This document shows positions 1-64,000 of a stretch of DNA of 64,000 nt, in pieces; position 1 is the first letter of the stretch; each line of letters opens with the position of its first letter. The position numbers were made by a program, and so were the translations under genes. The DNA comes from Gilvibacter sp. SZ-19 (GTDB taxonomy: Bacteria > Bacteroidota > Bacteroidia > Flavobacteriales > Flavobacteriaceae). The notes beneath the pieces were generated by a model. That model was not told where the DNA came from. It saw nothing but the letters and a program-made list of their open reading frames with translations, and did no database searches. The stretch lies in the NCBI RefSeq assembly GCF_002163875.1, contig NZ_CP019333.1, positions 1,680,864-1,744,863 on the forward strand, in the 5' to 3' direction.

Positions 1-1
1 G

Positions 2-610
2 ACGGCTTTTGAAGCCGGGGTTCCGCATTTGTCTTGTTATGCCTTGACCGTAGAGCCAGATACAGCCCTAGATCGCTTTATTCAAAAAGGAGTTGTTGCT
101 CCGGCAGACGAGGCTTTGGCCAAGGCGCATTACGATCTACTCTTAAGTATGACCCAACAAGCGGGTTATGAGAATTACGAGTTTAGCAACTTTGGTAAAC
201 CCGGTTTTCACTCTAAGAACAACACGGCTTATTGGGAAGGAGTCCCTTATTTGGGGATAGGTCCTGGGGCTCACTCTTTGGTGGCTCATACACGCAGTTG
301 GAATGTATCAAATAATGTGCTTTACATCAAAGCGCTTCAAGATAGTAAGCGGCCGCATCAGTCAGAAACTCTAAGCATGAACGATCGCTATAACGAATAC
401 ATCATGACTGGTTTACGCACGGCCAAGGGCGTATCTCTACCCAAGATCGTTGCGGATTTTGGCCTTGTCTATCGCGAGTATGCAGAATCTTTATTGCCAG
501 AATTACAAGCCAAGCAATGGATCTTTTTAGATGGCGATACCTTACATGTACCTAAGGATGCCAAATTCCTGTCGGATGGTATTGCTGCGGAACTTTTTAA
601 ACTTCTTTAA
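2..610 (+). CDS. hemW: Heme chaperone HemW, C-terminal part (5' end outside window)
   Basis: The reading frame is open from the window edge, so this is the C-terminal ~200 residues of a longer protein; the TTG at 29 is internal. Visible family signatures are the LSCYALTVEP stretch and the YENYEFSNFG...HNxxYW...YLGIGPGAHS block typical of HemW/HemN-like radical SAM proteins. The catalytic CxxxCxxC radical-SAM motif lies upstream and cannot be checked. HemW proteins deliver heme to respiratory enzymes rather than acting as coproporphyrinogen oxidase; that role is taken from the family. The next gene starts 24 bases downstream on the same strand. Confidence 0.9.
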   Translation, partial: TAFEAGVPHLSCYALTVEPDTALDRFIQKGVVAPADEALAKAHYDLLLSMTQQAGYENYEFSNFGKPGFHSKNNTAYWEGVPYLGIGPGAHSLVAHTRSWNVSNNVLYIKALQDSKRPHQSETLSMNDRYNEYIMTGLRTAKGVSLPKIVADFGLVYREYAESLLPELQAKQWIFLDGDTLHVPKDAKFLSDGIAAELFKLL

Positions 611-634
611 GCTAAGATTGCTTAACTTGACATC

Positions 635-1384
635 ATGATCGCAAGACTTCAAATAGGGGAGCGCGAGCTCGCCATTGATCTGGATAAGCCTTTGGATATT
701 TCTATTCCGATGCGCTCCGGAGCCGATAATCCGAATGCTTGGTATGTAGGCCATCCGGAGTTCAAACCAGTAAAACTAGACGATTGGGAAGGGGCTGTAC
801 GAGCTGGGGCAGCGGTAAATTTTACCAGCATGCATATTATTCCTCATGCCCACGGAACTCATACAGAATCGCTAGGGCACATCACGGCAGAGCAACATTC
901 GGTGAACCAGAGTTTTCACCGCTACTTCTACTTAGCGCAGGTGGTGAGTGTAAGTCCAGAATCTAAAAATGGTGATGCTTTGATCGGCAGTCATCAGCTG
1001 CAAGATCATTTAAAGGAGGTAGAAGCCGTAGTAATAAGAACGCTGCCTAACGATAACGATAAACTCAGCAAACAATATTCGCACTCCAATTGGCCTTATT
1101 TGACCAAAGAAGCAGCAGCCATGCTGTGTCGTAAAGGAGTACAACATTTACTTATTGACACCCCTTCTGTAGATCGTGAGGAGGACGAAGGTAAGTTGGC
1201 AGCGCATCGCGCTTTTTGGGATATGGATGGCATGCCTAGAGAACATGCGACCATTACCGAATTTATTTTTGTGGAAGATCAGATCCAAGACGGCCAGTAT
1301 GTGCTGGAGTTGCAATTGCCCAATATAGAGAGCGATGCTGTACCGAGCAGACCTGTCTTGTACCGGATAATAAGTGCGGAATGA
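635..1384 (+). CDS. Cyclase-family metal-dependent hydrolase (kynurenine formamidase-like)
   Basis: This 249-residue protein resembles the cyclase/arylformamidase family (PF04199). The metal site is visible as HAHGTHTESLGH, with H73, H76, E78 and H82 matching the family's HxGTHxDxPxH pattern in a variant form (E for D, G for P). Family members hydrolyse amides such as N-formylkynurenine, but substrates vary and no kyn genes are next to it, so the substrate is unknown. The ATG at 635 gives a natural N-terminus. Its stop overlaps the start of the next gene by 4 bases (ATGA), so the two are probably translationally coupled. Confidence 0.75.
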   Translation: MIARLQIGERELAIDLDKPLDISIPMRSGADNPNAWYVGHPEFKPVKLDDWEGAVRAGAAVNFTSMHIIPHAHGTHTESLGHITAEQHSVNQSFHRYFYLAQVVSVSPESKNGDALIGSHQLQDHLKEVEAVVIRTLPNDNDKLSKQYSHSNWPYLTKEAAAMLCRKGVQHLLIDTPSVDREEDEGKLAAHRAFWDMDGMPREHATITEFIFVEDQIQDGQYVLELQLPNIESDAVPSRPVLYRIISAE

Positions 1385-2328
1385 TTCGAGCGATTCTCTT
1401 TTGCCTTATTTTTTTTGGTCTGAACGCCGCGCTTAAGGCCCAAGAAGACTTTGCCAGAGTGGATGCAGTAATTCAGTTATACCCTGCCCAAGCCCAATCC
1501 GCAGAACAACTCGCTACTTTCATCAATAGAGACTTTAGCTCAGAGGCCGATAAACTCCGTGCCATTTACGGCTGGATCATCAACAATATTGCCTACGACC
1601 CTGCAGAGTATAAGGCCCTAGATTACAGCTTTACCACAGTAGCCGAGCGAAACAAGAAACAGGAGAAGTTCAGAGAGCAGCTTATAACTCGCGTTTTAGA
1701 GAAACAAGTCGCGGTCTGCGAAGGTTATTCGTACCTCTTCGAACGGCTGTGTGAATTGACCGGAGTGCAGTCGTATTTGGTGCGCGGTGATTCCAAAGCT
1801 TCCTTGGATGATATTGCCCGCTCCTTTGATGTAAATCATATGTGGAACGTCGCATATATTTCGGGCCAGGCGTTTCTCTTTGATCCTACCTGGGGAGCAG
1901 GACGGTATACGGACCGGTTCATTAAAGATCCTACCTATCGTTTTTTTAAGACAGATCCGCAGCATTTTAGCTATTCCCATTTTCCGCAGTTGCAAGAAGA
2001 TCAATTGCTTGAATTTCCTTTAGACCGAGCTGTTTTTGAGCGTATGCCCATCATAGTAGACGAAGCTATTAGCGATTATGCCTTGCTGTCGCCCCAAGAA
2101 GGCGTTCTGCAAAGCACTAATAGTTCTGGGAGATGGTTCTTTAGCCTCCCGGTCCCTAAAGGCCTCACTGTGAGTTTGAGTTTTGATGGCGGCGGAATTA
2201 AACCGGTAAAAACCACTTGGAACAAAGAAACTGCTACCCTCGATTTCGAAATGGAGATTCCGTTGGGAGCCAAATTTTTAATTGTGCATTTGGACGAGCG
2301 CCCGGGTGTTGTTTATTTGATCGATTAG
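1381..2328 (+). CDS. Exported transglutaminase-like cysteine protease-fold protein
   Basis: A signal peptide (about residues 1-20, ending LKAQ) suggests export to the periplasm or outer membrane. The core carries the transglutaminase-like catalytic triad in order: C113 in AVCEGYSYLF, H153 in VNHMWNV and D168 in LFDPTWGAG. The C-terminal ~100 residues look like a beta-rich domain. Bacterial proteins of this family are usually peptidases or amidases of unknown substrate rather than cross-linking enzymes. It overlaps the upstream cyclase gene by 4 bases, and the YjbR gene begins 1 base after its stop, so the three likely form one transcript. Confidence 0.75.
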   Translation: MIRAILFCLIFFGLNAALKAQEDFARVDAVIQLYPAQAQSAEQLATFINRDFSSEADKLRAIYGWIINNIAYDPAEYKALDYSFTTVAERNKKQEKFREQLITRVLEKQVAVCEGYSYLFERLCELTGVQSYLVRGDSKASLDDIARSFDVNHMWNVAYISGQAFLFDPTWGAGRYTDRFIKDPTYRFFKTDPQHFSYSHFPQLQEDQLLEFPLDRAVFERMPIIVDEAISDYALLSPQEGVLQSTNSSGRWFFSLPVPKGLTVSLSFDGGGIKPVKTTWNKETATLDFEMEIPLGAKFLIVHLDERPGVVYLID

Positions 2329-2329
2329 C

Positions 2330-2689
2330 ATGCACATAGAAGATTTTAGAAATTACTGTTTAGCTAAAAAAGGCGTGACCGAATCCTTTCCTTTTGACGA
2401 GCATACCTTGGTCTTTAAAGTAATGGGTAAGATGTTTGCCCTATCTGGATTAGAACGCTTACCAGCTCAGGCCAATCTTAAATGTGACCCAGACAGAAGT
2501 GTGGAGCTCCGCGCTCAATATGATGGCCTCATACTTCCTGGGTATCACATGAGCAAGTTGCATTGGAACACAGTACTTATAGATTCCGGCTTGCCTCCTA
2601 GTTTGATCACGGAGCTGATAGATCATTCTTACGATCTGGTGGTGGCCAAGTTTAGTAAGAAACTCCGTTTAGCGTGGGAATCGCTTTGA
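2330..2689 (+). CDS. MmcQ/YjbR-family protein
   Basis: This 119-residue protein has the features of the YjbR/CyaY-fold family: an N-terminal MHIEDFRNYCLAKKGVTESFPFDEHTLVFKV-type start, a central KMFALSGLE strand, and a C-terminal WNTVLIDSGLPPSLITELIDHSYDLV segment. The N-terminal stretch is described here only in part. Members are often called DNA-binding, but the biochemical role is poorly established. It follows the transglutaminase gene by 1 base. Its 3' end overlaps the convergent AraC regulator gene by 38 bases, an unusually deep tail-to-tail overlap. Confidence 0.8.
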   Translation: MHIEDFRNYCLAKKGVTESFPFDEHTLVFKVMGKMFALSGLERLPAQANLKCDPDRSVELRAQYDGLILPGYHMSKLHWNTVLIDSGLPPSLITELIDHSYDLVVAKFSKKLRLAWESL

Positions 2690-3533
2690 GTTTTCGATAA
2701 GCGCTAGGCGAGCTGCCTTGATACTTTTTAAACTGACGGTTAAAGTTGGCAATAGAGTTGTATCCGCAGCGCTCTGCAATGGCCGGCATTTCCATTTCTA
2801 GATCTTGGATCAGTAGGTTACTAGCAGCTTCACAACGGATCTCATTTAAGAACTGCACATAAGATTTCCCCGTTCGCTTTTTAAAATACTTGCAAAAGGA
2901 GGATGGCGTGAGGGCGATCTTGTCTGCCACTTGCTCTATATAGATGGGTTCTCTATAGTGATTCATGGTGTACTCAATGATCTTACTCATTCGGTCAGAG
3001 TCTTCTCCGCGGTAATTCTTAGGCTGACCAAGATTGTTTATCGTTTGTATTTTTTGGTTGCCTATAGCTGCTAGTAGAGCAATGAATTGCTGAAAACGCC
3101 CTGCAGACTTTGCTCGTGACAGCGCTTCGAATTGGTTGGAGATACTCAGATCAATATCACTTAAATACCAACCGCTACTTTCAGATTTAAAGCTTTTCTG
3201 TAAACTACTTATCTCTGGAGTGACTTCGCAAATACTAGTCAGCCAGTCTTCTAGAAAGAATACAGATATGCGCTCAAGGACTTGTCCTTCAATAGGTTCG
3301 CATCTAAACAGATGCGGCTGACCTCCGCGCACACAAATTAAACTGTAGGGGGTAAAAGGGACTAAAGTGTTTCCGCAGAAAAGTGTTCCGCTACCATTAA
3401 TTATAAGACTTAATTGTGTTTCAGGATGTTGATGTAAATGCTTGTAAAACTGTAATTCACGATCGTGCTGTACCGTAATAGAAGCCGTTTCAGACTTAGG
3501 AATCGTAAAGGGTAATACTTTAGAACCAATCAT
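2652..3533 (-). CDS. AraC-family transcriptional regulator, probable regulator of the hydroxyproline operon
   Basis: The protein (293 residues) has an N-terminal cupin-like sensing region (about residues 1-160, including HQHPETQLSLIINGSG) and a C-terminal AraC-type double helix-turn-helix (about 190-290: IEQVADKIALTPSSFCKYFK, then IAERCGYNSIANFNRQFKKY). It is transcribed divergently from the hydroxyproline catabolic genes, with 124 bases between the two start codons. That arrangement is typical of a local regulator, so control of the operon is inferred. The ATG at 3533 is well supported by the MIGSKVLPF start preceding the cupin. Confidence 0.88.
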   Translation of the reverse strand: MIGSKVLPFTIPKSETASITVQHDRELQFYKHLHQHPETQLSLIINGSGTLFCGNTLVPFTPYSLICVRGGQPHLFRCEPIEGQVLERISVFFLEDWLTSICEVTPEISSLQKSFKSESSGWYLSDIDLSISNQFEALSRAKSAGRFQQFIALLAAIGNQKIQTINNLGQPKNYRGEDSDRMSKIIEYTMNHYREPIYIEQVADKIALTPSSFCKYFKKRTGKSYVQFLNEIRCEAASNLLIQDLEMEMPAIAERCGYNSIANFNRQFKKYQGSSPSAYRKLKAIPTLNGVSY

Positions 3534-3627
3534 TTATTGTCACTATTTAAATAATGATTCATCAAAACTAGACAAAATAGTATTAATAATGGAAAATTTA
3601 TTCGAAAGCTAAGCAGGCTTTAGGTTG

Positions 3628-3635
3628 TATTTTTG
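3628..3635 (+). promoter_or_regulatory. Candidate -7 box of the hydroxyproline operon
   Basis: TATTTTTG matches the Bacteroidota -7 consensus TAnnTTTG and lies 22 bases before the ATG at 3658. A clear -33 TTTG at the usual spacing was not found, so the promoter may depend on an activator, possibly the divergent AraC protein. Confidence 0.4.
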
Positions 3636-3657
3636 AGTGTATTAAAACCATTTGAAT

Positions 3658-4563
3658 ATGAAAGTAGCATGGCAAGGCGTAATGCCAGCAGTGACCACAA
3701 AGTTTACTCAAGAAGACGAGTTGGATCTGCCGTTATTTGCAAAGAACATTCAGGCTCAAGTAGATGCAGGTGTCCACGGAATAGTTCTGGGAGGTACCTT
3801 AGGGGAGGCTAGTACGCTCTCTGTGGAGGAGAAAAGAACATTAACTAAGCATACTGCCGAGCTGGTAGCTGGTAAAGTACCGGTGCTTATCAATATTGCG
3901 GAGCAAACCACAAAAGGAGCAGTTCTTGCAGCCCAACAGGCTCAAGAAGATGGCGCCAACGCCCTGATGATGTTACCACCAATGCGTTATAAAGCCGGCC
4001 CGATAGAAACAGTAGAATATTTTAAAGCAGTAGCCACTAGTACAGACCTTCCCATCATGGTTTACAACAACCCTGTCGATTATACGATAGAAGTGACTTT
4101 GCCCATGTTTGAATCTTTGTTGGAGTGCGATAACATACAGGCCGTTAAAGAATCTACGCGCGATATTTCTAACGTAACTAGAATTAAGAATGCCTTTGGT
4201 GACCGCCTTAAGATCATGACCGGTGTAGACACTTTAGCTTTAGAGAGTTTACTTATGGGTGCCGACGGGTGGATAGCCGGTCTTGTCTGTGCATTCCCCA
4301 GAGAGACCGTGGCTATTTTTGAATTGCAAAAACAAGGTCGAATTGCCGAGGCCTTAGAAATATATCGCTGGTTCTTGCCATTGCTCGAGTTAGATATTAA
4401 CCCTAAATTAGTTCAAAACATTAAGTTGGCTGAGGTCGCTACCGATTTGGGCTCTGAATATGTGCGTGCGCCGCGCCTTCCATTGGCTGGAGCAGAGCGT
4501 GAACATGTATTAAAGGTAATAGCAACCGGTCTTGCTAACAGGCCAGAATTACCAAATTTTTAA
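3658..4563 (+). CDS. Dihydrodipicolinate-synthase-family protein, probable 1-pyrroline-4-hydroxy-2-carboxylate deaminase
   Basis: This is a class I aldolase-fold TIM barrel of the DapA/NAL family. Visible residues are the GGTLGEAST loop (45-53, like the family's GTTGE), Y136 in VYNNP, and the Schiff-base lysine K164 in AVKEST. Because the neighbours are a hydroxyproline epimerase, a D-amino-acid dehydrogenase and a semialdehyde dehydrogenase, the likely reaction is deamination of 1-pyrroline-4-hydroxy-2-carboxylate to 2-oxoglutarate semialdehyde. Context, not a diagnostic residue, separates this from dapA or keto-deoxy-sugar dehydratases. I chose ATG 3658 over the in-frame TTG at 3652 because MKVAWQGVMPAV is the usual family start. 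Confidence 0.85.
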   Translation: MKVAWQGVMPAVTTKFTQEDELDLPLFAKNIQAQVDAGVHGIVLGGTLGEASTLSVEEKRTLTKHTAELVAGKVPVLINIAEQTTKGAVLAAQQAQEDGANALMMLPPMRYKAGPIETVEYFKAVATSTDLPIMVYNNPVDYTIEVTLPMFESLLECDNIQAVKESTRDISNVTRIKNAFGDRLKIMTGVDTLALESLLMGADGWIAGLVCAFPRETVAIFELQKQGRIAEALEIYRWFLPLLELDINPKLVQNIKLAEVATDLGSEYVRAPRLPLAGAEREHVLKVIATGLANRPELPNF

Positions 4564-4566
4564 TCT

Positions 4567-4833
4567 ATGTTAGAAATAAGACCTAGTTGCGAGCATTGCA
4601 ATAAGCCTCTGGCGGTTGATTCCACTGAGGCTATGATCTGCACTTTTGAGTGCACCTTTTGTAAGGATTGTGTCTCTGGGCCATTGCGCGAAGTATGTCC
4701 CAATTGTGGCGGAGGATTTACTCCAAGACCTATACGTCCTAAGGACAAGCTTGCAAAACATCCGCCAAGCGAGAAAGTAGTATTTAAACCAGTTGATCTG
4801 GAAGCTCATTATAAAAAACACTTCAGTTCATGA
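4567..4833 (+). CDS. DUF1272 cysteine-rich protein
   Basis: This 88-residue protein carries CEHCNKPL, ICTFECTFCKDCV and EVCPNCGGGF, i.e. four or more CxxC-type knuckles that fit the small Zn-ribbon DUF1272 family. The function of the family is unknown. It sits 3 bases after the deaminase gene and its stop overlaps the next start by 4 bases (ATGA), so it is part of the hydroxyproline transcript. Nothing in the sequence shows whether it binds metal or nucleic acid. Confidence 0.85.
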   Translation: MLEIRPSCEHCNKPLAVDSTEAMICTFECTFCKDCVSGPLREVCPNCGGGFTPRPIRPKDKLAKHPPSEKVVFKPVDLEAHYKKHFSS

Positions 4834-6413
4834 TATCAGGAAAGAGTTATATCGCCAGTGAACCTACGGCTAAGGGAACAAAAACCTTTAAAACGTTTGA
4901 CCCGCAAAAAAATGCAGACAACCCTTGGACTTTTACAGAGGCCACAGAAGCAGAAGTTGACGCCGCAGTTCAGGCGGCAACGCGCGCTTTTGAGTCTTTT
5001 CGTTCTAGTAGCGGAAAAGACAGGGCCGCACTGCTCAATGCCATTGCAGATCAGATAATGAATTTGGGCGACGAGCTTATTGAAACCTATTGTGCAGAAT
5101 CTGGTTTGCCTGCTGGTAGGGCTCAAGGAGAACGCGGGCGTACGGTTTTTCAACTGCGGAGTTTTGCAGACTTGGTTGCTGAGGGCTCTTGGGTGGAAGC
5201 CAATATAGATACTGGTGACCCGAGTAGAACTCCGGCACCTAAGCCAGATTTGCGAAAAATGAATATTCCCTTAGGACCTGTAGCCGTCTTTGGGGCGAGT
5301 AATTTCCCCTTGGCATATTCCACTGCGGGCGGTGATACGGCGGCCGCTTTGGCTGCAGGCTGTCCTGTGATCGTAAAATCACACCCAATGCACGCGGGTA
5401 CGGGAGAATTGGTAGCTCAAGCCATCAGTACAGCTGTAGATCAAAGCGGATTCGATCCGGGGATCTTCTCCAATTTGAACTCTAGCGGTATTGAAGTAGG
5501 GACACAATTGGTTTCACATCCGGGGATAAAAGCAGTCGGTTTTACAGGCAGTATTAAAGGCGGACGTGCTTTGTTCGATCTTGCCGCTGATAGAGAAGAA
5601 CCCATACCCGTCTTTGCAGAAATGGGTAGCATAAACCCAGTGGTTGCTTTGCCTTCTGCCCTAGAAGAAGATGCTGCAGGTTGGGCGCAGAAATATGCCA
5701 GTTCTATTAATTTGGGTACGGGTCAGTTTTGTACCAATCCGGGATTGATCTTGGGCTTGGATTCTGATGCTTTTAAGAGTTTTGAACATCACCTGCAACA
5801 GGCCTTTGAAGAATTGGCTCCGCAATGCATGTTACACCCAAAAATTAAAAAAGCCTTTGACCAAGGTAAAAGCAGCGCAAAAGAACAAGCTGGGACAGCT
5901 ACTGTAGTGGCCGAGACAGCAGTTACCGAGCCCAACTACGCCAGCCCAATGGTCCTAAAGGTGTCCGGGGCGGAGTTCTTAAATAACAATCAGCTGCATC
6001 GAGAAGTCTTTGGTCCTTATTCGCTGCTGGTAAGCTGCAGCTCTAAAGAGGAACTTATAAGTGTCATTAAGAACTTAGAAGGTCAATTAACAGGAACAAT
6101 TTTAGCCAGCGCTGCGGACTTGTCAATGCAGCAAGATGTGGTAGAAGCGCTTCAGAATCGGGTTGGGCGCTTGATCTTTAATGGAGTTCCAACGGGGGTT
6201 GAGGTTTGTCCATCGATGCTGCACGGCGGACCTTATCCGGCATCGACAGATTCCAGATTTTCTGCTGTAGGGATTCATTCCATAAAGCGTTGGGTAAGAC
6301 CTTTTAGCTTTCAAGACTGGCCGAATGAGCAGCTACCACTCGCCTTACAAAATGAGAACCCACTCGGTATACGCCGTTTGGTAAATAACAAATGGACCCA
6401 TGAAGCAATTTAG
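4830..6413 (+). CDS. NADP+-dependent aldehyde dehydrogenase, probable 2-oxoglutarate semialdehyde dehydrogenase
   Basis: A full-length aldehyde dehydrogenase of 527 residues. Visible catalytic residues are N158 in ASNFP, E264 in FAEMGSINP and the nucleophile C301 in GQFCTNPG; the GFTGS turn is at about 237-241. The long subgroup with AEMGSxNP is the one that contains 2,5-dioxovalerate (2-oxoglutarate semialdehyde) dehydrogenases of hydroxyproline, arabinose and glucarate pathways. Here the epimerase and D-amino-acid dehydrogenase point to hydroxyproline. It would oxidise the semialdehyde to 2-oxoglutarate in the cytoplasm. It overlaps DUF1272 by 4 bases and the DUF885 gene by 14 bases. Confidence 0.9.
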   Translation: MISGKSYIASEPTAKGTKTFKTFDPQKNADNPWTFTEATEAEVDAAVQAATRAFESFRSSSGKDRAALLNAIADQIMNLGDELIETYCAESGLPAGRAQGERGRTVFQLRSFADLVAEGSWVEANIDTGDPSRTPAPKPDLRKMNIPLGPVAVFGASNFPLAYSTAGGDTAAALAAGCPVIVKSHPMHAGTGELVAQAISTAVDQSGFDPGIFSNLNSSGIEVGTQLVSHPGIKAVGFTGSIKGGRALFDLAADREEPIPVFAEMGSINPVVALPSALEEDAAGWAQKYASSINLGTGQFCTNPGLILGLDSDAFKSFEHHLQQAFEELAPQCMLHPKIKKAFDQGKSSAKEQAGTATVVAETAVTEPNYASPMVLKVSGAEFLNNNQLHREVFGPYSLLVSCSSKEELISVIKNLEGQLTGTILASAADLSMQQDVVEALQNRVGRLIFNGVPTGVEVCPSMLHGGPYPASTDSRFSAVGIHSIKRWVRPFSFQDWPNEQLPLALQNENPLGIRRLVNNKWTHEAI

Positions 6414-8133
6414 ATTTACCCTGCTCGCCGTAGGTTTGATGCTGCTCTTTGTAACGAGTAGTTGCGAAGAATCTCAGAACAATTCCGACCGTTTGGCTGC
6501 ACTGATATCGGCCCACGAGAATTACGACAGTTACGATCATAAAGCGTACAAACTCGGCTTGTATACGCCAGAGCGTTACGCCAAAGACGCTGTCTTTGCA
6601 GACTCTTTGTTGGTAGAACTAAAAACCTTGGATACTATAGGTCTAAGTGATTCTGAGAAGATCTCCAAAGAGCTGCTCACCTTTGTGCTTAAAGATAAAG
6701 TAGCTTTCAACACTTATAAGCGTTATTTGAATCCGCTGTTGTCTGATTCTGGCTTTCATCTAAACCTGAATTACCGAGTGCGTCCGTTGAACAACTATGA
6801 GCAAGTGATCGATTATTTGAACGTGCTCAATGCAATTCCAGATTATGTGGATCAGCATTTTGCGAACCTGCGGCAAGGAATAGAAGAAGGGCAGGTACAA
6901 GCTGCGGTGATCTTTAAAGGCTATGAATCCACCTATGACGATCACATAGTGCTCGATTACAAGGACAGTTACTTTTACTCTCCCTTTGAAAATTTACCTG
7001 CGGGACTTACAGATACCCAGCGGGATTCGGTTTTGACTGCTGCGGAGTTAGCTGTGGAGCAAAATGTGATTCCGCAGTTCATCAGAATTAAAAAGTTCTT
7101 TGAAGAAGAATACTACCCCAATGCACGAGAGGATATCGGGATTTCCAGTCTGCCTGGTGGTGCAGAATTCTATCAAGATCGGATCAATTTCTATACTACT
7201 TCGGAGCAGTATACGGCTCAAGACATACACGACATTGGGCTTAAAGAAGTTGCGCGGATCAAGGCGCGCATGGAGCAGATCATAGCCGATCTAGAGTTCA
7301 AAGGTTCCTTTGCAGATTTCTTACAGTTCTTAAGAACAGATCCGCAGTTCTATGCCAAGACACCGCGAGAGCTACTCATGATTGCTCGTGACATGGCCAA
7401 ACGCGCAGACGAGCAATTGCCTCGCTTTTTTAAGACCTTACCCAGAAAGCCTTATGGAGTTGCCCCTGTGCCTGATGCTATTGCGCCTAAGTATACTGGA
7501 GGGCGTTATGTAGGTACTTCAAAGAAAAGTACCAACCCCGGATATTATTGGGTAAACACTTATGACCTGCCAAGCAGAACCTTATATACCTTACCAGCCT
7601 TAACGGTGCATGAAGCCGTGCCCGGGCATCATTTGCAGGGAGCGCTTAACAACGAATTGGGCGACAGTATCCCACAGTTTAGAAAGAACCTCTATTTGTC
7701 TGCCTATGGCGAGGGATGGGGATTGTATTCAGAATATCTAGCTGCAGAGATGGGCATGTACACTACTCCTTACGAAGAATTTGGGCAGCTCACTTACGAA
7801 ATGTGGCGCGCCTGTCGTTTGGTGGTCGATACTGGGATTCACGCCTTGGGATGGACTCGTGATGAAGTAGTGGATTTTATGGCGAGCAATACCGCCTTAT
7901 CTATTCACGAGGTCAATACCGAGACAGATCGTTACATCTCATGGCCAGGGCAGGCCTTGTCTTATAAGATCGGAGAACTCAAGATCCGAGAACTGCGACA
8001 AAAAGCAGAAGAAAGTCTAGGATCGGAATTTGATATTCGCGAATTTCACGAGGTCATACTCGGACAAGGAACAGTAACCTTAGATATTTTAGAACAAAGA
8101 ATCAACGCCTACATTGAGCGCAACAGCAAATAA
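6400..8133 (+). CDS. DUF885 lipoprotein, putative metallopeptidase
   Basis: The 577-residue protein begins with a lipoprotein signal ending in LFVTSSC, so it is probably anchored in the periplasmic face of a membrane. The rest matches DUF885: an HEAVPGHHLQ motif (an HExxxGHH-like zinc site), followed by SAYGEGWGLYSEYLA and VDTGIHALGWTRDE. DUF885 proteins are generally regarded as zinc peptidases of unknown specificity. Its position inside the hydroxyproline operon suggests release of hydroxyproline from peptides, which is inference. It overlaps the aldehyde dehydrogenase by 14 bases and the epimerase gene by 20 bases. Confidence 0.82.
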   Translation: MKQFRFTLLAVGLMLLFVTSSCEESQNNSDRLAALISAHENYDSYDHKAYKLGLYTPERYAKDAVFADSLLVELKTLDTIGLSDSEKISKELLTFVLKDKVAFNTYKRYLNPLLSDSGFHLNLNYRVRPLNNYEQVIDYLNVLNAIPDYVDQHFANLRQGIEEGQVQAAVIFKGYESTYDDHIVLDYKDSYFYSPFENLPAGLTDTQRDSVLTAAELAVEQNVIPQFIRIKKFFEEEYYPNAREDIGISSLPGGAEFYQDRINFYTTSEQYTAQDIHDIGLKEVARIKARMEQIIADLEFKGSFADFLQFLRTDPQFYAKTPRELLMIARDMAKRADEQLPRFFKTLPRKPYGVAPVPDAIAPKYTGGRYVGTSKKSTNPGYYWVNTYDLPSRTLYTLPALTVHEAVPGHHLQGALNNELGDSIPQFRKNLYLSAYGEGWGLYSEYLAAEMGMYTTPYEEFGQLTYEMWRACRLVVDTGIHALGWTRDEVVDFMASNTALSIHEVNTETDRYISWPGQALSYKIGELKIRELRQKAEESLGSEFDIREFHEVILGQGTVTLDILEQRINAYIERNSK

Positions 8134-9136
8134 TTACGTTTTTGAGTGCATAGACGGGCACACCTGTGGAAACCCGGTGCGCGTGGTCACTACAGGGCAT
8201 CCGGAGCTCCAGGGAGCTACAATGGCACAAAAGCGCTTGCACTTTTTAAAAGAGTTCGATTGGATCCGTAAGGGCCTGATGTTCGAACCTCGAGGCCACG
8301 ATATGATGAGTGGCAGTTTTTTATATCCTCCGGCAGACCCAAAGAATGACTGCGGAGTACTGTTCATAGAAACCTCAGGCTGCCTACCCATGTGCGGCCA
8401 CGGAACCATTGGTACGGTCACTATAGCCATAGAAAAGCAGCTGATAAAACCCAAAACGCCCGGTGTACTTCGCCTAGAAACACCGGCAGGGCTTGTACGG
8501 GTGCAGTACAAACAGCAAGATGGCAAGGTTGAGTGGGTACAAATCCAGAATGTGCCGAGTTTTCTTGCAGCTAGTGGCTTAAGTGTAGACTGTCCGGAAT
8601 TGGGCGAAATTAAGGTCGATGTTGCCTACGGAGGGAATTTTTATGCTATTGTAGATCCTCAGCAGAACTACAGCGGCTTGCAAGACTTTACGGCCGGGCA
8701 AATCATCGCCTTCTCACAAGTGGTGCGTAAAAGACTCAATGAGAAGTATCCGGAGCGTTTTGTGCATCCAGAGGATGCCAATATAAACGGGATCTCACAT
8801 ATGCAATGGACAGGCAAGACCATTCACAGCAGTTCTCATGGTAGAAATGCGGTGTTCTATGGGGATAAGGCGATAGACCGCTCGCCTTGTGGTACAGGTT
8901 CTTCAGCGCGTTTAGCTCAATTGCACGCAAAGGGTAAACTGGCCCAAGACCAAGAGTTTATTCACGAGAGCTTTATCGGCTCGACCTTTAATTGTAAAAT
9001 TGTAGGAACAACCAAAGTGGGGCAGTTTGATGCGATAATTCCGCAGATACGCGGCTGGGCAAAGATCTACGGACAGAATACCATCAGCATTGACCCTACG
9101 GATGATCCCTACGCTTATGGATTTCAAGTAATATGA
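8114..9136 (+). CDS. 4-hydroxyproline 2-epimerase (proline racemase family)
   Basis: The protein (340 residues) has both catalytic cysteines of the proline racemase family: C94 in MCGHG and C259 in DRSPCGTGSSA. Retention of the second Cys (rather than Thr) argues for an epimerase and against trans-3-hydroxyproline dehydratase. It would convert trans-4-hydroxy-L-proline to cis-4-hydroxy-D-proline for the dehydrogenase encoded next. There is no ATG near the conserved N-terminus, so a TTG start at 8114, inside the DUF885 gene, is the best choice; the family's usual start (FxCIDGHTCGNPVR) follows within 11 codons. It overlaps the next gene by 4 bases. Confidence 0.92.
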   Translation: MSATANNYVFECIDGHTCGNPVRVVTTGHPELQGATMAQKRLHFLKEFDWIRKGLMFEPRGHDMMSGSFLYPPADPKNDCGVLFIETSGCLPMCGHGTIGTVTIAIEKQLIKPKTPGVLRLETPAGLVRVQYKQQDGKVEWVQIQNVPSFLAASGLSVDCPELGEIKVDVAYGGNFYAIVDPQQNYSGLQDFTAGQIIAFSQVVRKRLNEKYPERFVHPEDANINGISHMQWTGKTIHSSSHGRNAVFYGDKAIDRSPCGTGSSARLAQLHAKGKLAQDQEFIHESFIGSTFNCKIVGTTKVGQFDAIIPQIRGWAKIYGQNTISIDPTDDPYAYGFQVI

Positions 9137-10380
9137 GCAAAGAAGTTCTAGTTATTGGAGGAGGTATTGTGGGGCTGTGTTGTTCCTACTATTTAAGGCA
9201 AGAAGGACATCAGGTGCGCGTGATCGATAAGTCCAATATGGATCAAGGAGCCTCTTATGTCAATGCGGGTTATCTTACCCCAAGTCATATCATTCCTCTT
9301 GCGGCTCCTGGCGTGATGAAAAAAGGCCTGAAATGGATGTTCAATTCTTCGAGTCCACTTTTTATAAAACCCAGATTGGAAGCCGATTTTATTAAATGGA
9401 CCTTGGCCTTTAACAGATCTTGTTCGCAGGCAAATGTAGACCGATCGGTTCGCGCAATCCGAGACATTAACCTACTCAGTCGGGAGTTGTTTCCGGAGCT
9501 GAAATCCGCAGAAGATTTCAATTTCCAACTGGAACGCAAGGGGCTCATTATGCTTTGTCAGACGCAAAAAATGCTCGATGCCGAATTGGAGGTGGCCGAC
9601 TTGGCAGCAAAAGAAGGCCTGGAGGTTGCTCCGGTAACCCGGGAAGAGATCTTTGCTATGGAGCCCGATGTAAAGATCGATACTATTGGCGGAGTACATT
9701 TTGGTTGTGATGGGCACACCACACCCAACCAGTTGATGGCAGAGTTAAAGAATCGATTGCCGCAATTAGGCGTTGAAATTCAAACTCAAGAAGAGGTGCA
9801 ACGCCTAGAAACCCAAGGCGATCGAATTGTCAAAGTTGTGACCAATAAAGACACCTATACGCCAGATGAGGTAGTTTTGGCTTCCGGAAGTTGGAGCGCT
9901 AAACTGACCAAACAATTAGGTATTAAAATGCTCTTGGAGGCAGGGAAGGGCTATCGTATAAATTCGACCAGAGATCTAGGAATTAAGATGCCTGCTATAC
10001 TTTGTGAGTCTAAGGTAGCTGTAACTCCTATGGATGGGTTTACGCGTTTTGCTGGAACCATGGAGATAGCGGGAATAAATCATAAGATTCGTCCAGAAAG
10101 GGTAGAGGCCATTGCCAAGGCAGCTACGAAATACTATCCTGATGTTGCTTTAACACAGGCTGAGAAAGCTGAGGCTGCCTGCGGATTGCGCCCTGTCTCA
10201 CCAGATGGAATGGCATATATAGGCCGTTCAGGTAAATGTTCAAACTTGGTCTTGGCTACTGGTCATGCCATGATGGGTTGGAGTATGGGGCCTGCAACAG
10301 GGAAACTAGTTTCAGAACTGATCTCTGACAAGAAGACCTCAATGGATCTGTCGCCCTTTAATCCTGATAGGAAGTTTTAA
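9133..10380 (+). CDS. FAD-dependent D-amino-acid dehydrogenase, probable cis-4-hydroxy-D-proline dehydrogenase
   Basis: This 415-residue DAO-family flavoprotein has an N-terminal dinucleotide-binding motif (VIGGGIVG, residues 7-14), the ASYVNAGYLTPSH segment after it, and the C-terminal CGLRPVSPDGMAYIGRS...TGHAMMGWSMGPATGK block seen in DadA-type dehydrogenases. In this operon the likely substrate is cis-4-hydroxy-D-proline, giving 1-pyrroline-4-hydroxy-2-carboxylate for the DapA-like deaminase. Electrons would go to the respiratory chain. It starts in the ATGA overlap with the epimerase gene and overlaps the convergent GNAT gene by 4 bases. Confidence 0.9.
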   Translation: MSKEVLVIGGGIVGLCCSYYLRQEGHQVRVIDKSNMDQGASYVNAGYLTPSHIIPLAAPGVMKKGLKWMFNSSSPLFIKPRLEADFIKWTLAFNRSCSQANVDRSVRAIRDINLLSRELFPELKSAEDFNFQLERKGLIMLCQTQKMLDAELEVADLAAKEGLEVAPVTREEIFAMEPDVKIDTIGGVHFGCDGHTTPNQLMAELKNRLPQLGVEIQTQEEVQRLETQGDRIVKVVTNKDTYTPDEVVLASGSWSAKLTKQLGIKMLLEAGKGYRINSTRDLGIKMPAILCESKVAVTPMDGFTRFAGTMEIAGINHKIRPERVEAIAKAATKYYPDVALTQAEKAEAACGLRPVSPDGMAYIGRSGKCSNLVLATGHAMMGWSMGPATGKLVSELISDKKTSMDLSPFNPDRKF

Positions 10381-10835
10381 GGATCGTAGCGCATATTGAG
10401 CAAGTGTGGCTTGAACCCAGCTTTTTCATAAGCCCTAATCGCTGCGGCGTTAACCGAATAGACATCTAGGCGAATTTCTGCTAAGCCTTGGGCTCTACAC
10501 CAAGCAATTAAGGCCTCTGTGACCATACCGTTATAGCCGTTGCCACGGTGCTTTTCCGGCACGAACATAAAACCCAAATAACCGTAATGGGTGTGTTTTA
10601 GATACTTGCGGTCTTCTAAGATCTTGGCGTAGCCAGAGGCGACTATATCGCCATCTAATTCTGCGACTAAAAGGGTTGAGTTTGGTCCGTCAATTAAAGG
10701 TTTGAACTCGTAATAGCTAGTAGTGCTTGGATGAATGGTAGGGTCCATGGGCAACTCCGCAGCGATCAATCCCATTTTAAAAGTTTGCAGAACCTCCATA
10801 TCCTCATAAGTAGCTTTGCGAATGCGCGGTTTCAT
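10377..10835 (-). CDS. GNAT-family N-acetyltransferase
   Basis: The 152-residue protein has the GNAT order: an N-terminal IRKATYEDMEVLQTFK segment, the beta4 strand YLGFMFVPEKHRGNGYNGMV with an RGNGYNG acetyl-CoA loop, and a C-terminal SVNAAAIRAYEKAGFKP motif. The acceptor cannot be told. It is convergent with the hydroxyproline operon and directly follows the SnoaL-like gene on the minus strand, with no bases between them. Confidence 0.88.
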   Translation of the reverse strand: MKPRIRKATYEDMEVLQTFKMGLIAAELPMDPTIHPSTTSYYEFKPLIDGPNSTLLVAELDGDIVASGYAKILEDRKYLKHTHYGYLGFMFVPEKHRGNGYNGMVTEALIAWCRAQGLAEIRLDVYSVNAAAIRAYEKAGFKPHLLNMRYDP

Positions 10836-11273
10836 CTAACAAGACATATCTGCAACGATCTTCCATTGCCCGTTGATCTTTCTAAATACGACCAAAAACA
10901 CTCCATTGGCATCGCCCACTTTGCGGGTTAAATGATAACGACCCATAACCGTGTAGGAATCAGTTCCGGCAGGGCTCACATCGTCTATGGTAAATTTAAG
11001 CGTCCCTGAATGGTCTGCAGTAGGATAACTCTTTTTATAGCGATCTAAGGTGGCTTGCCAACCTTTTACCAAACCGCCACTGCCGTAAAATTTCAAGGAA
11101 TCACTCTTCCAATATCCCGCCATAAAGCCCTCTAGGTCGTGGGCAGACCATGCCTTAGATTGATCTTGCATGACTTGTATAATGGCTGCTTTGTCTCTGT
11201 CAAAAATTGACTGAGCCAAACTGATACCTGTAATAAAGAAATAAAAACAGCACAAAAACAATCTTCTATTCAT
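10836..11273 (-). CDS. Exported SnoaL/DUF4440-like protein
   Basis: A signal peptide (residues 1-20, ending SLAQ) is followed by an NTF2-like domain: DKAAIIQVMQDQSKAWSAHD, then GWQATLDRYKK and a closing GVFLVVFRKINGQWKIVADM strand pair. This is the DUF4440/SnoaL-like fold. Such proteins in the periplasm have no assigned function. Its ATG is 47 bases from the nosY-like stop, so read-through from the nos operon is possible, but it is not a known nos gene. Confidence 0.78.
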   Translation of the reverse strand: MNRRLFLCCFYFFITGISLAQSIFDRDKAAIIQVMQDQSKAWSAHDLEGFMAGYWKSDSLKFYGSGGLVKGWQATLDRYKKSYPTADHSGTLKFTIDDVSPAGTDSYTVMGRYHLTRKVGDANGVFLVVFRKINGQWKIVADMSC

Positions 11274-11320
11274 AATGGATAGGCTTAAAAATGAAGACTC
11301 AATTTACGAAAACTACTAGA

Positions 11321-12103
11321 TTAAAAATCTCTTCGGAGAGACTTTCGTTGTATTAGTAAGGCTGGAACTGCAACCCAGAAAGATAGCATGCTGAGTGCTA
11401 CAAATAGCCCTAATCTGGTTCCGAAGAATTTTTGAAAAACAGCCCCTGTGTAGCCCAGAAGTGCTGAAATATCTAATTTCAGAAGGATGAGTATTCGAGA
11501 CAAATCAATAGGATTTAACATTGAGGCTCCAAGCGCAAATTTGTCCAAAGGATAATCGTTGAAATAGACCATAAGTAATAGCAGTATGCCGTCAAAAATC
11601 ACAGCCAAGAACAGCCAAATAACAATAGCATAGCCAAAGCCTTTGATCTTATTTTCGTTGCAGAGTCCGATGTAAAATGAAATTGCTGTAAAGATGAATG
11701 TCAAGAACACTCCAGTAACGAGTAGTAAGCTGAAATCCCAAATCACTGAAGAGCTAAATAGGCCGTAAATGACAAATGGAATTCCAAGGCCAATCAACAG
11801 GCTCATAGACAACGAGACTGCCACGCCAAAATACTGACCCAAAAAGATACTAGAACGCTTTATGGGTTGTGCGAGTAGCAATTGGGTAAATTCTTTGGAG
11901 TCATAGTAATACATAATTCCAAACACAGTTCCGATTAGGGGTACCAGAACGGTAATCACATTCATTAAAGTGATAACCGCTTTTGACAAATCGTTATTCA
12001 GAAAAAGTAAAACTATAGCAAGTAAAAAATAGAACGCCAAATATGCGTAACTCCATCGGCTACGCATCAGATCGAAAAAACTATACTTTATAATTTTAAA
12101 CAT
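11321..12103 (-). CDS. nosY: NosY-type ABC transporter permease of the nos cluster
   Basis: A 260-residue integral membrane protein with about six hydrophobic segments (for example YAYLAFYFLLAIVLLFL, VITVLVPLIGTVFGIMYYY, VFLTFIFTAISFYIGL) and the YYDSKEFTQLLLAQPI stretch typical of ABC-2/NosY permeases. With NosF and NosD it forms the transporter needed to mature the CuZ site of nitrous oxide reductase, by family knowledge. It overlaps nosF by 8 bases and is the last recognised nos gene of the transcript. Confidence 0.88.
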   Translation of the reverse strand: MFKIIKYSFFDLMRSRWSYAYLAFYFLLAIVLLFLNNDLSKAVITLMNVITVLVPLIGTVFGIMYYYDSKEFTQLLLAQPIKRSSIFLGQYFGVAVSLSMSLLIGLGIPFVIYGLFSSSVIWDFSLLLVTGVFLTFIFTAISFYIGLCNENKIKGFGYAIVIWLFLAVIFDGILLLLMVYFNDYPLDKFALGASMLNPIDLSRILILLKLDISALLGYTGAVFQKFFGTRLGLFVALSMLSFWVAVPALLIQRKSLRRDF

Positions 12104-12806
12104 TTTGTTGGTTTAAGACCCAAGCTATTGCTTGCTCGAAATTAGTTGTGTTACTCTCGGTTTTTAGCTGTTCAATGGTACCTTTAAAGTAAATTTTCCC
12201 CTCAAGGAGAAATACGATTTGATCGGCCATTTCTTCTACAAAGCTGGTAATGTGGGATGAAAGTAATATGGTTTTTCCAGCCCTCTTTTCTGAAATGAGG
12301 AGTTCTTTTAATTTTATCAGGGAGACAGGATCAAGCCCCGATGTTGGTTCATCGAGAATAATCAAAGGACTGTCTGACATAAAAGACAAAGTGAGATTCA
12401 CCTTTTGACGAGTCCCTCCGGATAGTTGACCGAGCTTTTTATTGAGGTGTGGTTCAAGTTGAAATAATTTAATCAGTTCTGCGTCTCTGTAAATGGGCTC
12501 ATTTCGCAGATCTTTTATCATGTGCAACATTTCACGCAGCCTGAGGTTATTTGGAAAATTCGCTAGCTGTGGTAAATAGTCAATTTGCTTTCTATAAATA
12601 AAGGCCCTAGAGATGGACTTATCGTTTATAATGATCTCTCCAGAATTTGGTTGTACCATCCCCAATATGCTTTTAATCAAGGTTGTCTTTCCAGAACCAT
12701 TTGGACCCAAAATGGCGGTGATACCACCTTGTTCCAATTGTAAATTTAGATCAAGCAGGACTTGATTTTTTCCGAAACGTTTATTTAAGTTTTGAATTTG
12801 AATCAT
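12096..12806 (-). CDS. nosF: NosF ABC transporter ATP-binding protein
   Basis: An ABC ATPase of 236 residues with Walker A GPNGSGKTT (about 35-43), signature LSGGTRQKV, Walker B LIILDEPTSGLDP and the H-loop LLSSHI. It pairs with the NosY permease encoded next and with periplasmic NosD. The ATG at 12806 overlaps the nosD stop by 4 bases, consistent with stoichiometric production of the complex. Confidence 0.92.
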   Translation of the reverse strand: MIQIQNLNKRFGKNQVLLDLNLQLEQGGITAILGPNGSGKTTLIKSILGMVQPNSGEIIINDKSISRAFIYRKQIDYLPQLANFPNNLRLREMLHMIKDLRNEPIYRDAELIKLFQLEPHLNKKLGQLSGGTRQKVNLTLSFMSDSPLIILDEPTSGLDPVSLIKLKELLISEKRAGKTILLSSHITSFVEEMADQIVFLLEGKIYFKGTIEQLKTESNTTNFEQAIAWVLNQQNV

Positions 12807-14062
12807 AGGTCAAGCGCTTTTATTAGAGGTTGTTCGTCTATGAGTTCTTCTGGTGTGAAAACCGGCGAAACCTTTTCTGAAAAGTCGATAATATCCACAA
12901 ATAAACTTCTTAATAGCACTATTGTTTCGGGCGTTTCATTTACTACGTAAGAAAACAATTTAACCGGGCGATATGGGACATCACCTAGCCCATCTCTGTT
13001 TAAATCATAACCGTTGTAATTGCTCCAGTAGTTTTGATTAAAACTGTTGTCATTCATATTAGAATTGTACGAAACATCGAAAGAGTTGAATTTGAAGTTA
13101 TTGAATCTGAAACTGTTGTTGTAGCAAGCCCCTCGTACTTTTACCGCCCAACCATTTTTAATGAAGTTATTGTGGTGATAATCGATTCGTGTTGAGCCTT
13201 CTACATTTATTCCGACAGTGTTTTCAACAAATTTATTATAAGTAATGGTGGTGTCATAAATCTCTTTCAATAACAAACCGTAAGCAGCTGTTCCCCAATT
13301 CAGATTAAAAGTATTGTGACTAATGGTAATGAATTTAGAGAACATAACGGCAACTCCAGCCCCATTGTTGGTAAAGGTATTGTAATGATATTCGTTATGG
13401 TTAGAGAACATAAAATGTAGGCCATATCTTATATTATCATGACTACTGTTTCCTTGTACAACACTTTGTTTCACAAATTCAAAATAAATACCATCTCTTA
13501 GATTGAACACCTCGTTGTTAGAAACCAACACTTTGGAGCAGTCCCAAAGATGTATACCGTTTCCTGCCGCGGCCTCATCTTTTTGGGTGCCATAGATCAA
13601 ATTTCCGGATACTGTGCCATTTTTTGATTTTTCAATCAGCATTCCAAAAGTTACATTTTGCAGTTGGTTGTTCTGTAATTCAAAATCAGAGCTTCTCGAT
13701 ATATAAATGGCAGCAAAGTCTTTGGTGTAGCTTTGACCGGTATTCTGTATAGTTAAGCCCTGCAAGCTTACACTGTCTGCGACGACTTTAAAACCGTATC
13801 CTTTTTCTGCAACGTCAATTACAGCCTCTGATTCGCCCATGATACACAAGGGTTTGTCTACGGTAATGTCATATTCTTTGTATGTGCCATTTTTGACTAG
13901 AAGAGACTCGTGTGGGCCTGCACCATTTATAGCATTTTGTATGGTTTGATATTCCATACGAGTATTTAGATTAATTATTTGTCCACTAACTTTTAGTGGC
14001 CAGCTAATCAAGATGATCATTACGCTTAGGATCCCTAAAAAATGAGCAGCTGTTTTTTTCAC
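12803..14062 (-). CDS. nosD: NosD periplasmic copper-site maturation protein
   Basis: The 419-residue protein begins with a signal peptide (to about SGQ at residue 28) and then shows parallel beta-helix (CASH/PbH1) repeats: runs of N-x-F/I-x-x-N such as ISHNTFNLN, ITYNKFVEN and YHHNNFIKN. NosD proteins act in the periplasm with NosFY in CuZ assembly. Start ATG 14062 lies 1 base after the nosL stop. Length and repeat content are normal for the family. Confidence 0.93.
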   Translation of the reverse strand: MKKTAAHFLGILSVMIILISWPLKVSGQIINLNTRMEYQTIQNAINGAGPHESLLVKNGTYKEYDITVDKPLCIMGESEAVIDVAEKGYGFKVVADSVSLQGLTIQNTGQSYTKDFAAIYISRSSDFELQNNQLQNVTFGMLIEKSKNGTVSGNLIYGTQKDEAAAGNGIHLWDCSKVLVSNNEVFNLRDGIYFEFVKQSVVQGNSSHDNIRYGLHFMFSNHNEYHYNTFTNNGAGVAVMFSKFITISHNTFNLNWGTAAYGLLLKEIYDTTITYNKFVENTVGINVEGSTRIDYHHNNFIKNGWAVKVRGACYNNSFRFNNFKFNSFDVSYNSNMNDNSFNQNYWSNYNGYDLNRDGLGDVPYRPVKLFSYVVNETPETIVLLRSLFVDIIDFSEKVSPVFTPEELIDEQPLIKALDL

Positions 14063-14063
14063 T

Positions 14064-14501
14064 TTACAGGCCTTCTAAAGTAAAACGTTTGGTTACAAGC
14101 GTATTCCAGTCCAAAATGGAATCTTGCGGAATATCTAGTGTAGTATATGCGTCGGCCTTAGAAGAAAAACAAGCCAAATGTGCACCCATAGGACTTTGAA
14201 TCTTGTTGTTTATTACATAATGCCCTTCTGAAGCATTAATCCACTGATTGGGATTGTTGTAGTCCATTACCACAAGGGCTGCGTGAGACTCTCTGGAATC
14301 GGCCAGGTCATTGACCATACATTCTATGGCGTCAAAAGTGAAAATTTTCCCCTTCTCAGTTACAAGCTGCGCTGCAAATCTAGGGTCAGCTATATTCATT
14401 TTGCAGTAGTGACAGCTATCGATACCATAATCGATGGATCTTACTGAAGGATTACAGGCTAACAAGATTATTCCGCTCAAGAGGATTATGACAGTTTTCA
14501 T
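14064..14501 (-). CDS. nosL: NosL copper-chaperone lipoprotein
   Basis: A lipoprotein signal with lipobox LLAC (C16) is followed by the NosL copper-binding motif CHYCKM (C30, C33, M35) and a downstream ECM (C61, M62). NosL is an outer-membrane or periplasmic lipoprotein that supplies Cu(I) for nitrous oxide reductase. The gene is adjacent to nosD (1 base) and directly follows the membrane-protein gene. Confidence 0.93.
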   Translation of the reverse strand: MKTVIILLSGIILLACNPSVRSIDYGIDSCHYCKMNIADPRFAAQLVTEKGKIFTFDAIECMVNDLADSRESHAALVVMDYNNPNQWINASEGHYVINNKIQSPMGAHLACFSSKADAYTTLDIPQDSILDWNTLVTKRFTLEGL

Positions 14502-15095
14502 TCAGATAGATTTTTTGTTTTCTCTCTTGCCAAACCAAAAAGCTAAGCCGGCGAGTGCAATTCCCAATGCGAGAAAATATGCCCCCAACTGAGGATAAGA
14601 GTGAGCTGTAAAATTTAGAATATCTTTAGATCCGAACAACGGAGGTTGGAAACCCATAACACTGCCATCAGGATTGGTGAATTTCATAATTGCCTTTGGG
14701 TCCAAATTATGGCCGTAATCGTATTCCCAGAGATAAAAATCATATACTCCGGCTATGCTCAACAGAACCATTATTGAAAACCAAACCAGATACCATTTAT
14801 GTCTCCCCCACAACACCAATAGTAATCCAAGTGCGGATGATACTAAGATAACCGCAGGGAAGATTTTGAACTCCGGAATGGCATCTGGGATATACTTCAT
14901 CCCCACGTAGTGATTCATAATATTGATATTTTTAATATCGTGTGGATTGGCGTCAGAAAAATCATTGATATGAATATACATCCCTAAGGGAGTAGGATAC
15001 TGAGGGGCTTCTAAGGTGATTTTCCACAAAGGGAATACAAATAGTAGCAGGGGCAGAAGTACTGCCAATAACATGGTGAATCGTGATTTTTTCAT
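14502..15095 (-). CDS. Nos-cluster integral membrane protein of unknown function
   Basis: A 197-residue protein with an N-terminal membrane segment (FTMLLAVLLPLLLFVFPLWKI), two central ones (VILVSSALGLLLVLW, YLVWFSIMVLLSIAGVYDFYLW) and a C-terminal one (AYFLALGIALAGLAFWFG). The region between the first two holds a conserved-looking periplasmic loop with HYVGMKYIPDAIPEF. It lies between nosZ and nosL with no gap to nosL, in the place where clade II clusters often carry a membrane protein such as NosB; I cannot confirm homology to NosB. A supporting role in nitrous oxide reduction is inferred from position only. Confidence 0.8.
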   Translation of the reverse strand: MKKSRFTMLLAVLLPLLLFVFPLWKITLEAPQYPTPLGMYIHINDFSDANPHDIKNINIMNHYVGMKYIPDAIPEFKIFPAVILVSSALGLLLVLWGRHKWYLVWFSIMVLLSIAGVYDFYLWEYDYGHNLDPKAIMKFTNPDGSVMGFQPPLFGSKDILNFTAHSYPQLGAYFLALGIALAGLAFWFGKRENKKSI

Positions 15096-15107
15096 AATCT
15101 TATTGTA

Positions 15108-15138
15108 AGACGGAAGCGCTGAAATGACGCTCCCGTCT
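15108..15138 (-). promoter_or_regulatory. Stem-loop in the nosZ to membrane-protein gap
   Basis: Within the 94-base gap after nosZ, AGACGG-A-AGCG pairs with CGCT-C-CCGTCT around a 9-base loop, a near-perfect 11-bp hairpin with one mismatch. No clear U-tract follows on the minus strand, so it is more likely an mRNA-stabilising or attenuating element that lets nosZ be expressed above the assembly genes than a full terminator. Confidence 0.55.
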
Positions 15139-15189
15139 AATTAAGGATAAGTAATAAGCACTAATCTAAATTTGCTTTGGTCTTACCTA

Positions 15190-17148
15190 TCAGTCTTCTC
15201 CTAAGGACCAGGATAAATCAATGTTTGAACTGGCTGGAGAGACTCGCACATAACCTTGCATTTCTTGGTGTAATGCCGAGCAAAAGTCAGTGCAATAGAA
15301 TGGCCATACACCTGGCTTCTTGGGTTGCCATACAATTGTCTTGGTTTGTCCAGGCATAATTAAGACTTCCGATGTATTAGCACCAATCATTGCAAACCCG
15401 TGAGGTACGTCAAAGTCTTGTTCGTGGTTAGTGATGTGAAAATAAACCTTATCACCAACCTTTATTCCTTCGATATTATCAGGAGTAAAGTGGCTGCGAA
15501 TCATTGACATATAAACATGTACTTCGTTACCGTTTCGTTCTACTCGAGTATCTGCAGGCGACATTACAGCGTAGGGGTGTTTGTTATCCTCCAGCTTGTA
15601 AATCTTTTTGGAATTTCCTTTGAGTAATTCAGCGGGACATCCTGCTGCATAATGCGGTTCACCATGAGTCGGAAAGTCAGATAAAAGTTGCATCTTATCT
15701 CCGGAAATGTCATATAGCTGTGCAGAGTGTTCCAGTTCTGGTCCAGTTGGCAGATACCGATCTTTGGTGATTTTGTTCATCGCAACAACATACTTTCCAA
15801 AGGGTTTTCTAGAATTACCACCAGGAATCATCAAGTGACCTACTGAATAGAAAGTCGGTTTGCGATCAACTACTTCCCATGTACCTAGTTTCCATTTTAC
15901 TACTTCGGATGAGATAAAGAAGGTGGTGTAAGCATTTCCTTCTGCATCAAACTCGGTATGTAATGGTCCTAGTCCGCCGCTTTTTACACTTCCGCCTAAA
16001 ATTGCTTCATAATCAAGGATAGGAATCCCGTAAGCGTTTCCGCTGAATTTTTCATTCTCAATTGCCGACATCATCTTGGTAAAAGAGTGCACTGTAACAT
16101 CCGCAGATAGTTTACCGCTTCCAACAATATATTCACCTGTTGGGTCCACATCACATCCGTGAGGTGATTTCGGAGTAGGTAAAAAATACACTGCTCCAGG
16201 CACCTCGGTAGGATCAACCGTTAGGACATCAGTAATTGTGGTCGAAGTTGCCATATGCTTAGTCTCATCATATACATTATGCATATAACTAGTTGGCATT
16301 TTTGTTCCACCACCAGCATTGACATATGCCTCTATTTTTTGCCAGTTTAACGCAGCGATAAAATCCTTGTCATTTTGAGAAGCGTTTACCTCCATTAAGG
16401 TACTTGCTTCTTCTGTATTGTAGGTAGTAAAGAAGAACCAGCCATGAGAGTTCCCTCTACCAGGGTGAGCCTTGTCGTAATCAAAGCCGGGCATCAACAC
16501 TTGGAAGGCCAGATTCATGTGTCCTGTTTCTGGGTCAACCTTATAAAAGGTCAAAGCTCCCTTAAAGTTTCCTTTCTTATCCTTGATCGCCATATCTCTT
16601 TGCGGAACAGGTACGGCAAAGCGCGTTCCCGCAACGACGTATTCTGTATTCTCTGTTACATATGATGAGCTGTGATTGCCCGCACAGTTAGGTACCTCAA
16701 TGATCTCTACTGTTTCAAAAGTTGTGAGGTCAATTCGCGCAATCCTCGGAGTATTGTTTCCGTTAACGAAGATCCATCGACCATCTAACTCACCATTTGT
16801 TTGAGAAATGTCAGGGTGGTGTAGGTCATCCCAAGGAACAAATCCAAAGGATGTATTTAACATCGGTTTGGTTTCTTCGGTGTAACCATAACCTGATGTG
16901 GGGAATTGTGAAAACACTGGTATTTCCTTGAACATGCGTCCTGAAGGCAAACCATAAACGGTTAGGTTTCCACTATATCCGCCAGAGAGGAATGCATAAA
17001 AGTCATCTTGCTCACCGGGAGCGACATATACTTTCTCTGCTGCACTAGATGATAACGCTCCATTTTTACTTGAGCTCTGATTGTTGCAAGCTGTTAAGAT
17101 GATTGCAGCTAAGCAAGTAGCTGCTAATCCTTTAATTAATGATCTCAT
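15190..17148 (-). CDS. nosZ: Nitrous-oxide reductase, clade II (Sec-type)
   Basis: The 652-residue enzyme reduces N2O to N2 in the periplasm. Its N-terminus is a Sec lipoprotein-like signal with lipobox LTAC and no twin-arginine motif, the mark of clade II. The N-terminal beta-propeller shows DDLHHPD, part of the CuZ histidine set, and further His residues (CAGNHSSS, GNSHGW, SPHGCD). The C-terminal cupredoxin domain carries the CuA site C619-TDF-C623-SAL-H627-QE-M630, with another His in DVPHGF. It lies 17 bases after the fasciclin gene in an operon with a lipoprotein cytochrome c, nosL, nosD, nosF and nosY. Confidence 0.97.
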   Translation of the reverse strand: MRSLIKGLAATCLAAIILTACNNQSSSKNGALSSSAAEKVYVAPGEQDDFYAFLSGGYSGNLTVYGLPSGRMFKEIPVFSQFPTSGYGYTEETKPMLNTSFGFVPWDDLHHPDISQTNGELDGRWIFVNGNNTPRIARIDLTTFETVEIIEVPNCAGNHSSSYVTENTEYVVAGTRFAVPVPQRDMAIKDKKGNFKGALTFYKVDPETGHMNLAFQVLMPGFDYDKAHPGRGNSHGWFFFTTYNTEEASTLMEVNASQNDKDFIAALNWQKIEAYVNAGGGTKMPTSYMHNVYDETKHMATSTTITDVLTVDPTEVPGAVYFLPTPKSPHGCDVDPTGEYIVGSGKLSADVTVHSFTKMMSAIENEKFSGNAYGIPILDYEAILGGSVKSGGLGPLHTEFDAEGNAYTTFFISSEVVKWKLGTWEVVDRKPTFYSVGHLMIPGGNSRKPFGKYVVAMNKITKDRYLPTGPELEHSAQLYDISGDKMQLLSDFPTHGEPHYAAGCPAELLKGNSKKIYKLEDNKHPYAVMSPADTRVERNGNEVHVYMSMIRSHFTPDNIEGIKVGDKVYFHITNHEQDFDVPHGFAMIGANTSEVLIMPGQTKTIVWQPKKPGVWPFYCTDFCSALHQEMQGYVRVSPASSNIDLSWSLGED

Positions 17149-17165
17149 TGGTTTTGTTTTTAGTG

Positions 17166-17741
17166 TTAATTCTGTTCTGGGATAATCACTTTATCAACAA
17201 CATGTACAATGCCGTTACCTGCTGGTACACTTGCCAGAATTTTTGCGCCGCCTACATAGACATCATCACCCTTTACTTCTACGGTGATATTGAGATTGCT
17301 GGCCTGACCAAGCTTCTTAAATTTTTTCAGAAATTCTTTTGTGTAATTACCTGGAGTGACGTGATGCTTTAAAATAAAAGCCAATTGGTCTTTATTCTCT
17401 GGTTTAAGCAAGTTGTCTAAAGTGCCTTCGGGCAATGCAGCAAAGGCGTCATTGGTAGGAGCAAATACCATCAAAGGACCTGCGTTTACCAAGGCATTCT
17501 CCAATTGTGCGGCTTGCACCCCGGCTACGAGCGTAGTGTGGTCTTTGGAGCCGATGGCTATGTCTAGGACAGTAGGTTTGGACTCATCGTCTTCAATAAA
17601 AGCTTGTCCTGTGCGGTTCTGGTCTGTCGTTTCTGTTGTTGTCTTGTCATCCTGGGCGTTGCTTTCCGCTGATCTGTTGTTGCAGGCCATCAGTAAAGGA
17701 AAGATCCACAAGACGAACAATAAGTTGCGCATTAGTTTCAT
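17166..17741 (-). CDS. Fasciclin-domain lipoprotein in the nos operon
   Basis: A lipoprotein signal (lipobox LMAC, C20) precedes a low-complexity acidic linker and one FAS1 domain (about 60-190): LVNAGPLMVFAPTNDAFAALP, LAFILKHHVTPGNYTKEFL and a closing GNGIVHVVDKVIIPEQN. FAS1 domains mediate adhesion or ligand binding. Its position between the cytochrome c and nosZ genes suggests a structural or accessory role at the periplasmic reductase, which is unproven. It is 17 bases from nosZ and 24 bases from the cytochrome c gene. Confidence 0.9.
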   Translation of the reverse strand: MKLMRNLLFVLWIFPLLMACNNRSAESNAQDDKTTTETTDQNRTGQAFIEDDESKPTVLDIAIGSKDHTTLVAGVQAAQLENALVNAGPLMVFAPTNDAFAALPEGTLDNLLKPENKDQLAFILKHHVTPGNYTKEFLKKFKKLGQASNLNITVEVKGDDVYVGGAKILASVPAGNGIVHVVDKVIIPEQN

Positions 17742-17765
17742 TGTTGTTGTTTTTTGATGTTTTAG

Positions 17766-18272
17766 CTATTGAAGTGTTCTGAAATATTCTAGTATGGATC
17801 TGGCTTCATCCTCTGTCAAGTTTTGATTTGCCATAGGGGAGCCGTTGTACTCAAGAAGAAGTTGCTTGGCTAATGGGTCATTATTTACCATACCCTCTGG
17901 GTCCAGAATCATGTTCATAACCCATTCAGGTGACCGTCTCTTTAAAATGCCATTTGGAGCTGGGCCAATGAATTTACTGCCTATCTTATGACAAGCGGTA
18001 CACTTGTATTTAAATACCTCTGCACCTTTGGCAACCATGTTTTGATCTATGGTCTCACTGAGGGTAAGTGATTTTATCGGGCCGACTCCTTTATTATTAA
18101 GATCTATTGTTTTCTCGGCAGAAATTGCAGAGGTTTGTGGTTGTTGTTTAGGAGTTTCGGTTTTATTGCCTCCAATTTTGATTTGATTGGATTCTTTTTT
18201 TTCTTCGGTCTCGCCACATCCAATCAAAAAAGAAGCTAAGAGACATGAAATGAAGACTTTTGAAATTCTCAT
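17766..18272 (-). CDS. Lipoprotein c-type cytochrome, probable electron donor to NosZ
   Basis: Starting at ATG 18272 the protein has 168 residues with lipobox LIGC (C19), a glutamine/lysine-rich linker and a single class I cytochrome c domain: heme motif C91-TA-C94-H95 and a likely axial M147 in GSPMANQ. It is the first gene of the nos operon and is expected to feed electrons to NosZ from the membrane side. An in-frame upstream start at 18326 would place MSYFNY before the signal and run through the promoter palindrome, so the MRISKVF start is preferred. Confidence 0.9.
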   Translation of the reverse strand: MRISKVFISCLLASFLIGCGETEEKKESNQIKIGGNKTETPKQQPQTSAISAEKTIDLNNKGVGPIKSLTLSETIDQNMVAKGAEVFKYKCTACHKIGSKFIGPAPNGILKRRSPEWVMNMILDPEGMVNNDPLAKQLLLEYNGSPMANQNLTEDEARSILEYFRTLQ

Positions 18273-18289
18273 AGTTGTTGATTTTGATT

Positions 18290-18297
18290 CAAAAGTA
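18290..18297 (-). promoter_or_regulatory. Candidate -7 box of the nos operon
   Basis: On the minus strand this reads TACTTTTG, an exact TAnnTTTG match, 17 bases before the cytochrome c ATG. The 16-bp palindrome upstream is centred about 33 bases from this box, roughly -40 relative to the expected start, the usual class II activator position. Confidence 0.5.
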
Positions 18298-18318
18298 GAT
18301 TGGCCTAAGTAGTTAAAA

Positions 18319-18334
18319 TATGACAATTGTCATA
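18319..18334. promoter_or_regulatory. Perfect 16-bp palindromic operator between nos operon and Rrf2 gene
   Basis: TATGACAATTGTCATA is a perfect palindrome in the 116-base divergent intergenic region. The half-site ATGAC-N4-GTCAT has the 5-4-5 geometry of Crp/Fnr-type sites, and it could equally be the operator of the divergent Rrf2 regulator. Binding protein not determined. Confidence 0.65.
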
Positions 18335-18388
18335 AAAAAGAATAAAAGGATATTTTTATCTTTTAATGCAAAAAAAGAAGAAGAATAT

Positions 18389-18817
18389 ATGTTGTCTAAA
18401 TCCGCTCAATATGCCGTAAAAGCGCTAATTCATCTGGCTGCCAATAGCGACAAGCAGAACAAAATACTAGCGTCTAATCTGGCAAAGGAGATTGATGTGC
18501 CGAAAGCATTTCTATCTAAAATATTGCAGCAGCTTGCACATTCTAATCTGGTTAGTGGAATAAAAGGACCTAACGGAGGTTTTTATCTGAGTCACAAACA
18601 AAAGCAAAATTCAGTGTATCGGGTTATTCTCATAGTAGAAGGCAGAGATACCTTTGGAAGCTGCGTACTAGGTCTGCACCAATGTGATTACGAAAATCCC
18701 TGCGCTATGCATGATCTTATTGCACCGTCGCAAACCGTTTTAAAAGAAAATTTAAAGCGTATAAGTATTTTACAAGCGGCTCAAGGTGATACTAAGGGTA
18801 CATTGGATCTTCATTGA
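18389..18817 (+). CDS. Rrf2-family regulator with three-Cys cluster motif (NsrR/IscR-like)
   Basis: The true start is ATG 18389 (MLSKSAQYAVKAL); the upstream in-frame extension is lysine-rich and lacks family similarity. The 142-residue protein has the Rrf2 winged helix (ILASNLAKEIDVPKAFLSKILQQLA with GPNGGFYL wing) and three cysteines C92-x6-C99-x5-C105, which fits an Fe-S cluster as in NsrR or IscR. NsrR-type proteins sense nitric oxide, so NO control of the divergent nos operon is plausible but unproven. Its 3' end overlaps the convergent trifunctional gene by 26 bases. Confidence 0.9.
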   Translation: MLSKSAQYAVKALIHLAANSDKQNKILASNLAKEIDVPKAFLSKILQQLAHSNLVSGIKGPNGGFYLSHKQKQNSVYRVILIVEGRDTFGSCVLGLHQCDYENPCAMHDLIAPSQTVLKENLKRISILQAAQGDTKGTLDLH

Positions 18818-21797
18818 GGACTTTTTCTAGATAGTGTAGCAATTGCTCTGCATTGTGCGGGCTAAATACCATGGGTGGTTTTATCTTGACCACGTTGTCG
18901 TCCGGGCCGTCTACAGACATTAAAAAACCGTAATACTTCATGCGATTGGCCAGGTATTTGGCCTGTGTTGTAAGGGGTTTTAAGTTGGAGTCGCACAGTT
19001 CAAAGCCCAAAAAGAAGCCTTTGCCGCGTACATCAGCAATGATAGGATACTCTTTTTGCAAGGCACGCAGTCCGCTGAGGAGTTGATCGCCGACCTGATG
19101 AGCGTTATTCATAAGACCTTCTTGCTCAATAATAGCTAAGACTGCAGATCCAATGGCGGCAGACACCGGGTTTCCACCAAAGGTGTTGAAATATTCCATG
19201 CCGTTGTTAAAGGCTGATGCCACCTCCGCAGTACAAACTACCGCAGCTACAGGGTGCCCATTGCCTAATGGTTTGCCTATGGTAACAATATCAGGCACTA
19301 CATCGTATTGCTGAAATCCCCAGAAGCTGTCTCCTAAGCGACCCATACCCACTTGCACCTCGTCTGCTATACACAATCCACCGGCGGCTCTAACTTCTTT
19401 GTAAGCCGCTTGTAAAAAATGAGGAGGTAGTGGTATCTGGCCGCCACAACTAAGTACAGATTCCAAGAGCAGCCCTCCAAGTCTTATTCCTCGACTTTCC
19501 ATGACCTCAATTTTTCGTCCAAGATCCTCTGCATAGGCTAGGCCTTCGTCGGCTCCGCGGTGATTACCTCTAAAGGTATCAGGAATTGGAAAAACGTGGG
19601 TAGTGGCCGGAGGCTCATAACCTCCTTTTCGCGCGAATTTGTAGTGACTCAGATCTACACAGGTTCTGGTGTTGCCGTGGTATCCACTTTCTGATACCAG
19701 CATATGTCTAGACCCTGTAACCGCTTCTGTCATTCGAACAGCAAGCTCATTGGCCTCACTGCCCGAATTCACGAAATGCACCACACAGAGCTCCTTAGGA
19801 AAGGTCTTTAAGAGGTCTTCTGCAAACTTGATCACGTTCTTATGCAAATAGCGGGTGTTGGTATTCAAGGCTGCCATTTGTTTTTGAGCGGCCTCCACTA
19901 CCTGCGGATGTTCGTGCCCAACGTGAGCAACATTGTTTACGGTGTCTATGTATTTGCGTCCCCAGGAGTCTACCAAATAAACACCCTGTCCGCGAACTAT
20001 ATGCAAGGGGCTATCATAAGACAAACTCATGCTATAGCCCAATACCTCTTTGCGTTTTTTTAGCAGTTCATCGGATTGGTTCTTTTCATCACCATTCAGT
20101 TCGGGATCTTTGAAAAACAGATTCGGATCTGGACAGAGGTCACGCCATATTCCGCGCTGATGTGCATAACAGACCCCAGGAAAATCATCGGTATAATCTA
20201 AAAGGTCTAACATAAATTGATAATGCAAATGAGGAGACCAACTGCCATTTTCATGAGCGGCTCCGAGCATGCCCACTAAACCACCTGCGGCTATGGTGTC
20301 TCCCACCTTATGTGCCAAGGCAGTCTCTGGGACCAAATGCCCATAAAGGGTGTAGAATTCTAAATCGACGAGCTTGTGTTTAAGAACTACCAAGCCGCCG
20401 TATTCTTTATTGCCTTGGTCGTTGACAGCAATCACAACTTCACCTTCATGTAAACTGTGTACAGGGGTATTAGCGGGCAGCCAAAAATCAACACCCAGAT
20501 GTACGGTTCTACTTTGTGCGCCGTAGTTGCCCACCGTATCGTAGGCAGGATCGGTATAAAGGGGGCGCGGTTCTTGATAGCCTCCGGCAATGATCTTATC
20601 TGGATTTTTAGCCTGTAATCTATCGATCTTAAACTCAAACAATTCCAGATCGTTGAATTCTTCTTGAGTACCTATCCACAAACTAGAAACGCTGAGGTCT
20701 AGGTGCTGTGCTGCTTTAAAGCTTGTTGTTGGAAATATTTCGTCGAAGCTTCTTTGCTGCTGATTCGCCCAGGTCTTAAAGGCCTGAGTTTGTGGGTGGG
20801 CATCATACCCGCAGGCCTTTCTGAAACTGTAATGCGCAAATCTCGGATGGATAGCGCTCCAAAGTTTTAGATTTTCCCATACGGCCTTTTGACTTATTTG
20901 TAGGTATTGATTGTCAGGTTCTGCCAAGGCATTTATTTTGCCATGCACTGCACTTAGAACCAAACGCATACCGATCAAGGTGTAGAGGTGTTGCAGTTCC
21001 TCTTCTTGCAGTGGGAATACCTCATGCACTCCTTGTAAAAAAGGGTTGAGGGCATCTAAAGGGTCAGGGAATCCACTGATAAGATAAGCACTACACACAG
21101 CAATTTCGTTAATGGTCTGCCCGTAGCTCGTATCTCCAAAATCTATCAACCCGTTTATTTGTTGGGTTTTGGTATCGACCAAAATGTTATTGTCGTTCAA
21201 GTCGTTGTGAATCCATTGTTTTCTCAGTTTTTGATATGCAGCCTTGTCGGCTTTATATCGATCTAAGAAAAATGCCAACAATTGCCTATCGGCAGCGTTG
21301 AAGTTGTGGAGTTCGTCTTGGCACCAGTCGGCCTTATTGAGTTCCCACTTCGGATTCAGACTCCGAGCAGCCGCATGAAAACTCTGCAGCGCTTCCAAAA
21401 GCCGGCCACTCGTTTTTCCAAGTTCGTATCGGATTTGTTCCGTATGCGGATTTACGCCGGACCATAACTCTCCTGGAATCCAGCTAATAATGCGTAAGGA
21501 GCGTTGGCCGCTGTTAATGCTGATAGTACAATGAGATTCACCTGCTTTAGTTTTTAAAGGAACAGGAACTTTTATTCCGCTGTGCTCTTGGGTGAGATAC
21601 AAGAGTAGCTCTTGCTCAAATTTGGCCGTATCCTGTGCTGCATTTTCGGGCCCGAGCTTAACGAGAAAGTCTTGCGCATTGCTGGTTTTAAAATGATAAT
21701 TCTTAGTGTATTCTCCGTAAAGTAATTCTAGGGTTCCATCCAGCCCGAAATGGGCCTTTATTTCCTTAAGGATAGCTGCAGTTGCAGTTTGGGTCAT
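18792..21797 (-). CDS. Trifunctional fusion: APH-type kinase, M23-like domain, class III aminotransferase/phospholyase
   Basis: This 1001-residue protein has three parts. Residues ~1-330 form an aminoglycoside-phosphotransferase-like kinase with catalytic HNDLNDNN (197-204) and IDFGD (218-222). Residues ~425-540 are an M23/LytM-type domain with H433-xxx-D437, GH at 486-487 and HLH at 523-525. Residues ~575-1001 are a PLP fold I class III aminotransferase with the TIGKPLGNG lysine. Human relatives of the outer domains are hydroxylysine kinase and 5-phosphohydroxylysine (or phosphoethanolamine) phospho-lyase, so phosphorylation followed by elimination of phosphate from a hydroxy-amine is the likely chemistry. 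No signal peptide is seen, so the role of the M23 domain inside the cytoplasm is puzzling. Confidence 0.88.
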
Positions 21798-21885
21798 AGC
21801 TTTTTATTTTAGCCGAAATAAAGTTACGCAAACTGTAGTTTTTCAACGGGCCGATTTTTCCACTAATCGTACCCAAATTACCACT

Positions 21886-21917
21886 CGTCGACACTAAACG
21901 GGGTATTCGTCGAAACT
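21886..21917 (+). promoter_or_regulatory. LytTR-type direct repeats upstream of the H-NOX operon
   Basis: CGTCGACACT (21886-21895) and CGTCGAAACT (21908-21917) repeat with a 22-base period, about two helical turns. This fits the spacing of LytTR-domain binding sites, and the operon ends in a LytTR regulator. The repeats lie 53 bases before the first start codon (21970). Confidence 0.55.
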
Positions 21918-21969
21918 TAGATGGCAAGATTTGTATTATTTAACACTTTTGCATATCCAAGATACCCCT

Positions 21970-22389
21970 ATGAAAACATTAGAAATCCTATTACTAGAAG
22001 ATGATCAAATAGAGATCATGAAGCTAGAAAGGGCTTTTAAAAAACTCGACACCCAGCACAAGGTGATCCCCGTAAACAACGGCGAGGACGCTTTGGAGTA
22101 TTTAAAAGATGCCCACCGACTACCAGACCTCGTTTTTCTTGATCTCAATATGCCGCGATTGAATGGTCTGGAGTTTTTAGCGATCCTAAAAAAGGACGAT
22201 CGCCTTAAATTCTTGCCGACAGTGGTACTAACTACTTCGAGTAACGAAAAAGACCTTTTTGCCTGCTATGAGATCGGCGTTGCCGGATACGTATTAAAGC
22301 CCTTACAATACCAAGACTATGTAAATCGAATAAGCGCTGTATTGGCCTATTGGGAAAATAACGAACTCGTAAAACCTGTTTTGAGTTAA
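21970..22389 (+). CDS. Single-domain response regulator (receiver only)
   Basis: From ATG 21970 the 139-residue protein is a stand-alone receiver: acidic pocket E10-D11-D12, phospho-acceptor D58 in LVFLDLNMP, T87/T88 in VVLTTS and K110 in VLKP. This subtype resembles Rcp1-like receivers that partner with histidine kinases having HSHDLK-type DHp domains, both of which are encoded in the same operon. It has no output domain and so probably acts as a phosphorelay shuttle or by protein contact. The in-frame ATG at 21931 lies within the leader and was not used. Confidence 0.92.
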   Translation: MKTLEILLLEDDQIEIMKLERAFKKLDTQHKVIPVNNGEDALEYLKDAHRLPDLVFLDLNMPRLNGLEFLAILKKDDRLKFLPTVVLTTSSNEKDLFACYEIGVAGYVLKPLQYQDYVNRISAVLAYWENNELVKPVLS

Positions 22390-22399
22390 GCCAACACTT

Positions 22400-22942
22400 A
22401 TGAAAGGAATTGTATTTACAGAACTTATGGAATTGGTCGAAGAAAAGTTTGGCCTAGAGACCGTAGATTATATCATCGATCAGTCAGATCTACCTTCAGG
22501 TGGTGTCTATACCGCCGTTGGCACCTACGATTTTGGAGAGATGCTTCAACTTTTAACGCATCTCAGTGCTAAAACAGGAATAGATGTCGGCACCTTACAG
22601 CGTGTTTTTGCCGAGCATTTCTTTCAGGTAATTAAAAGAGAGTACCCTTCTTTTTTACAATTGTATAAAGACCCAATTGAAATGTTGGCGTCTATTGAGA
22701 ATCACATTCACGTGGAGGTGAGAAAGATCTACCCGGACGCTCAGCTTCCTACATTTGACATCCAAGAACGAAGCGCTAACCACCTTGTTATGGTTTACAG
22801 CTCTTCCAGATCGATGTATAATTTTGGTTTAGGATTGATGGAACAAACCTTCAAACACTTCGACAAAGAAGCGACTATAACCATGGATATGCTCAAGGAA
22901 GACGGATCTGAGGTTAAATTCGTAATTTCCAGTAATGGATAA
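22400..22942 (+). CDS. H-NOX heme nitric-oxide sensor protein
   Basis: A stand-alone heme-NO/O2-binding domain of 180 residues, normal for the family. The proximal heme ligand is predicted as H104 in HVEVRKIYP, and the heme-propionate motif YxSxR is Y133-S135-R137; the offset of 29 between His and Tyr equals that of characterised H-NOX proteins. It begins 10 bases after the receiver gene and its stop overlaps the histidine kinase start by 8 bases. Bacterial H-NOX proteins normally inhibit or activate an adjacent kinase on binding NO, which is the probable role here. Whether it also binds O2 cannot be read. Confidence 0.95.
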   Translation: MKGIVFTELMELVEEKFGLETVDYIIDQSDLPSGGVYTAVGTYDFGEMLQLLTHLSAKTGIDVGTLQRVFAEHFFQVIKREYPSFLQLYKDPIEMLASIENHIHVEVRKIYPDAQLPTFDIQERSANHLVMVYSSSRSMYNFGLGLMEQTFKHFDKEATITMDMLKEDGSEVKFVISSNG

Positions 22943-24659
22943 CAACGAGCATAGACTCCTTCTGAGGAAACTCGAACGGGAGAAAGCCGCCAGGAAACAG
23001 GCAGAAAAGATCCTGGAGGACAAAGCCGCTGAGCTCTATCAGCGCACGGAGCAATTGCACGAGGCGAATGAAAAATTGGAGGTGCTTCTGGGCGAAAGAG
23101 ATTCCCAGCTCCAAGGAATATTCGAAAACATAGTCGATGCCTATGTGGTGATGGACTTAGGTGGGAACATCTTGCGTATGAACGAGGCTGCCAACAAACT
23201 CTTTGGCTTTGATCATGAGCTGGAAAAGGTCAATGTTACCTCATTGATCTATCCAGAGGATTATGTCTACGCCATGGAGTCCTTTAAAGCGCTAACAGAA
23301 AAAGGATACTTTACCAATTATCAGGCTCGCGTGTTAACCCGCCAGCAAGGTGTCAGATGGGTGCAGATCAATGCCTCGGTAGTATTAGATAATAAAAAGC
23401 GACCCATAGCTGCACAGGGTATTGTAAGAGACATAACGGACCAACTCAACAAAGCCAATGCTTTGGCTTTTATTTCTGAAGTTTCTCAATGTATATTAGG
23501 AAAAGTTAATCTCATTGAAATAGGTACAGCAATCGCAAAAAGGGTTGCTGACTTTTTGGGCACAAACGATTGTATAGTGTACATTAAGCGTCCGGAGATG
23601 AATGCTTTGCAACAAATTTCAGCTGTTGGCGCAAAATTGAATGACTATGGAACTATAGTAAATCCAATAGAAATTCCTCTTGGTAAGGGTATTGTTGGAA
23701 CGGTTGCAAAATCGGGCATCGGGGAAATTATACCTGATACCACCGCAGATAACAGATATATAGTTGATGATGCGATTAGGCTATCTGAAATTACGGTTCC
23801 TATACTATTGAATGGTGAATTAGTTGGAGTTATTGATGCTGAACATCAGTCGAAAAATTATTTTACCGAATTCCAATTGGGAACATTAAATACTGTTTCT
23901 AATTTGGTTGCATTGCAATTGAATTCGGCTTTAGATTTTGAAGCACGCAAAAAAAGTGAAATGCGCAATGTAAAATTGTTGCGACAACTTGAAAGGTCTA
24001 ACAACGAACTCAGTGAATATGCTCATGTAGTATCTCATGACTTGAAGTCTCCATTGCGAAGTATAAATGCACTTACGGCTTGGATACGAGAAGACAACTT
24101 CGATACTTTGAACACTAAGTCAAAAGAACATTTTGATCTTTTAGAAAGTACTATAGATAAAATGGAAAAATTAATTTCTAATGTTCTTAAATATGCAGCT
24201 ATAGATCAAAGCGACGAAGATTTTTCTGTTGTGGACACAGGAGAACTAGTCTGTGATATTGTCAAAACAATATATATTCCGAGTCGCATAGAAGTTCAAA
24301 TTCCGAAGCGGCTTCCAGTGGTTTTGGCCAGTCGGGTAATGTTGCAACAACTGTTTCAAAACTTGATGGTGAATGCAATTAAATACAACGATAAGGAGAA
24401 AGGTTTTGTAAGGATCTGCTCCGAAGATAAAGAAACCTTTTACCAATTCAGTGTGACCGATAATGGACAGGGAATTCCTCCGGAATACCACGAGAAGATA
24501 TTTAAGATATTTCAATCCCTAAATCCAGACGGTGAATCCAACGGATTAGGACTGGCCTTGGTTAAAAAGGTAGTGGAATTTTACGATGGAGAAGTCTGGT
24601 TAGAAAGTACCCCAGGCGAAGGCACGACTTTTTACTTTACCCTAAGCAAGAAAAAATGA
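22935..24659 (+). CDS. PAS-GAF sensor histidine kinase, probable H-NOX partner
   Basis: The 574-residue cytosolic kinase has an N-terminal coiled coil (~5-55), a PAS domain (~57-170), a GAF domain (~185-335), a DHp helix with phospho-acceptor H368 in YAHVVSHDLKSPLR, and a HATPase domain with N box NLMVNAIKYND and G boxes DNGQGIPP and GLGLALV. No membrane segment is seen. It overlaps the H-NOX gene by 8 bases and the FIST gene by 4. Direct control by NO-bound H-NOX is inferred from family knowledge. The DNA of the GAF and DHp part (about 23460-24300) is visibly more AT-rich than the ends. Confidence 0.93.
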   Translation: MDNNEHRLLLRKLEREKAARKQAEKILEDKAAELYQRTEQLHEANEKLEVLLGERDSQLQGIFENIVDAYVVMDLGGNILRMNEAANKLFGFDHELEKVNVTSLIYPEDYVYAMESFKALTEKGYFTNYQARVLTRQQGVRWVQINASVVLDNKKRPIAAQGIVRDITDQLNKANALAFISEVSQCILGKVNLIEIGTAIAKRVADFLGTNDCIVYIKRPEMNALQQISAVGAKLNDYGTIVNPIEIPLGKGIVGTVAKSGIGEIIPDTTADNRYIVDDAIRLSEITVPILLNGELVGVIDAEHQSKNYFTEFQLGTLNTVSNLVALQLNSALDFEARKKSEMRNVKLLRQLERSNNELSEYAHVVSHDLKSPLRSINALTAWIREDNFDTLNTKSKEHFDLLESTIDKMEKLISNVLKYAAIDQSDEDFSVVDTGELVCDIVKTIYIPSRIEVQIPKRLPVVLASRVMLQQLFQNLMVNAIKYNDKEKGFVRICSEDKETFYQFSVTDNGQGIPPEYHEKIFKIFQSLNPDGESNGLGLALVKKVVEFYDGEVWLESTPGEGTTFYFTLSKKK

Positions 24660-25756
24660 TATTCGAGAATCCAAATCCCCGCGAGATCGCTCAAGCGATG
24701 CAACAAAATGCAGCTCCAGATACATTGTTTGTAGTCATGGTGGCCGAAAACACGCCCTTAGATGTTGCTCAGTTAATGACTGCGCTTAACGAAACAACCT
24801 GTCAGTATATTGGTGGGATCTTTCCAAAACTAATCTTTGACGATAAGTTACTAAATCTAGGTGTTATAGTGACTCAGCTCAAGGGGCTACAGAAAATTCA
24901 CACGGTCCGTGGTTTGGCGGACGTAAGTTATGCCCTTGAAAAGCATCCTGAAGTCTTGGGTAGTGATTATTGTGTATTTGCCTTGGTAGATGGTCTGGCT
25001 TCTGGTATCTCCGGATTCCTTTCTGAGCTTTATCGCAGCTATGGAAGTGAAATCCGCTATTTTGGAGGAGGAGCTGGCAGTCTGAGTTTACAACAAGCGC
25101 CCTGTATCTTTAGTCGTGAAGGTTTCTTAGAAGATGCCGCTGTTTATTGTTTGCTGAACCAGACCACGCATTTGGGAGTGAAGCACGGTTGGGAAAAGCT
25201 GGGGGGTCCTTTTATTGCTACCAAGACCAATGCCAATATAGTCGAAGAGATCAATTGGAAACCTGCCTTTGAGGTTTACAGGGAGCTTGTAGAGGCCGAT
25301 TCTGGAGCGAGTTTTGACAGTCAAGCATTTTTTGATATTGCCAAAGGATACCCTTTTGGGATGGTACGTGAAGGCTCTGAATGTATTGTTCGCGATCCGA
25401 TCGCGGTAAATGAGCAAGGCCATTTGATTTGTGTAGGTGAAGTTGCTGAAAACACCTTTTTAAATGTTTTAAAGGGAAAGATTGACCCGCTTATCATAGC
25501 AGCTGGACAAGCCGCAGCAGAAGCTGCAGATCAAGCCGGAAAGCCTACCGCGGCTATTATAATTGATTGTATATCGCGAGTACTTTTTTTGGGTGATGAC
25601 TTTGAGCGCGAAGCAAAAGCAGTTTCTATCGCTTTAAGAAATAAAGAAATTGATCCTACCATTCGTGGTGCGCTTAGTTTAGGAGAAATTTCTTCATTTG
25701 GCGAAGGCTTTTTGGAATTTTTTAATAAGACCACTGTAGTGGGACTATTTGAATAG
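24656..25756 (+). CDS. FIST-domain sensory protein
   Basis: This 366-residue soluble protein has an N-terminal FIST_N region (VVMVAENTPLDVAQLMTALNE, then YRSYGSEIRYFGGGAGSLSL) and a FIST_C region ending in RGALSLGEISSFGEGFLEFFNKTTVVG, a characteristic C-terminal motif. FIST proteins are predicted small-ligand sensors, possibly for amino acids, and are typically next to signalling kinases. It overlaps the upstream kinase by 4 bases (ATGA) and is followed 2 bases later by a second kinase, so the ligand signal probably enters the same relay. Confidence 0.88.
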   Translation: MIFENPNPREIAQAMQQNAAPDTLFVVMVAENTPLDVAQLMTALNETTCQYIGGIFPKLIFDDKLLNLGVIVTQLKGLQKIHTVRGLADVSYALEKHPEVLGSDYCVFALVDGLASGISGFLSELYRSYGSEIRYFGGGAGSLSLQQAPCIFSREGFLEDAAVYCLLNQTTHLGVKHGWEKLGGPFIATKTNANIVEEINWKPAFEVYRELVEADSGASFDSQAFFDIAKGYPFGMVREGSECIVRDPIAVNEQGHLICVGEVAENTFLNVLKGKIDPLIIAAGQAAAEAADQAGKPTAAIIIDCISRVLFLGDDFEREAKAVSIALRNKEIDPTIRGALSLGEISSFGEGFLEFFNKTTVVGLFE

Positions 25757-25758
25757 CG

Positions 25759-26907
25759 ATGTCTGGAGGAACTCTACAAACAATTTTTAGTCTTTATGAA
25801 TTGTCTATGGCAATTGGGAAATCTTTGAATTACCGGGACAATTGCGACCATTTTATGAAAGTGTTTTTAAGCCGCAAGATGCTCAAAGCAGGGTGGATAG
25901 TACAGCTACACAATAACAGATTAAGATTGCGATATGCTATACCTGGGCCTTATAGACCCAAGGAAGAAGTTGATATGGATTTTATACACGGTTTATTAAA
26001 CGAGAATAAACCCGTCTGCGTTTCGGTAAATAAAAGAGTTAAAGATATATGTCCAGTTCCTGTTTCTGGGGGCTTTATAATTGTGTTTCCGATTACAAAT
26101 GATAGTATTTTATCGGTTCATAGCCCCAGAAATGAGCCTTGGAGTTCAGTAGAGTTAAGGCAGTTGGATCCTATTATCCGTAAATTTGGAGTTTCCCTAA
26201 AAGCTTCTGCCGATTACGAAGAACAAAAACTCTTAACAAAAAGATTAGAACGAAATAATAACGATCTTAATGATTATGCTCATATTGTATCTCATGATCT
26301 GAAATCACCCTTGCGTAATATTCACAGCTTAGTGCAGTGGATAGAAGAAGACTTAGACAGCGATGAGCCCAAAAAAGCGGCTACCCATATGCCTTACATT
26401 TACTCAAGTTTGGAAAAAATGGACAGTTTGATCTCCGGTATTTTGCGATACTCCAATTTGCGAGAATTACAGGAGAGTTTGGTGAAAACAGATCTCAACA
26501 AACTCATCGATGAGGTAAAAAGCATGCTGCTAGTACCTTTGGGTGTTCAAATTGTCATTCACGAGATGCCCCAAGTACGTGCAGATCGCTTACGCATGAG
26601 TCAAGTCTTTCAGAATTTGATGGATAACGCTTTGACGGCGCTAAAACGCTCTGGAGATTGTCTGGAGGTCGGATATAAAGATCTAGGATCTCATTATGAG
26701 TTCTATGTCAAAGACAACGGTCCGGGTATCGCTAAGGCACATCAGGAAAAAGTATTTCAAGTATTCCAAAAGCTCGATGCCGACTCTACTAAAAGTGGTA
26801 TAGGTCTGGCTATAGTAAGTCGTATCGTAGAAGATCACGGCGGACAGATCAGGTTAGAGAGTCGCGAGGGTGAAGGGGCCGCGTTTTATTTTACCCACCC
26901 AAAATAG
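25759..26907 (+). CDS. Sensor histidine kinase paired with FIST protein
   Basis: A 382-residue kinase with no membrane segments. The N-terminal ~150 residues form an unassigned GAF-like sensory region. The DHp helix carries H179 in YAHIVSHDLKSPLR, and the ATPase domain has NLMDNALTAL, DNGPGIA and GIGLAIV. Its DHp domain closely resembles that of the upstream H-NOX-linked kinase, so the two are probably paralogues from duplication. The first ~500 bases are AT-rich and the ATPase part is not. It likely receives input from the FIST protein and passes phosphate to the Hpt protein and the receivers encoded in the operon. Confidence 0.9.
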   Translation: MSGGTLQTIFSLYELSMAIGKSLNYRDNCDHFMKVFLSRKMLKAGWIVQLHNNRLRLRYAIPGPYRPKEEVDMDFIHGLLNENKPVCVSVNKRVKDICPVPVSGGFIIVFPITNDSILSVHSPRNEPWSSVELRQLDPIIRKFGVSLKASADYEEQKLLTKRLERNNNDLNDYAHIVSHDLKSPLRNIHSLVQWIEEDLDSDEPKKAATHMPYIYSSLEKMDSLISGILRYSNLRELQESLVKTDLNKLIDEVKSMLLVPLGVQIVIHEMPQVRADRLRMSQVFQNLMDNALTALKRSGDCLEVGYKDLGSHYEFYVKDNGPGIAKAHQEKVFQVFQKLDADSTKSGIGLAIVSRIVEDHGGQIRLESREGEGAAFYFTHPK

Positions 26908-26921
26908 TACCTTTGATTGCT

Positions 26922-27239
26922 ATGGAGCAGCCTAATCTAGATTACCTTAAAGAGATCTCAGACGGTCAACCGGAAGTGATCGCCCAGTTCGTTGGGATCA
27001 TTAAAGAGGAATTCCCCGGAGAATTCGAGCAGTATCAGCAGTTAATGAAAGAAAAAGATTGGCAGCACGCGGCTGCAATGGTTCACAAGCTTAAGCATAA
27101 AATTAGTATTTTAGGCCTGAAGGAAGGAAGAGCTGTAGCGGTAACACACGAAGATGCCCTAAAAGGAGGTGATTATCAGCACAGTGAAGCTTTTGCTGCC
27201 GTATTGAACAAGATAGAAGTATTTTTAAAAGACAAATAA
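26922..27239 (+). CDS. Histidine phosphotransfer (Hpt) protein
   Basis: From ATG 26922 this 105-residue helical protein has the Hpt active-site helix AAMVHKLKHKISILGL with phospho-accepting H55 and the following Lys residues. The upstream TTG at 26913 would add only three residues. Hpt proteins carry phosphate between receivers; here a receiver-only protein (first gene) and a LytTR regulator (last gene) are the obvious partners. It is 14 bases after the kinase and 6 bases before the regulator. Confidence 0.88.
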   Translation: MEQPNLDYLKEISDGQPEVIAQFVGIIKEEFPGEFEQYQQLMKEKDWQHAAAMVHKLKHKISILGLKEGRAVAVTHEDALKGGDYQHSEAFAAVLNKIEVFLKDK

Positions 27240-27245
27240 TTGCTT

Positions 27246-27953
27246 ATGAAGTGTATTATTATTGATGATGAGGTTACCGCTAGAGCCGTTATTGAACAAC
27301 TTTGTCAGCAGATAGGTGGTCTTGATGTAGTAGCACAATTTGACAATGCGGTAGCGGCCCTGAAGTATACCAATAAAAGCAAGGTAGATGTAATATTTTT
27401 AGACATTCAAATGCCTTCATTTACCGGTTTTGATTTTTTAGACTCTTTAAAAACAGATACACAGGTTGTATTAATTACAAGCAATCCACATTTTGCGCTT
27501 GAATCATATAATTATGCGTGTGTTGAAGATTATCTTTTAAAGCCAATAAACTCACAGCGATTCATCAAGACTATCGATAAAATATCGCGAAAGTTAGGTA
27601 GGATTAGTATGGAAAATTCTACAGAAGCGATTGAAAAGGATAATGATGTTTTATTTATAAACATTGACCGAAGATTAGTCAAGATTGTGATAGATGAGAT
27701 TTATCTTATAGAGGCCAACGGTGATTATGTGTTAATAAAAACTTTGAATAAAAACTATTCTGTGCATGTTACAGTCAAGAAATTACTTGAAAAACTTCCG
27801 ACTAATAAATTTGTTAGAGTTCATCGTGGTTATGTTATAAATATTTCTAAGATTACTGATATTGAAGATAACAGTGTTCTTATTGAGCGCGATGTTATTC
27901 CTATATCTAGGTCAAATAGACCAGAATTAATGAGAAAATTAAACTTATTATAG
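27246..27953 (+). CDS. LytTR-family response regulator, output of the H-NOX/FIST relay
   Basis: The 235-residue protein has a receiver (acidic pair D7-D8, phospho-acceptor D53 in VIFLDIQMPSF, switch lysine in YLLKPINS) and a C-terminal LytTR DNA-binding domain (~135-235: LVKIVIDEIYLIEANGDYV, LPTNKFVRVHRGYVIN, SRSNRPEL). It is the likely transcriptional output of the seven-gene operon and a candidate to bind the direct repeats at 21886-21917. ATG 27246 is preferred to the TTG at 27240. The gene is strikingly more AT-rich than the Hpt gene before it. Confidence 0.93.
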   Translation: MKCIIIDDEVTARAVIEQLCQQIGGLDVVAQFDNAVAALKYTNKSKVDVIFLDIQMPSFTGFDFLDSLKTDTQVVLITSNPHFALESYNYACVEDYLLKPINSQRFIKTIDKISRKLGRISMENSTEAIEKDNDVLFINIDRRLVKIVIDEIYLIEANGDYVLIKTLNKNYSVHVTVKKLLEKLPTNKFVRVHRGYVINISKITDIEDNSVLIERDVIPISRSNRPELMRKLNLL

Positions 27954-28338
27954 TCACATAAATTTGTCCTATTCTAGGGTGTATATTGATTAAAATAATT
28001 TGTGGTTTACTTATTTAATAGAGTTGCTCATCATTGATAAATTGCAAACAGAGTAATGTTTTTATGAAAATGTCCCTAACGATCTCTTTGAAGGTATTGT
28101 CTGAGCAATAAACCACAAGAGAATCATATTTGCATACTTATCATTGATTCGAGCATCTCATTTAGCGAACAATTCTCTTTAGTTCGTTAGGACAAATCCC
28201 TGTGAGGTATTCTCTTCAAAGCTCGAAACAATTAATTGCCTTTTAATGCCCATTCATCTGTGCAGACTGGTTATTAATCGAAATACCGCGAGTTGAATTA
28301 TTGCTGAAATCTATCTTTGAGCAATTAACAAAAATTCT

Positions 28339-28563
28339 GTGCACGTGCCAATCGTTCTAAAAAGCATAGATAATTATGTGCTACTTAAAGGCAGCAGTAT
28401 ACCTTCAAATCAAATAGATGAAATTATTCAGTTCATCACTAAGAAGCAGGAGGTAGTTGGAAATTTAAATATAACAGTTGAAAAGAATTTTTTTAATTGT
28501 AATGGCACATTACGGCGATTTGAGCAATGCTTGGAGAATAAAGCCATTGTATCGATAATTTAG
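28339..28563 (+). CDS. Weak hypothetical ORF, possibly gene debris
   Basis: A 74-codon frame with a GTG start encoding a protein I do not recognise. The first part (VLKSIDNYVLLKGS) faintly recalls a LytTR beta strand such as the ANGDYVLIKT of the regulator upstream, so this might be a decayed fragment of a LytTR gene. No ribosome binding site stands out, and its stop codon lies inside the left arm of the inverted repeat that follows. It may not be expressed. Confidence 0.25.
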   Translation: MHVPIVLKSIDNYVLLKGSSIPSNQIDEIIQFITKKQEVVGNLNITVEKNFFNCNGTLRRFEQCLENKAIVSII

Positions 28564-28713
28564 TAAACCAAACCTTGGGTTAAAGGTATCATCTTATTTT
28601 TGTTTGATTCGTGTTAATGGATTAAGATGCGTTAGTGATTCTATAAGGTGTGCCTAGGTCTATGCGGGGCAATAATAGCGTTAGATAACAACCCAAGGTT
28701 TTTACTAAATTAT
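28555..28713. repeat. 159-bp element bounded by 24-bp imperfect inverted repeats
   Basis: The left arm (28555-28581) and right arm (28690-28713) match in inverted orientation as ATAATTTAGTAAA plus AACCTTGGGTT, 24 paired bases with a 3-base CCA insertion in the left arm. The ~108 bases between have no open frame. It resembles a MITE-like element or a very long hairpin; no obvious target-site duplication was seen. Confidence 0.6.
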
Positions 28714-28866
28714 AATATGTCATTTCTTTTGGACTTTTTTGATATTCTAAAATTTAAAAGTCAAGTTTATAGCTTCTAACTATTTAAGGTTCGTAGCTGT
28801 AGTACCAGTTTAAGTGTGATTTAAAAGTTCCAAAAGAGTATTCTTAATAAAAACATATTTTATTTC

Positions 28867-29319
28867 ATGCGCAGTACCATTATAATCTATTGCAGAAATC
28901 AAGAAGGCTTGATTGATAAAATTCCATTCGGAAGGTTTTTAGATGAAAATTCAAATTACAGTTTTTGTTTTGTCAACGACGGCAGTGATGATGCTACAAT
29001 AACTATTTTAGACACCATCGAAAGACATTACAAGGAACAAGTAAAGGTGTTATATTCCAAAAAGTGCCTGGGCTACTATCATGCCTTACAATTGGGATTG
29101 AGATTTGTCCTTAAAAACAATGAATTTGATTATATAGGATTGCTGAAGACAGAGCTTAGCATCGAGTTGATGGATTTTGGTTTTCTTGAAAAAGAAATAA
29201 TTAATAGTACAGAATTGGTAAGAGTAAACAATATTTACGATTTTAACGGTTCTCGCAAAAAAGGTGTTCGGGGTATCGTATATAAACTATTAAAGAATCT
29301 AGAGCATTCTAATTCATAA
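28867..29319 (+). CDS. Truncated family 2 glycosyltransferase-like protein
   Basis: The 150-residue product starts like a GT-A glycosyltransferase (STIIIYCRNQEGLIDKIP, then FCFVNDGSDDATITILD, a DGSxD/T nucleotide-sugar motif, and YYHALQLGLRFVL). The later DxD metal-binding and acceptor regions expected in a complete ~230-300-residue enzyme are missing or replaced. It is AT-rich and lies in a debris region, ending 15 bases before a degraded frame of different base composition. Probably a non-functional remnant, though a short derivative protein cannot be excluded. Confidence 0.55.
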   Translation: MRSTIIIYCRNQEGLIDKIPFGRFLDENSNYSFCFVNDGSDDATITILDTIERHYKEQVKVLYSKKCLGYYHALQLGLRFVLKNNEFDYIGLLKTELSIELMDFGFLEKEIINSTELVRVNNIYDFNGSRKKGVRGIVYKLLKNLEHSNS

Positions 29320-29334
29320 AGCAGAAATAAATAA

Positions 29335-29553
29335 ACCCTCTACGTTCTTAAGCGTAGCGGCGATCCTGTGGTTAATATCTTTTCCTAAAATTTGGAGCTA
29401 GATCTAAAGGCTAGCCTTCAGATTCCAGGCCGACTACTAAGTATTTACTTAGCCTACAACAACTTTACTTTGGTAGAATCCAATACTGTTCAGCTGCAGT
29501 GGGATCAATCTATCAATACCTTTGGATTGGGCGAGATCAGCATCGCTGCCTAA
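29335..29553 (+). pseudogene. C-terminal remnant of an unrecognised protein, with internal stop
   Basis: A frame open from 29335 reads YVLKRSGDPVVNIFS, then TAA at 29386-29388, and continues in the same frame as LELDLKASLQIPGRLL...NTFGLGEISIAA to a TAA at 29551-29553. Codon use is normal for the chromosome and unlike the AT-rich DNA just upstream, so this looks like the tail of a deleted chromosomal gene. The family is not recognised. It abuts the convergent DUF4407 gene. Confidence 0.45.
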
Positions 29554-30654
29554 TCACAACAGACGTTTTTGTTTTTCAAAGAATGCATCGGCCTGCAACT
29601 GCATAAGTTCGCGGGCCTTTTTTCTTTTGTAGTCGTAGACTTCTTGCTCTTCGGCTATATCTTCATAGACACGATTGTTAAGCGCCAGGTCTGTGCTCAA
29701 TAGTATCTTTCGCTGTTCTTTTTGCTGCGCTGCCCAGGAGGCAATAGCGCCTTCTTGTTCCTCGAGTTTATGATCATAGGGCCCTCTGTGAGAAAGCAAT
29801 TTTGCGAAGATCGGTGAAGTTTCTACCGCAAGGAATAGTAAGAATATAAAGAATGATGGCAACCACGGAAGCTTCTCTAGAGCATTTACACGAGCCATAA
29901 GGCCGTCAAAGCCCTCAATTACCGGTTGGGTCTCAGTGACCTTATTGTCGTATTGAGTTTCTAAGGCAGTGATCTGTGTTTCCAGATCGGCGATTTTAGC
30001 TGCATTCGCAGTTCGGAGCTCTGTCAAAGCAGCCAATTCTGCATCGTGTTTTTCGCGCTTTTCCTTGTAAACTGGCCCTTTGCCAACCAGCTCGGTACCG
30101 GCTCGCCCTTCTGCTTCTGCTATATAGGTTTCATAAAGAGCATTGACGCTCGTTTCCTTAGTGATAACTTCTTGTTTTAGGGTCTCAATTTGCCCGTTTA
30201 GTTCGGCTATCTTGGGCTGATATTGCAAGGCGATCTGATCTTGATTGTCCAAGGTCATTTGATTCTTTTCTTCTAGCAAGACCTGATCTATCTCCTTTTC
30301 AAAGATCTTGAGCTCTAAGGGTTTTGCAATGACCACGGCGATGATCACGGCCAGAATGAGTCTGGGCGTAGCCTGAACCAATTCGTCCCAGAAATTTCCA
30401 CGTTTCTTTATGGTAGACACGATGAATCTATCTAGATTAAAGATGAGCAAGCCCCAAACCAATCCAAAGGCCACGGCAATGCCATAATTGTCAAATACGG
30501 TGTAAAGGGCATAGGTTGCTGCAATGGCAGCCATAATTGCGGTAAAGAAGACAGTGGCACCTATTCCTGCATATTTGGTGCGCTCTCCGGGAGCACATTG
30601 GTCTAAGATGTCCGTATCTGCTCCGGAGCAGAAAATGAAAAATGATTGTAACAT
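29554..30654 (-). CDS. DUF4407 membrane protein
   Basis: The 366-residue protein has an N-terminal FFIFCSGAD start, two membrane segments (about 30-50 and 55-75), a third after PRLILAVIIAVVIAKPLELKIF, a long coiled-coil region (about 125-250) rich in Q, E and A, and a fourth membrane segment (LPSFFIFLLFLAVETSPIFAKLL), the layout of DUF4407. Function is unknown. It stands alone, with a 139-base gap to the M56 gene, and is not preceded by a recognised regulator. Confidence 0.85.
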   Translation of the reverse strand: MLQSFFIFCSGADTDILDQCAPGERTKYAGIGATVFFTAIMAAIAATYALYTVFDNYGIAVAFGLVWGLLIFNLDRFIVSTIKKRGNFWDELVQATPRLILAVIIAVVIAKPLELKIFEKEIDQVLLEEKNQMTLDNQDQIALQYQPKIAELNGQIETLKQEVITKETSVNALYETYIAEAEGRAGTELVGKGPVYKEKREKHDAELAALTELRTANAAKIADLETQITALETQYDNKVTETQPVIEGFDGLMARVNALEKLPWLPSFFIFLLFLAVETSPIFAKLLSHRGPYDHKLEEQEGAIASWAAQQKEQRKILLSTDLALNNRVYEDIAEEQEVYDYKRKKARELMQLQADAFFEKQKRLL

Positions 30655-30746
30655 GATTGATGAATTAAAGTGTTCGCCGCAGTAGTGGACTGCATCCGAG
30701 AGTATTAGAACGCAATTTGTATGCTTTTGTTACATAATAAAGCATT

Positions 30747-30771
30747 AAAAAAGCCTCGATAAATCGAGGCT
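30747..30771 (-). terminator. Rho-independent terminator after the M56 gene
   Basis: AGCCTCGA-TAAA-TCGAGGCT forms a perfect 8-bp stem; on the minus strand it is followed by a T-tract (A-run at 30747-30752 on the plus strand). It lies 23 bases beyond the M56 stop. Confidence 0.85.
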
Positions 30772-30793
30772 CTCATTCATTTGTGGGTCTATT

Positions 30794-32434
30794 TTATTGC
30801 TTCATCAGCACTTTAGGCGGATTGTTATCTACCTTTTCCACATCGATATAGTTGATCTTATCGGCCTTTACTAAAGCGAGTGCTTTATCTGCGGATATCT
30901 TATTGCCGTCCAGATAGAAACTGGCTCCTTGAGCTATAAGATCCTTAATGGCCTCTATAGGCTTTTTTGGTGGCGGTGGAGGCGGAGGAAGCGAAGTATC
31001 TGGAGTTTCTACCACTTCAATGATAATGACTTCATCTTCCGGATCGCTGCTGTTTAGTTTGGCTTTGCGCTTTACCTTGGTTTGCACATTTTCTACCTCA
31101 ATGATTTCTTCAAGCTCTTCTTCAACTTCTTCCACCTCTTCTATTTCAACCAATTTGTATTTAAGGTTTTGTGCATCGCGAACTTCTATTTCTACTTCTT
31201 CCACAACCGGAGTTGGTGGAGCTGGTGGTGGTGGCGGCGGTGGAGGAATGATCCCATATTGATAACGCCCCGGATTGGCCTTGTAAAAGTCGGTCTTTTT
31301 AAAGGCATCGTTGAGCTTTTGCATAAAGTCCCTATCCACATTTTTAATGCGCAAGTCTAAGGTCGAATTCTCAAAATCGTCCTCGTTCCAATTACGAGTC
31401 GCGGCGTTTACTGCATTTTTAAAGTCGCGTAGGCTCGTTTTGGTTCCGTTCACATACACGGTTTTGCCTTGTATGTTGATACGAAGTTCTTCGTTGGTGT
31501 CAAAGACCTCGGTTGTCTTGTAATTAAAACCGGTTTCTGCGGTTTCCGTTAGCGGGATCTCCTCTTCTAACAATACTTCTTTAGTGGTGCTAAAGCTGTA
31601 GAGCAAGATTGCGAGTAGGGGCAGAAGTAACAGGCTTTTTGCCCATTGGACCCTTTTAGGTGATGAATTCTTCATGAGTGTGAATCGTTTTTTGATAGAT
31701 GAATAATTAATGGCACTGGCCAAGTCCGGACAGGTCCTCGGGTTCAAATAGGCCAGTAAAGTATTTTGATATTGACTCTTGGGCACGCCTGTATTTAGAA
31801 CAGCCTCATCTGCCAAGAATTCGTGATTGAGTAAAATGCTGTGTTTTAAAAGGTAGACCAATGGGTTGAACCAAAAGACCACTTGTAGCGCTTCTGCCAG
31901 TAACACATCGGCGCTGTGCAATTGCTGCGCATGGGCTTGTTCGTGTAGCAATACTTCCTTGGGAATTGCCCGCTGTGCGAAGCGTTTGCTGTTTACGAAA
32001 ATGTATTTAAAAAAGGTGTGTGGTTGTACTGGCCTTGCGAGTAATACATAGAACAAAGGTCTTTGTGATTGCTTCGGATGGGCCCAAATACGTCTCAATA
32101 ATTTGCCGAGATTCCACACAAAACGCACTGCGAATACAGCAAAGCCTAGCCAGTAGATAGTCCAAATAAGGGAGACATAATCTAAAGTAGACCAAAATCC
32201 TGTGGCAGTGGAAGTACCTTCTGCAGCCGATATAATTACAGTAGCTGCATCGGCATCCGCAGTGATATATGTTGTAAATGTTACTAAGGGAATCAAGGCC
32301 CCAAGGACCAATCCGCCTAGAAGGTACCAACGCTTAAGCTGGTGCATGCTTTCCCGCTCTAAGAGCAGCTTGTAGAAGCCGTAAAGCAAGGCCCAGCAGG
32401 CCGCCGATTTTAAAACGTAGAGTTCCATGATCAT
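30794..32434 (-). CDS. M56-family (BlaR1-like) membrane metallopeptidase
   Basis: A 546-residue protein with four N-terminal membrane segments and the M56 zinc motif H164-EQA-H168, followed by FWFNPLVYLLKHS and HEFLADEAVL. After a fifth membrane segment (LLLLPLLAILLYSF, ~270-285) the periplasmic part is unusual: two proline runs and a Glu/Val-rich stretch (EEVEEVEEELEE), with no penicillin-binding sensor domain. It is thus not a classical BlaR1. It overlaps the BlaI-type repressor gene by 4 bases (ATGA) and presumably cleaves that repressor in response to an unknown envelope signal. Confidence 0.9.
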   Translation of the reverse strand: MIMELYVLKSAACWALLYGFYKLLLERESMHQLKRWYLLGGLVLGALIPLVTFTTYITADADAATVIISAAEGTSTATGFWSTLDYVSLIWTIYWLGFAVFAVRFVWNLGKLLRRIWAHPKQSQRPLFYVLLARPVQPHTFFKYIFVNSKRFAQRAIPKEVLLHEQAHAQQLHSADVLLAEALQVVFWFNPLVYLLKHSILLNHEFLADEAVLNTGVPKSQYQNTLLAYLNPRTCPDLASAINYSSIKKRFTLMKNSSPKRVQWAKSLLLLPLLAILLYSFSTTKEVLLEEEIPLTETAETGFNYKTTEVFDTNEELRINIQGKTVYVNGTKTSLRDFKNAVNAATRNWNEDDFENSTLDLRIKNVDRDFMQKLNDAFKKTDFYKANPGRYQYGIIPPPPPPPPAPPTPVVEEVEIEVRDAQNLKYKLVEIEEVEEVEEELEEIIEVENVQTKVKRKAKLNSSDPEDEVIIIEVVETPDTSLPPPPPPPKKPIEAIKDLIAQGASFYLDGNKISADKALALVKADKINYIDVEKVDNNPPKVLMKQ

Positions 32435-32796
32435 TTGTTTTTGATCTCGCGATCGATAAGACTTCTTAATGATTCCAATTCTTCTTTGCTGAGGTCAGTT
32501 TCCTTGGCAAAGAAAGAGGCAAATTGCGCAGCAGAATTGTCAAAGAAATTCTGGATCATTCCTCGCATCTGTTTAGAGAAATAAGACTCCTTGGCCACTA
32601 GCGGATAATATTCTCGGGCACGCCCAATTTGAGTGTACTCTACAAAGCCCTTGTCGCGCATGCGCTTTAAAAGGGTAGCTATAGTGGTTTGTGCAGGTTT
32701 TGGGTCCGGATAAGCGGCTATAAGATCGTTCATATAGGCTTTTTCTTGCTCCCAAAGGATCTGCATGAGTTGCTCTTCTGATTTTGATAAGGACAT
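32431..32796 (-). CDS. BlaI/MecI-family transcriptional repressor
   Basis: This 121-residue winged-helix protein has the family start LSKSEEQLMQILWEQEKAYMNDL, the recognition helix TTIATLLKRMRDKGFV with wing YTQIGRAREYYPLV, and a C-terminal dimerisation region containing FFAKETDLSKEELESLRSLI. In the family, M56 peptidase cleavage of the repressor relieves repression. Two palindromic operators lie just upstream at 32816-32857, so autoregulation is likely. No beta-lactamase gene is nearby. Confidence 0.94.
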   Translation of the reverse strand: MSLSKSEEQLMQILWEQEKAYMNDLIAAYPDPKPAQTTIATLLKRMRDKGFVEYTQIGRAREYYPLVAKESYFSKQMRGMIQNFFDNSAAQFASFFAKETDLSKEELESLRSLIDREIKNK

Positions 32797-32815
32797 ACTT
32801 TTTACTTCTTTCTTC

Positions 32816-32857
32816 TCTACAAATGTAGAACAATAATTTAATTCTACAACTGTAGAA
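32816..32857 (-). promoter_or_regulatory. Two BlaI-type palindromic operators
   Basis: TCTACAAATGTAGA (32816-32829) and TTCTACAACTGTAGAA (32842-32857) each contain TACA-N2-TGTA, the BlaI/MecI operator core. Their centres are 27 bases apart, and the nearer one ends 20 bases before the blaI-like start codon. Confidence 0.88.
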
Positions 32858-32896
32858 GGAAAAATTTAACAATTTAAAAAGCTATTCCCAGTGTCT

Positions 32897-34150
32897 CTAC
32901 CTATTGTATGGAGTTTCGTTTATCCAGTGAAAACCGCGATTAATAAGGCGGAACTGTGAAAGGTCGCGGGCGCGAAAACGGATCATTAAACTGTCTTGCT
33001 CTAGCACACCTTGCAGGGTCAATTGTAAAGAATCCACTTGTTTGATCACAAAATTAGGATCACTTAGGGTATCGGAGCGGTTGCGTAAACTCAAGTTTGT
33101 TCCACTAGAATCTAAAACAAAACTAAAGCGCTCCAAACTGTCGTTCATTTTTTTGACAAGCGCATATCCCTTTCTGTCGATCACCAAATAACGCCAACGG
33201 TCGGAGCGCGTAATAAGCGGAGCAATGGTATCCTGATTCTTAATGAATTCTTCCGCTTCCCAAATGCCGTAGTATTGCGGTTTTGGGCGCTTGTCTCCGT
33301 AACTGCGCTCTGATGAATAACCCTGGTAACCCATAATGGCGAACAAGACAAGCATTCCAGCCACTTTGAACCACATCATCACCGCGTGATAGGTTGGGTC
33401 TTTTGTGGGTTTGTAATATGAAAGAGCTTCTGTGGGTTTGTTCTTAATGAAAATGTGACTGAACCGCTTCCAATCCGCAGTAAACAAAAACAAGCCAAAA
33501 AGCATTAAATGAGCAGAGTACAATTTTACAGGAATGTCGTAAAACATGTTCATCATAAAGACCTGCAGCATCACTCCAAATACTACCAAACCGCCCAAGG
33601 ATTGCGTTCTTTTTGGAATAAGTAGCAGCCCACCCAATACTTCCATTAGCCCGGTAAAAAGATTGAAGCCTTCGCTTTGGGCCATATAAGTCCAGGCCAG
33701 ACCCATAGGAGACATATCGCCTACAGGTTGTAAAAGCCTTATGAGCGAGGGCCCTGCAAATTGAGTTTTATAAATCTTGGCAAAGCCATAAGTGAACATA
33801 AAGAACACCAAGAAGATCCGCAGCACAACGGTGAGCCAGTAAAAGGCGGCGTTGTAAGATGGGCGTTTTCTGTCTAGTACAGACCATATGACGGTACCAA
33901 TTAAAGAGAGGCATAGTAATACAAAAAGGCTGGCAAAAGCCATAGAGGTATCGCCGCTTCCGGTAGAGAAGAACTCCAAGCGTCCTTCCATACCCAAAAT
34001 GTCGCGACCCGCCCAAACCAACAAGGGTTCTAGGATGCGGTTGCCGCCAAACATTAAAACGATATAGCCCCAACAGTAGAGCGCTACAAAGCGGAAGCTC
34101 CACTTTTGTAGCCCTGACCAGTTTTCATGGGGTTGGTACGAAAATATCAC
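32897..34150 (-). CDS. DoxX-like membrane protein
   Basis: A 417-residue protein starting at GTG 34150 with about seven membrane segments in the first ~300 residues. The region VFFMFTYGFAKIYKTQF...GLMEVLGGLLLIPKRTQSLGGLVVFGVMLQVFMMN is DoxX-like. The C-terminal ~120 residues are soluble and beta-rich (IAPLITRSDRWRYLVIDRKG...). Substrate and role are unknown. The upstream exported protein gene is 7 bases away on the same strand, so the two are probably co-transcribed. No ATG fits the hydrophobic N-terminus better. Confidence 0.7.
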   Translation of the reverse strand: MIFSYQPHENWSGLQKWSFRFVALYCWGYIVLMFGGNRILEPLLVWAGRDILGMEGRLEFFSTGSGDTSMAFASLFVLLCLSLIGTVIWSVLDRKRPSYNAAFYWLTVVLRIFLVFFMFTYGFAKIYKTQFAGPSLIRLLQPVGDMSPMGLAWTYMAQSEGFNLFTGLMEVLGGLLLIPKRTQSLGGLVVFGVMLQVFMMNMFYDIPVKLYSAHLMLFGLFLFTADWKRFSHIFIKNKPTEALSYYKPTKDPTYHAVMMWFKVAGMLVLFAIMGYQGYSSERSYGDKRPKPQYYGIWEAEEFIKNQDTIAPLITRSDRWRYLVIDRKGYALVKKMNDSLERFSFVLDSSGTNLSLRNRSDTLSDPNFVIKQVDSLQLTLQGVLEQDSLMIRFRARDLSQFRLINRGFHWINETPYNR

Positions 34151-34157
34151 AGGTTAC

Positions 34158-34571
34158 CTATCTAACTCTTACGCCTCCGGAGCTCAATATAGCTTTAGAG
34201 TTGTCTTCTGGTAAAGTAAAGGTGAGCGATTCCCAAGCGGTCCCATCTATACCGGTAAGCTTGTACTCGCCGCGAACTTTGGCAATGCTAAAGGAGAATT
34301 CTGCTAATTCATCCGGGTTACTGGCGGTTTGTCTTTTACCAACCATTCCGAACTGATCTACAGTAACTGCCAAACCGCGTCTTGGGCTTTCAAAGCTCAG
34401 ACTCTCCCAAGCACAGCCTGCGCGGCATTCCATTTTTATTTCTTTACCCTCTTGTGTAATGGTGAGGTTAAAGGTTTTCTTTTGGTCGGCACTACCCATT
34501 TGCGCAGAGGCAGTTAGCGCAGTAAACAAACAAAGTATGATTGCAGTTATATGAGATTTTTTGAATTGCAT
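34158..34571 (-). CDS. Small exported protein of unknown function
   Basis: The 137-residue product has a signal peptide (to about TASAQ at residue 23) and a beta-rich mature part with CRAGCAWESLSFESPRRG, a CxxxC pair followed by a repeat-like WESLSF/WESLTF. I do not recognise a family. It precedes the DoxX-like gene by 7 bases and starts 19 bases after the dipeptidase stop, so all three may be one transcript. Confidence 0.65.
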   Translation of the reverse strand: MQFKKSHITAIILCLFTALTASAQMGSADQKKTFNLTITQEGKEIKMECRAGCAWESLSFESPRRGLAVTVDQFGMVGKRQTASNPDELAEFSFSIAKVRGEYKLTGIDGTAWESLTFTLPEDNSKAILSSGGVRVR

Positions 34572-34590
34572 AATTGTCGATTTATGAAGT

Positions 34591-35976
34591 TTAATTGTTG
34601 TTAGCGTAATAATGATAGAACATTGGAATGGTCTCTATACCTTTTAAATAATTCCAGATCCCAAAATGTTCGTTGGGCGAGTGGATGGCATCGCTGTCTA
34701 GTCCAAAGCCCATTAGCAAAGTTTTACTTCCGAGCTCTTGTTCAAAAAGGGAAACTATTGGGATGCTCCCTCCGGAACGTTGTGGAATAGGTGTTTTCCC
34801 AAAGGTAGATTCATAGGCCTTTTCTGCTGCTTTATAACCGGGGAAGTCGATAGGCGTGACATAACCCTGGCCCCCGTGATGCGGTTTAACTTCTACCCGA
34901 ACTCCGGCTGGGGCAATAGCCTCGAAATGCTTCTTGAATAGCTCGGTGATCTCTTTCCAATCTTGATTAGGCACCAAACGCATAGATATCTTGGCATATG
35001 CTTTACTGGCAATAACGGTCTTTGCGCCCTCGCCAGTATAACCTCCCCAAATGCCGTTCACGTCTAAAGTTGGGCGAATAGAATTGCGTTCGTTGGTGGT
35101 ATAGCCAGCTTCGCCGTAAACTGCGTCTATGTCTAGCGCATCCTTGTAGGCTTCTAGATCAAAGGGCGCTTCGGCCATTTTTGCTCGCTCGGCTGCGGAG
35201 AGTTCTTCTACCTTATCGTAAAAGCCCGGTATGGTGATGTGGTTGTTCTCATCGTGTAAGGAGGCGATCATTTTGGTTAAGATATTGATCGGATTCGCCA
35301 CGGCTCCTCCGTAAAGCCCAGAGTGCAGGTCGCGGTTGGGACCGGTGACTTCAACCTCCACATAGCTTAGGCCTCTAAGTCCTGTTGTTATTGAAGGAAT
35401 ATCATTGGCTATCATTCCCGTATCGCTGATCAAGATAACGTCGTTGGCCAATTTCTCTTGATTCCGCGTGACAAACCAACCCAAACTTTCACTGCCAACC
35501 TCTTCTTCGCCTTCTATCATGAATTTTACATTGCAGGGCAACTGATCGGTCTTGGTCATGTATTCCAAGGCCTTGACATGCATATACATTTGGCCCTTGT
35601 CGTCACAAGCCCCGCGCGCAAAGATGGCTCCATCCGGATGCAGCTCGGTCTTTTTAATGACAGGTTCAAAGGGTGGGCTGTCCCAAAGATCAAGGGGGTC
35701 CGGTGGTTGTACATCGTAATGTCCGTAAACCAAAACAGTTGGCAAGGTCGGATCGATGATCTTTTCGCCGTAAACTATAGGATAACCGGGAGTCTCACAG
35801 ATCTCCACCTTATCACAACCAGCTTCTAACAAACGTTGTTTGATCACCTCCGCAGTGGCGATCACATCTTTTTCGTAGGCAGAGTCTGCACTGATCGAAG
35901 GTATTTTTAAAAGGTCTATAAGTTCCGATAAGAATCGGTCTTTGTGTTGTTCTATATAGTCTTTGGCACTTTTCAT
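34591..35976 (-). CDS. M20-family dipeptidase
   Basis: A complete 461-residue metallopeptidase with the M20 zinc-site motifs in order: GHYDVQPPDP (His and Asp), GACDDKGQ (bridging Asp), EGEEEVGS (general base and metal Glu), ISDTGM, and a C-terminal SPNEHF His. A lid domain (~200-340) contains RDLHSGLYGGAVANP. It resembles the CNDP/peptidase M20 dipeptidases that hydrolyse varied dipeptides in the cytoplasm. No signal peptide is present. It is divergent from the HEAGH protein gene, with 70 bases between starts. Confidence 0.93.
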   Translation of the reverse strand: MKSAKDYIEQHKDRFLSELIDLLKIPSISADSAYEKDVIATAEVIKQRLLEAGCDKVEICETPGYPIVYGEKIIDPTLPTVLVYGHYDVQPPDPLDLWDSPPFEPVIKKTELHPDGAIFARGACDDKGQMYMHVKALEYMTKTDQLPCNVKFMIEGEEEVGSESLGWFVTRNQEKLANDVILISDTGMIANDIPSITTGLRGLSYVEVEVTGPNRDLHSGLYGGAVANPINILTKMIASLHDENNHITIPGFYDKVEELSAAERAKMAEAPFDLEAYKDALDIDAVYGEAGYTTNERNSIRPTLDVNGIWGGYTGEGAKTVIASKAYAKISMRLVPNQDWKEITELFKKHFEAIAPAGVRVEVKPHHGGQGYVTPIDFPGYKAAEKAYESTFGKTPIPQRSGGSIPIVSLFEQELGSKTLLMGFGLDSDAIHSPNEHFGIWNYLKGIETIPMFYHYYANNN

Positions 35977-36046
35977 TTGAAATTTTTAAGGCTCACTAAG
36001 GTATCAAAAATTGTATTAATTTGGGTGTTTAAGCAGACCCTTAACA

Positions 36047-36547
36047 ATGAGCGATTCTTCTCTTAGCGATTCTGATTTCTTTGAACGTGTATTGCCTTTT
36101 TTTGAGCAGATAGGTATTCCGTACCGTTTAGCCCCCTTTGCTTTTAACTCTTTTTTACCCGGAGTGGGTTTGCACAAGGGGCAGTTATGGATAGACCAAA
36201 GTGCACTTGTAGCCGTAGGCGATGTCTTGCACGAGGCGGGTCATTACGCGGTCACTGAGGCCAATAAAAGAGCTGCCTTAGGGCAAGAGGTTTTAGAAGA
36301 TAATCCGGAAATAGGGGGAGAAGAGATGACAGCCATGTTATGGAGCTATGCGGTGGCCTTGCATTTGGCAATCCCCCCAGAGGTGGTGTTTCATAAGCAG
36401 GGCTACAAGGGTCAGGCAGATTGGATCTTGCAGCGTTATGCAGCAGCCGATTTTTTTGGATTGCCACTACTGCGATATTTCGGGATGGCACACTTCCCAG
36501 AAGAAGGCCCTGAATTCCCTAAAATGAAGCAGTGGTTGCGCCCCTAG
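36047..36547 (+). CDS. HEAGH-motif protein, putative zinc-dependent hydrolase
   Basis: The 166-residue cytosolic protein contains HEAGH (H62-E63-x2-H66), the zinc-binding signature of gluzincin peptidases, and a conserved acidic GGEEMTAMLWSYAVALHL stretch that could provide the third ligand. I do not recognise a named family and the protein is small for a peptidase. It is the last gene before the tRNA-Leu insertion locus and probably belongs to the ancestral chromosome. Confidence 0.65.
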   Translation: MSDSSLSDSDFFERVLPFFEQIGIPYRLAPFAFNSFLPGVGLHKGQLWIDQSALVAVGDVLHEAGHYAVTEANKRAALGQEVLEDNPEIGGEEMTAMLWSYAVALHLAIPPEVVFHKQGYKGQADWILQRYAAADFFGLPLLRYFGMAHFPEEGPEFPKMKQWLRP

Positions 36548-36625
36548 AAAAAATTAAATAAGTGCTTTTGGATTTAGCAATTATAATTATATTTGCACCC
36601 CTAAGTGATCAAATCACACGGTAAT

Positions 36626-36664
36626 GCGGATGTGATGGAACTGGTAGACATGCTAGACTTAGGA
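36626..36664 (+). pseudogene. Truncated tRNA-Leu (5' half only)
   Basis: The 40 bases from GCGGATGTGATGG match the first half of the intact tRNA-Leu 74 bases downstream, from acceptor strand through D arm to the anticodon loop (AGACTTAGGAT), with scattered differences. After the anticodon loop the match stops and AT-rich sequence replaces the variable arm, T arm and acceptor 3' strand, so it cannot fold as a tRNA. Confidence 0.75.
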
Positions 36665-36699
36665 TTAAACCAAATAAAAAGTGTTAAATTGCACTTTAT

Positions 36700-36781
36700 G
36701 CGGGTGTGGTGGAATTGGTAGACACGTCAGACTTAGGATCTGATGCCGCAAGGTGTGGGGGTTCGAGTCCCTTCACCCGCA
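36700..36781 (+). tRNA. tRNA-Leu (anticodon TAG)
   Basis: Acceptor GCGGGTG (36700-36706) pairs with CACCCGC (36774-36780), discriminator A at 36781. The anticodon stem TCAGA/TCTGA encloses loop CTTAGGA with anticodon TAG; a long variable arm (class II) and the T loop TTCGAGT are present. CCA is not encoded. The accessory region begins directly downstream. Confidence 0.95.
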
Positions 36782-36782
36782 C

Positions 36783-36813
36783 AAAAGCCGAAGATTTATC
36801 TTCGGCTTTTTTT
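36783..36813 (+). terminator. Rho-independent terminator after tRNA-Leu
   Basis: GCCGAAGAT-TT-ATCTTCGGC forms a perfect 9-bp stem, flanked by A-run and followed by seven T's, directly after the tRNA. Confidence 0.9.
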
Positions 36814-37131
36814 ATTGAAAAAACTAAGCGAAAAAATGGACAGGTACAACATAGGTACAACATTTTGTCTTTTTTTGGATGCTAATAAGAAATGACATCA
36901 TTTGTGATTTTTAGATATTAATTGCAATGAAAAAGTCTTTTCTTTAGAAAAGTCTAGTGATTTTTATCATTCCACTCAAGGAATTACAGTTTTAAAGTAC
37001 TTTGCTTTTATCCCAAAAAAAGTATGAATATGGGACAAAATCTTACCTCAGACTTCTGCTTCCTCTAGAGATATGTATTAAAATTAAAAGCATTGGTAAG
37101 AAGTTTTTTATCATACAATATTCCCGAAAGT
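36814..37131. other. Noncoding stretch at the left edge of the accessory region
   Basis: AT-rich, with no plausible gene on either strand. A short direct repeat, GGTACAACATA followed by GGTACAACATT, lies at about 36843-36864, and CTTTTCT-TT-AGAAAAG could form a small hairpin near 36940. An integrase gene, usual beside a tRNA attachment site, is absent here. Confidence 0.5.
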
Positions 37132-37282
37132 TAAACTCGTAAAATACTTCCATCAAAAGACTACGGCATAAAGCCATCGCTTCTGCCCCTACTCATTTAT
37201 TCCGTTTCCTTTTGAGCCAAGATTTTATCTTCCGTTTGGTTCACTGCTCAAATATTGTTTAATCTAAAATTTGAGTATTATG
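37132..37282 (+). repeat. Leader repeat, copy 1 (upstream of parB-like gene)
   Basis: This ~150-base leader is nearly identical to 39173-39324. Shared blocks include TAAACTCGTAAAATAC, CATCAAAAGACTACGGCATA, TTATTCCGTTTCCTTTTGAG and TGCTCAAATATTGTTTAA, ending at the start codon. Both copies keep an inverted pair TTTGAGC/GCTCAAA and a possible promoter, TTTG then TATTGTTT with ~17 bases between. Confidence 0.85.
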
Positions 37283-39067
37283 ACAACAAAAGCGAGTACC
37301 ACAAGAAAGCGTAGAAGTACAACGACTACTGCGAAGAAAGAATTGAACGGAAAGAAAGTTCCGGCACTTCAAATTGAGAACATTCCCATTGGCAAAATCA
37401 AGCCTGACCCTAAGCAACCGAGAAAGACCTTTGATGATAAGCAGCTACAACAGCTTTCGGATAGCATCAAGGAATTTGGGGTATTGCAACCAATAACGGT
37501 TCGCAAATCTGGAAAGGACTTTATCATCGTAATGGGTGAAAGACGGTTTCGCGCAAGCAAAATAGCGAACAAGAAAACGATTCCCAGTATCGTAAGAACT
37601 TATGAAAACGACGAAGTGCTTGAAGTTCAAATCATCGAAAATCTGCAACGAAAGGACGTAGAGCCTACCGAAGAAGCCGAGGCGATTTCTTATCTGAGCG
37701 ATAAGTATTCACCTTTAGAAATTGCGAAGCGCTTAGGAAGAACGGATAACTTTATTAGACAACGATTGAAGTTGGCTGGACTGATTGACGGCTTCAAACA
37801 TTTTGTGCGCAATGGCGAAATGACGATTTCATTGGGTGTTGGTGTGGCTCTCTTTACACCAGAAGAACAACAGATGATGCTGGAAACGATGGGTGATAAT
37901 TTTAAGGCACATCAAATCAACAGAATGATTAACGACCAGACCTACGATTTGGAAAAAGCACCTTTTGATGTTGCGGATAAAAAGTTAGTCTCAAAAGCTG
38001 GTTCCTGTGTAGAATGTCCATTCAATGCAGCCAATCAAGGAAATCTTTTCGGCGAAGGTAAAATGGTTTGTACCAAATCGGCTTGTTTTGAGACGAAAAA
38101 AACCAAGTCGTTCCTGAACCTGATTGAAAAATCCAAGAAAGAAAACATACTGTTAATTCCAGAAATACGACAGTATTGGGCAAATGAAGAAAAGAATCAG
38201 CTTATTATTTCCCAGTTTGAAAATAATGGGTTGAATGTCTATTTGCTGGATGATGTTGAAATCATTGAAAGCCCAATCAAGCCAACAATGGATGCCATTA
38301 AGGCTGAATATCAGCATTATGATTATTCTGAAGCTGAACTGAAAGCAGAGCTAGAAGAAGCAATACAGAGTTACAAGGAAGACCTAAAAAAGTTTAATTC
38401 AGCCAAGGACAATGGCTTCGTGAATGGCGCCGTATTCCATCCCGAGACCTACCAGCATAAAGAGATTTTCGTAAAAGTGGTTGAGAAATCAGAGAATGAT
38501 TCTACTGAATATTCTGAACCATTGACCAGTAGAAAGATGGTAGATTGTACGCCCAAGGAACAAATCATCAAAATCAACGAAAGGGAAATCCGGAAGAAGC
38601 AGATAGAAAACAATAAGCAATTTGAAGAAATTGTCGAAATGATAAGAGAGACCAAATATGTCGATAAAAAGAATGCGCTTTCGACTGATGAGATGGTCGC
38701 ATTTTCAATATCACTTTTTGAGAATAATGTAGATTATACTGGTCAGCAGAAATACTTTTCAGGACTTCTGAATTATACATCAAAAATGACACGGGTCGAA
38801 ATGGTAGAACATTTCAGAAAGAATTTCAAAAAAGAAATTTTTTATAGGCTGATACGCTATATCTTGACCAAACAGGTTCATTTTGGCGAAAGTAACCACG
38901 TCAATAATTTAACGAATATTTCATTCTACAATGCGATGCAAGGATATTACAAATCCAAGATTTCTAGTATCGAGAAAGAATATGAGGAAAAGAGAAACAA
39001 GCGTGAAGCACGTTTGAAAGAGCGCATCGAAGTTCTTGAGAAGAAAATTCAGGAACTCAACGATTAG
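37280..39067 (+). CDS. ParB/RepB/Spo0J-family protein of a mobile element
   Basis: From ATG 37280 the protein has 595 residues. After a Thr/Lys-rich N-terminus comes the ParB N-terminal nuclease-like domain (IPIGKIKPDPKQPRKTFDDKQL to GVLQPITVR...ERRFRASKIA, ~30-115) and an HTH (SPLEIAKRLGRTDNFIRQRLKLAGLI, ~145-175). The middle holds four cysteines (CVECPFN...CTKSACFE, ~240-265), and the long C-terminus is charged with coiled coil. It is far longer than chromosomal ParB (~300 residues), as in ParB-like proteins of Bacteroidota conjugative elements. The start follows a duplicated leader, and a terminator ends the gene. Confidence 0.88.
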   Translation: MTTKASTTRKRRSTTTTAKKELNGKKVPALQIENIPIGKIKPDPKQPRKTFDDKQLQQLSDSIKEFGVLQPITVRKSGKDFIIVMGERRFRASKIANKKTIPSIVRTYENDEVLEVQIIENLQRKDVEPTEEAEAISYLSDKYSPLEIAKRLGRTDNFIRQRLKLAGLIDGFKHFVRNGEMTISLGVGVALFTPEEQQMMLETMGDNFKAHQINRMINDQTYDLEKAPFDVADKKLVSKAGSCVECPFNAANQGNLFGEGKMVCTKSACFETKKTKSFLNLIEKSKKENILLIPEIRQYWANEEKNQLIISQFENNGLNVYLLDDVEIIESPIKPTMDAIKAEYQHYDYSEAELKAELEEAIQSYKEDLKKFNSAKDNGFVNGAVFHPETYQHKEIFVKVVEKSENDSTEYSEPLTSRKMVDCTPKEQIIKINEREIRKKQIENNKQFEEIVEMIRETKYVDKKNALSTDEMVAFSISLFENNVDYTGQQKYFSGLLNYTSKMTRVEMVEHFRKNFKKEIFYRLIRYILTKQVHFGESNHVNNLTNISFYNAMQGYYKSKISSIEKEYEEKRNKREARLKERIEVLEKKIQELND

Positions 39068-39085
39068 CTTTTGTTGTTTGAAGAA

Positions 39086-39119
39086 GGGTCGGCATTCGTG
39101 TCGGCCCTTTTTCTTTTTA
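39086..39119 (+). terminator. Terminator after the parB-like gene
   Basis: GGGTCGGC (39086-39093) pairs with GTCGGCCC (39100-39107) using two G-U pairs around a 6-base loop, then a T-rich tail. Confidence 0.75.
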
Positions 39120-39172
39120 TGACCACATCATAGAGGTTCAAAGTAAAAGTATCAATCAATATCAGCGCAAAG

Positions 39173-39324
39173 ATAAACTCGTAAAATACACCCATCAAAA
39201 GACTACGGCATAAAGCCCTTGCGCGCATTCCATTTCTCATTTATTCCGTTTCCTTTTGAGCTGTGATTTTAGCTTCCGTTTGGGTACTGCTCAAATATTG
39301 TTTAACTAAAATTTCAACATTATG
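39173..39324 (+). repeat. Leader repeat, copy 2 (upstream of 53-residue protein gene)
   Basis: Second copy of the leader described at 37132-37282, ending at the ATG of the small gene. Differences cluster in the middle (after AAAGCC) and just before the start codon, whereas the TTTGAGC/GCTCAAA pair and the putative promoter are kept. Confidence 0.85.
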
Positions 39325-39483
39325 AAACAAGTATCAACAAAGGCGAAGATTTCAGTGCAAGAAGCCGAGGCACATTATCAATCCAGTAAAGAAAATTACA
39401 GGATTGAAGGTGCCGAAAGTCATCTGGCCTACTACAGAGAAAAGCATCCAGAGTATTACGCTGTGCTATCACAAAATGTTTAA
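39322..39483 (+). CDS. Small (53-residue) protein of the mobile element
   Basis: ATG 39322 opens a 53-codon frame, MKQVSTKAKISVQEAEAH to YAVLSQNV, ending in TAA at 39483. The product is hydrophilic, predicted helical and rich in Glu, Lys and Tyr (HLAYYREKHPEYYAV). It starts exactly at the end of leader copy 2, the same relation the parB-like gene has to copy 1, and the DUF932 gene starts 17 bases later. These points support a real gene despite its size. Function unknown. Confidence 0.7.
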   Translation: MKQVSTKAKISVQEAEAHYQSSKENYRIEGAESHLAYYREKHPEYYAVLSQNV

Positions 39484-39500
39484 CCTAAAATTGAAAAGCT

Positions 39501-40337
39501 ATGTATTTACAAAATTTACAACAGGATGAAATTTTTGTTCCATCAGAAATGAAATCTTTAAAAACCTTAACGCAGATGGAATCTCGACGTGGACTTGAAA
39601 ACGTCATCATTTCAAATGGAAAAATTGTTAATGTGGTATCGAACAGCTACGGCCACATCCCGAACCAACTGTTCTTCAAGAAAGCAGAAGAAATGTTGAC
39701 TGATGCCGGACTCAACTACCACAAACGCACCATCAATAAGAATGATAGGTCGTTTATTACTGACTTTATCATTGACGACAAAAGTCAGTTTACGGTCAAA
39801 AATGATGAGGATTTGATACTACCAATGCTTCGTTTCAAGAACTCGTATGATGGTAGTGAAAAGACCTCTGGCCACTTTGGATTCTATCGAAAAGTATGTT
39901 CCAATGGACTTCACGTTTCACAGGCCGAAATCGAGTTTTCGATTAAGCACAGCAGAAACAATACAGACCTTATAATGCCGAGGCTGAACAATCTTTTCGA
40001 TAAATTTCTTGACAATGAGTTCTATACCATCACAAAGAAATTTGACAAGATGAAGGAATTTAAAATCATCGACACCAAGGAATTTGTAAAAGCGATTCTT
40101 GACAGAACCAAACTGTTCCGCTATGAATGTAGCGACAAGAACAGCGACCCATCGAAGAAGTCGCGTGAAGTCATAGAAATTCTAAACTATGAAGCCTTAT
40201 TGCTCAATGAAGAACCGAATTTATGGTTAGGTTATAACGCCTTCAACGCAGTTTTGCACAACACGTTAAAGAAAAGCTTTGGCCAACAAGAGCGGTTGGA
40301 CAAGAAACTCTTTGATGAAGTCTATGCCCTGGTATAG
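39501..40337 (+). CDS. DUF932 (phage/plasmid-related) protein
   Basis: The 278-residue protein resembles the DUF932 family found on plasmids, phages and conjugative elements: NVVSNSYGHIPNQLFFKKAEEML, then FRNSYDGSEKTSGHFGFYRKVCSNGL-like (here FKNSYDG), and a C-terminal LWLGYNAFNAVLHNTLKKSFGQQERLDKKLFDEV. Function is unknown. Its start is preceded by GTTTAACCTAAAATTG, resembling the last part of the leader repeats, so the three genes share translation-start context. A terminator follows. Confidence 0.85.
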   Translation: MYLQNLQQDEIFVPSEMKSLKTLTQMESRRGLENVIISNGKIVNVVSNSYGHIPNQLFFKKAEEMLTDAGLNYHKRTINKNDRSFITDFIIDDKSQFTVKNDEDLILPMLRFKNSYDGSEKTSGHFGFYRKVCSNGLHVSQAEIEFSIKHSRNNTDLIMPRLNNLFDKFLDNEFYTITKKFDKMKEFKIIDTKEFVKAILDRTKLFRYECSDKNSDPSKKSREVIEILNYEALLLNEEPNLWLGYNAFNAVLHNTLKKSFGQQERLDKKLFDEVYALV

Positions 40338-40350
40338 CTTTAAAAGGTTT

Positions 40351-40380
40351 ATCCAGTACCTATCTAAACTGGATTTTTTC
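40351..40380 (+). terminator. Terminator after DUF932 gene
   Basis: ATCCAGT (40351-40357) pairs with ACTGGAT (40368-40374) over a 10-base loop, followed by six T's. Confidence 0.8.
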
Positions 40381-40401
40381 TTTTTAATTTTCAACTTTTA
40401 G

Positions 40402-40863
40402 GTGAAAACAAATAATAAAGTATATTGTACATTATTGACTATAGTTGTGGAAAAGCTTACTGAAAATAGAACTATTGAATTATTGATGCCTTTTTTGGTA
40501 CAACAAGGCTATGCAATAGAAAGTTTCTGCTTGGGACAAACCAGAGGTTATGATATTGTTGCGGTAAAAAATAACAGGAAGTTATTCGTAGAAGTAAAAG
40601 GTGCGAAAGCGCATAACGATTCACCCACTAAAAAACGCCCATTTTTTAATTCAGGCCAAATTAAATCACATTTGGGAAAAGCTATAATTAAATGCCTCGA
40701 AACCAAAGTCGCACATCCTGAAGCGACAATAGCCATTGCCCACCCAGAGGACGAGCAAATTAGAAGTGCAATTGCAGGGATAATTCCAGAACTAAACAAA
40801 ATAGGAATTAGTCATTACTGGGTAAGTGCCGATGGAACTGTTCAACTTGATTCATACCCCTAA
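40402..40863 (+). CDS. PD-(D/E)xK nuclease-like protein
   Basis: This 153-residue protein has the restriction-endonuclease-like core: GYDIVAVKNNRKLFVEVKGAK, giving D-x12-E-x-K, then a Gln/Ser-rich region and IAIAHPEDEQIRSAI. That suggests a DNA-cleaving or Holliday-type fold, but no family name can be given. The GTG at 40402 is the most upstream start; a GTG at 40447 (VEKLTENR) would also keep the whole domain. The next gene starts 2 bases after the stop, so the pair is probably a unit. Confidence 0.6.
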   Translation: MKTNNKVYCTLLTIVVEKLTENRTIELLMPFLVQQGYAIESFCLGQTRGYDIVAVKNNRKLFVEVKGAKAHNDSPTKKRPFFNSGQIKSHLGKAIIKCLETKVAHPEATIAIAHPEDEQIRSAIAGIIPELNKIGISHYWVSADGTVQLDSYP

Positions 40864-40865
40864 GT

Positions 40866-41621
40866 TTGAAACACTCTTTAACTAAATCATTAGACAGCCT
40901 ATTCAAATTCCTGGAAAAGAACCGTGAATTTAACCATACTGTACAGACAAAATCATATTACCGTTTTTTGTCGTCATATAGCAGTACACAAGAAAAAGTA
41001 TATTCCCTTCTACATCATATCGTAAATACCCAAAGCAGACCAAATATAAACAGGCTCTCAGATTTTTTTCAAAAGATATATGCCAACCAACATCTCTTAA
41101 CAGGCTTTCGCAATTTTGTTGAGTTTCTCACAGAAAAAGAGTGTGAAGAATGTAATTACGAACTGCTGTTTAATGCAATGTTGAAACAAGATGGCTGGGG
41201 AAAAAAGACATCTGCATTGTTTACAAAGACCATCTATCACATTCATAGTGGTAGTTACGACCAATCATTACGAATTTGGAATGATGCACCACAAAAGATA
41301 GATTCCAGTAAAAAATTCTTTTTGCCTGTAGATACCGTGATTGAAGCAATCTTTTATAAACTTGACTCATCAGAAAAATGGAATTTTGATAACATCAATT
41401 CCGTTTTACAACAAAGCTATTCATCTGAGCAGATGGAAATTTGGGATGATTTGTGGTTTTGGGGTTTTATCACGCAATTTGGTTCTGGTTTACAACGAGA
41501 ACATATCTGGAACGAACAAAAATACTGGGCATTGCTTGAGACCGATAAAGACAAGATTGTTATTGAAAAAATACAATCAAAATCTTTGGAATTTCTATCA
41601 ATATTGAACTTTAAGCAGTAA
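40866..41621 (+). CDS. Unknown protein paired with the PD-(D/E)xK protein
   Basis: A 251-residue, predicted all-helical soluble protein that I do not recognise. It has no signal peptide or membrane segment, and contains NAMLKQDGWGKKTSALFTK and RIWNDAPQKID. The TTG at 40866 is the only start near the 5' end; the first internal ATG is about 100 residues in. Coupling (2 bases) with a nuclease-like gene and downstream AbiE genes places it in a defence-like block, but its role is open. Confidence 0.6.
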   Translation: MKHSLTKSLDSLFKFLEKNREFNHTVQTKSYYRFLSSYSSTQEKVYSLLHHIVNTQSRPNINRLSDFFQKIYANQHLLTGFRNFVEFLTEKECEECNYELLFNAMLKQDGWGKKTSALFTKTIYHIHSGSYDQSLRIWNDAPQKIDSSKKFFLPVDTVIEAIFYKLDSSEKWNFDNINSVLQQSYSSEQMEIWDDLWFWGFITQFGSGLQREHIWNEQKYWALLETDKDKIVIEKIQSKSLEFLSILNFKQ

Positions 41622-41649
41622 TCACGTTGATAACCATTAATCAAAATTT

Positions 41650-41714
41650 TACCACTTAATTTTGATAGTGGCAATAATTTGTTTTCAAATATTTACCACT
41701 TTTTTGTATTTTTG
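41650..41714 (+). promoter_or_regulatory. Promoter/operator region of the AbiE-type pair
   Basis: TACCACT occurs at 41650-41656 and 41694-41700, with the inverted form AGTGG at 41667-41671, so the first two form CCACT-N10-AGTGG. TATTTTTG at 41707-41714 is a -7 box match 22 bases before the ATG. AbiEi-type antitoxins repress their own promoters through such repeats. Confidence 0.5.
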
Positions 41715-41735
41715 GCGAAGTTTTGATTTTTAGTT

Positions 41736-42503
41736 ATGCCAAAAATTATAGAAAATAGACTTATAGAAGCCTTTAAGGACCGTAGCTCATTCAATAGGAA
41801 TGAACTATATGACTTTTATCTCGATTTTGAACCAGACCTCAAAGAGAATACGTTTGGTTGGCGAATCTATGACCTTAAAAAAAAGGATATCATTAAAACA
41901 ATAGGACGTGGGCTATATGTTATTTCCTATAAGCCTAAGTATAAAGCCCTTCTGTCAGATAATATTTATAAAATCGCTCGCAAGACCAACGAGCGCTTTG
42001 AGGATATAAAATATGCAATCTGGGAAACCCAATGGCTTAATGAGTTTACCCAACACCAAACTTCCAATCAAATAATTATTGTCGAGGTAGAAAAAGAGTT
42101 TATAGACTCACTCTATTATTACCTCAATGATAATCTGAGAATGGATTTTTACCTAAATCCAGATGAGAAGGAAATTCAGTTTTACATTTCAGAAAGTAAT
42201 GTGCCAGTTGTTATTAAGCGTTTGGTGACTAGGGCGCCCATTCAGAAAACAAAAAACAAGAAGGACGTTGTAGCAATAGCCACACTAGAAAAGATAATGG
42301 TTGACCTATTTGCAGATGAAAACCTCTTTCATTTTTACCAAGGTCCTGAAGTGGTACATATCTATGAAAATATCATAGACAGGTACAGCATTAATTTTAC
42401 CAGGATGTTCAGCTATGCAAAACGACGTAAAAAAGAACAGGAAATCAAACAATTTATAAGTAATTACATTCCAGGTTTCTTAGAAGATATACCATATGAT
42501 TGA
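41736..42503 (+). CDS. DUF6577/AbiEi-like antitoxin
   Basis: The 255-residue protein has an N-terminal winged-helix-like region (FNRNELYDFYLDFEPDLKENTFGWRIYDLKKKDIIKTIGRGLYVI, shown only to indicate the domain limits ~18-65 in pieces) and a mixed alpha/beta C-terminal part. This is the layout of AbiEi-type antitoxins of type IV toxin-antitoxin systems. It overlaps the toxin gene by 8 bases. The antitoxin would repress the operon and counter the nucleotidyltransferase. The palindromic repeats upstream fit autorepression. Confidence 0.7.
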   Translation: MPKIIENRLIEAFKDRSSFNRNELYDFYLDFEPDLKENTFGWRIYDLKKKDIIKTIGRGLYVISYKPKYKALLSDNIYKIARKTNERFEDIKYAIWETQWLNEFTQHQTSNQIIIVEVEKEFIDSLYYYLNDNLRMDFYLNPDEKEIQFYISESNVPVVIKRLVTRAPIQKTKNKKDVVAIATLEKIMVDLFADENLFHFYQGPEVVHIYENIIDRYSINFTRMFSYAKRRKKEQEIKQFISNYIPGFLEDIPYD

Positions 42504-43605
42504 TAAAAAAAGTTTTACAAAGGAATGGCTGGATAACTTTCGTTTAAAAAAAGAACATAAGTCCATTAACGTTACTATTTTAGAAAAAATGGTTCACGCA
42601 TTGTCCCTGTTGGAACATTTAAAATTAGCTGGACTTGATTTTGTGTTCAAAGGTGGTACATCAGTTGTGCTTTTGTTGAAAGAGGGAAATCGTTTTTCCA
42701 TTGATATTGATATTATTTCGAGTATCGAACGTAAAGAATTAGAGGCAATATTAGATACGGTAATAGCCAATTCACATTTTACAAAACACGTATTGAACGA
42801 ACGTAGAAGCTATAAAGAAGGTGTGCCAAAGGCACATTACACATTAGAGTTTCAGTCGGTGTATAACCCAAACGTGCCAGGAACTATTCTATTAGACATT
42901 CTTTTTGATAGTCCACACTACCCAGAAATTATCGAATCACCAATTGAAACACCTTGGCTCTCTGTTGATGGAACAGTAACAACTGTAATGACACCATCGG
43001 TTAATGCCATTTGTGGTGATAAGCTAACTGCATTTGCACCAGAAACTATTGGTATTCCCTACTATAAACAAGACCAGCTGTTTGCAATGGAAATCTGTAA
43101 ACAATTGTTTGACTTGTCATAACTATTTGAAAGTATTACGGATATGGCCACAGTGAAAAAAAGTTTTTCTGCTTTCGCGAAAGCAGAACTATCTTATCGC
43201 AGTTCGGATGCTAATTTTAGTAAAAGGAATCTCAGTGATAAAGATGTGCTGTGGGATTCTATAAATACCTGTGCAATTATTGCGCGACGAGAGCGCAATC
43301 CAACTGCTGAGGCAAAAAAGAAATTTGCGGATTTAAGTTCTGGCATACGAAGTTTTGGCAGTGCGTTTTTGATGACAGGAAATTTTAGAATTGAAGAAGC
43401 ATTGTCAGCATCAGCCAGAGTCGCTTATTTGAATGCAATACTGCTACAAGAGGAAGTAGTTGAAATAGAATATTATGAGAATCAGGATACCGGCAAACTG
43501 GCCATAAAACATCCAGATTGGGCATTTTTGAACAGATTAAAGCGACAACCGGATAAGTCCATATTTTATTATTGGTATAAGACGGTAGAACTATTAGTAA
43601 ATTAA
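42496..43605 (+). pseudogene. AbiEii-type nucleotidyltransferase toxin gene split by an in-frame TAA
   Basis: The first part (208 codons) has the nucleotidyltransferase motif FKGGTS (G53-S56) and SIDIDI (D70, D72). It ends at TAA 43120-43122 in KQLFDLS. The frame continues without shift as LFESITDMATVKKSFSAFAKAEL for another ~160 codons to 43605, which is the C-terminal half expected of a full-length (~300 or more residues) AbiEii protein. A one-base change of a Tyr codon (TAT/TAC) would give this TAA. An internal ATG at 43144 could restart translation. Either the toxin is inactive or it is made as two pieces. Confidence 0.8.
43167..43188. repeat. 22-bp perfect palindrome inside the toxin gene
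   Basis: The core TCTGCTTTCGCGAAAGCAGA plus one more paired base on each side forms a perfect palindrome 45 bases after the internal stop. It may be a dispersed palindromic repeat that inserted in frame, encoding SAFAKAE. Confidence 0.6.
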
Positions 43606-43610
43606 CGTGT

Positions 43611-44129
43611 ATGGAATTTAAGTATATCATAGAAATTTGTGTCGCTATTGATATTGCAATTTTGGGTATAGCATACCCTATTATCGTAGACAAAATATCC
43701 AATATTGGTTATAAGTTTTCATCAAACTATTTGGCCAATGCTTTTGAAAGTGAATTTCCGCAGACCAAATTTCTTGGAATACTACCAGGAAGGTCAAGAA
43801 GAATAACAGTTTTTGAGTGGGTTTTATTCCTTACAATCGGCTCATTTATATTCCTAATATTAGACCTCGAACCTCTTTTTTGGAAGGGTAACTGGTGGAT
43901 GCAAAACTCAGCTAGAATCTTAGTATTGCTTTCAACAATTGCATTGGTTGTGATTTTTATTATTTGGTTAGATAAAGTATCACTCTACAATGGTAAGTCT
44001 ACACGTTTGCTTACCTATGTTATTTCCAAATACCGAAAGTTGAAGAAAGATGAAGATGACAAATTCTATTTCAAAATCATCAATGAACTGGCAATATTCG
44101 CTATTAGAACACAGGATAAGGGTATGTAA
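43611..44129 (+). CDS. Unknown membrane protein
   Basis: A 172-residue product with an N-terminal membrane segment (IEICVAIDIAILGIAYPIIV), two central ones (VLFLTIGSFIFLILDLEPLFW, ARILVLLSTIALVVIFIIWL) and a charged C-terminus (KYRKLKKDEDDKF). I do not recognise a family. It is 5 bases after the toxin remnant. Its last codons lie at the junction with the truncated adaptor gene, so its own C-terminus may be cut short. Confidence 0.55.
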   Translation: MEFKYIIEICVAIDIAILGIAYPIIVDKISNIGYKFSSNYLANAFESEFPQTKFLGILPGRSRRITVFEWVLFLTIGSFIFLILDLEPLFWKGNWWMQNSARILVLLSTIALVVIFIIWLDKVSLYNGKSTRLLTYVISKYRKLKKDEDDKFYFKIINELAIFAIRTQDKGM

Positions 44130-44992
44130 AGGACATTAGCTTACTTCCAGGAGATGTGGTTAAAAAAGGTCAGGTACTCTTTACCATTGAGAATCCCGAG
44201 TATGTACAGGTGCAACAGGATTTTCTAGAAGCTAAGGGGCGTTTGAGCTACTTAAAATCTGACTATGAAAGACAAAAAGAGTTGATGGCAGATAACGTGA
44301 CATCCAAAAAAAACTTCCTTAAAGCAGAATCGGAATATACAGTAACTCTGGCACAATACCAGTCGCTAAAAAAGAAATTGAGTTTGATGAACATTAATCC
44401 CAATACCTTATCAGGAGAAAACATTCGGTCAATCATTGCGGTCACTTCCCCGCTTACTGGATATGCCACTACTATCAACGCCACTAAAGGGATGTACCTA
44501 AACCCTTCAAACGTGGCCATTACCGTAACCAATACCGATTATTTACATATTGAATTGAAAGTATTTGAAAAAGACCTGCCATTTATAAAAGAAGGACAGC
44601 CCATCAACATTAGGTTACAGAATGATTTGAACAATGTGTATGAAGGGAAAGTACATTTAGTAAACAGGGCTATCAATGTACAGGATAGAACCGTAAACAT
44701 TCATGGGGATTTAGTAAATGAATCCGACGCAAAACGATTTGCCCCAGGAATGTACATCGAAGGAGAAATTTTAACCACAACAACAGAATATCCAGCATTA
44801 CCGGCGGAAGCAGTTGCGAACATTGATGACGATTATTTTGCTTTGGTTAAAATAGACAATACTACTTATAGAAAAGTACTGGTTAAAATAGGAACAACCA
44901 ACAGCGGATATGTTCAACTATTGAATGCAAATGATTTTGATAGCACTACGGAGTTTTTGACCAAAGGGGCTTATAACCTAATCACAGAATAA
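44120..44992 (+). pseudogene. 5'-truncated CusB/HlyD-type efflux adaptor
   Basis: In frame from 44120 (after TAA 44117-44119) the product reads GYVKDISLLPGDVVKKGQVLFTIEN, then the alpha-hairpin (YVQVQQDFLEAKGRLSYLKSDY), the returning barrel and a C-terminal domain ending LITE. Normal adaptors have about 100 more residues before this, including a signal peptide or lipoprotein signal and the first lipoyl half. That part is gone, replaced by the unrelated membrane protein gene. A GTG at 44156 could start a 278-residue product, but without a signal it could not reach the periplasm. No cusA or cusC homologue follows. Confidence 0.8.
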
Positions 44993-44993
44993 A

Positions 44994-45707
44994 ATGGCAG
45001 AAGAAACAAACAACTTGGACAATTATTTAGCAAGCCACTACATCCATAGGAGTAATTGGCTAAGGGCAGCGGTACTGGGAGCCAATGACGGTATTTTGTC
45101 AACGGCAAGTATCGCAATTGGTGTAGCAGCCGCAAGCACTACCAGAGAACCCATCGTGCTGGCAACCCTGGCAGGTCTTGTCGCAGGAGCTTTATCGATG
45201 GCTGCCGGAGAATATGTCTCTGTAAGCTCAAAAACCGATGTTGAAAAAGCAGATATCAAAAGAGAGCAACAAGAACTTAAAGATATGCCTGAAATAGAAT
45301 TGCAGCGTTTAGCAGAGATTTATGAGAACAGAGGTCTAAAAAAGGAAACTGCCCTCATCGTTGCAAAGGAACTGACAGCACACGATGCTCTGGGTGCACA
45401 TATCAGAGACGAGTTGGGGATTAATGAAATTAGTCAGGCAAAACCCATTCAGGCGGCTTTGGCCTCTGGGGCGGCATTTACCATTGGCGGATTGCTTCCG
45501 TTTCTGGTCACGCTCTTTTTACCGCTAAAAGGGATGGAGTATGCAATATATGGGTTTGCATTATTCTTTCTAATTGCTTTGGGAGTAGTCGCTGCAAAAA
45601 CAGGAGGCTCAAATGTAAGGAAAGCCATTGTGCGCATCACGTTCTGGGGAACCGTTGCAATGGGACTTACCGCCTTGCTGGGTTATCTGTTCGGGGTAAA
45701 TGTTTAA
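44994..45707 (+). CDS. VIT1/CCC1-family divalent metal transporter
   Basis: The 237-residue protein has the family start SHYIHRSNWLRAAVLGANDGILSTASIAIGVAAA, then AGALSMAAGEYVSVSSKTDVE (the Met/Glu-rich transport site), a cytosolic Glu-rich helix (REQQELKDMPEIELQRL, a metal-binding region in VIT1) and C-terminal membrane segments. Relatives move Fe2+ or Mn2+. It starts 1 base after the adaptor remnant and may now be driven from upstream. Confidence 0.92.
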   Translation: MAEETNNLDNYLASHYIHRSNWLRAAVLGANDGILSTASIAIGVAAASTTREPIVLATLAGLVAGALSMAAGEYVSVSSKTDVEKADIKREQQELKDMPEIELQRLAEIYENRGLKKETALIVAKELTAHDALGAHIRDELGINEISQAKPIQAALASGAAFTIGGLLPFLVTLFLPLKGMEYAIYGFALFFLIALGVVAAKTGGSNVRKAIVRITFWGTVAMGLTALLGYLFGVNV

Positions 45708-45725
45708 TCGAAAATTGAAAAAATT

Positions 45726-46214
45726 ATGAATGATGCACATTTTCATTTAGTTGTAAACCATTTACCCATTGTTGGGATTTTGATTGGTTTTTTAGTGCTG
45801 TTAGTAGGCTTAATTATGAATAAACTTCAGGTAAAAAATACGGCATTGGGGATTTTTATATTTAGTGCCTTAACGGCTATAGTTGCTTTTTTAACAGGTG
45901 AAGGAGCCGAAGAAATTGTCGAAAATTTACCAGGAATAAGCGAAACTCTTATACATAAACACGAGGAGCAGGCAGAATTGTTCTTAACAATGGTTTTGAT
46001 TTTGGGTGGTGTTGCTCTTTTGACTTTTATTTTTCAATTAAAAAAAATGGCAGTGGCCAAATATGGTTTTGTCCTCGTTTTAGTACTATCGGCAGTGTCA
46101 ATTTTTATTTCTAAAAATGTAGGAACAAGTGGTGGTGAAATTACACATATAGAAATAAGAAGTGATGCCAATGTGATTCAATTAAAATCAAATGATGACC
46201 ACAATGATGATTAA
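45726..46214 (+). CDS. DUF2231-like membrane protein
   Basis: A 162-residue protein with four membrane segments and the conserved start NDAHFHLVVNHLPIVGILIGFLVLL, in which two His residues flank the first helix, as in DUF2231-type heme- or metal-binding membrane proteins. The C-terminus is His/Asp-rich (NDDHNDD). Function is unknown. It follows the VIT gene by 18 bases and overlaps the HD-domain gene by 23 bases. Confidence 0.75.
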   Translation: MNDAHFHLVVNHLPIVGILIGFLVLLVGLIMNKLQVKNTALGIFIFSALTAIVAFLTGEGAEEIVENLPGISETLIHKHEEQAELFLTMVLILGGVALLTFIFQLKKMAVAKYGFVLVLVLSAVSIFISKNVGTSGGEITHIEIRSDANVIQLKSNDDHNDD

Positions 46215-46797
46215 AAATGTAGCTACATATTGCACCGAGGTACTAACCACTTCTAAATGCAAAGAACTGCCTTTCCATAATTTGATACATACCAAAGAAG
46301 TTGTTCAAAATGTCAAATATCTATGTGCTGCTATGGATATTGATGATAAGGATACCGAAATTTTAATAGTTGCAGCCTGGTTTCACGATACAGGGTTTTC
46401 AAAAGTGTATAAAGGTCACGAAGAAGAAAGTAAACGGATTGCGACTGCATATTTAAGAAAACAAAATGCCAATCAGGATTTCATAGATAAAGTATGCAAC
46501 TGTATTGAAGCTACCAAAATGCCACAATGCCCGACAACGGCATTAGCTGAATTACTTTGTGATGCTGATATTTTTCATATTAGCAACGCGCATTTCTTTT
46601 ATCGAAAGCTGCTGCTCCGTAGAGAATGGGAGGTCTTCTGTAATAACAAAGTAACTGATTTAGAATGGCATAGACTCAATTTGGATTTTTTGCAAAAACA
46701 TCATTTCAGCACGGCTTATGGCAAGGACACATTGGAACAAGGTAAGCAAGAAAATATTAGTAAAGTGAAACAGATTTTAAACTATTTTGACACTTAA
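46192..46797 (+). CDS. HD-domain phosphohydrolase
   Basis: The 201-residue protein carries an HD metal site: FHNLIHT near residue 28-34, AAWFHDTGFS (the HD pair, ~62-71) and LLCDADIFH (~124-132). This resembles the HD superfamily of phosphohydrolases; a nucleotide or phosphate ester substrate is possible. The N-terminal Met-rich stretch offers several starts (46192, 46195, 46204, 46207) inside the DUF2231 gene, so the exact start is uncertain. It ends the plus-strand block before the long minus-strand run. Confidence 0.8.
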   Translation: MMTTMMIKNVATYCTEVLTTSKCKELPFHNLIHTKEVVQNVKYLCAAMDIDDKDTEILIVAAWFHDTGFSKVYKGHEEESKRIATAYLRKQNANQDFIDKVCNCIEATKMPQCPTTALAELLCDADIFHISNAHFFYRKLLLRREWEVFCNNKVTDLEWHRLNLDFLQKHHFSTAYGKDTLEQGKQENISKVKQILNYFDT

Positions 46798-47064
46798 GGA
46801 GTTGCTTGATAATTAATTAAATCTTTTTTGCGCATTTTATTAATGGAATACGTTTAAATGAAATGCACTTATTATATTTTAAGGTTGATGGTAACAAAAT
46901 TCTATAATTATGTAAATAAATGATTAGATTATTTAGTGTTATTAATAGTTTTTTATGGTAGCTTTTAGATGATAATATCTTTTTTAGTATTCTATTTTTG
47001 AAAATCAGATTTCTGTACCAATTACTTTTGAGTAATCTTATTTTCAAATTTATCAAGTAAAGGT
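46798..47064. other. Convergent intergenic region, no gene seen
   Basis: 267 bases of very AT-rich sequence between the convergent HD-domain and phospholipase D genes. No gene, tRNA or clear terminator hairpin was recognised. Confidence 0.5.
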
Positions 47065-48258
47065 TTAATGCCTGAAGTTTTTCGAAAATCTGATATGAGG
47101 CAAAAAGGTTAGGAACAATATAGCTGCTCTTACCATTCGGTAGGCCATATAATTGACAAATCTTGAAATAAAACTGGTATTTTTATAGATAGTATCAATC
47201 GTAGCCTCATTGCATTGATTGATAACATTTTGAAAATCAGAACGTAATAATTCGGCAAAGTATTGTGAATGTATTTCAACATTCATTTCAATACTTCCAT
47301 AACAGCTAAGGTCATTGAGGTTAAATGAACCTATTGTGGACCATTTGTCATCTACCACAGCTGCTTTGCCGTGTACCACAGAATTATTCCATTCATATAT
47401 TAGCACATTTTGTTTTAAAAACAATGAATATAAATATGAAGTGGCGTTACGTATCAAAGGCACATCACTAATTCCTGCTAATATTAGCGTTACTTTTACT
47501 TTCCTTTTACAAGCACTAATTAAAGCATTGGTTAGTCTTCTTCCTGGTAAAAAGTAAGAACTGACAATGACAATTTCATTCTTGGCTTGGTTGATGGAGT
47601 TTGTGTAAGCGTCACATACTTCAGTTTTGTTTTTAAGCCAATCGTTTTGTCTAATACCAACAAATGTTTTCCCCGCAGAATGTAAGACAGGTTTTATTTT
47701 TTTTGAGCTTCCGTCTTTGAAAAAATAATCGCAACACAATTTTTGTAAATCTTTTGCAGCGAGGCAATCTAATTTAATTGCATAATCTAGCCAAGGCTCA
47801 TCATTCTTTATACCGTGATACTTATTTGCGATATTTATTCCGCCTATCATTGCAATTTTAGCATCAGCTACAATTACTTTGTGATGCATCCTTCTTCCTA
47901 AATAAAAATTGTTAACAGTAAATAACGGTGAAAAAAACCGAAAAAATATTCCACTCTGTCGCAAGTCTTTTATGAAATTATCCGAAAGAGATGAGCTGCC
48001 ATAAGCATCTAATAGGATATAAACCTTCACATTTCGTTCAGCAGCTTTTTTCAAGCAGGAGGCTATACGGTTTCCTGTTTCATCACTTTCAAAAATGTAG
48101 GTCTGTAAATGGATTTCTTTTTCTGCCTTATCAATTAACTTTTCCAGTCTTATAAAATAGTCTTCTCCCGAACGAACCAATTCAACATATTTCGAATTGT
48201 CAGCAGCATTGTGAAGAGCTGATTTACTACTTTTTTTACGTGTATATCTTTGGTTCAT
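47065..48258 (-). CDS. Phospholipase D/cardiolipin synthase-family protein
   Basis: A 397-residue protein with two HKD motifs: HHKVIVADAKIAMIGGINIA (~130-149) and HGKAAVVDDKWSTIGSFNLN (~300-319), so it forms a complete PLD active site. It lacks the N-terminal membrane segments of ClsA and resembles ClsB-type synthases. The C-terminal part (YRMVRAAILFLTFLPHIRFS) is hydrophobic and may bind the membrane. The expected reaction is phosphatidyl transfer to make cardiolipin. It is the last gene of the minus-strand run, 29 bases after the MFS gene. Confidence 0.88.
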   Translation of the reverse strand: MNQRYTRKKSSKSALHNAADNSKYVELVRSGEDYFIRLEKLIDKAEKEIHLQTYIFESDETGNRIASCLKKAAERNVKVYILLDAYGSSSLSDNFIKDLRQSGIFFRFFSPLFTVNNFYLGRRMHHKVIVADAKIAMIGGINIANKYHGIKNDEPWLDYAIKLDCLAAKDLQKLCCDYFFKDGSSKKIKPVLHSAGKTFVGIRQNDWLKNKTEVCDAYTNSINQAKNEIVIVSSYFLPGRRLTNALISACKRKVKVTLILAGISDVPLIRNATSYLYSLFLKQNVLIYEWNNSVVHGKAAVVDDKWSTIGSFNLNDLSCYGSIEMNVEIHSQYFAELLRSDFQNVINQCNEATIDTIYKNTSFISRFVNYMAYRMVRAAILFLTFLPHIRFSKNFRH

Positions 48259-48287
48259 TCCAAAAGTTTATTATGTTGTTTGACCAA

Positions 48288-49520
48288 TCAAGACCCATCA
48301 ATACCATTATTTGGTCGCTTCAAAAAATAAACCAATCCTATGGAGCCTAAAACAATACCTCCAGCAATTATAAATGGATAAAAAAAGCCACCTGCGACTA
48401 GCCAAGTTCCTAATACTGGGCCTAAAATTTGACCAATACTATTTGTTGAACTTTGTATCGATATATTTCTACCAGTATCTTCTTTTGAAATCAAGGAAAC
48501 TGCTGATAATAGGTTAGGGGTTACCATTGCGCCTCCTGCCGCAAAAAGAACAATTAAGCCATAGACAAAGTATTCATTTTTAAAAAAAGGAAAAGCGATT
48601 AAAGATATTCCACCTATTAACAACCCTAAAGCAATTTGTTTTTTCGTAGATAAGACCTTTTCTCCATAACTTGCAAAAACAGGTTGCAAAACAGCCATTA
48701 CAGAGCCACATAGCATAAAACCAATACCAACTTGATTGCTGTTAAACCCCAATTCATCTTTGCCGTATATTGAAAATACTGTTTCAAATAAAGTCACAAC
48801 AAGTTGTAGCACAAATGACAACGCTAGTAACACGATTAAATATTTGCTAAACGTAAATCCTAAACTCACTTTTTTTGAAGTTTGTTTTTGAAATCGAACA
48901 GTGTTTTTTAACCATTTTGTTACTATAAATAAAACAATCAATCCTAATATAGCAGCAAACAAGAATGGTACTGAAAATCGGTCTAAATGTAGCAGGCCTA
49001 TTGTATATTTTATATGAATATCAGTTTGGGACAGAAAGCCGCCAATGACAGGGCCGAAAATAACACCAGAGCTAATGGCAACACCAGACCAGGCCATTAT
49101 TTTTGTTCTACGTTTTTCAGATGTAATATCACTTAAATATGCATTGCTAACTGGAATAACTGATGACGTAAAAATTCCACCAAAAATTCGAGCAATATAT
49201 AGCATTGTCAAGGATGTGGCTAGGCCAGTAAGTAATTGCATAATTACAAAACCGATTAGTCCACAAGTGATAATAGGTTTCCTGCCGTATCTGTCCGATA
49301 GTTTTCCCCAAACCACTACGAATAGTAACTGAAAAAATGGATAAATGCTTGTGAGCAATCCAATATGGAAATTGATAAGGTCGGTGTCAAGATTGTCTTT
49401 TAAAGCTAATCTTTCGGTATAGTAAGGAAGGGTTGGCAATAATATACCATAGCCCAACATCACTACAAACAAACTCAATAGAATTAAAAATATCCTGTTG
49501 AGTTTTTCTTTTCTATCCAT
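48288..49520 (-). CDS. MFS transporter (drug/efflux type)
   Basis: The 410-residue protein has 12 predicted membrane segments and the MFS motif A region GKLSDRYGRKPII between TM2 and TM3, plus a second half beginning after KKVSLGFTFSKYLIVLLA. The motif GIFTSSVIPVSNAYLSDIT and the TM5 motif GVIFGPVIGGFL are typical of DHA1-type exporters. Substrate unknown. The gene abuts the copper ATPase gene (ATG directly after its stop). Confidence 0.88.
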   Translation of the reverse strand: MDRKEKLNRIFLILLSLFVVMLGYGILLPTLPYYTERLALKDNLDTDLINFHIGLLTSIYPFFQLLFVVVWGKLSDRYGRKPIITCGLIGFVIMQLLTGLATSLTMLYIARIFGGIFTSSVIPVSNAYLSDITSEKRRTKIMAWSGVAISSGVIFGPVIGGFLSQTDIHIKYTIGLLHLDRFSVPFLFAAILGLIVLFIVTKWLKNTVRFQKQTSKKVSLGFTFSKYLIVLLALSFVLQLVVTLFETVFSIYGKDELGFNSNQVGIGFMLCGSVMAVLQPVFASYGEKVLSTKKQIALGLLIGGISLIAFPFFKNEYFVYGLIVLFAAGGAMVTPNLLSAVSLISKEDTGRNISIQSSTNSIGQILGPVLGTWLVAGGFFYPFIIAGGIVLGSIGLVYFLKRPNNGIDGS

Positions 49521-51623
49521 TTATTTTTTACCGATTTTTCGCTTCAATAATTGCGCATTAATAGCCACTATAATTGTACTCAAACTCATAAATACCGCTC
49601 CTACAGCTGGTCCTAAAACAAAGCCAGAAGAGTATAGAACACCTGCAGCTAATGGAATGGCCACCACATTATACCCAGTTGCCCATATTAGGTTCTGAAT
49701 CATTTTATTGTACGTAGCCTTTCCGAACAAAATTAGGTTTGCAATATCTTGTGGATTGCTATTTACCAATATAATATCGGCTGTTTCGGCGGCTACATCA
49801 GTACCAGAACCAACAGCGATTCCTACATCGGCTTTTGCGAGCGCGGGCGCATCATTTACACCATCACCCGTCATAGCTACAAAATCACCTTTGTTCTGTA
49901 ACTCTTCTACAATTTCAACTTTTTGATGTGGCAATACCTCGGCGTAGTAACCATCCAATCCAAGTTTTTCACTCACAGCTTTAGCGGTTTTTTCATTATC
50001 ACCAGTTGCCATTAGAACTTTAATGTTATTCTTTTTAAATATTTTGATTGCCTCGGCAGATTCTGGTCTTATTTCATCAGCAAGGGCGATGTAACCGGCC
50101 AATTTTCCATCAATTAAAACAAACACTACAGTTTCCGCTGCATCGCTGTAAGCATCTTCAGGAATAGTAATTTTCTCATCTCTTAGATAGCCTGGACTTA
50201 CTACCTTAACTTGTTTGCCTTCCACATTTGCCTCTACACCTTTACCAGTAATAGCATTGAAGTTTTCTGGGCTAGGGATAGTAATATTATCTTCTTTTAC
50301 TTTTTTGATAATACCAACTGCAATAGGGTGTTCTGAGCTTTGTTCCAATGCACTTGAAAGTCTTAAAATTTCCTCTGTTGAATAAGTCTTGTTAACAGAC
50401 TCAATTCGAGTGACACCAAAATCACCCTTGGTTAGTGTTCCTGTTTTATCAAAAAGCAAAGCTGAAATTTTTCTGGACTCTTCAAACGCAGTTCTATTTC
50501 GGATAAGCAATCCATTTTGAGCAGATACTGCCGTAGAAATTGCAACCACCAGGGGAATGGCAAGCCCTAATGCGTGTGGACAAGCAATTACCATAACAGT
50601 AACCATTCTTTCTAAAGCATAGACAAATGGAAAGCCTAAAATCAGCCATACTGCTAATGTTCCAAAACCAATAGCCAAAGCAATATAGGTTAGCCATTTT
50701 GCAGCCCTATCTGATAGGTTTTGCATCTTGGATTTGGTTTTTTGTGCTTCCTCGACCATCTTAATGACCTTGTTTAGATAGCTGTCTTTTCCAGTATGTT
50801 CAACTTTTACTTTTAAGGTGCTATTGCCATTTACAGAACCACCAATAACCTTATCGTTTTCATCTTTTTTTACAGGTTTGGATTCGCCTGTAAGCATAGA
50901 TTCATTTAGGTAACTTGAACCGTCTACTATAATCCCATCAGCGGGAACTTTTTCACCTGGTTTTACCAAAATCACATCATCTTTTAGTAAATCTTCCAAA
51001 GGAATGTCTTCTATGGTGTCACCTTTTACCCTGTGCGCTTCCGCAGGCATCATACTTACCAGTAACTGCAAGGCTTTTGATGCACCTAACACACTTTTCA
51101 TTTCTATCCAATGACCAAGCAACATAATGGCTATAAGTGTTGATAGTTCCCAGAAAAAGTCTTCACCTCTTAAGCCAAATACAGTAGCTGTACTATAAAA
51201 ATAAGCTACGGAAATTGCCATAGAAATCAAGGTCATCATTCCTGGTGCACCTTTTTTGACTTCAGACCAAAACCCTTTTAAAAATGGCCAACCACCATAA
51301 AAATATACAACAGTGGAAAGTGCAAAAAGGATGTATGGATTTCCTGGAAGTAAAAATTCATAACCAAAAAATTCCTGAATCATTGGTGAGAAGAACAATA
51401 TAGGGATGGTAAGCACGAGTGTTACCCAAAACCGTTTTCTAAAGTCTGCAATCATCATTTTATGATGGTCGTGACCCATTTGACCGTGACCCGGATTGTG
51501 ACCCGAATGGTCCTCACCTTTGTGGTTCATTTTAGAATGGTCTTCTTTTTTGTGTTTCATCTTCGAATGGTCCATTTTAGAATGGTCCATTTCATCGTGA
51601 TTGTGGTGTTCGTGATTTTCCAT
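49521..51623 (-). CDS. CopB-type copper-translocating P1B ATPase
   Basis: This 700-residue P-type ATPase begins with a His/Met-rich cytosolic tail (repeated MDHSKM/KHKKEDHSKMN), typical of CopB-like pumps. The transport site is CPH (ACPHALGLAIPL) rather than CPC, the mark of subgroup P1B-3 (Cu2+/Cu+ or Ag+). Catalytic motifs are DKTGTLTKG (phosphorylated Asp), TGES, SEHPIAV (the HP motif) and MTGDGVNDAPAL. Copper export fits the adjacent efflux-type genes. The 97-residue protein gene lies 18 bases upstream. Confidence 0.96.
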   Translation of the reverse strand: MENHEHHNHDEMDHSKMDHSKMKHKKEDHSKMNHKGEDHSGHNPGHGQMGHDHHKMMIADFRKRFWVTLVLTIPILFFSPMIQEFFGYEFLLPGNPYILFALSTVVYFYGGWPFLKGFWSEVKKGAPGMMTLISMAISVAYFYSTATVFGLRGEDFFWELSTLIAIMLLGHWIEMKSVLGASKALQLLVSMMPAEAHRVKGDTIEDIPLEDLLKDDVILVKPGEKVPADGIIVDGSSYLNESMLTGESKPVKKDENDKVIGGSVNGNSTLKVKVEHTGKDSYLNKVIKMVEEAQKTKSKMQNLSDRAAKWLTYIALAIGFGTLAVWLILGFPFVYALERMVTVMVIACPHALGLAIPLVVAISTAVSAQNGLLIRNRTAFEESRKISALLFDKTGTLTKGDFGVTRIESVNKTYSTEEILRLSSALEQSSEHPIAVGIIKKVKEDNITIPSPENFNAITGKGVEANVEGKQVKVVSPGYLRDEKITIPEDAYSDAAETVVFVLIDGKLAGYIALADEIRPESAEAIKIFKKNNIKVLMATGDNEKTAKAVSEKLGLDGYYAEVLPHQKVEIVEELQNKGDFVAMTGDGVNDAPALAKADVGIAVGSGTDVAAETADIILVNSNPQDIANLILFGKATYNKMIQNLIWATGYNVVAIPLAAGVLYSSGFVLGPAVGAVFMSLSTIIVAINAQLLKRKIGKK

Positions 51624-51641
51624 TATTGTCTTGTTTAAGTG

Positions 51642-51935
51642 TTATCGTAATTTTTTTCTCATAGCTTCCGAAATGTTTTCGGCATAGACGCCATAGGCAT
51701 CTACCAAAAGTCCTTTAATCCCATTTTTTGATGAAATAGCATAAAGCACACTATTATCGTCGGTACTGCTCATACCCTCAAAACGATGCATCTCGTCAAC
51801 ATTAAAATCTTCTGGGTGTATTTCAATTTTTAGTGAGGCACACTCCAAACATTCTGGTTTTAGGTTAAAATCGTATGTATAACCTTTTCGCTGTAAATCG
51901 TTTATTGCTTCTGAAAGGGTGTCGTAATTGTTCAT
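51642..51935 (-). CDS. Small unknown protein with conserved Cys pair
   Basis: A 97-residue cytosolic protein (NNYDTLSEAINDLQRKGYTYDF, CLECASLKIEIHPEDFNVDEMHRFEG, NGIKGLLVDAYGVYAENISEAM). Similar small Bacteroidota proteins are often mislabelled as phosphoribosylpyrophosphate synthetase; it has none of the PRPP motifs. Function is unknown. The CxxC could bind metal. It sits 18 bases before the copper ATPase gene and 7 bases after the exported protein gene. Confidence 0.75.
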   Translation of the reverse strand: MNNYDTLSEAINDLQRKGYTYDFNLKPECLECASLKIEIHPEDFNVDEMHRFEGMSSTDDNSVLYAISSKNGIKGLLVDAYGVYAENISEAMRKKLR

Positions 51936-51942
51936 TTTTATT

Positions 51943-52587
51943 TTATTTATAAGTCATTGTAAAATAACTATTATCTTCTTCTGTAAATTTCTGAAAGGTC
52001 AATAAACCATTCCCGTTTAATTTTTCGTTAACGGTATAATTGAGTTGCTTAATGCGAATGCCCCAGGCATAAGCCTTAATATTTATTTTTGAATTAATGT
52101 TGGTTTTGTTGTCCTTCAATGTTCGGTCGTAAATCTTTATGATGCTTTTTGAACCAAAAAAATCCAGCAGTCCTGAATCAAAAGTCATTTCCAATTCTAT
52201 ATCTTCAAGGTTGTCCAAATCGTAGAGCTCTTTAAATTTTTTAGAGGTGGTATTAATTTCGGTCTCCTTTGATTTTGGGTTTGAAAAAGGAAAAGCCATT
52301 ACTATTATACTCGCTTCATCAGGTTTACAGCGATAGGTTGTGGTGTATTTATCGGTCGATTTTTTGTCACGATCAAACAATTCCGTAATCACCTCAATTT
52401 CATAGTATCCATTTTTCTTTATTGTTTCACCAGCTTCAAAAGTTTGTTTGTTTAAAAAGTCGCCATCTTTATCAAAATTTTCCCGAACTACAACCCTGCC
52501 CGAAATCTGCCCAATAAGCATTTCAGTTTGTCCAGTCATTGTGATACTGAATAAAGTGATTAGTACTATGAAACTTTGTTTTCTCAT
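51943..52587 (-). CDS. Exported protein of unknown function
   Basis: A 214-residue protein with a signal peptide (residues 1-20, SITMTGQ) and a beta-rich mature domain. I do not recognise a family. The start overlaps the stop of the PRPP synthetase gene by 4 bases, so the two are translationally coupled, which is odd for a periplasmic protein next to a cytosolic nucleotide enzyme. Confidence 0.6.
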   Translation of the reverse strand: MRKQSFIVLITLFSITMTGQTEMLIGQISGRVVVRENFDKDGDFLNKQTFEAGETIKKNGYYEIEVITELFDRDKKSTDKYTTTYRCKPDEASIIVMAFPFSNPKSKETEINTTSKKFKELYDLDNLEDIELEMTFDSGLLDFFGSKSIIKIYDRTLKDNKTNINSKINIKAYAWGIRIKQLNYTVNEKLNGNGLLTFQKFTEEDNSYFTMTYK

Positions 52588-53477
52588 ATATGGTGCATTA
52601 ATTTTTTTACCTCTTTTGCCATAATATCACTTAAATCTATTCCATTTGAAGAGTGTGGGATGGTATTGCAAGTCACTATTTTTTCTACTCCGGAATCCAA
52701 CAAATCCCGATAGGCATTGCCTGAAAAAACGGCGTGAATACCAACACATATTGGTGGTTTCATTCCTGCTTTTTTCAAATGTTGTACGGTTTCAATCATT
52801 GTTCGAGCTGTAGAAATAATATCATCTACCAAAATGGGTATAGCATCTTTATATATATCCACATCGGGAACAGAGACTTCTACATCACGGTCACCGTGAC
52901 GCACCTTTTGTAATACCGTAAATGGTGCTCCTGCATTTTTGGCGACTTCTGAAACCCATTGTTCACTTTCCGAATCGGGTCCAATAAGTACTGGGTTTTC
53001 GATATTTTCTTTAATCCATTCTGAAATCGCGTCGGCAGCGTGAATCACTTTATTTGGAATTTGATACACTTCTCCCAACGAACTAATTCTGTGCAAGTGA
53101 GGGTCAACTGTGGTAATACTATCGGCAAAACCAGAAATCAATTTTCCGAAGAAACTAGAAGTCACTCCTTCACCTTCATTAAATACTTTGTCTTGACGCA
53201 TATAAGCGAGATATGGCGCTACCAAACAAGTACACATCGCACCAAGTGATTTTGCGGTATGGCTTAAAAAATAGAGCGGTAATAATTTCTCATCAGGGTC
53301 GTGCAGGGTGCAAACCAGTACCACACATTTATCTTTTACGTCAGATAATATGCGTGTGTAAGATTCGCCGTCTGGAAACTTCCGTAAGGTGGTCTTTCCT
53401 TTTTCTGCATCCATTTTTGTTGCCATTAGCTCTGTTAATTCCTCGTTTCCCGGAAGGCTAAATAGTATAGTTTTCAT
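52584..53477 (-). CDS. Ribose-phosphate diphosphokinase (PRPP synthetase), divergent type
   Basis: The 297-residue protein has PRPP synthetase landmarks: RKFPDGESYTRI, PYLAYMRQDKVFNEGEGVTSSFFGKL (the flexible-loop region with KxFxxGE), VDPHLH, GPDSESEQWV and the PRPP loop LVDDIISTARTM. It is shorter and more divergent than the housekeeping Prs (~310 residues), like the accessory forms found next to AMP-phosphorylase-like genes. It is 8 bases downstream of that gene. It would make PRPP from ribose 5-phosphate, or possibly use a ribose 1,5-bisphosphate-derived substrate in the module. Confidence 0.88.
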   Translation of the reverse strand: MKTILFSLPGNEELTELMATKMDAEKGKTTLRKFPDGESYTRILSDVKDKCVVLVCTLHDPDEKLLPLYFLSHTAKSLGAMCTCLVAPYLAYMRQDKVFNEGEGVTSSFFGKLISGFADSITTVDPHLHRISSLGEVYQIPNKVIHAADAISEWIKENIENPVLIGPDSESEQWVSEVAKNAGAPFTVLQKVRHGDRDVEVSVPDVDIYKDAIPILVDDIISTARTMIETVQHLKKAGMKPPICVGIHAVFSGNAYRDLLDSGVEKIVTCNTIPHSSNGIDLSDIMAKEVKKLMHHI

Positions 53478-53485
53478 TTTATTTT

Positions 53486-54988
53486 TTATTTAATAGTTAT
53501 AATGTCGTTATGACTGTTCTTGTACTCTAAGGCGTAATTTAATTCACCCTGCGATTCTGCAAAAAGCGTGAATAGTAAGTCATCTTTTTCAATTTTTTCA
53601 TCTAAATGGACATTCAAAAGAATCCCAGCCGATTTAGACTGCGGTGCGCCTGAAAGTTTTGCGAGCTTCGCTACCTTTCTATTGTCAATACGCTTTAAAA
53701 TACCGGAAGTCTCCGCTCTGATTTCTGTTTTATAAGGTGCCAAAACAGGTTGTGTAAAACGCCCCTGGGCTTTACAAATGGCAAGAAATTTTTCGTAGGC
53801 CTTTCCAGATGTAAGTATCTCTTTGGCAGTTTCCATTCCTTTTCCTTTTTCGACCTTTCCTGAAAGTTCTAACAGTTCTCCAGCCAACAGCATAACACGT
53901 TCTTTTAAGTCCTTTGGTGCATTTTCTTCATTTTTTAGGACGTTCAATATATCGATAGCTTCTAAAGTTGGTCCGATGCCATAACCTACAGGCTGCGAGC
54001 CATCTGTTATGATTACTTTTACATTTAGGTCAATGGCATTGCCCACAGTTTCCATATGGTTTTGTAGTTTTTTAGCCATTTCCATACTTCGTACCTTGGC
54101 CGTTTCACCAACAGGTATGTCAATAACAACGTGAGTAGAACCTGCTGCTGCCTTTTTAGATAATACCGAGGCTATGAGTTGGCCTTCACTATCAATATCC
54201 AAGGCTTTTTCAATTTTAATGAGCACATCATCTGCGGGACTTAGTTGGGCAGTACCACCCCAAACAAAACAACCGCCTTCTTGATTTACTACGGTCTCTA
54301 TCTCGTCAGCAGAAAGTGTAACGTTGGTGAGAACTTCCATTGTGTCCGCGGTACCTGCCGGTGATGTAATGGCTCGGGATGATGTTTTGGGCATTGTAAG
54401 TCCGTACGCAGCGACAATGGCAACTACCAAGGGTGTTGTTCTATTGCCTGGTAATCCGCCTATGCAATGTTTATCGACAACGATTTCTTTATTCCAATTC
54501 AATTGTTTTCCAGAGGCAATCATAGCTTTTGTTAGGTCGGATATTTCATCAATATCCATTCGGTCACCTGCACAGGCTGTTATAAATGCTGAAAGATGGA
54601 TGTTGGAATAGTCGCCTTCAACGATGTCCGTGATAATTTGATTGTAGGCGTTGTAATCCAGTTTTTGGTTATAGATTTTTGCCCTGACGTGGCTTAACGA
54701 CTCTATAGGTTCTAAATGGGAAACATACAGGGTGTCATTGTCGGATACATTCAACTTTTTTGCAGCAGCATCCGATAGTCCTATTTCGTTGGGCAGCAGG
54801 ATATCAGAATTTAAAACATTTAGACTTGCAACGATTGAGGTGCTTGCATTGGATATCCTTATTCGTGTTAATGCTTCAAAACCTTCTGAAATACAGACAT
54901 GGCAATCCTCACGCATGTACACCACATTCTCGTTTTGGGTGTAAATACCAAGGTGTTTGTATTTTAATATGTTTGAATGTTGTTCCAT
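53486..54988 (-). CDS. AMP-phosphorylase-like (thymidine phosphorylase family 2) enzyme
   Basis: This 500-residue protein has an N-terminal extra domain (~1-90), a helical phosphorylase core with DKHCIGGLPGNRTTP (~175) and TSSRAITSPAGTADTMEVL, and a C-terminal beta domain. The extra N-terminal domain and CIGGLPGNRTT are shared with archaeal AMP phosphorylases and differ from thymidine phosphorylase (STGGVGDK). Such enzymes split NMP with phosphate into base and ribose 1,5-bisphosphate. Context (MBL RNase-like upstream, PRPP synthetase downstream) suits a nucleotide recycling role. It lies 3 bases from the MBL gene. Confidence 0.85.
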   Translation of the reverse strand: MEQHSNILKYKHLGIYTQNENVVYMREDCHVCISEGFEALTRIRISNASTSIVASLNVLNSDILLPNEIGLSDAAAKKLNVSDNDTLYVSHLEPIESLSHVRAKIYNQKLDYNAYNQIITDIVEGDYSNIHLSAFITACAGDRMDIDEISDLTKAMIASGKQLNWNKEIVVDKHCIGGLPGNRTTPLVVAIVAAYGLTMPKTSSRAITSPAGTADTMEVLTNVTLSADEIETVVNQEGGCFVWGGTAQLSPADDVLIKIEKALDIDSEGQLIASVLSKKAAAGSTHVVIDIPVGETAKVRSMEMAKKLQNHMETVGNAIDLNVKVIITDGSQPVGYGIGPTLEAIDILNVLKNEENAPKDLKERVMLLAGELLELSGKVEKGKGMETAKEILTSGKAYEKFLAICKAQGRFTQPVLAPYKTEIRAETSGILKRIDNRKVAKLAKLSGAPQSKSAGILLNVHLDEKIEKDDLLFTLFAESQGELNYALEYKNSHNDIITIK

Positions 54989-54991
54989 GGA

Positions 54992-56368
54992 TTATTCTAT
55001 TTCTGTTATAGTATATAATTCCGGGATTTCGGCATCCCAATCATAGGTTTCTTTTATACCTTTTTGTAATGCTTCTGCACTTTCTTTTTCACCGTGGACA
55101 ATAAAAATATGTGCTGGTTTATTTTTAACCTTGCTCATCCAATCTATAAGTTCGGTATGGTCTGCGTGTGCCGAGAGTCCTTCAATTTCGGCCACTTCCA
55201 TATGAAAAGGCACCCACTTGCCATAAACTTTGAGTTTTTTATCGCCTTCAAGTAGTTTTCTACCTCTTGTACCTTCGGCCTGATAGCCAACAAAAAGTAG
55301 TGTATTGCTAGGATTTTGGGCTTGAGTTTCAAGATAGTTTAACATACGCCCTCCTGTAAGCATTCCACTTCCGGCAATGACGATTTTTGGTTTTTCATCA
55401 GTTCGTAATTCCATCGTTTCACGATAACTGCTTACAATGGTAAAGTGTGAACACATTTCATCACATTCAAAATCTTCTAGCTTATGCCAATCCCTTGTAC
55501 GATGAAAGAGTTCCAGTACGTTAGCGCCCATTGGGCTGTCCATAATCATTTGAACTTTTGGGATTTTATCTTCCTTTAGTAACCTCCAGAAAATAAGCAT
55601 CATCAGTTGCGCCCTTTCTACAGAAAAGCTTGGAATAAATAAGCTACCGCCTCTATTGATGGTGTCATTAACTAATTTTTCAATCTGTGGTATGGCTTCA
55701 GCCTCTTCAGGATGAAATCTTCCACCATAGGTGGACTCAATAAATAATACATCAGCCTTTGCCGGTTTTAAAGGTGGGTACAAGAGCAAATCGTTAGTCC
55801 TACCGATGTCGCCTGAAAAAACAAAGCGTTTTCCGTGTATATCCAACTCAATATAAGTAGCACCAAGAATATGTCCGTTGTACTGAAATCGTGCCTTCAC
55901 ATCCTTGAGAATAGGTAACCATTGCGAAGGGGGTACCCCTTTAAAACGAGGTACGGTTTTTTCAACATCGCTTAAGGTGTACAAAGGTTCTGCAGGACTG
56001 TGTTTAGAATACCCCTCTTTGTTGGCACGTTCGGCTTCCTGCTCTTGGATTTTTGCACTATCGTTCAAAATGATTTTTGCAATGTCCAAAGTGGGATTAG
56101 TGCCATATATTGGGCCTTTAAACCCTTGTTTGACCAATCTTGGCAAATATCCCGTATGGTCCATATGACCGTGGGTAAGTAAGACTGCATCAATTTCTGA
56201 AACATCGACGGGTGGATATTCCCAGTTTTTGAGACGCAATTCCTTTAGCCCTTGAAAAAGTCCGCAATCTATCAATATCTTTCTCTCTCCCGTATCCACT
56301 AAATATTTTGAGCCAGTTACAGTACCGGCCGCTCCCAAAAAGTGGATGTTGATTTTATTGTTTTTCAT
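54992..56368 (-). CDS. Beta-CASP metallo-beta-lactamase-fold RNase-like protein
   Basis: From ATG 56368 (458 residues) the protein has the MBL motifs LLTHGHMDHTG and FSGDIGRTND, the beta-CASP insertion, and a C-terminal RNA-specificity domain with IAGSGMLTGGRMLNYLE and GLSAHADHTELIDW. This is the architecture of ysh1/CPSF73-like RNA nucleases. The ORF extends upstream to 56398 through a hydrophobic unmatched MWWTLIHKN start, which I reject. It overlaps nothing at this start and is 14 bases after the small CCGGH protein gene. Confidence 0.9.
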   Translation of the reverse strand: MKNNKINIHFLGAAGTVTGSKYLVDTGERKILIDCGLFQGLKELRLKNWEYPPVDVSEIDAVLLTHGHMDHTGYLPRLVKQGFKGPIYGTNPTLDIAKIILNDSAKIQEQEAERANKEGYSKHSPAEPLYTLSDVEKTVPRFKGVPPSQWLPILKDVKARFQYNGHILGATYIELDIHGKRFVFSGDIGRTNDLLLYPPLKPAKADVLFIESTYGGRFHPEEAEAIPQIEKLVNDTINRGGSLFIPSFSVERAQLMMLIFWRLLKEDKIPKVQMIMDSPMGANVLELFHRTRDWHKLEDFECDEMCSHFTIVSSYRETMELRTDEKPKIVIAGSGMLTGGRMLNYLETQAQNPSNTLLFVGYQAEGTRGRKLLEGDKKLKVYGKWVPFHMEVAEIEGLSAHADHTELIDWMSKVKNKPAHIFIVHGEKESAEALQKGIKETYDWDAEIPELYTITEIE

Positions 56369-56382
56369 CGTATTCTTGTGGA

Positions 56383-56637
56383 TTAGTGTCCACCACAACA
56401 GGAAGATGTGTTTCCTCTGTCTTGGGTCGATTTGTATAACGCTACCACTTCATTATATAGATTTCGTGAATCTTCTTTGATATAAAGTGCTACCTTTTTT
56501 ATGGATTTAGGTTCAAAGTCTACCATATCCAATAGTATTTCTAAGGCCTCTTCCATCAGTTTTGGGTCGTCTTCCAATGCTTCGTAAAAAGGCTCAAAAT
56601 CTATGTTGCTCTGTTGTTTTGTTTCTTCAGTTTTCAT
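56383..56637 (-). CDS. Small acidic protein with CCGGH tail
   Basis: The 84-residue protein is helical and acidic (DFEPFYEALEDDPKLMEEALEILLDMVD), then ends KSTQDRGNTSSCCGGH. The final Cys-Cys-Gly-Gly-His could bind a transition metal. I do not recognise a named family. It precedes the MBL gene and follows the ATP-cone nuclease gene by 22 bases, so it belongs to the nucleotide/stress module. Confidence 0.7.
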   Translation of the reverse strand: MKTEETKQQSNIDFEPFYEALEDDPKLMEEALEILLDMVDFEPKSIKKVALYIKEDSRNLYNEVVALYKSTQDRGNTSSCCGGH

Positions 56638-56659
56638 ATGATTATTTTTAAAAGTTTAT

Positions 56660-57502
56660 TTAATGGTTTTTACACAATGCTTCAGAATCTTCCAAAATCT
56701 TTTTTTGCCTTGATTTATCTATTCCGATTTCATTTAATAAAGAAGGTGTTTCGCTAAGCTCTTTGCAGAGTACAATTCCTTTATCCAATAATCTTATTTT
56801 TTCGGATTTGGTCAGAGTTGTTAATGCTGTTAAGGGATGAAATCCGGACTTGTCTATTCTGTCTTTTAAACCATTTCCCATAGGATAATCCCAGCTTGTC
56901 AATAACAATCCAACGCATTTACCATATTGCACCGCATCGGTTGTAAATCGTGTATTGGTATAAACACCGCCTTTATGTAGTTTAGCCTCGTGACCTTTTT
57001 GATGTTCCCATTGTTTTTCAACATCCAAAAACCGTGAATGGATGTACAAGGGAATCTTGACATTGCAAAACCGTCCTTGGTCGCTGTGGTATTTGCACTC
57101 AATCATATAATGGTAATTATCCTTTTGGGCTATTACATCTACTTCGTGCTGTACGCAGTTGCCTTGAACAATCACACCAACCTTGGTTTCAAATCCTTCG
57201 TGTGCCAATAGTTTTCCCACTAACTTTTCAAATGGAAAACCGGAAGGCCCTAATTCCATTATGGCTTTTTTGAGTTTGTATTTTGAAGCACTAACTCTCG
57301 ATTTTCGTTTAAGCATATTAAAGGCTGTTTGATAGATTTTTTTTGTGGTGATACCATCATATATAGTGTCTTTAATATGTTCAACAATTTCTTCAATTAC
57401 TGCGTCACTTGCCTTTGCACGCCTTAACGAATTGATGAGTTTTTCGCTTTTGAATGGTACTACATCACCTGAATATTTTATTATGTTTATGGACTTGTTC
57501 AT
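56660..57502 (-). CDS. ATP-cone domain fused to Mrr-like nuclease
   Basis: The 280-residue protein starts with an ATP-cone (~1-90: INIIKYSGDVVPFKSEKLINSLRRA...ITTKKIYQTAFNMLKRK), the nucleotide-sensing module of ribonucleotide reductases and NrdR. It is followed by a restriction-endonuclease-like domain (~95-195) with GNCVQHEVDVIAQ and YHYMIECKYH, i.e. D-x-n-E-C-K of the PD-(D/E)xK type. The C-terminal helix-hairpin-helix-like end (LLNEIGIDKSRQKKILEDSEAL) may bind DNA. Nuclease activity gated by ATP or dATP level is inferred. It is 3 bases after the universal stress protein gene. Confidence 0.85.
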   Translation of the reverse strand: MNKSINIIKYSGDVVPFKSEKLINSLRRAKASDAVIEEIVEHIKDTIYDGITTKKIYQTAFNMLKRKSRVSASKYKLKKAIMELGPSGFPFEKLVGKLLAHEGFETKVGVIVQGNCVQHEVDVIAQKDNYHYMIECKYHSDQGRFCNVKIPLYIHSRFLDVEKQWEHQKGHEAKLHKGGVYTNTRFTTDAVQYGKCVGLLLTSWDYPMGNGLKDRIDKSGFHPLTALTTLTKSEKIRLLDKGIVLCKELSETPSLLNEIGIDKSRQKKILEDSEALCKNH

Positions 57503-57505
57503 TGC

Positions 57506-58336
57506 CTAAATATGTATTGTCATTACAGGTAAAGTGGAATGGTTTGTAACACCTTCAGCAATACTTTTTGAAAACAGACTTAAAAACCCTGTTTTACCGT
57601 GTGTGACCATTGCTATTAAATCAGTTGGATGTTGTTCTAGAAATGTATTGATGCCCGTTTCCACTGAGGGTTCATTATAGACAGCCATTGAATAGTTCTT
57701 CAATTCTGGAAAGTTTTGTAACATTTTTTCAATAGGGTCTAGACCAAGCTCTATGCTATTGAAATCCGTCTCGGTATTGATTCGCAATAAGTGGATGCGA
57801 GCGTCACATTTATTTGCTATGGATATTACCTGTTTAAAAGCATCTGTTATATCCTCTTCAAAATTTGAAACAAAAACAATATTCTTAAACGGAAAATTGA
57901 CTTCTTCATCTTTTACCACAATGACCGGTGCATTGGCTTTTCTTACAATTTGCTCTACATTGCTACCTGTTATTTCTCTAATGACGCCTTTGGTTCCACT
58001 ACTTCCCGTAATAATAAAATCGTGGTGATAATGGGTTGAATGGTCTAAAATATCGCCTTGGCCAGCATCAAATTGTAAGAACCTTCGACACTTTAATCCC
58101 TCACGTTCGGCTGTTTTTTCTAGTTCTCTTAAAGCCGATTTTGCTTTGCCTATTTGTTTTAATGTTTCGGGATACCTTTTTTCTTTTAATTTATCCAATT
58201 TAACCCAGTCTACAGGGGTTTTTAATAAATGTAAAAAGTGAATTTCCGAATTATATAATTTGGCCATTTCAATACCAAGTTGCGCTGCTTTGTTACAGTT
58301 TTCAGAGAAATCGGTGGGTACGAGTATGTTTTTCAT
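57506..58336 (-). CDS. Universal stress protein with two Usp domains
   Basis: The 276-residue protein has two tandem UspA-like domains: residues ~1-140 (ILVPTDFSENCNKAAQLGIEMA...GSSGTKG) and ~145-276 (NIVFVSNFEEDITDAFKQ...MVTHGKTGFLSLFSKSIAEGV). The second has the G-2x-G-9x-G(S/T)-like ATP site in part. It probably senses ATP or stress. It sits with the ATP-cone nuclease gene 3 bases downstream and the SDR gene 25 bases upstream. Confidence 0.9.
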   Translation of the reverse strand: MKNILVPTDFSENCNKAAQLGIEMAKLYNSEIHFLHLLKTPVDWVKLDKLKEKRYPETLKQIGKAKSALRELEKTAEREGLKCRRFLQFDAGQGDILDHSTHYHHDFIITGSSGTKGVIREITGSNVEQIVRKANAPVIVVKDEEVNFPFKNIVFVSNFEEDITDAFKQVISIANKCDARIHLLRINTETDFNSIELGLDPIEKMLQNFPELKNYSMAVYNEPSVETGINTFLEQHPTDLIAMVTHGKTGFLSLFSKSIAEGVTNHSTLPVMTIHI

Positions 58337-58361
58337 AAATTTTTAATTTTTAGGTTATCCA

Positions 58362-59135
58362 TTATTGTGCAGTATAACCACCATCAATGACCAACTCAGA
58401 ACCGGTCATAAATTTTGATTCGTCCGAAGCTAAGTAAACGACACCGTAACCTATGTCATCAGGTTCTCCCAAGTGTCCAACCGGATGTAGACTTTCTAAC
58501 TGCTTTTTGCCCTCTTCCACATTGCCTTGGGCTTTTAGGAAATTTTCTACCATTGGGGTCCATATATATGCTGGATGAATGGAATTAACGCGTATTTTGT
58601 AACCCTGCTTCGCACAATGTAGTGCTGCCGATTTGGTAAATATGGTTACACCTCCCTTACTTGCATTATAGGCGGGTAGATTAGGGTCTCCAATAAGTCC
58701 TTCGATTGAAGAAAAGTTAATAATGGAACCACCTTCTCCAGTTTCCTTCATTCCCTTTATGCCATATTGGGTGCCTAAAAAAGTACCGTGAAGGTTTACG
58801 TCTATAAGATTTTTCCAGTCATCTAAAGTTACATCTTCAACCGTTCCACCTATTCCTATTCCGGCAGAATTAGCTACTATATGAAGCTTTCCATATGTTT
58901 TGATCGTAGTCTCAATAACCATTTTCCATTCTTCTTCTTTAGAGACATCTTGTTTAATGAAAATTGCCTCACCGCCATCATTATTAATGTCTTGAACTAC
59001 TTTAGTTCCGTTTTCATCATCTACATCAGTTATCACAATTTTAGCACCTTCACGAGCCAATAAGATTGCACTTGATTTTCCAAGGCCAGAAGCACCTCCC
59101 GTGACAATGGCTACTTTATTTTTTACTCTATCCAT
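58362..59135 (-). CDS. Short-chain dehydrogenase/reductase (SDR)
   Basis: A 257-residue classical SDR with TGGASGLG (NAD(P) site, ~12-19), NSAGIG (~87-92), the catalytic Ser in NFSSIEG and the YNASKGG Tyr-Lys pair, and a C-terminal GSELVIDGGYTAQ. The Asp after the second beta strand (ITDVDDENG) predicts NAD+ rather than NADP+. Substrate is unknown. It lies between the hydroxyacid dehydrogenase and Usp genes in the minus-strand run. Confidence 0.92.
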   Translation of the reverse strand: MDRVKNKVAIVTGGASGLGKSSAILLAREGAKIVITDVDDENGTKVVQDINNDGGEAIFIKQDVSKEEEWKMVIETTIKTYGKLHIVANSAGIGIGGTVEDVTLDDWKNLIDVNLHGTFLGTQYGIKGMKETGEGGSIINFSSIEGLIGDPNLPAYNASKGGVTIFTKSAALHCAKQGYKIRVNSIHPAYIWTPMVENFLKAQGNVEEGKKQLESLHPVGHLGEPDDIGYGVVYLASDESKFMTGSELVIDGGYTAQ

Positions 59136-59177
59136 AATTTTAAGATTTAAGTGTTATTACTAATTTTTGTTTCTTAA

Positions 59178-60167
59178 TCAAGAAACTTCGTTTCCTGAGA
59201 CTTTGCCATTTTCGAAACAGTCTATATTATAAATCGTGGTTTCAGCAATATTGGTCAAAGCCGTTTCGGTTAAAAATGCTTGATGGCTTGTGATTAATAC
59301 ATTGTTGAAGGTCATCAATCTGGCAATCACATCGTCCTGTAAAATATCTTCAGAATGGTCTTCAAAGAACAATCCTTCTTCTTCCTCATAAACATCGATT
59401 CCGAAATAGCCAATTTTTTTGGTTTTCAATCCTTCGATAACCGCCTTGGTATCTACCAATCCGCCACGACTGGTATTGATAAGCATTACCCCAGGTTTCA
59501 TAAGTGCTATGTGTTCTTTATCAATTAAATGTTTGGTTGTAGTCGTTAATGGTACGTGCAGGCTTATAATATCAGATTGCTTGCAGATGGTTTCACAATT
59601 GGTATAGATTACATTATACGAATTGATTAGATTTTGATCTTCAAGGACATCTTGGGCAAGTATTTTGCAGCCAAAGCCGTGTAGAATCTTTACGAGCACG
59701 GACCCAATTTTCCCTGTTCCAATCACACCCACGGTTTTTCCATTGAGGTCGAAACCAGTCAGGCCGTTCAATGAAAAGTTTTGTTCACGAACCCTGTTAT
59801 GGGCTTTAATTAATTTTCGATTGAGTGCTAGAATGAGAGCCAGAGTATGTTCGGCAATGGCATACGGGGAATATGCTGGTACACGAGCCACTTTTATACC
59901 CAGTTCTGATGCTTTTTTTAAATCGACGTGATTGAAACCTGCCGAGCGTAATGCGATGAATTTTATGCCCTGCTTGTGTAAAATCTTCAACACTTCCGAA
60001 GAGGCGTCATCACTGGAAAAAAGTGCTATGGCCTTTGAGCCTTCTGCCAATAAGGCGGTTTCCTTTGTTAGTCGAAATTCTAAAAAATTCAGTTGATGCT
60101 TTCCATTATTGGCGTTTACAATGGAAGGTTTATCGAATTTATGCGTACTGAATATGGTTGTTTTCAT
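59178..60167 (-). CDS. D-2-hydroxyacid dehydrogenase (D-lactate dehydrogenase type)
   Basis: A 329-residue LdhA-like protein with GTGKIGSVLVKIL (NAD site, ~152-164), the catalytic Arg in NTSRGGLVD, a Glu in the YEEEEGLFFEDHS stretch and a His in SHQAFLTE. The N-terminal STHKFDKPSI resembles LdhA. Its probable reaction is pyruvate to D-lactate, useful for redox balance under low oxygen. It is 10 bases after the MgtC/DUF4010 gene. Confidence 0.93.
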   Translation of the reverse strand: MKTTIFSTHKFDKPSIVNANNGKHQLNFLEFRLTKETALLAEGSKAIALFSSDDASSEVLKILHKQGIKFIALRSAGFNHVDLKKASELGIKVARVPAYSPYAIAEHTLALILALNRKLIKAHNRVREQNFSLNGLTGFDLNGKTVGVIGTGKIGSVLVKILHGFGCKILAQDVLEDQNLINSYNVIYTNCETICKQSDIISLHVPLTTTTKHLIDKEHIALMKPGVMLINTSRGGLVDTKAVIEGLKTKKIGYFGIDVYEEEEGLFFEDHSEDILQDDVIARLMTFNNVLITSHQAFLTETALTNIAETTIYNIDCFENGKVSGNEVS

Positions 60168-60177
60168 CTTACAATAA

Positions 60178-61446
60178 TTAAATTCCTGACTGTATTAAAA
60201 TATATGCTATACCTACCAGGGCAACCGTTCCAAAAACTCCCATCACCAGTTTCCCTGTTTTTTTTGAACCTTTAAAATAGGTAATGCCCAGTTTCACAAT
60301 CATATTACTAATAGTTGCTGTTATAATGACATTGGTGGCAAGGGCGAGTTTGTCTTCCAAAGACCCAAATTTTGCCATACTTATAGTTATTGCATCCGTA
60401 TCTGCCAGTCCTGCAATTAAGGCTGAAAAATATAAACCACTTTCTCCGAAAAATTGATTTCCATAAAAAACAGCAAATAAAATTGCCAAGTAAATAGCAC
60501 CAAACCCAAGGGCATTCCAGATATTGAGAGGATTACCAAGGTTGATAGCTGTCTTTGATACTTCAGTATTCTTTCTGATAAATAAGATGGCACTTATCAA
60601 ACAGATCAATGTTAGGATGGTAAATGGAATAGCTATATAAGAAAGTATGGCACTATTGAAAATATAAGCCAATACTGCAAGCCTTGGAAACATTATAGCG
60701 GAAGCTATAATGATACCGGCAGCATATTCTTTAGAAAGTTCAGGCGATTCCTTGCTTCGCGCAGCATATATCCACGATACTGCTGTACTTGAAATCAACC
60801 CGCCTAAAATTGCAGTGAGTAGAATACCACGCTTAGAACCAACATATTTTACTAGGAAATAGCCAATGAAATTTAGAAAAGAGACAATTACTACAATAGA
60901 GCCTATTTCGAAAGGGTTCAGCAAACCTTCCGGTCCGTAGTCTTGATTTGGTAAGAAAGGCAAAATAAGTAGCGTAATTATTGAAAACTTAATGAATGCG
61001 AATAATTCTTCTGAAGTAATATTCTTAATAAATGTTTTAAAGGTTGTCTTTAATGATAATAATGTAACCACCACCACTGCGGTAGCAACGGCCTCTTTGT
61101 GCAAGTGATTAGCTACCATAATACCAAGAATTAGCGTGGCAAACAACGCCAAATTAGTAGTAATGCCCGTCATTACGTGCTTTTGTACCATTGAGATATG
61201 ACTCAAAGCCAAAAACAATAAGAATGCGGCTGCAGTAATAATAACTAACCAAGGCGTATAGGTTGTCGAAAGATTTCCTAAAATGAATCCAATGATAGCC
61301 ATAATTGGAAATGTTCGAATTCCTGCAAATCCATGCTCATCCTTTAGTTTGTCATATTCACGTTCCAATCCCAGAATAAGACCAATTCCCATACTAATGA
61401 GTAGTCCGAGGATAAATGGGTTGATATTTTTAAACGCTTCTGTCAT
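60178..61446 (-). CDS. MgtC/SapB-DUF4010 membrane protein
   Basis: The 422-residue protein has about 12 membrane segments. The first part (~1-150) is MgtC/SapB-like with GIGLILGLEREYDKL and FAGIRTFPIMAIIGF; the second part is DUF4010 with YVGSKRGILLTAILGGLISSTAVSWIYAARS and ADTDAITISMAKFG. Function is uncertain; MgtC relatives affect membrane energisation or ion balance. It starts the sub-run that continues with the D-2-hydroxyacid dehydrogenase. Confidence 0.9.
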   Translation of the reverse strand: MTEAFKNINPFILGLLISMGIGLILGLEREYDKLKDEHGFAGIRTFPIMAIIGFILGNLSTTYTPWLVIITAAAFLLFLALSHISMVQKHVMTGITTNLALFATLILGIMVANHLHKEAVATAVVVVTLLSLKTTFKTFIKNITSEELFAFIKFSIITLLILPFLPNQDYGPEGLLNPFEIGSIVVIVSFLNFIGYFLVKYVGSKRGILLTAILGGLISSTAVSWIYAARSKESPELSKEYAAGIIIASAIMFPRLAVLAYIFNSAILSYIAIPFTILTLICLISAILFIRKNTEVSKTAINLGNPLNIWNALGFGAIYLAILFAVFYGNQFFGESGLYFSALIAGLADTDAITISMAKFGSLEDKLALATNVIITATISNMIVKLGITYFKGSKKTGKLVMGVFGTVALVGIAYILIQSGI

Positions 61447-61511
61447 TATTGTAACCTAAATTGTTTATTGGATTTTTACAGAAAAACCTTATGGTCAAAG
61501 GGAGGGCTGCA

Positions 61512-63836
61512 CTATTTTCCACTTACTGTTTCATTTTTATGTTTTGAATTTTTATTCCTTGTTTTTATTGCACCCAATTCATTCCAGATTTTAATATTGG
61601 GTGGTATTATGGTCTGTTTTATCCCCAAAGGATATTTTTCAACAATAAGGCGGACCATTAAATAACAGATACTGGACTCGGCCCCTTGATTAATGTTCAC
61701 GTTTTCACTTTCAAGGCCATCATAGCACCCGCCATTTACCGGATTGTACATAATTTGCTGAAGGTGGTTGTTGCCTAAAAACCAACTGAACGCCGTATGC
61801 AGTTGCTGGGCATATTTCTTTTTCTGGGTAACCTTGTAGAACAGATCCAGGGAAAGGATGGTGTAAGCAACTTCAATGGGTTGTTCGCCGTAGAAAACAC
61901 GTTTGTTCCTTTTATGGAACCAGCCATCATTGGAAATTACCGTTATCTGCCCTTTCATAAAATACTGAGACAGCAAAAAGTCGAACGTAATTTCGGCAAC
62001 TTCCCTATACCTTTGGTCCTTGGTAATTCGCCAAGCATATAACAGGGCATCGGGCAAGACGCTGTTCGCATAGGTAAGGTAGTCTTCAAACCATTCCCAT
62101 TGGTTGTCGGCACTTATATGGAAAATGCGCAAGAGCTCATCGGCCAGTTTTTGTGCTATGGCAGTACAGGTTGTTTCTTTTCTGTTTTTTTGATAAAAGT
62201 AAAGGCCTTTTAGCACAAAGCCCAAGGCTCTTGGCGATCTAAAATTGGTTACGTTTGGGAAGGCTTTTTTAAAGCAGCTTTCGGCTTTTATCACTAAATG
62301 TTCGGGAAGCTGTGATGCCTCCGACAATAGATACCCCAGTGCCCATATAGCCCTGCCATTAGAGTCTTCAAGGTTTACTTCGGAGTTTTGGTCTGTGAAG
62401 TTTTCATTGTAATCTACATAGTTGTAGAATTCCCCATTTTCCTGCTGGCAAACGGCCATGAAGTTCAAATAAATTTCTATTAGCTGTAGAGTTTTTTCCG
62501 AAGCTTTCTGTTCATAATACATTAGCATGGTTATCAAGGCCCTTGCGTTATCGTCAAGCGTATAGCCAAAGGATGGGTCTGGTTCATCAAAACTTGAAAA
62601 CTGAAGGATGCCAAAGTTGGTGGTCATATTTTCAATATGCTCTGTTTTAATGGTGGGCAGCACAAATTCCAGTGGGTTTTGATTTTTTAAATATTCCTGA
62701 AAGACATCAGCATAAGCTAGCGCGACATTTTCCCAACTAAAGGCGCGCATTTGGGTAAACGCATTTTTACCCATTGAGGTTCTTAAAGTGGGTTGTTTCA
62801 ATAAGTCAACAATGGCGTTACTTATTTCCGAAGCATCTTCAAAACCGTTCAACAGTATACCGGTACTGGGATCCAGGCATTCCCTAGAGTGGGGAATTGG
62901 GGTTGATATCACGGGATTGCCACAACTCATTGCATACGCAAAGGTGCCGCTTACCGCTTGGTTGGGATCTTTTGAAGAAAATATATAAATATCAGAAAGC
63001 GTCAAGTATTCTAGTAATGTTTTGAGTTCCAAATACTCATTAATAAAGATAACATTTTCATTGAGGCTCAACTGATTTACGAGTTCCATAAGTGATTTTC
63101 TATAAGTCTCACCGTCATTTTTTACTACCTCCGGATGGGTTTTACCTAATACAAGATAGATGGTGTCTGGGAAATTGTTGAGTACTTTGGGCAGAGCGCG
63201 AAGCGTCGTTTCTATTCCTTTATTTTTACTGAGCAGGCCAAAGGTGGAGAGCACCATCTTGTTTTGAAATCCATACTTCTCTTTAAGGGCTTGCTGCTCT
63301 TTCCACAGTACAATATGTGTCCCGTGTGGTATAACCTTTATTTTGTTTTTTTCTATGGAATAATCTTTTTCCAGTATCTCGGCGGACCTATTGGTGAGTA
63401 CAATAAACTTTTCGCTCAGATCATCCAGTGCCTGCATTACTTTCAATCGCTTTAAGTCTAGGTTGGGTAATACGGTATGGAACACACAGGAGATAGGGAT
63501 GTTAAGACGGAGCAGGAATGCTACCAAATGGCTTCCGTATTCCCCTCCAAAAAGTCCAAACTCGTGTTGTACGCAAACCATCCCAATATCTTCCCTTTCA
63601 TTCAACTTATCGGCAACTTTAAAAAAGGAATTCAGTTTTTGTGCCTCTATTATATATGAGACTTCCGTGGGATATTCATCAATGTCGCAACAATCGTTTT
63701 CCAGAGCGCATACCTCTATATCCATTGAAGCACCAAAACTGTTTTTAAGGGATGTTATAAGGTCTTTTGAAAATGTCGCTATGCCACATTGCCGGGGTGG
63801 ATAGGAACAGATAAATAATATTTTCAGCTTTTTCAT
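61512..63836 (-). CDS. GT4-type glycosyltransferase fused to an (alpha/alpha)-barrel domain
   Basis: The 774-residue protein has an N-terminal GT-B glycosyltransferase (~1-400; KILFICSYPPRQCGIATFSKDL, LLSKNKGIETTLRALP, SKDPNQAVSGTFAYAMSCGNPVISTP) and a C-terminal helical toroid (~410-760) resembling glycosidase or epimerase folds (PDPSFGYTLDDNARALI, WALGYLLSEA, YGEQPIEVAYTILSLD). It overlaps the GH130 gene by 4 bases, so the two work on one glycan; mannose linkages are suggested by GH130. No signal peptide is present. Confidence 0.85.
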   Translation of the reverse strand: MKKLKILFICSYPPRQCGIATFSKDLITSLKNSFGASMDIEVCALENDCCDIDEYPTEVSYIIEAQKLNSFFKVADKLNEREDIGMVCVQHEFGLFGGEYGSHLVAFLLRLNIPISCVFHTVLPNLDLKRLKVMQALDDLSEKFIVLTNRSAEILEKDYSIEKNKIKVIPHGTHIVLWKEQQALKEKYGFQNKMVLSTFGLLSKNKGIETTLRALPKVLNNFPDTIYLVLGKTHPEVVKNDGETYRKSLMELVNQLSLNENVIFINEYLELKTLLEYLTLSDIYIFSSKDPNQAVSGTFAYAMSCGNPVISTPIPHSRECLDPSTGILLNGFEDASEISNAIVDLLKQPTLRTSMGKNAFTQMRAFSWENVALAYADVFQEYLKNQNPLEFVLPTIKTEHIENMTTNFGILQFSSFDEPDPSFGYTLDDNARALITMLMYYEQKASEKTLQLIEIYLNFMAVCQQENGEFYNYVDYNENFTDQNSEVNLEDSNGRAIWALGYLLSEASQLPEHLVIKAESCFKKAFPNVTNFRSPRALGFVLKGLYFYQKNRKETTCTAIAQKLADELLRIFHISADNQWEWFEDYLTYANSVLPDALLYAWRITKDQRYREVAEITFDFLLSQYFMKGQITVISNDGWFHKRNKRVFYGEQPIEVAYTILSLDLFYKVTQKKKYAQQLHTAFSWFLGNNHLQQIMYNPVNGGCYDGLESENVNINQGAESSICYLMVRLIVEKYPLGIKQTIIPPNIKIWNELGAIKTRNKNSKHKNETVSGK

Positions 63837-64000
63837 GGTTTCATTGTCTTTTTTAGTTCATCCAATAATTGTTTTAGGCTGAGTTTAGCCACAGCAATAT
63901 GTTTATCTGCCGCCCCATAATAAATATGGAGGTTATCTCCAAATAGCGCAGTTCCCGTAGGGAATACTACATGGTTTACCACCCCTTTTAGTTCCCATTC
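63833..64000 (-). CDS. GH130-family glycoside phosphorylase, C-terminal part (gene continues beyond window)
   Basis: Fifty-five C-terminal codons are visible, with HVVFPTGTALFGDNLHIYYGAADKHIAVAKLSL, the strand carrying IYYGAAD at the end of GH130 beta-mannoside phosphorylases. The stop TGA overlaps the ATG of the glycosyltransferase gene (CCATGA). GH130 enzymes use phosphate to cleave or make mannosides. The remainder is outside the window, so the catalytic residue cannot be checked. Confidence 0.85.
   Translation of the reverse strand, partial: EWELKGVVNHVVFPTGTALFGDNLHIYYGAADKHIAVAKLSLKQLLDELKKTMKP

Follow-up and report, generated by a model that had tools for sequence, protein, structure and literature searches.

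A candidate nitric oxide-responsive phosphorelay with exchangeable sensor-kinase inputs in Gilvibacter sp. SZ-19 and related Flavobacteriaceae

Here, we describe a seven-gene operon in a 64,000-nucleotide stretch of the Gilvibacter sp. SZ-19 genome (hereafter, the window) that, in a reading we hold with moderate confidence, encodes a four-step phosphorelay of the Spo0 type that is fed by two interchangeable sensor-kinase pairs and places surface polysaccharide under NO-dependent control. In the proposed scheme, NO would bind the ferrous haem of H-NOX and alter the autophosphorylation or phosphatase activity of kinase 1 (HK1) via the N-terminal region of that kinase, and FIST, probably a sensor of haem/NO or another small ligand, would have the same effect on kinase 2 (HK2). 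Both kinases would phosphorylate (or dephosphorylate) the receiver RR1, from which phosphate would pass to Hpt and then to REC-LytTR. Phosphorylated LytTR would bind tandem direct repeats, recurring every 21-22 bp, approximately 90-140 bp upstream of its targets, namely its own operon and, in relatives, genes for exopolysaccharide synthesis and export along with the gene of a DUF6923 protein secreted by the T9SS. Surface polysaccharide, and hence attachment or dispersal, would in this way depend on NO. We read gene content, gene order, active-site residues, the operator, its enrichment at polysaccharide genes, and partner swaps from the sequence, and infer ligand binding, the sign of regulation, the order of phosphotransfer, and the role of LytTR as the operator-binding protein.

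The seven open reading frames (21970-27953) are all intact, share one strand, and overlap or are closely spaced, in the order single-domain receiver, H-NOX, PAS-GAF kinase, FIST, second kinase, Hpt, and REC-LytTR (Table 1). HK1 and FIST overlap by 4 bp, FIST and HK2 are separated by 2 bp, and the HK2-Hpt and Hpt-LytTR gaps are both shorter than 20 bp, with better start codons assigned to Hpt (ATG 26922) and LytTR (ATG 27246). The reading frames, Pfam domains, and junctions bear out the original prediction of seven chained H-NOX/FIST phosphorelay genes. The operon contains the sole H-NOX gene and the sole FIST gene of the 3.1-Mb genome.

Table 1. Features of the predicted phosphorelay locus, in window coordinates.
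Feature	Position	Strand	Basis and remarks
Tandem direct-repeat operator, predicted LytTR site	21881..21919	+	Two 17-bp units, 22 bp apart; score 44.6
RR1, single-domain (CheY/Spo0F-like) receiver, predicted relay intermediate	21970..22389	+	Pfam Response_reg 2e-20; conserved operon gene 1
H-NOX haem NO sensor (predicted)	22400..22942	+	Pfam HNOB 1.4e-40; H104, P117, Y133-S135-R137 conserved in alignment
HK1, PAS-GAF-HisKA-HATPase kinase, putative H-NOX partner	22935..24659	+	Pfam; 8-bp overlap with H-NOX
FIST sensor (predicted), 366-aa "type B"	24656..25756	+	Pfam FIST 2.8e-20 and FIST_C 3.3e-21
HK2, HisKA-HATPase kinase with own N-terminal region, putative FIST partner	25759..26907	+	Pfam; N-terminus co-inherited with FIST type
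Hpt phosphotransfer protein	26922..27239	+	Pfam Hpt 1.6e-7; conserved VHKLKHKIS motif containing phospho-accepting His
REC-LytTR DNA-binding output regulator	27246..27953	+	Pfam Response_reg and LytTR; phospho-Asp and Lys intact
Decayed glycosyltransferase family 2 (GT2) gene	28867..29319	+	tblastn to G395 GT2 genes, 1e-23 and 1e-14

A neighbourhood survey recovered 80 related loci in many flavobacterial genera, 52 of which carry FIST (seven-gene form) and 28 of which have a five-gene form devoid of FIST and HK2. Dozens of genera show this gene order, which puts its conservation far beyond chance. The FIST-HK2 cassette comes or goes as one unit, always between HK1 and Hpt, and its state has changed at least 19 times on the tree of the trunk genes. 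Because the operon is this widespread and FIST genes near hnox have already been noted (PMC8738867), the initial claim of a composition without described counterpart is not upheld; a search of the openly accessible literature returned no description of the operon or its operator. A nosZ cluster is located approximately 5 kb from the operon. A link to nosZ and denitrification was considered and dropped, with NosZ present in 11 of 27 H-NOX genomes and 116 of 368 others (p=0.39).

The first input is almost certainly a nitric oxide sensor, judging from its domain and haem-pocket residues. H-NOX matches HNOB with 139.3 bits (curated cut-off, 25.5) and contains the complete haem motif, comprising the proximal His H104, P117, and YxSxR (Y133-S135-R137), exactly at the residues first proposed. 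H104, P117, and Y133 are invariant across 41 aligned H-NOX sequences, and S135 and R137 are conserved in at least 90%. The H-NOX sequence lacks cysteine and therefore has no zinc redox site. Across related loci, the H-NOX clade co-varies with the N-terminus of HK1, which is of the HNOBA+PAS type where H-NOX belongs to another clade, and such natural swaps appear to pair H-NOX with HK1.

Upstream of the operon, a tandem direct repeat, CCATTCGTCGACACTTA, with a 21-bp period occurs in 95 of 97 homologous regions, the spacing being exactly 21 bp in 73 of 79 cases. Matches are confined to the forward strand, none was found in 2.68 Mb of shuffled sequence, and the operator of the window is its best tandem match and the only one scoring above 10. 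A degenerate single-unit scan of the window yielded four matches against 3.4 expected by chance, and therefore only the tandem form is trusted. LytTR targets are direct repeats spaced by 12 bp (PMC4064291), which the 21-bp period fits because a 9-bp core plus a 12-bp spacer gives 21 bp; the conserved repeats have this 9-bp core and a spacer of about 12 bp. Furthermore, the core CCATTCGTC is one base off the AlgR site CCGTTCGTC. The operator is thus a predicted binding site of the LytTR regulator encoded in the operon, the association having two grounds, its location and its likeness to the AlgR sequence.

A target-search matrix trained exclusively on operon promoters finds the same operator in relatives before exopolysaccharide genes and the gene for the T9SS-secreted DUF6923 protein. 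Scores above the background 99th percentile were obtained for 43 of 55 DUF6923 promoters (p=1e-35), as well as for STAS (15/24), GT4 (10/21), REC-GT2 (8/14), and UGD (3/5) promoters, and the best background matches include several sugar-nucleotide dehydrogenase, export, and flippase genes. From these predicted targets, the system reads as one controlling surface polysaccharide, not nutrients; nothing pointed to a nutrient signal, and the suggested integration of NO with nutrient cues was abandoned.

In the Bacillus Spo0 phosphorelay, several kinases act through Spo0F and then Spo0B on Spo0A. The operon shares this architecture, in that more than one non-hybrid kinase is combined with a lone single-domain receiver, a distinct phosphotransferase, and a DNA-binding output receiver in one conserved unit, while it differs in having separate soluble sensors, an Hpt-family protein in place of Spo0B, LytTR in place of Spo0A, surface polysaccharide as the predicted output, and kinase cassettes that are gained, lost, and exchanged. 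The phospho-sites are conserved, and the LytTR domain scores 67 bits (cut-off, 22.6). Neither kinase has a receiver domain of its own according to Pfam, so both would act on RR1, and a Spo0-like order of kinases, receiver, Hpt, and LytTR is proposed, with RR1 placed as intermediate by gene order and the receiver-less kinases. The stand-alone RR1, at the opposite end of the operon from Hpt, might instead be a separate output (e.g., on motility), with Hpt and LytTR fed by a hybrid kinase elsewhere; we regard this as quite improbable, given that RR1, Hpt, and LytTR occur together in the seven-gene and five-gene forms alike, that the kinases lack receivers, and that operator and operon are tied together. 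Within the favoured relay, the DHp specificity positions of HK1 and HK2 are near-identical (on average 3.06 of 4 shared), reading RSAL in 88 HK1 sequences and most commonly RSTL or RSAL in HK2, as expected for a shared substrate. The same likeness, along with the dispensability of the cassette at the 28 five-gene loci, would also suit opposing kinases, one pair phosphorylating RR1 and the other mainly dephosphorylating it, in which case FIST-HK2 would restrain or filter NO signalling instead of acting as a second accelerator. That arrangement seems rather unlikely; the catalytic motifs of HK2 and the kinase domains of HK1 are kept, and nothing in the sequence gives the direction of regulation.

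By its domain scores (73.4 bits for FIST N and 76.2 for FIST C; cut-offs, 23.2 and 28.5), FIST is a member of the domain family containing NosP, whose ligand was tested in the work considered here and which senses NO through haem and acts on the kinase beside it (PMC12570481); the second input may therefore also be NO. FIST is additionally strongly associated with H-NOX, with an odds ratio of 8.4 (p=4e-7) across 395 Bacteroidota genomes. A different FIST ligand, such as free haem or a metabolite (an amino acid, for example), by which NO would be integrated with a chemically different signal, is a serious though less probable possibility. The protein reaches only 40.4 bits against the NCBIfam NosP equivalog cut-off of 450, and its relatives 38-67 bits. 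Moreover, the slot holds two FIST types, A and B, with approximately 20% identity between them, type B resembling haloarchaeal and Salinibacter FISTs (35-40%), and the repeated changes of cassette state are as expected of an optional, different input. The FIST of the window lacks the Cys and His that type A proteins conserve in their C-terminal part. Its AF2 model (pLDDT 91) is nearest in fold to the FIST of FBXO22, the only solved-structure relative found, with no convincing match by sequence. FIST type co-varies with the HK2 N-terminal region, which spans about 165 residues without a Pfam match: type B is accompanied by a distinct N-terminus, while the kinase core still follows the local lineage (17% N-terminal versus 77% core identity between loci L117 and L058). 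These swaps appear to pair FIST with the HK2 N-terminus and, with the unit behaviour of the cassette, support the earlier proposal that two sensor-kinase pairs feed a shared receiver/Hpt/LytTR trunk.

In SZ-19 itself, the polysaccharide cluster found in a related genome (G395) is missing between LytTR and DUF4407. The decayed GT2 gene corresponds to intact 270-273-aa genes at the syntenic place in G395, a further GT2 fragment matches at about 29395-29550, and the pseudogene is a putative relic of the missing cluster. A genome-wide search of SZ-19 found no polysaccharide synthase-like or DUF6923 genes, and a regulon scan by pattern search returned only one further, weak tandem site. Its LytTR deviates at 28 of 131 conserved columns, more than any other of the 89 sequences compared, and has 60% identity to both sisters, which share 89.5% between themselves, suggesting fast divergence. 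A supposed loss of the conserved receiver Thr was dropped; T78 is present, with an Ile one residue before it. Because the polysaccharide part is gone, local output has probably been reduced or rewired. That the system is a decaying remnant with its main targets lost, to which all these absences and the accelerated LytTR would conform, is unlikely in our view, since all seven frames are open, identities to the sisters are ordinary for RR1 (83-91%), H-NOX (84-86%), and FIST (75-79%), and the promoter operator is retained.

As in proteobacterial HnoX-HnoK and HqsK-LuxU systems, a stand-alone H-NOX is encoded beside a soluble histidine kinase, and receiver/Hpt phosphotransfer and a connection between NO and surface behaviour are predicted here as well; whereas those classical systems end in c-di-GMP enzymes or quorum-sensing regulators (PMC8738867), here the output is LytTR with a predicted operator at polysaccharide genes, and the operon holds a second sensor-kinase pair. 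NosP-NahK/NosK-NosR likewise places a soluble FIST beside a kinase in which no sensory domain is recognised but whose N-terminal stretch is of comparable length (PMC12570481); however, here FIST scores below the NosP cut-off, a c-di-GMP output domain is lacking, and FIST and H-NOX share one operon. AlgZR of Pseudomonas aeruginosa also employs a LytTR-family regulator, with the similar site given above, and governs exopolysaccharide genes, among them algD, which encodes a sugar-nucleotide dehydrogenase (PMC4064291), comparable to the targets predicted here; the present system differs in its strict 21-bp tandem operator and in a phosphorelay with soluble sensors instead of the AlgZ kinase.

The reviewed NO pathways are mostly proteobacterial and act through c-di-GMP or quorum sensing. 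We suggest, as a tentative and less than even prospect, that Flavobacteriaceae share an undescribed c-di-GMP-free NO-to-exopolysaccharide pathway, in which the structurally unrelated haem NO sensors H-NOX and FIST act via separate exchangeable kinase cassettes and a Spo0-like relay on a LytTR with a defined tandem operator of 21-bp period at genes for slime and adhesins. Natural cassette swaps would locate each sensor-kinase contact. Marine Flavobacteriaceae play a major part in colonising surfaces and using polysaccharides, and a candidate conserved pathway whose operator is defined and whose target list is short would make NO control of attachment in Bacteroidota directly testable.

The main domains of all seven operon products exceed the Pfam cut-offs, bearing out the seven-gene H-NOX/FIST chain of the original prediction together with its intact H104 and Y133-S135-R137 in H-NOX, which also retains P117 and has no cysteines. 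The H-NOX/HK1 and HK1/FIST genes overlap and the remaining genes lie a few bases apart, spaced as in a putative single transcript. The genome holds one H-NOX gene and one FIST gene, and its closest named relatives are Gilvibacter (H-NOX identity 84-86%).

Features of the operon and its surroundings (window coordinates)
Feature	Position	Strand	Remarks
Sec-type (clade II) nosZ with apparent nosL, nosD, ABC ATPase and permease genes	11321-17148	-	
Fasciclin-like gene	17166-17741		Beside nosZ cluster
Cytochrome c gene	17766-18326		Beside nosZ cluster
Rrf2 regulator	18320-18817		Divergent
1001-aa apparent fusion	18792-21797	-	Kinase-like, M23-peptidase-like and class III aminotransferase-like (by eye); divergent from operon
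Operator	21881-21897 and 21903-21919		Predicted; units 22 bp apart, upstream of RR1
Operon, seven ORFs	21970-27953	+	Single-domain receiver RR1; H-NOX; PAS-GAF-HisKA-HATPase HK1; FIST; HisKA-HATPase HK2; Hpt; REC-LytTR
LytTR gene	27246-27953	+	Last gene of operon
Broken glycosyltransferase 2 (GT2) gene	28867-29319, C-terminal fragment to 29550		Relic of missing polysaccharide cluster

The supposed novelty of this exact composition is not supported. H-NOX is present in 27 of 395 Bacteroidota genomes, with FIST genes in 18 of these 27 versus 71 of the 368 others (p = 4e-7), and a 2022 review had already placed FIST genes among the neighbours of one H-NOX group (PMC8738867). The proposed survey of gene order, now run, covered 80 related loci for which organism names were available. 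FIST is present in 52; 46 of these carry all seven genes in one unbroken run, and in the others the run is broken at a contig end, by a truncated gene or by wider gaps. A five-gene form without FIST and HK2 occupies the other 28 loci, and the FIST-HK2 cassette lies between HK1 and Hpt in every case. Operon genera include Algibacter, Winogradskyella, Olleya, Lacinutrix, Aquimarina, Tenacibaculum, Dokdonia and Flavivirga. On a quick RR1+LytTR tree with many weak branches, FIST presence/absence changes at least 19 times and the unusual H-NOX once. A third kinase follows FIST-HK2 in two loci of one genus (L045, L047), another sign of kinase cassettes being added to the operon. In a single genome RR1-H-NOX is present twice (L069, L070), as near-identical copies separated by about 57 kb, and each is adjoined by an oppositely oriented Hpt-LytTR.

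Evidence on sensor-kinase pairing comes from two natural swaps. In one genus, H-NOX comes from a different clade (20-26% identical to that of the window), and HK1 there starts with HNOBA and PAS domains. There are two FIST types, A (about 377 aa) and B (365-366 aa, the window's included), about 20% identical. Type B was followed in 7/7 examined cases by an HK2 with a distinct N-terminus of about 165 residues, including cases in which the kinase core belongs to the local lineage: between the HK2 of loci L117 and L058, identity is 17% N-terminal to the DHp helix and 77% C-terminal to it. The swaps therefore make HK1 the partner of H-NOX and the HK2 N-terminus that of FIST. The DHp specificity residues, scored in HK1 and HK2 only, are common to both kinases and weakly fit one common receiver.

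As to the FIST ligand, NosP is a haem NO sensor of the FIST domain family (PMC12570481) and the window FIST falls below the NosP cut-off; it may therefore be either a second NO sensor or the sensor of a different ligand alongside NO. The predicted fold (pLDDT 91) has FBXO22 as its sole clear PDB match. FISTs of Legionella and Azospirillum are similar to type A, and those of haloarchaea and Salinibacter (35-40%) to type B; the haloarchaeal and Salinibacter ones also adjoin a gene with a GAF or PAS domain, which in Halorubrum encodes a kinase.

The predicted LytTR operator is a tandem direct repeat whose unit, CCATTCGTCGACACTTA, precedes RR1 in 95 of 97 cases, essentially exclusively on the forward strand and with unit starts 21 bp apart in 73 of 79 spacings. 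Its core, CCATTCGTC, differs by one base from the site CCGTTCGTC of AlgR, a LytTR protein controlling alginate genes, and its period fits the 12-bp spacing of the direct repeats recorded for LytTR sites (9+12 = 21 bp; PMC4064291). When 18-24 genomes with the operon were scanned for the pattern, additional tandem sites emerged, many of them grouped no more than about 30 kb from the operon; reversed-pattern controls gave almost none. The additional sites precede polysaccharide-cluster genes (flippase, REC-GT2, UDP-glucose dehydrogenase, Wzc-like, STAS) and the gene of a T9SS-secreted DUF6923 protein. With a matrix trained on operon promoters only, a threshold at the 99th percentile of background was exceeded by 43 of 55 DUF6923 upstream regions (p = 1e-35), and likewise for STAS (15/24), GT4 (10/21), REC-GT2 (8/14) and UGD (3/5); this was not so for TPR, GH5 and several more genes of the cluster, and 2.68 Mb of shuffled sequence gave no operator matches. 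In Aquimarina (L125, L132, L157, L162), genes divergent from the operon and judged by eye to be nucleotide-sugar-dehydrogenase-like bear tandem sites resembling the operator and may be additional targets.

In G395, a related genome, the polysaccharide cluster is located between LytTR and a DUF4407 gene, and an operator-like site is retained upstream of the DUF6923 gene, about 215 kb from the operon. The cluster is missing from the equivalent place in the window, where just the broken GT2 gene is left, and the genome encodes neither the synthase-like nor the DUF6923 protein. The window's LytTR, changed at 28 of 131 conserved columns, has diverged far faster than in its two sister genomes (60% identity to both; 89.5% between them); its receiver keeps the phospho-Asp and Lys, and the other six operon proteins show unremarkable identity to the sisters. 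Elsewhere in this genome, a second candidate tandem site (L225 9237-9274; genome position 2001237, -) precedes by about 100 bp the gene for a secreted 'QVGINTT' protein of 153 aa; in G396, a related gene in the corresponding position (L243) has one too. A degenerate operator-like pair of 21-bp period (CCATTCATCT...TTATTAATCG), seen by eye at 28250-28287, fails the matrix scan. The operator itself sits in the intergenic region common to the operon and the fusion gene, which is also a neighbour in G395, G396, G029 and a few others.

In the proposed relay, for which we infer the ligands, the sign of regulation and the transfer order, NO would tune HK1 through H-NOX and a ligand would tune HK2 through FIST; both kinases would act on RR1, from which the relay would run through Hpt to LytTR, controlling polysaccharide genes and its own operon. 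The system is real and conserved, its parts ordinary and its combination and output unusual. It is a variant of known H-NOX/NosP signalling; what is new in it, and testable, is the prediction of an operator and a polysaccharide regulon.
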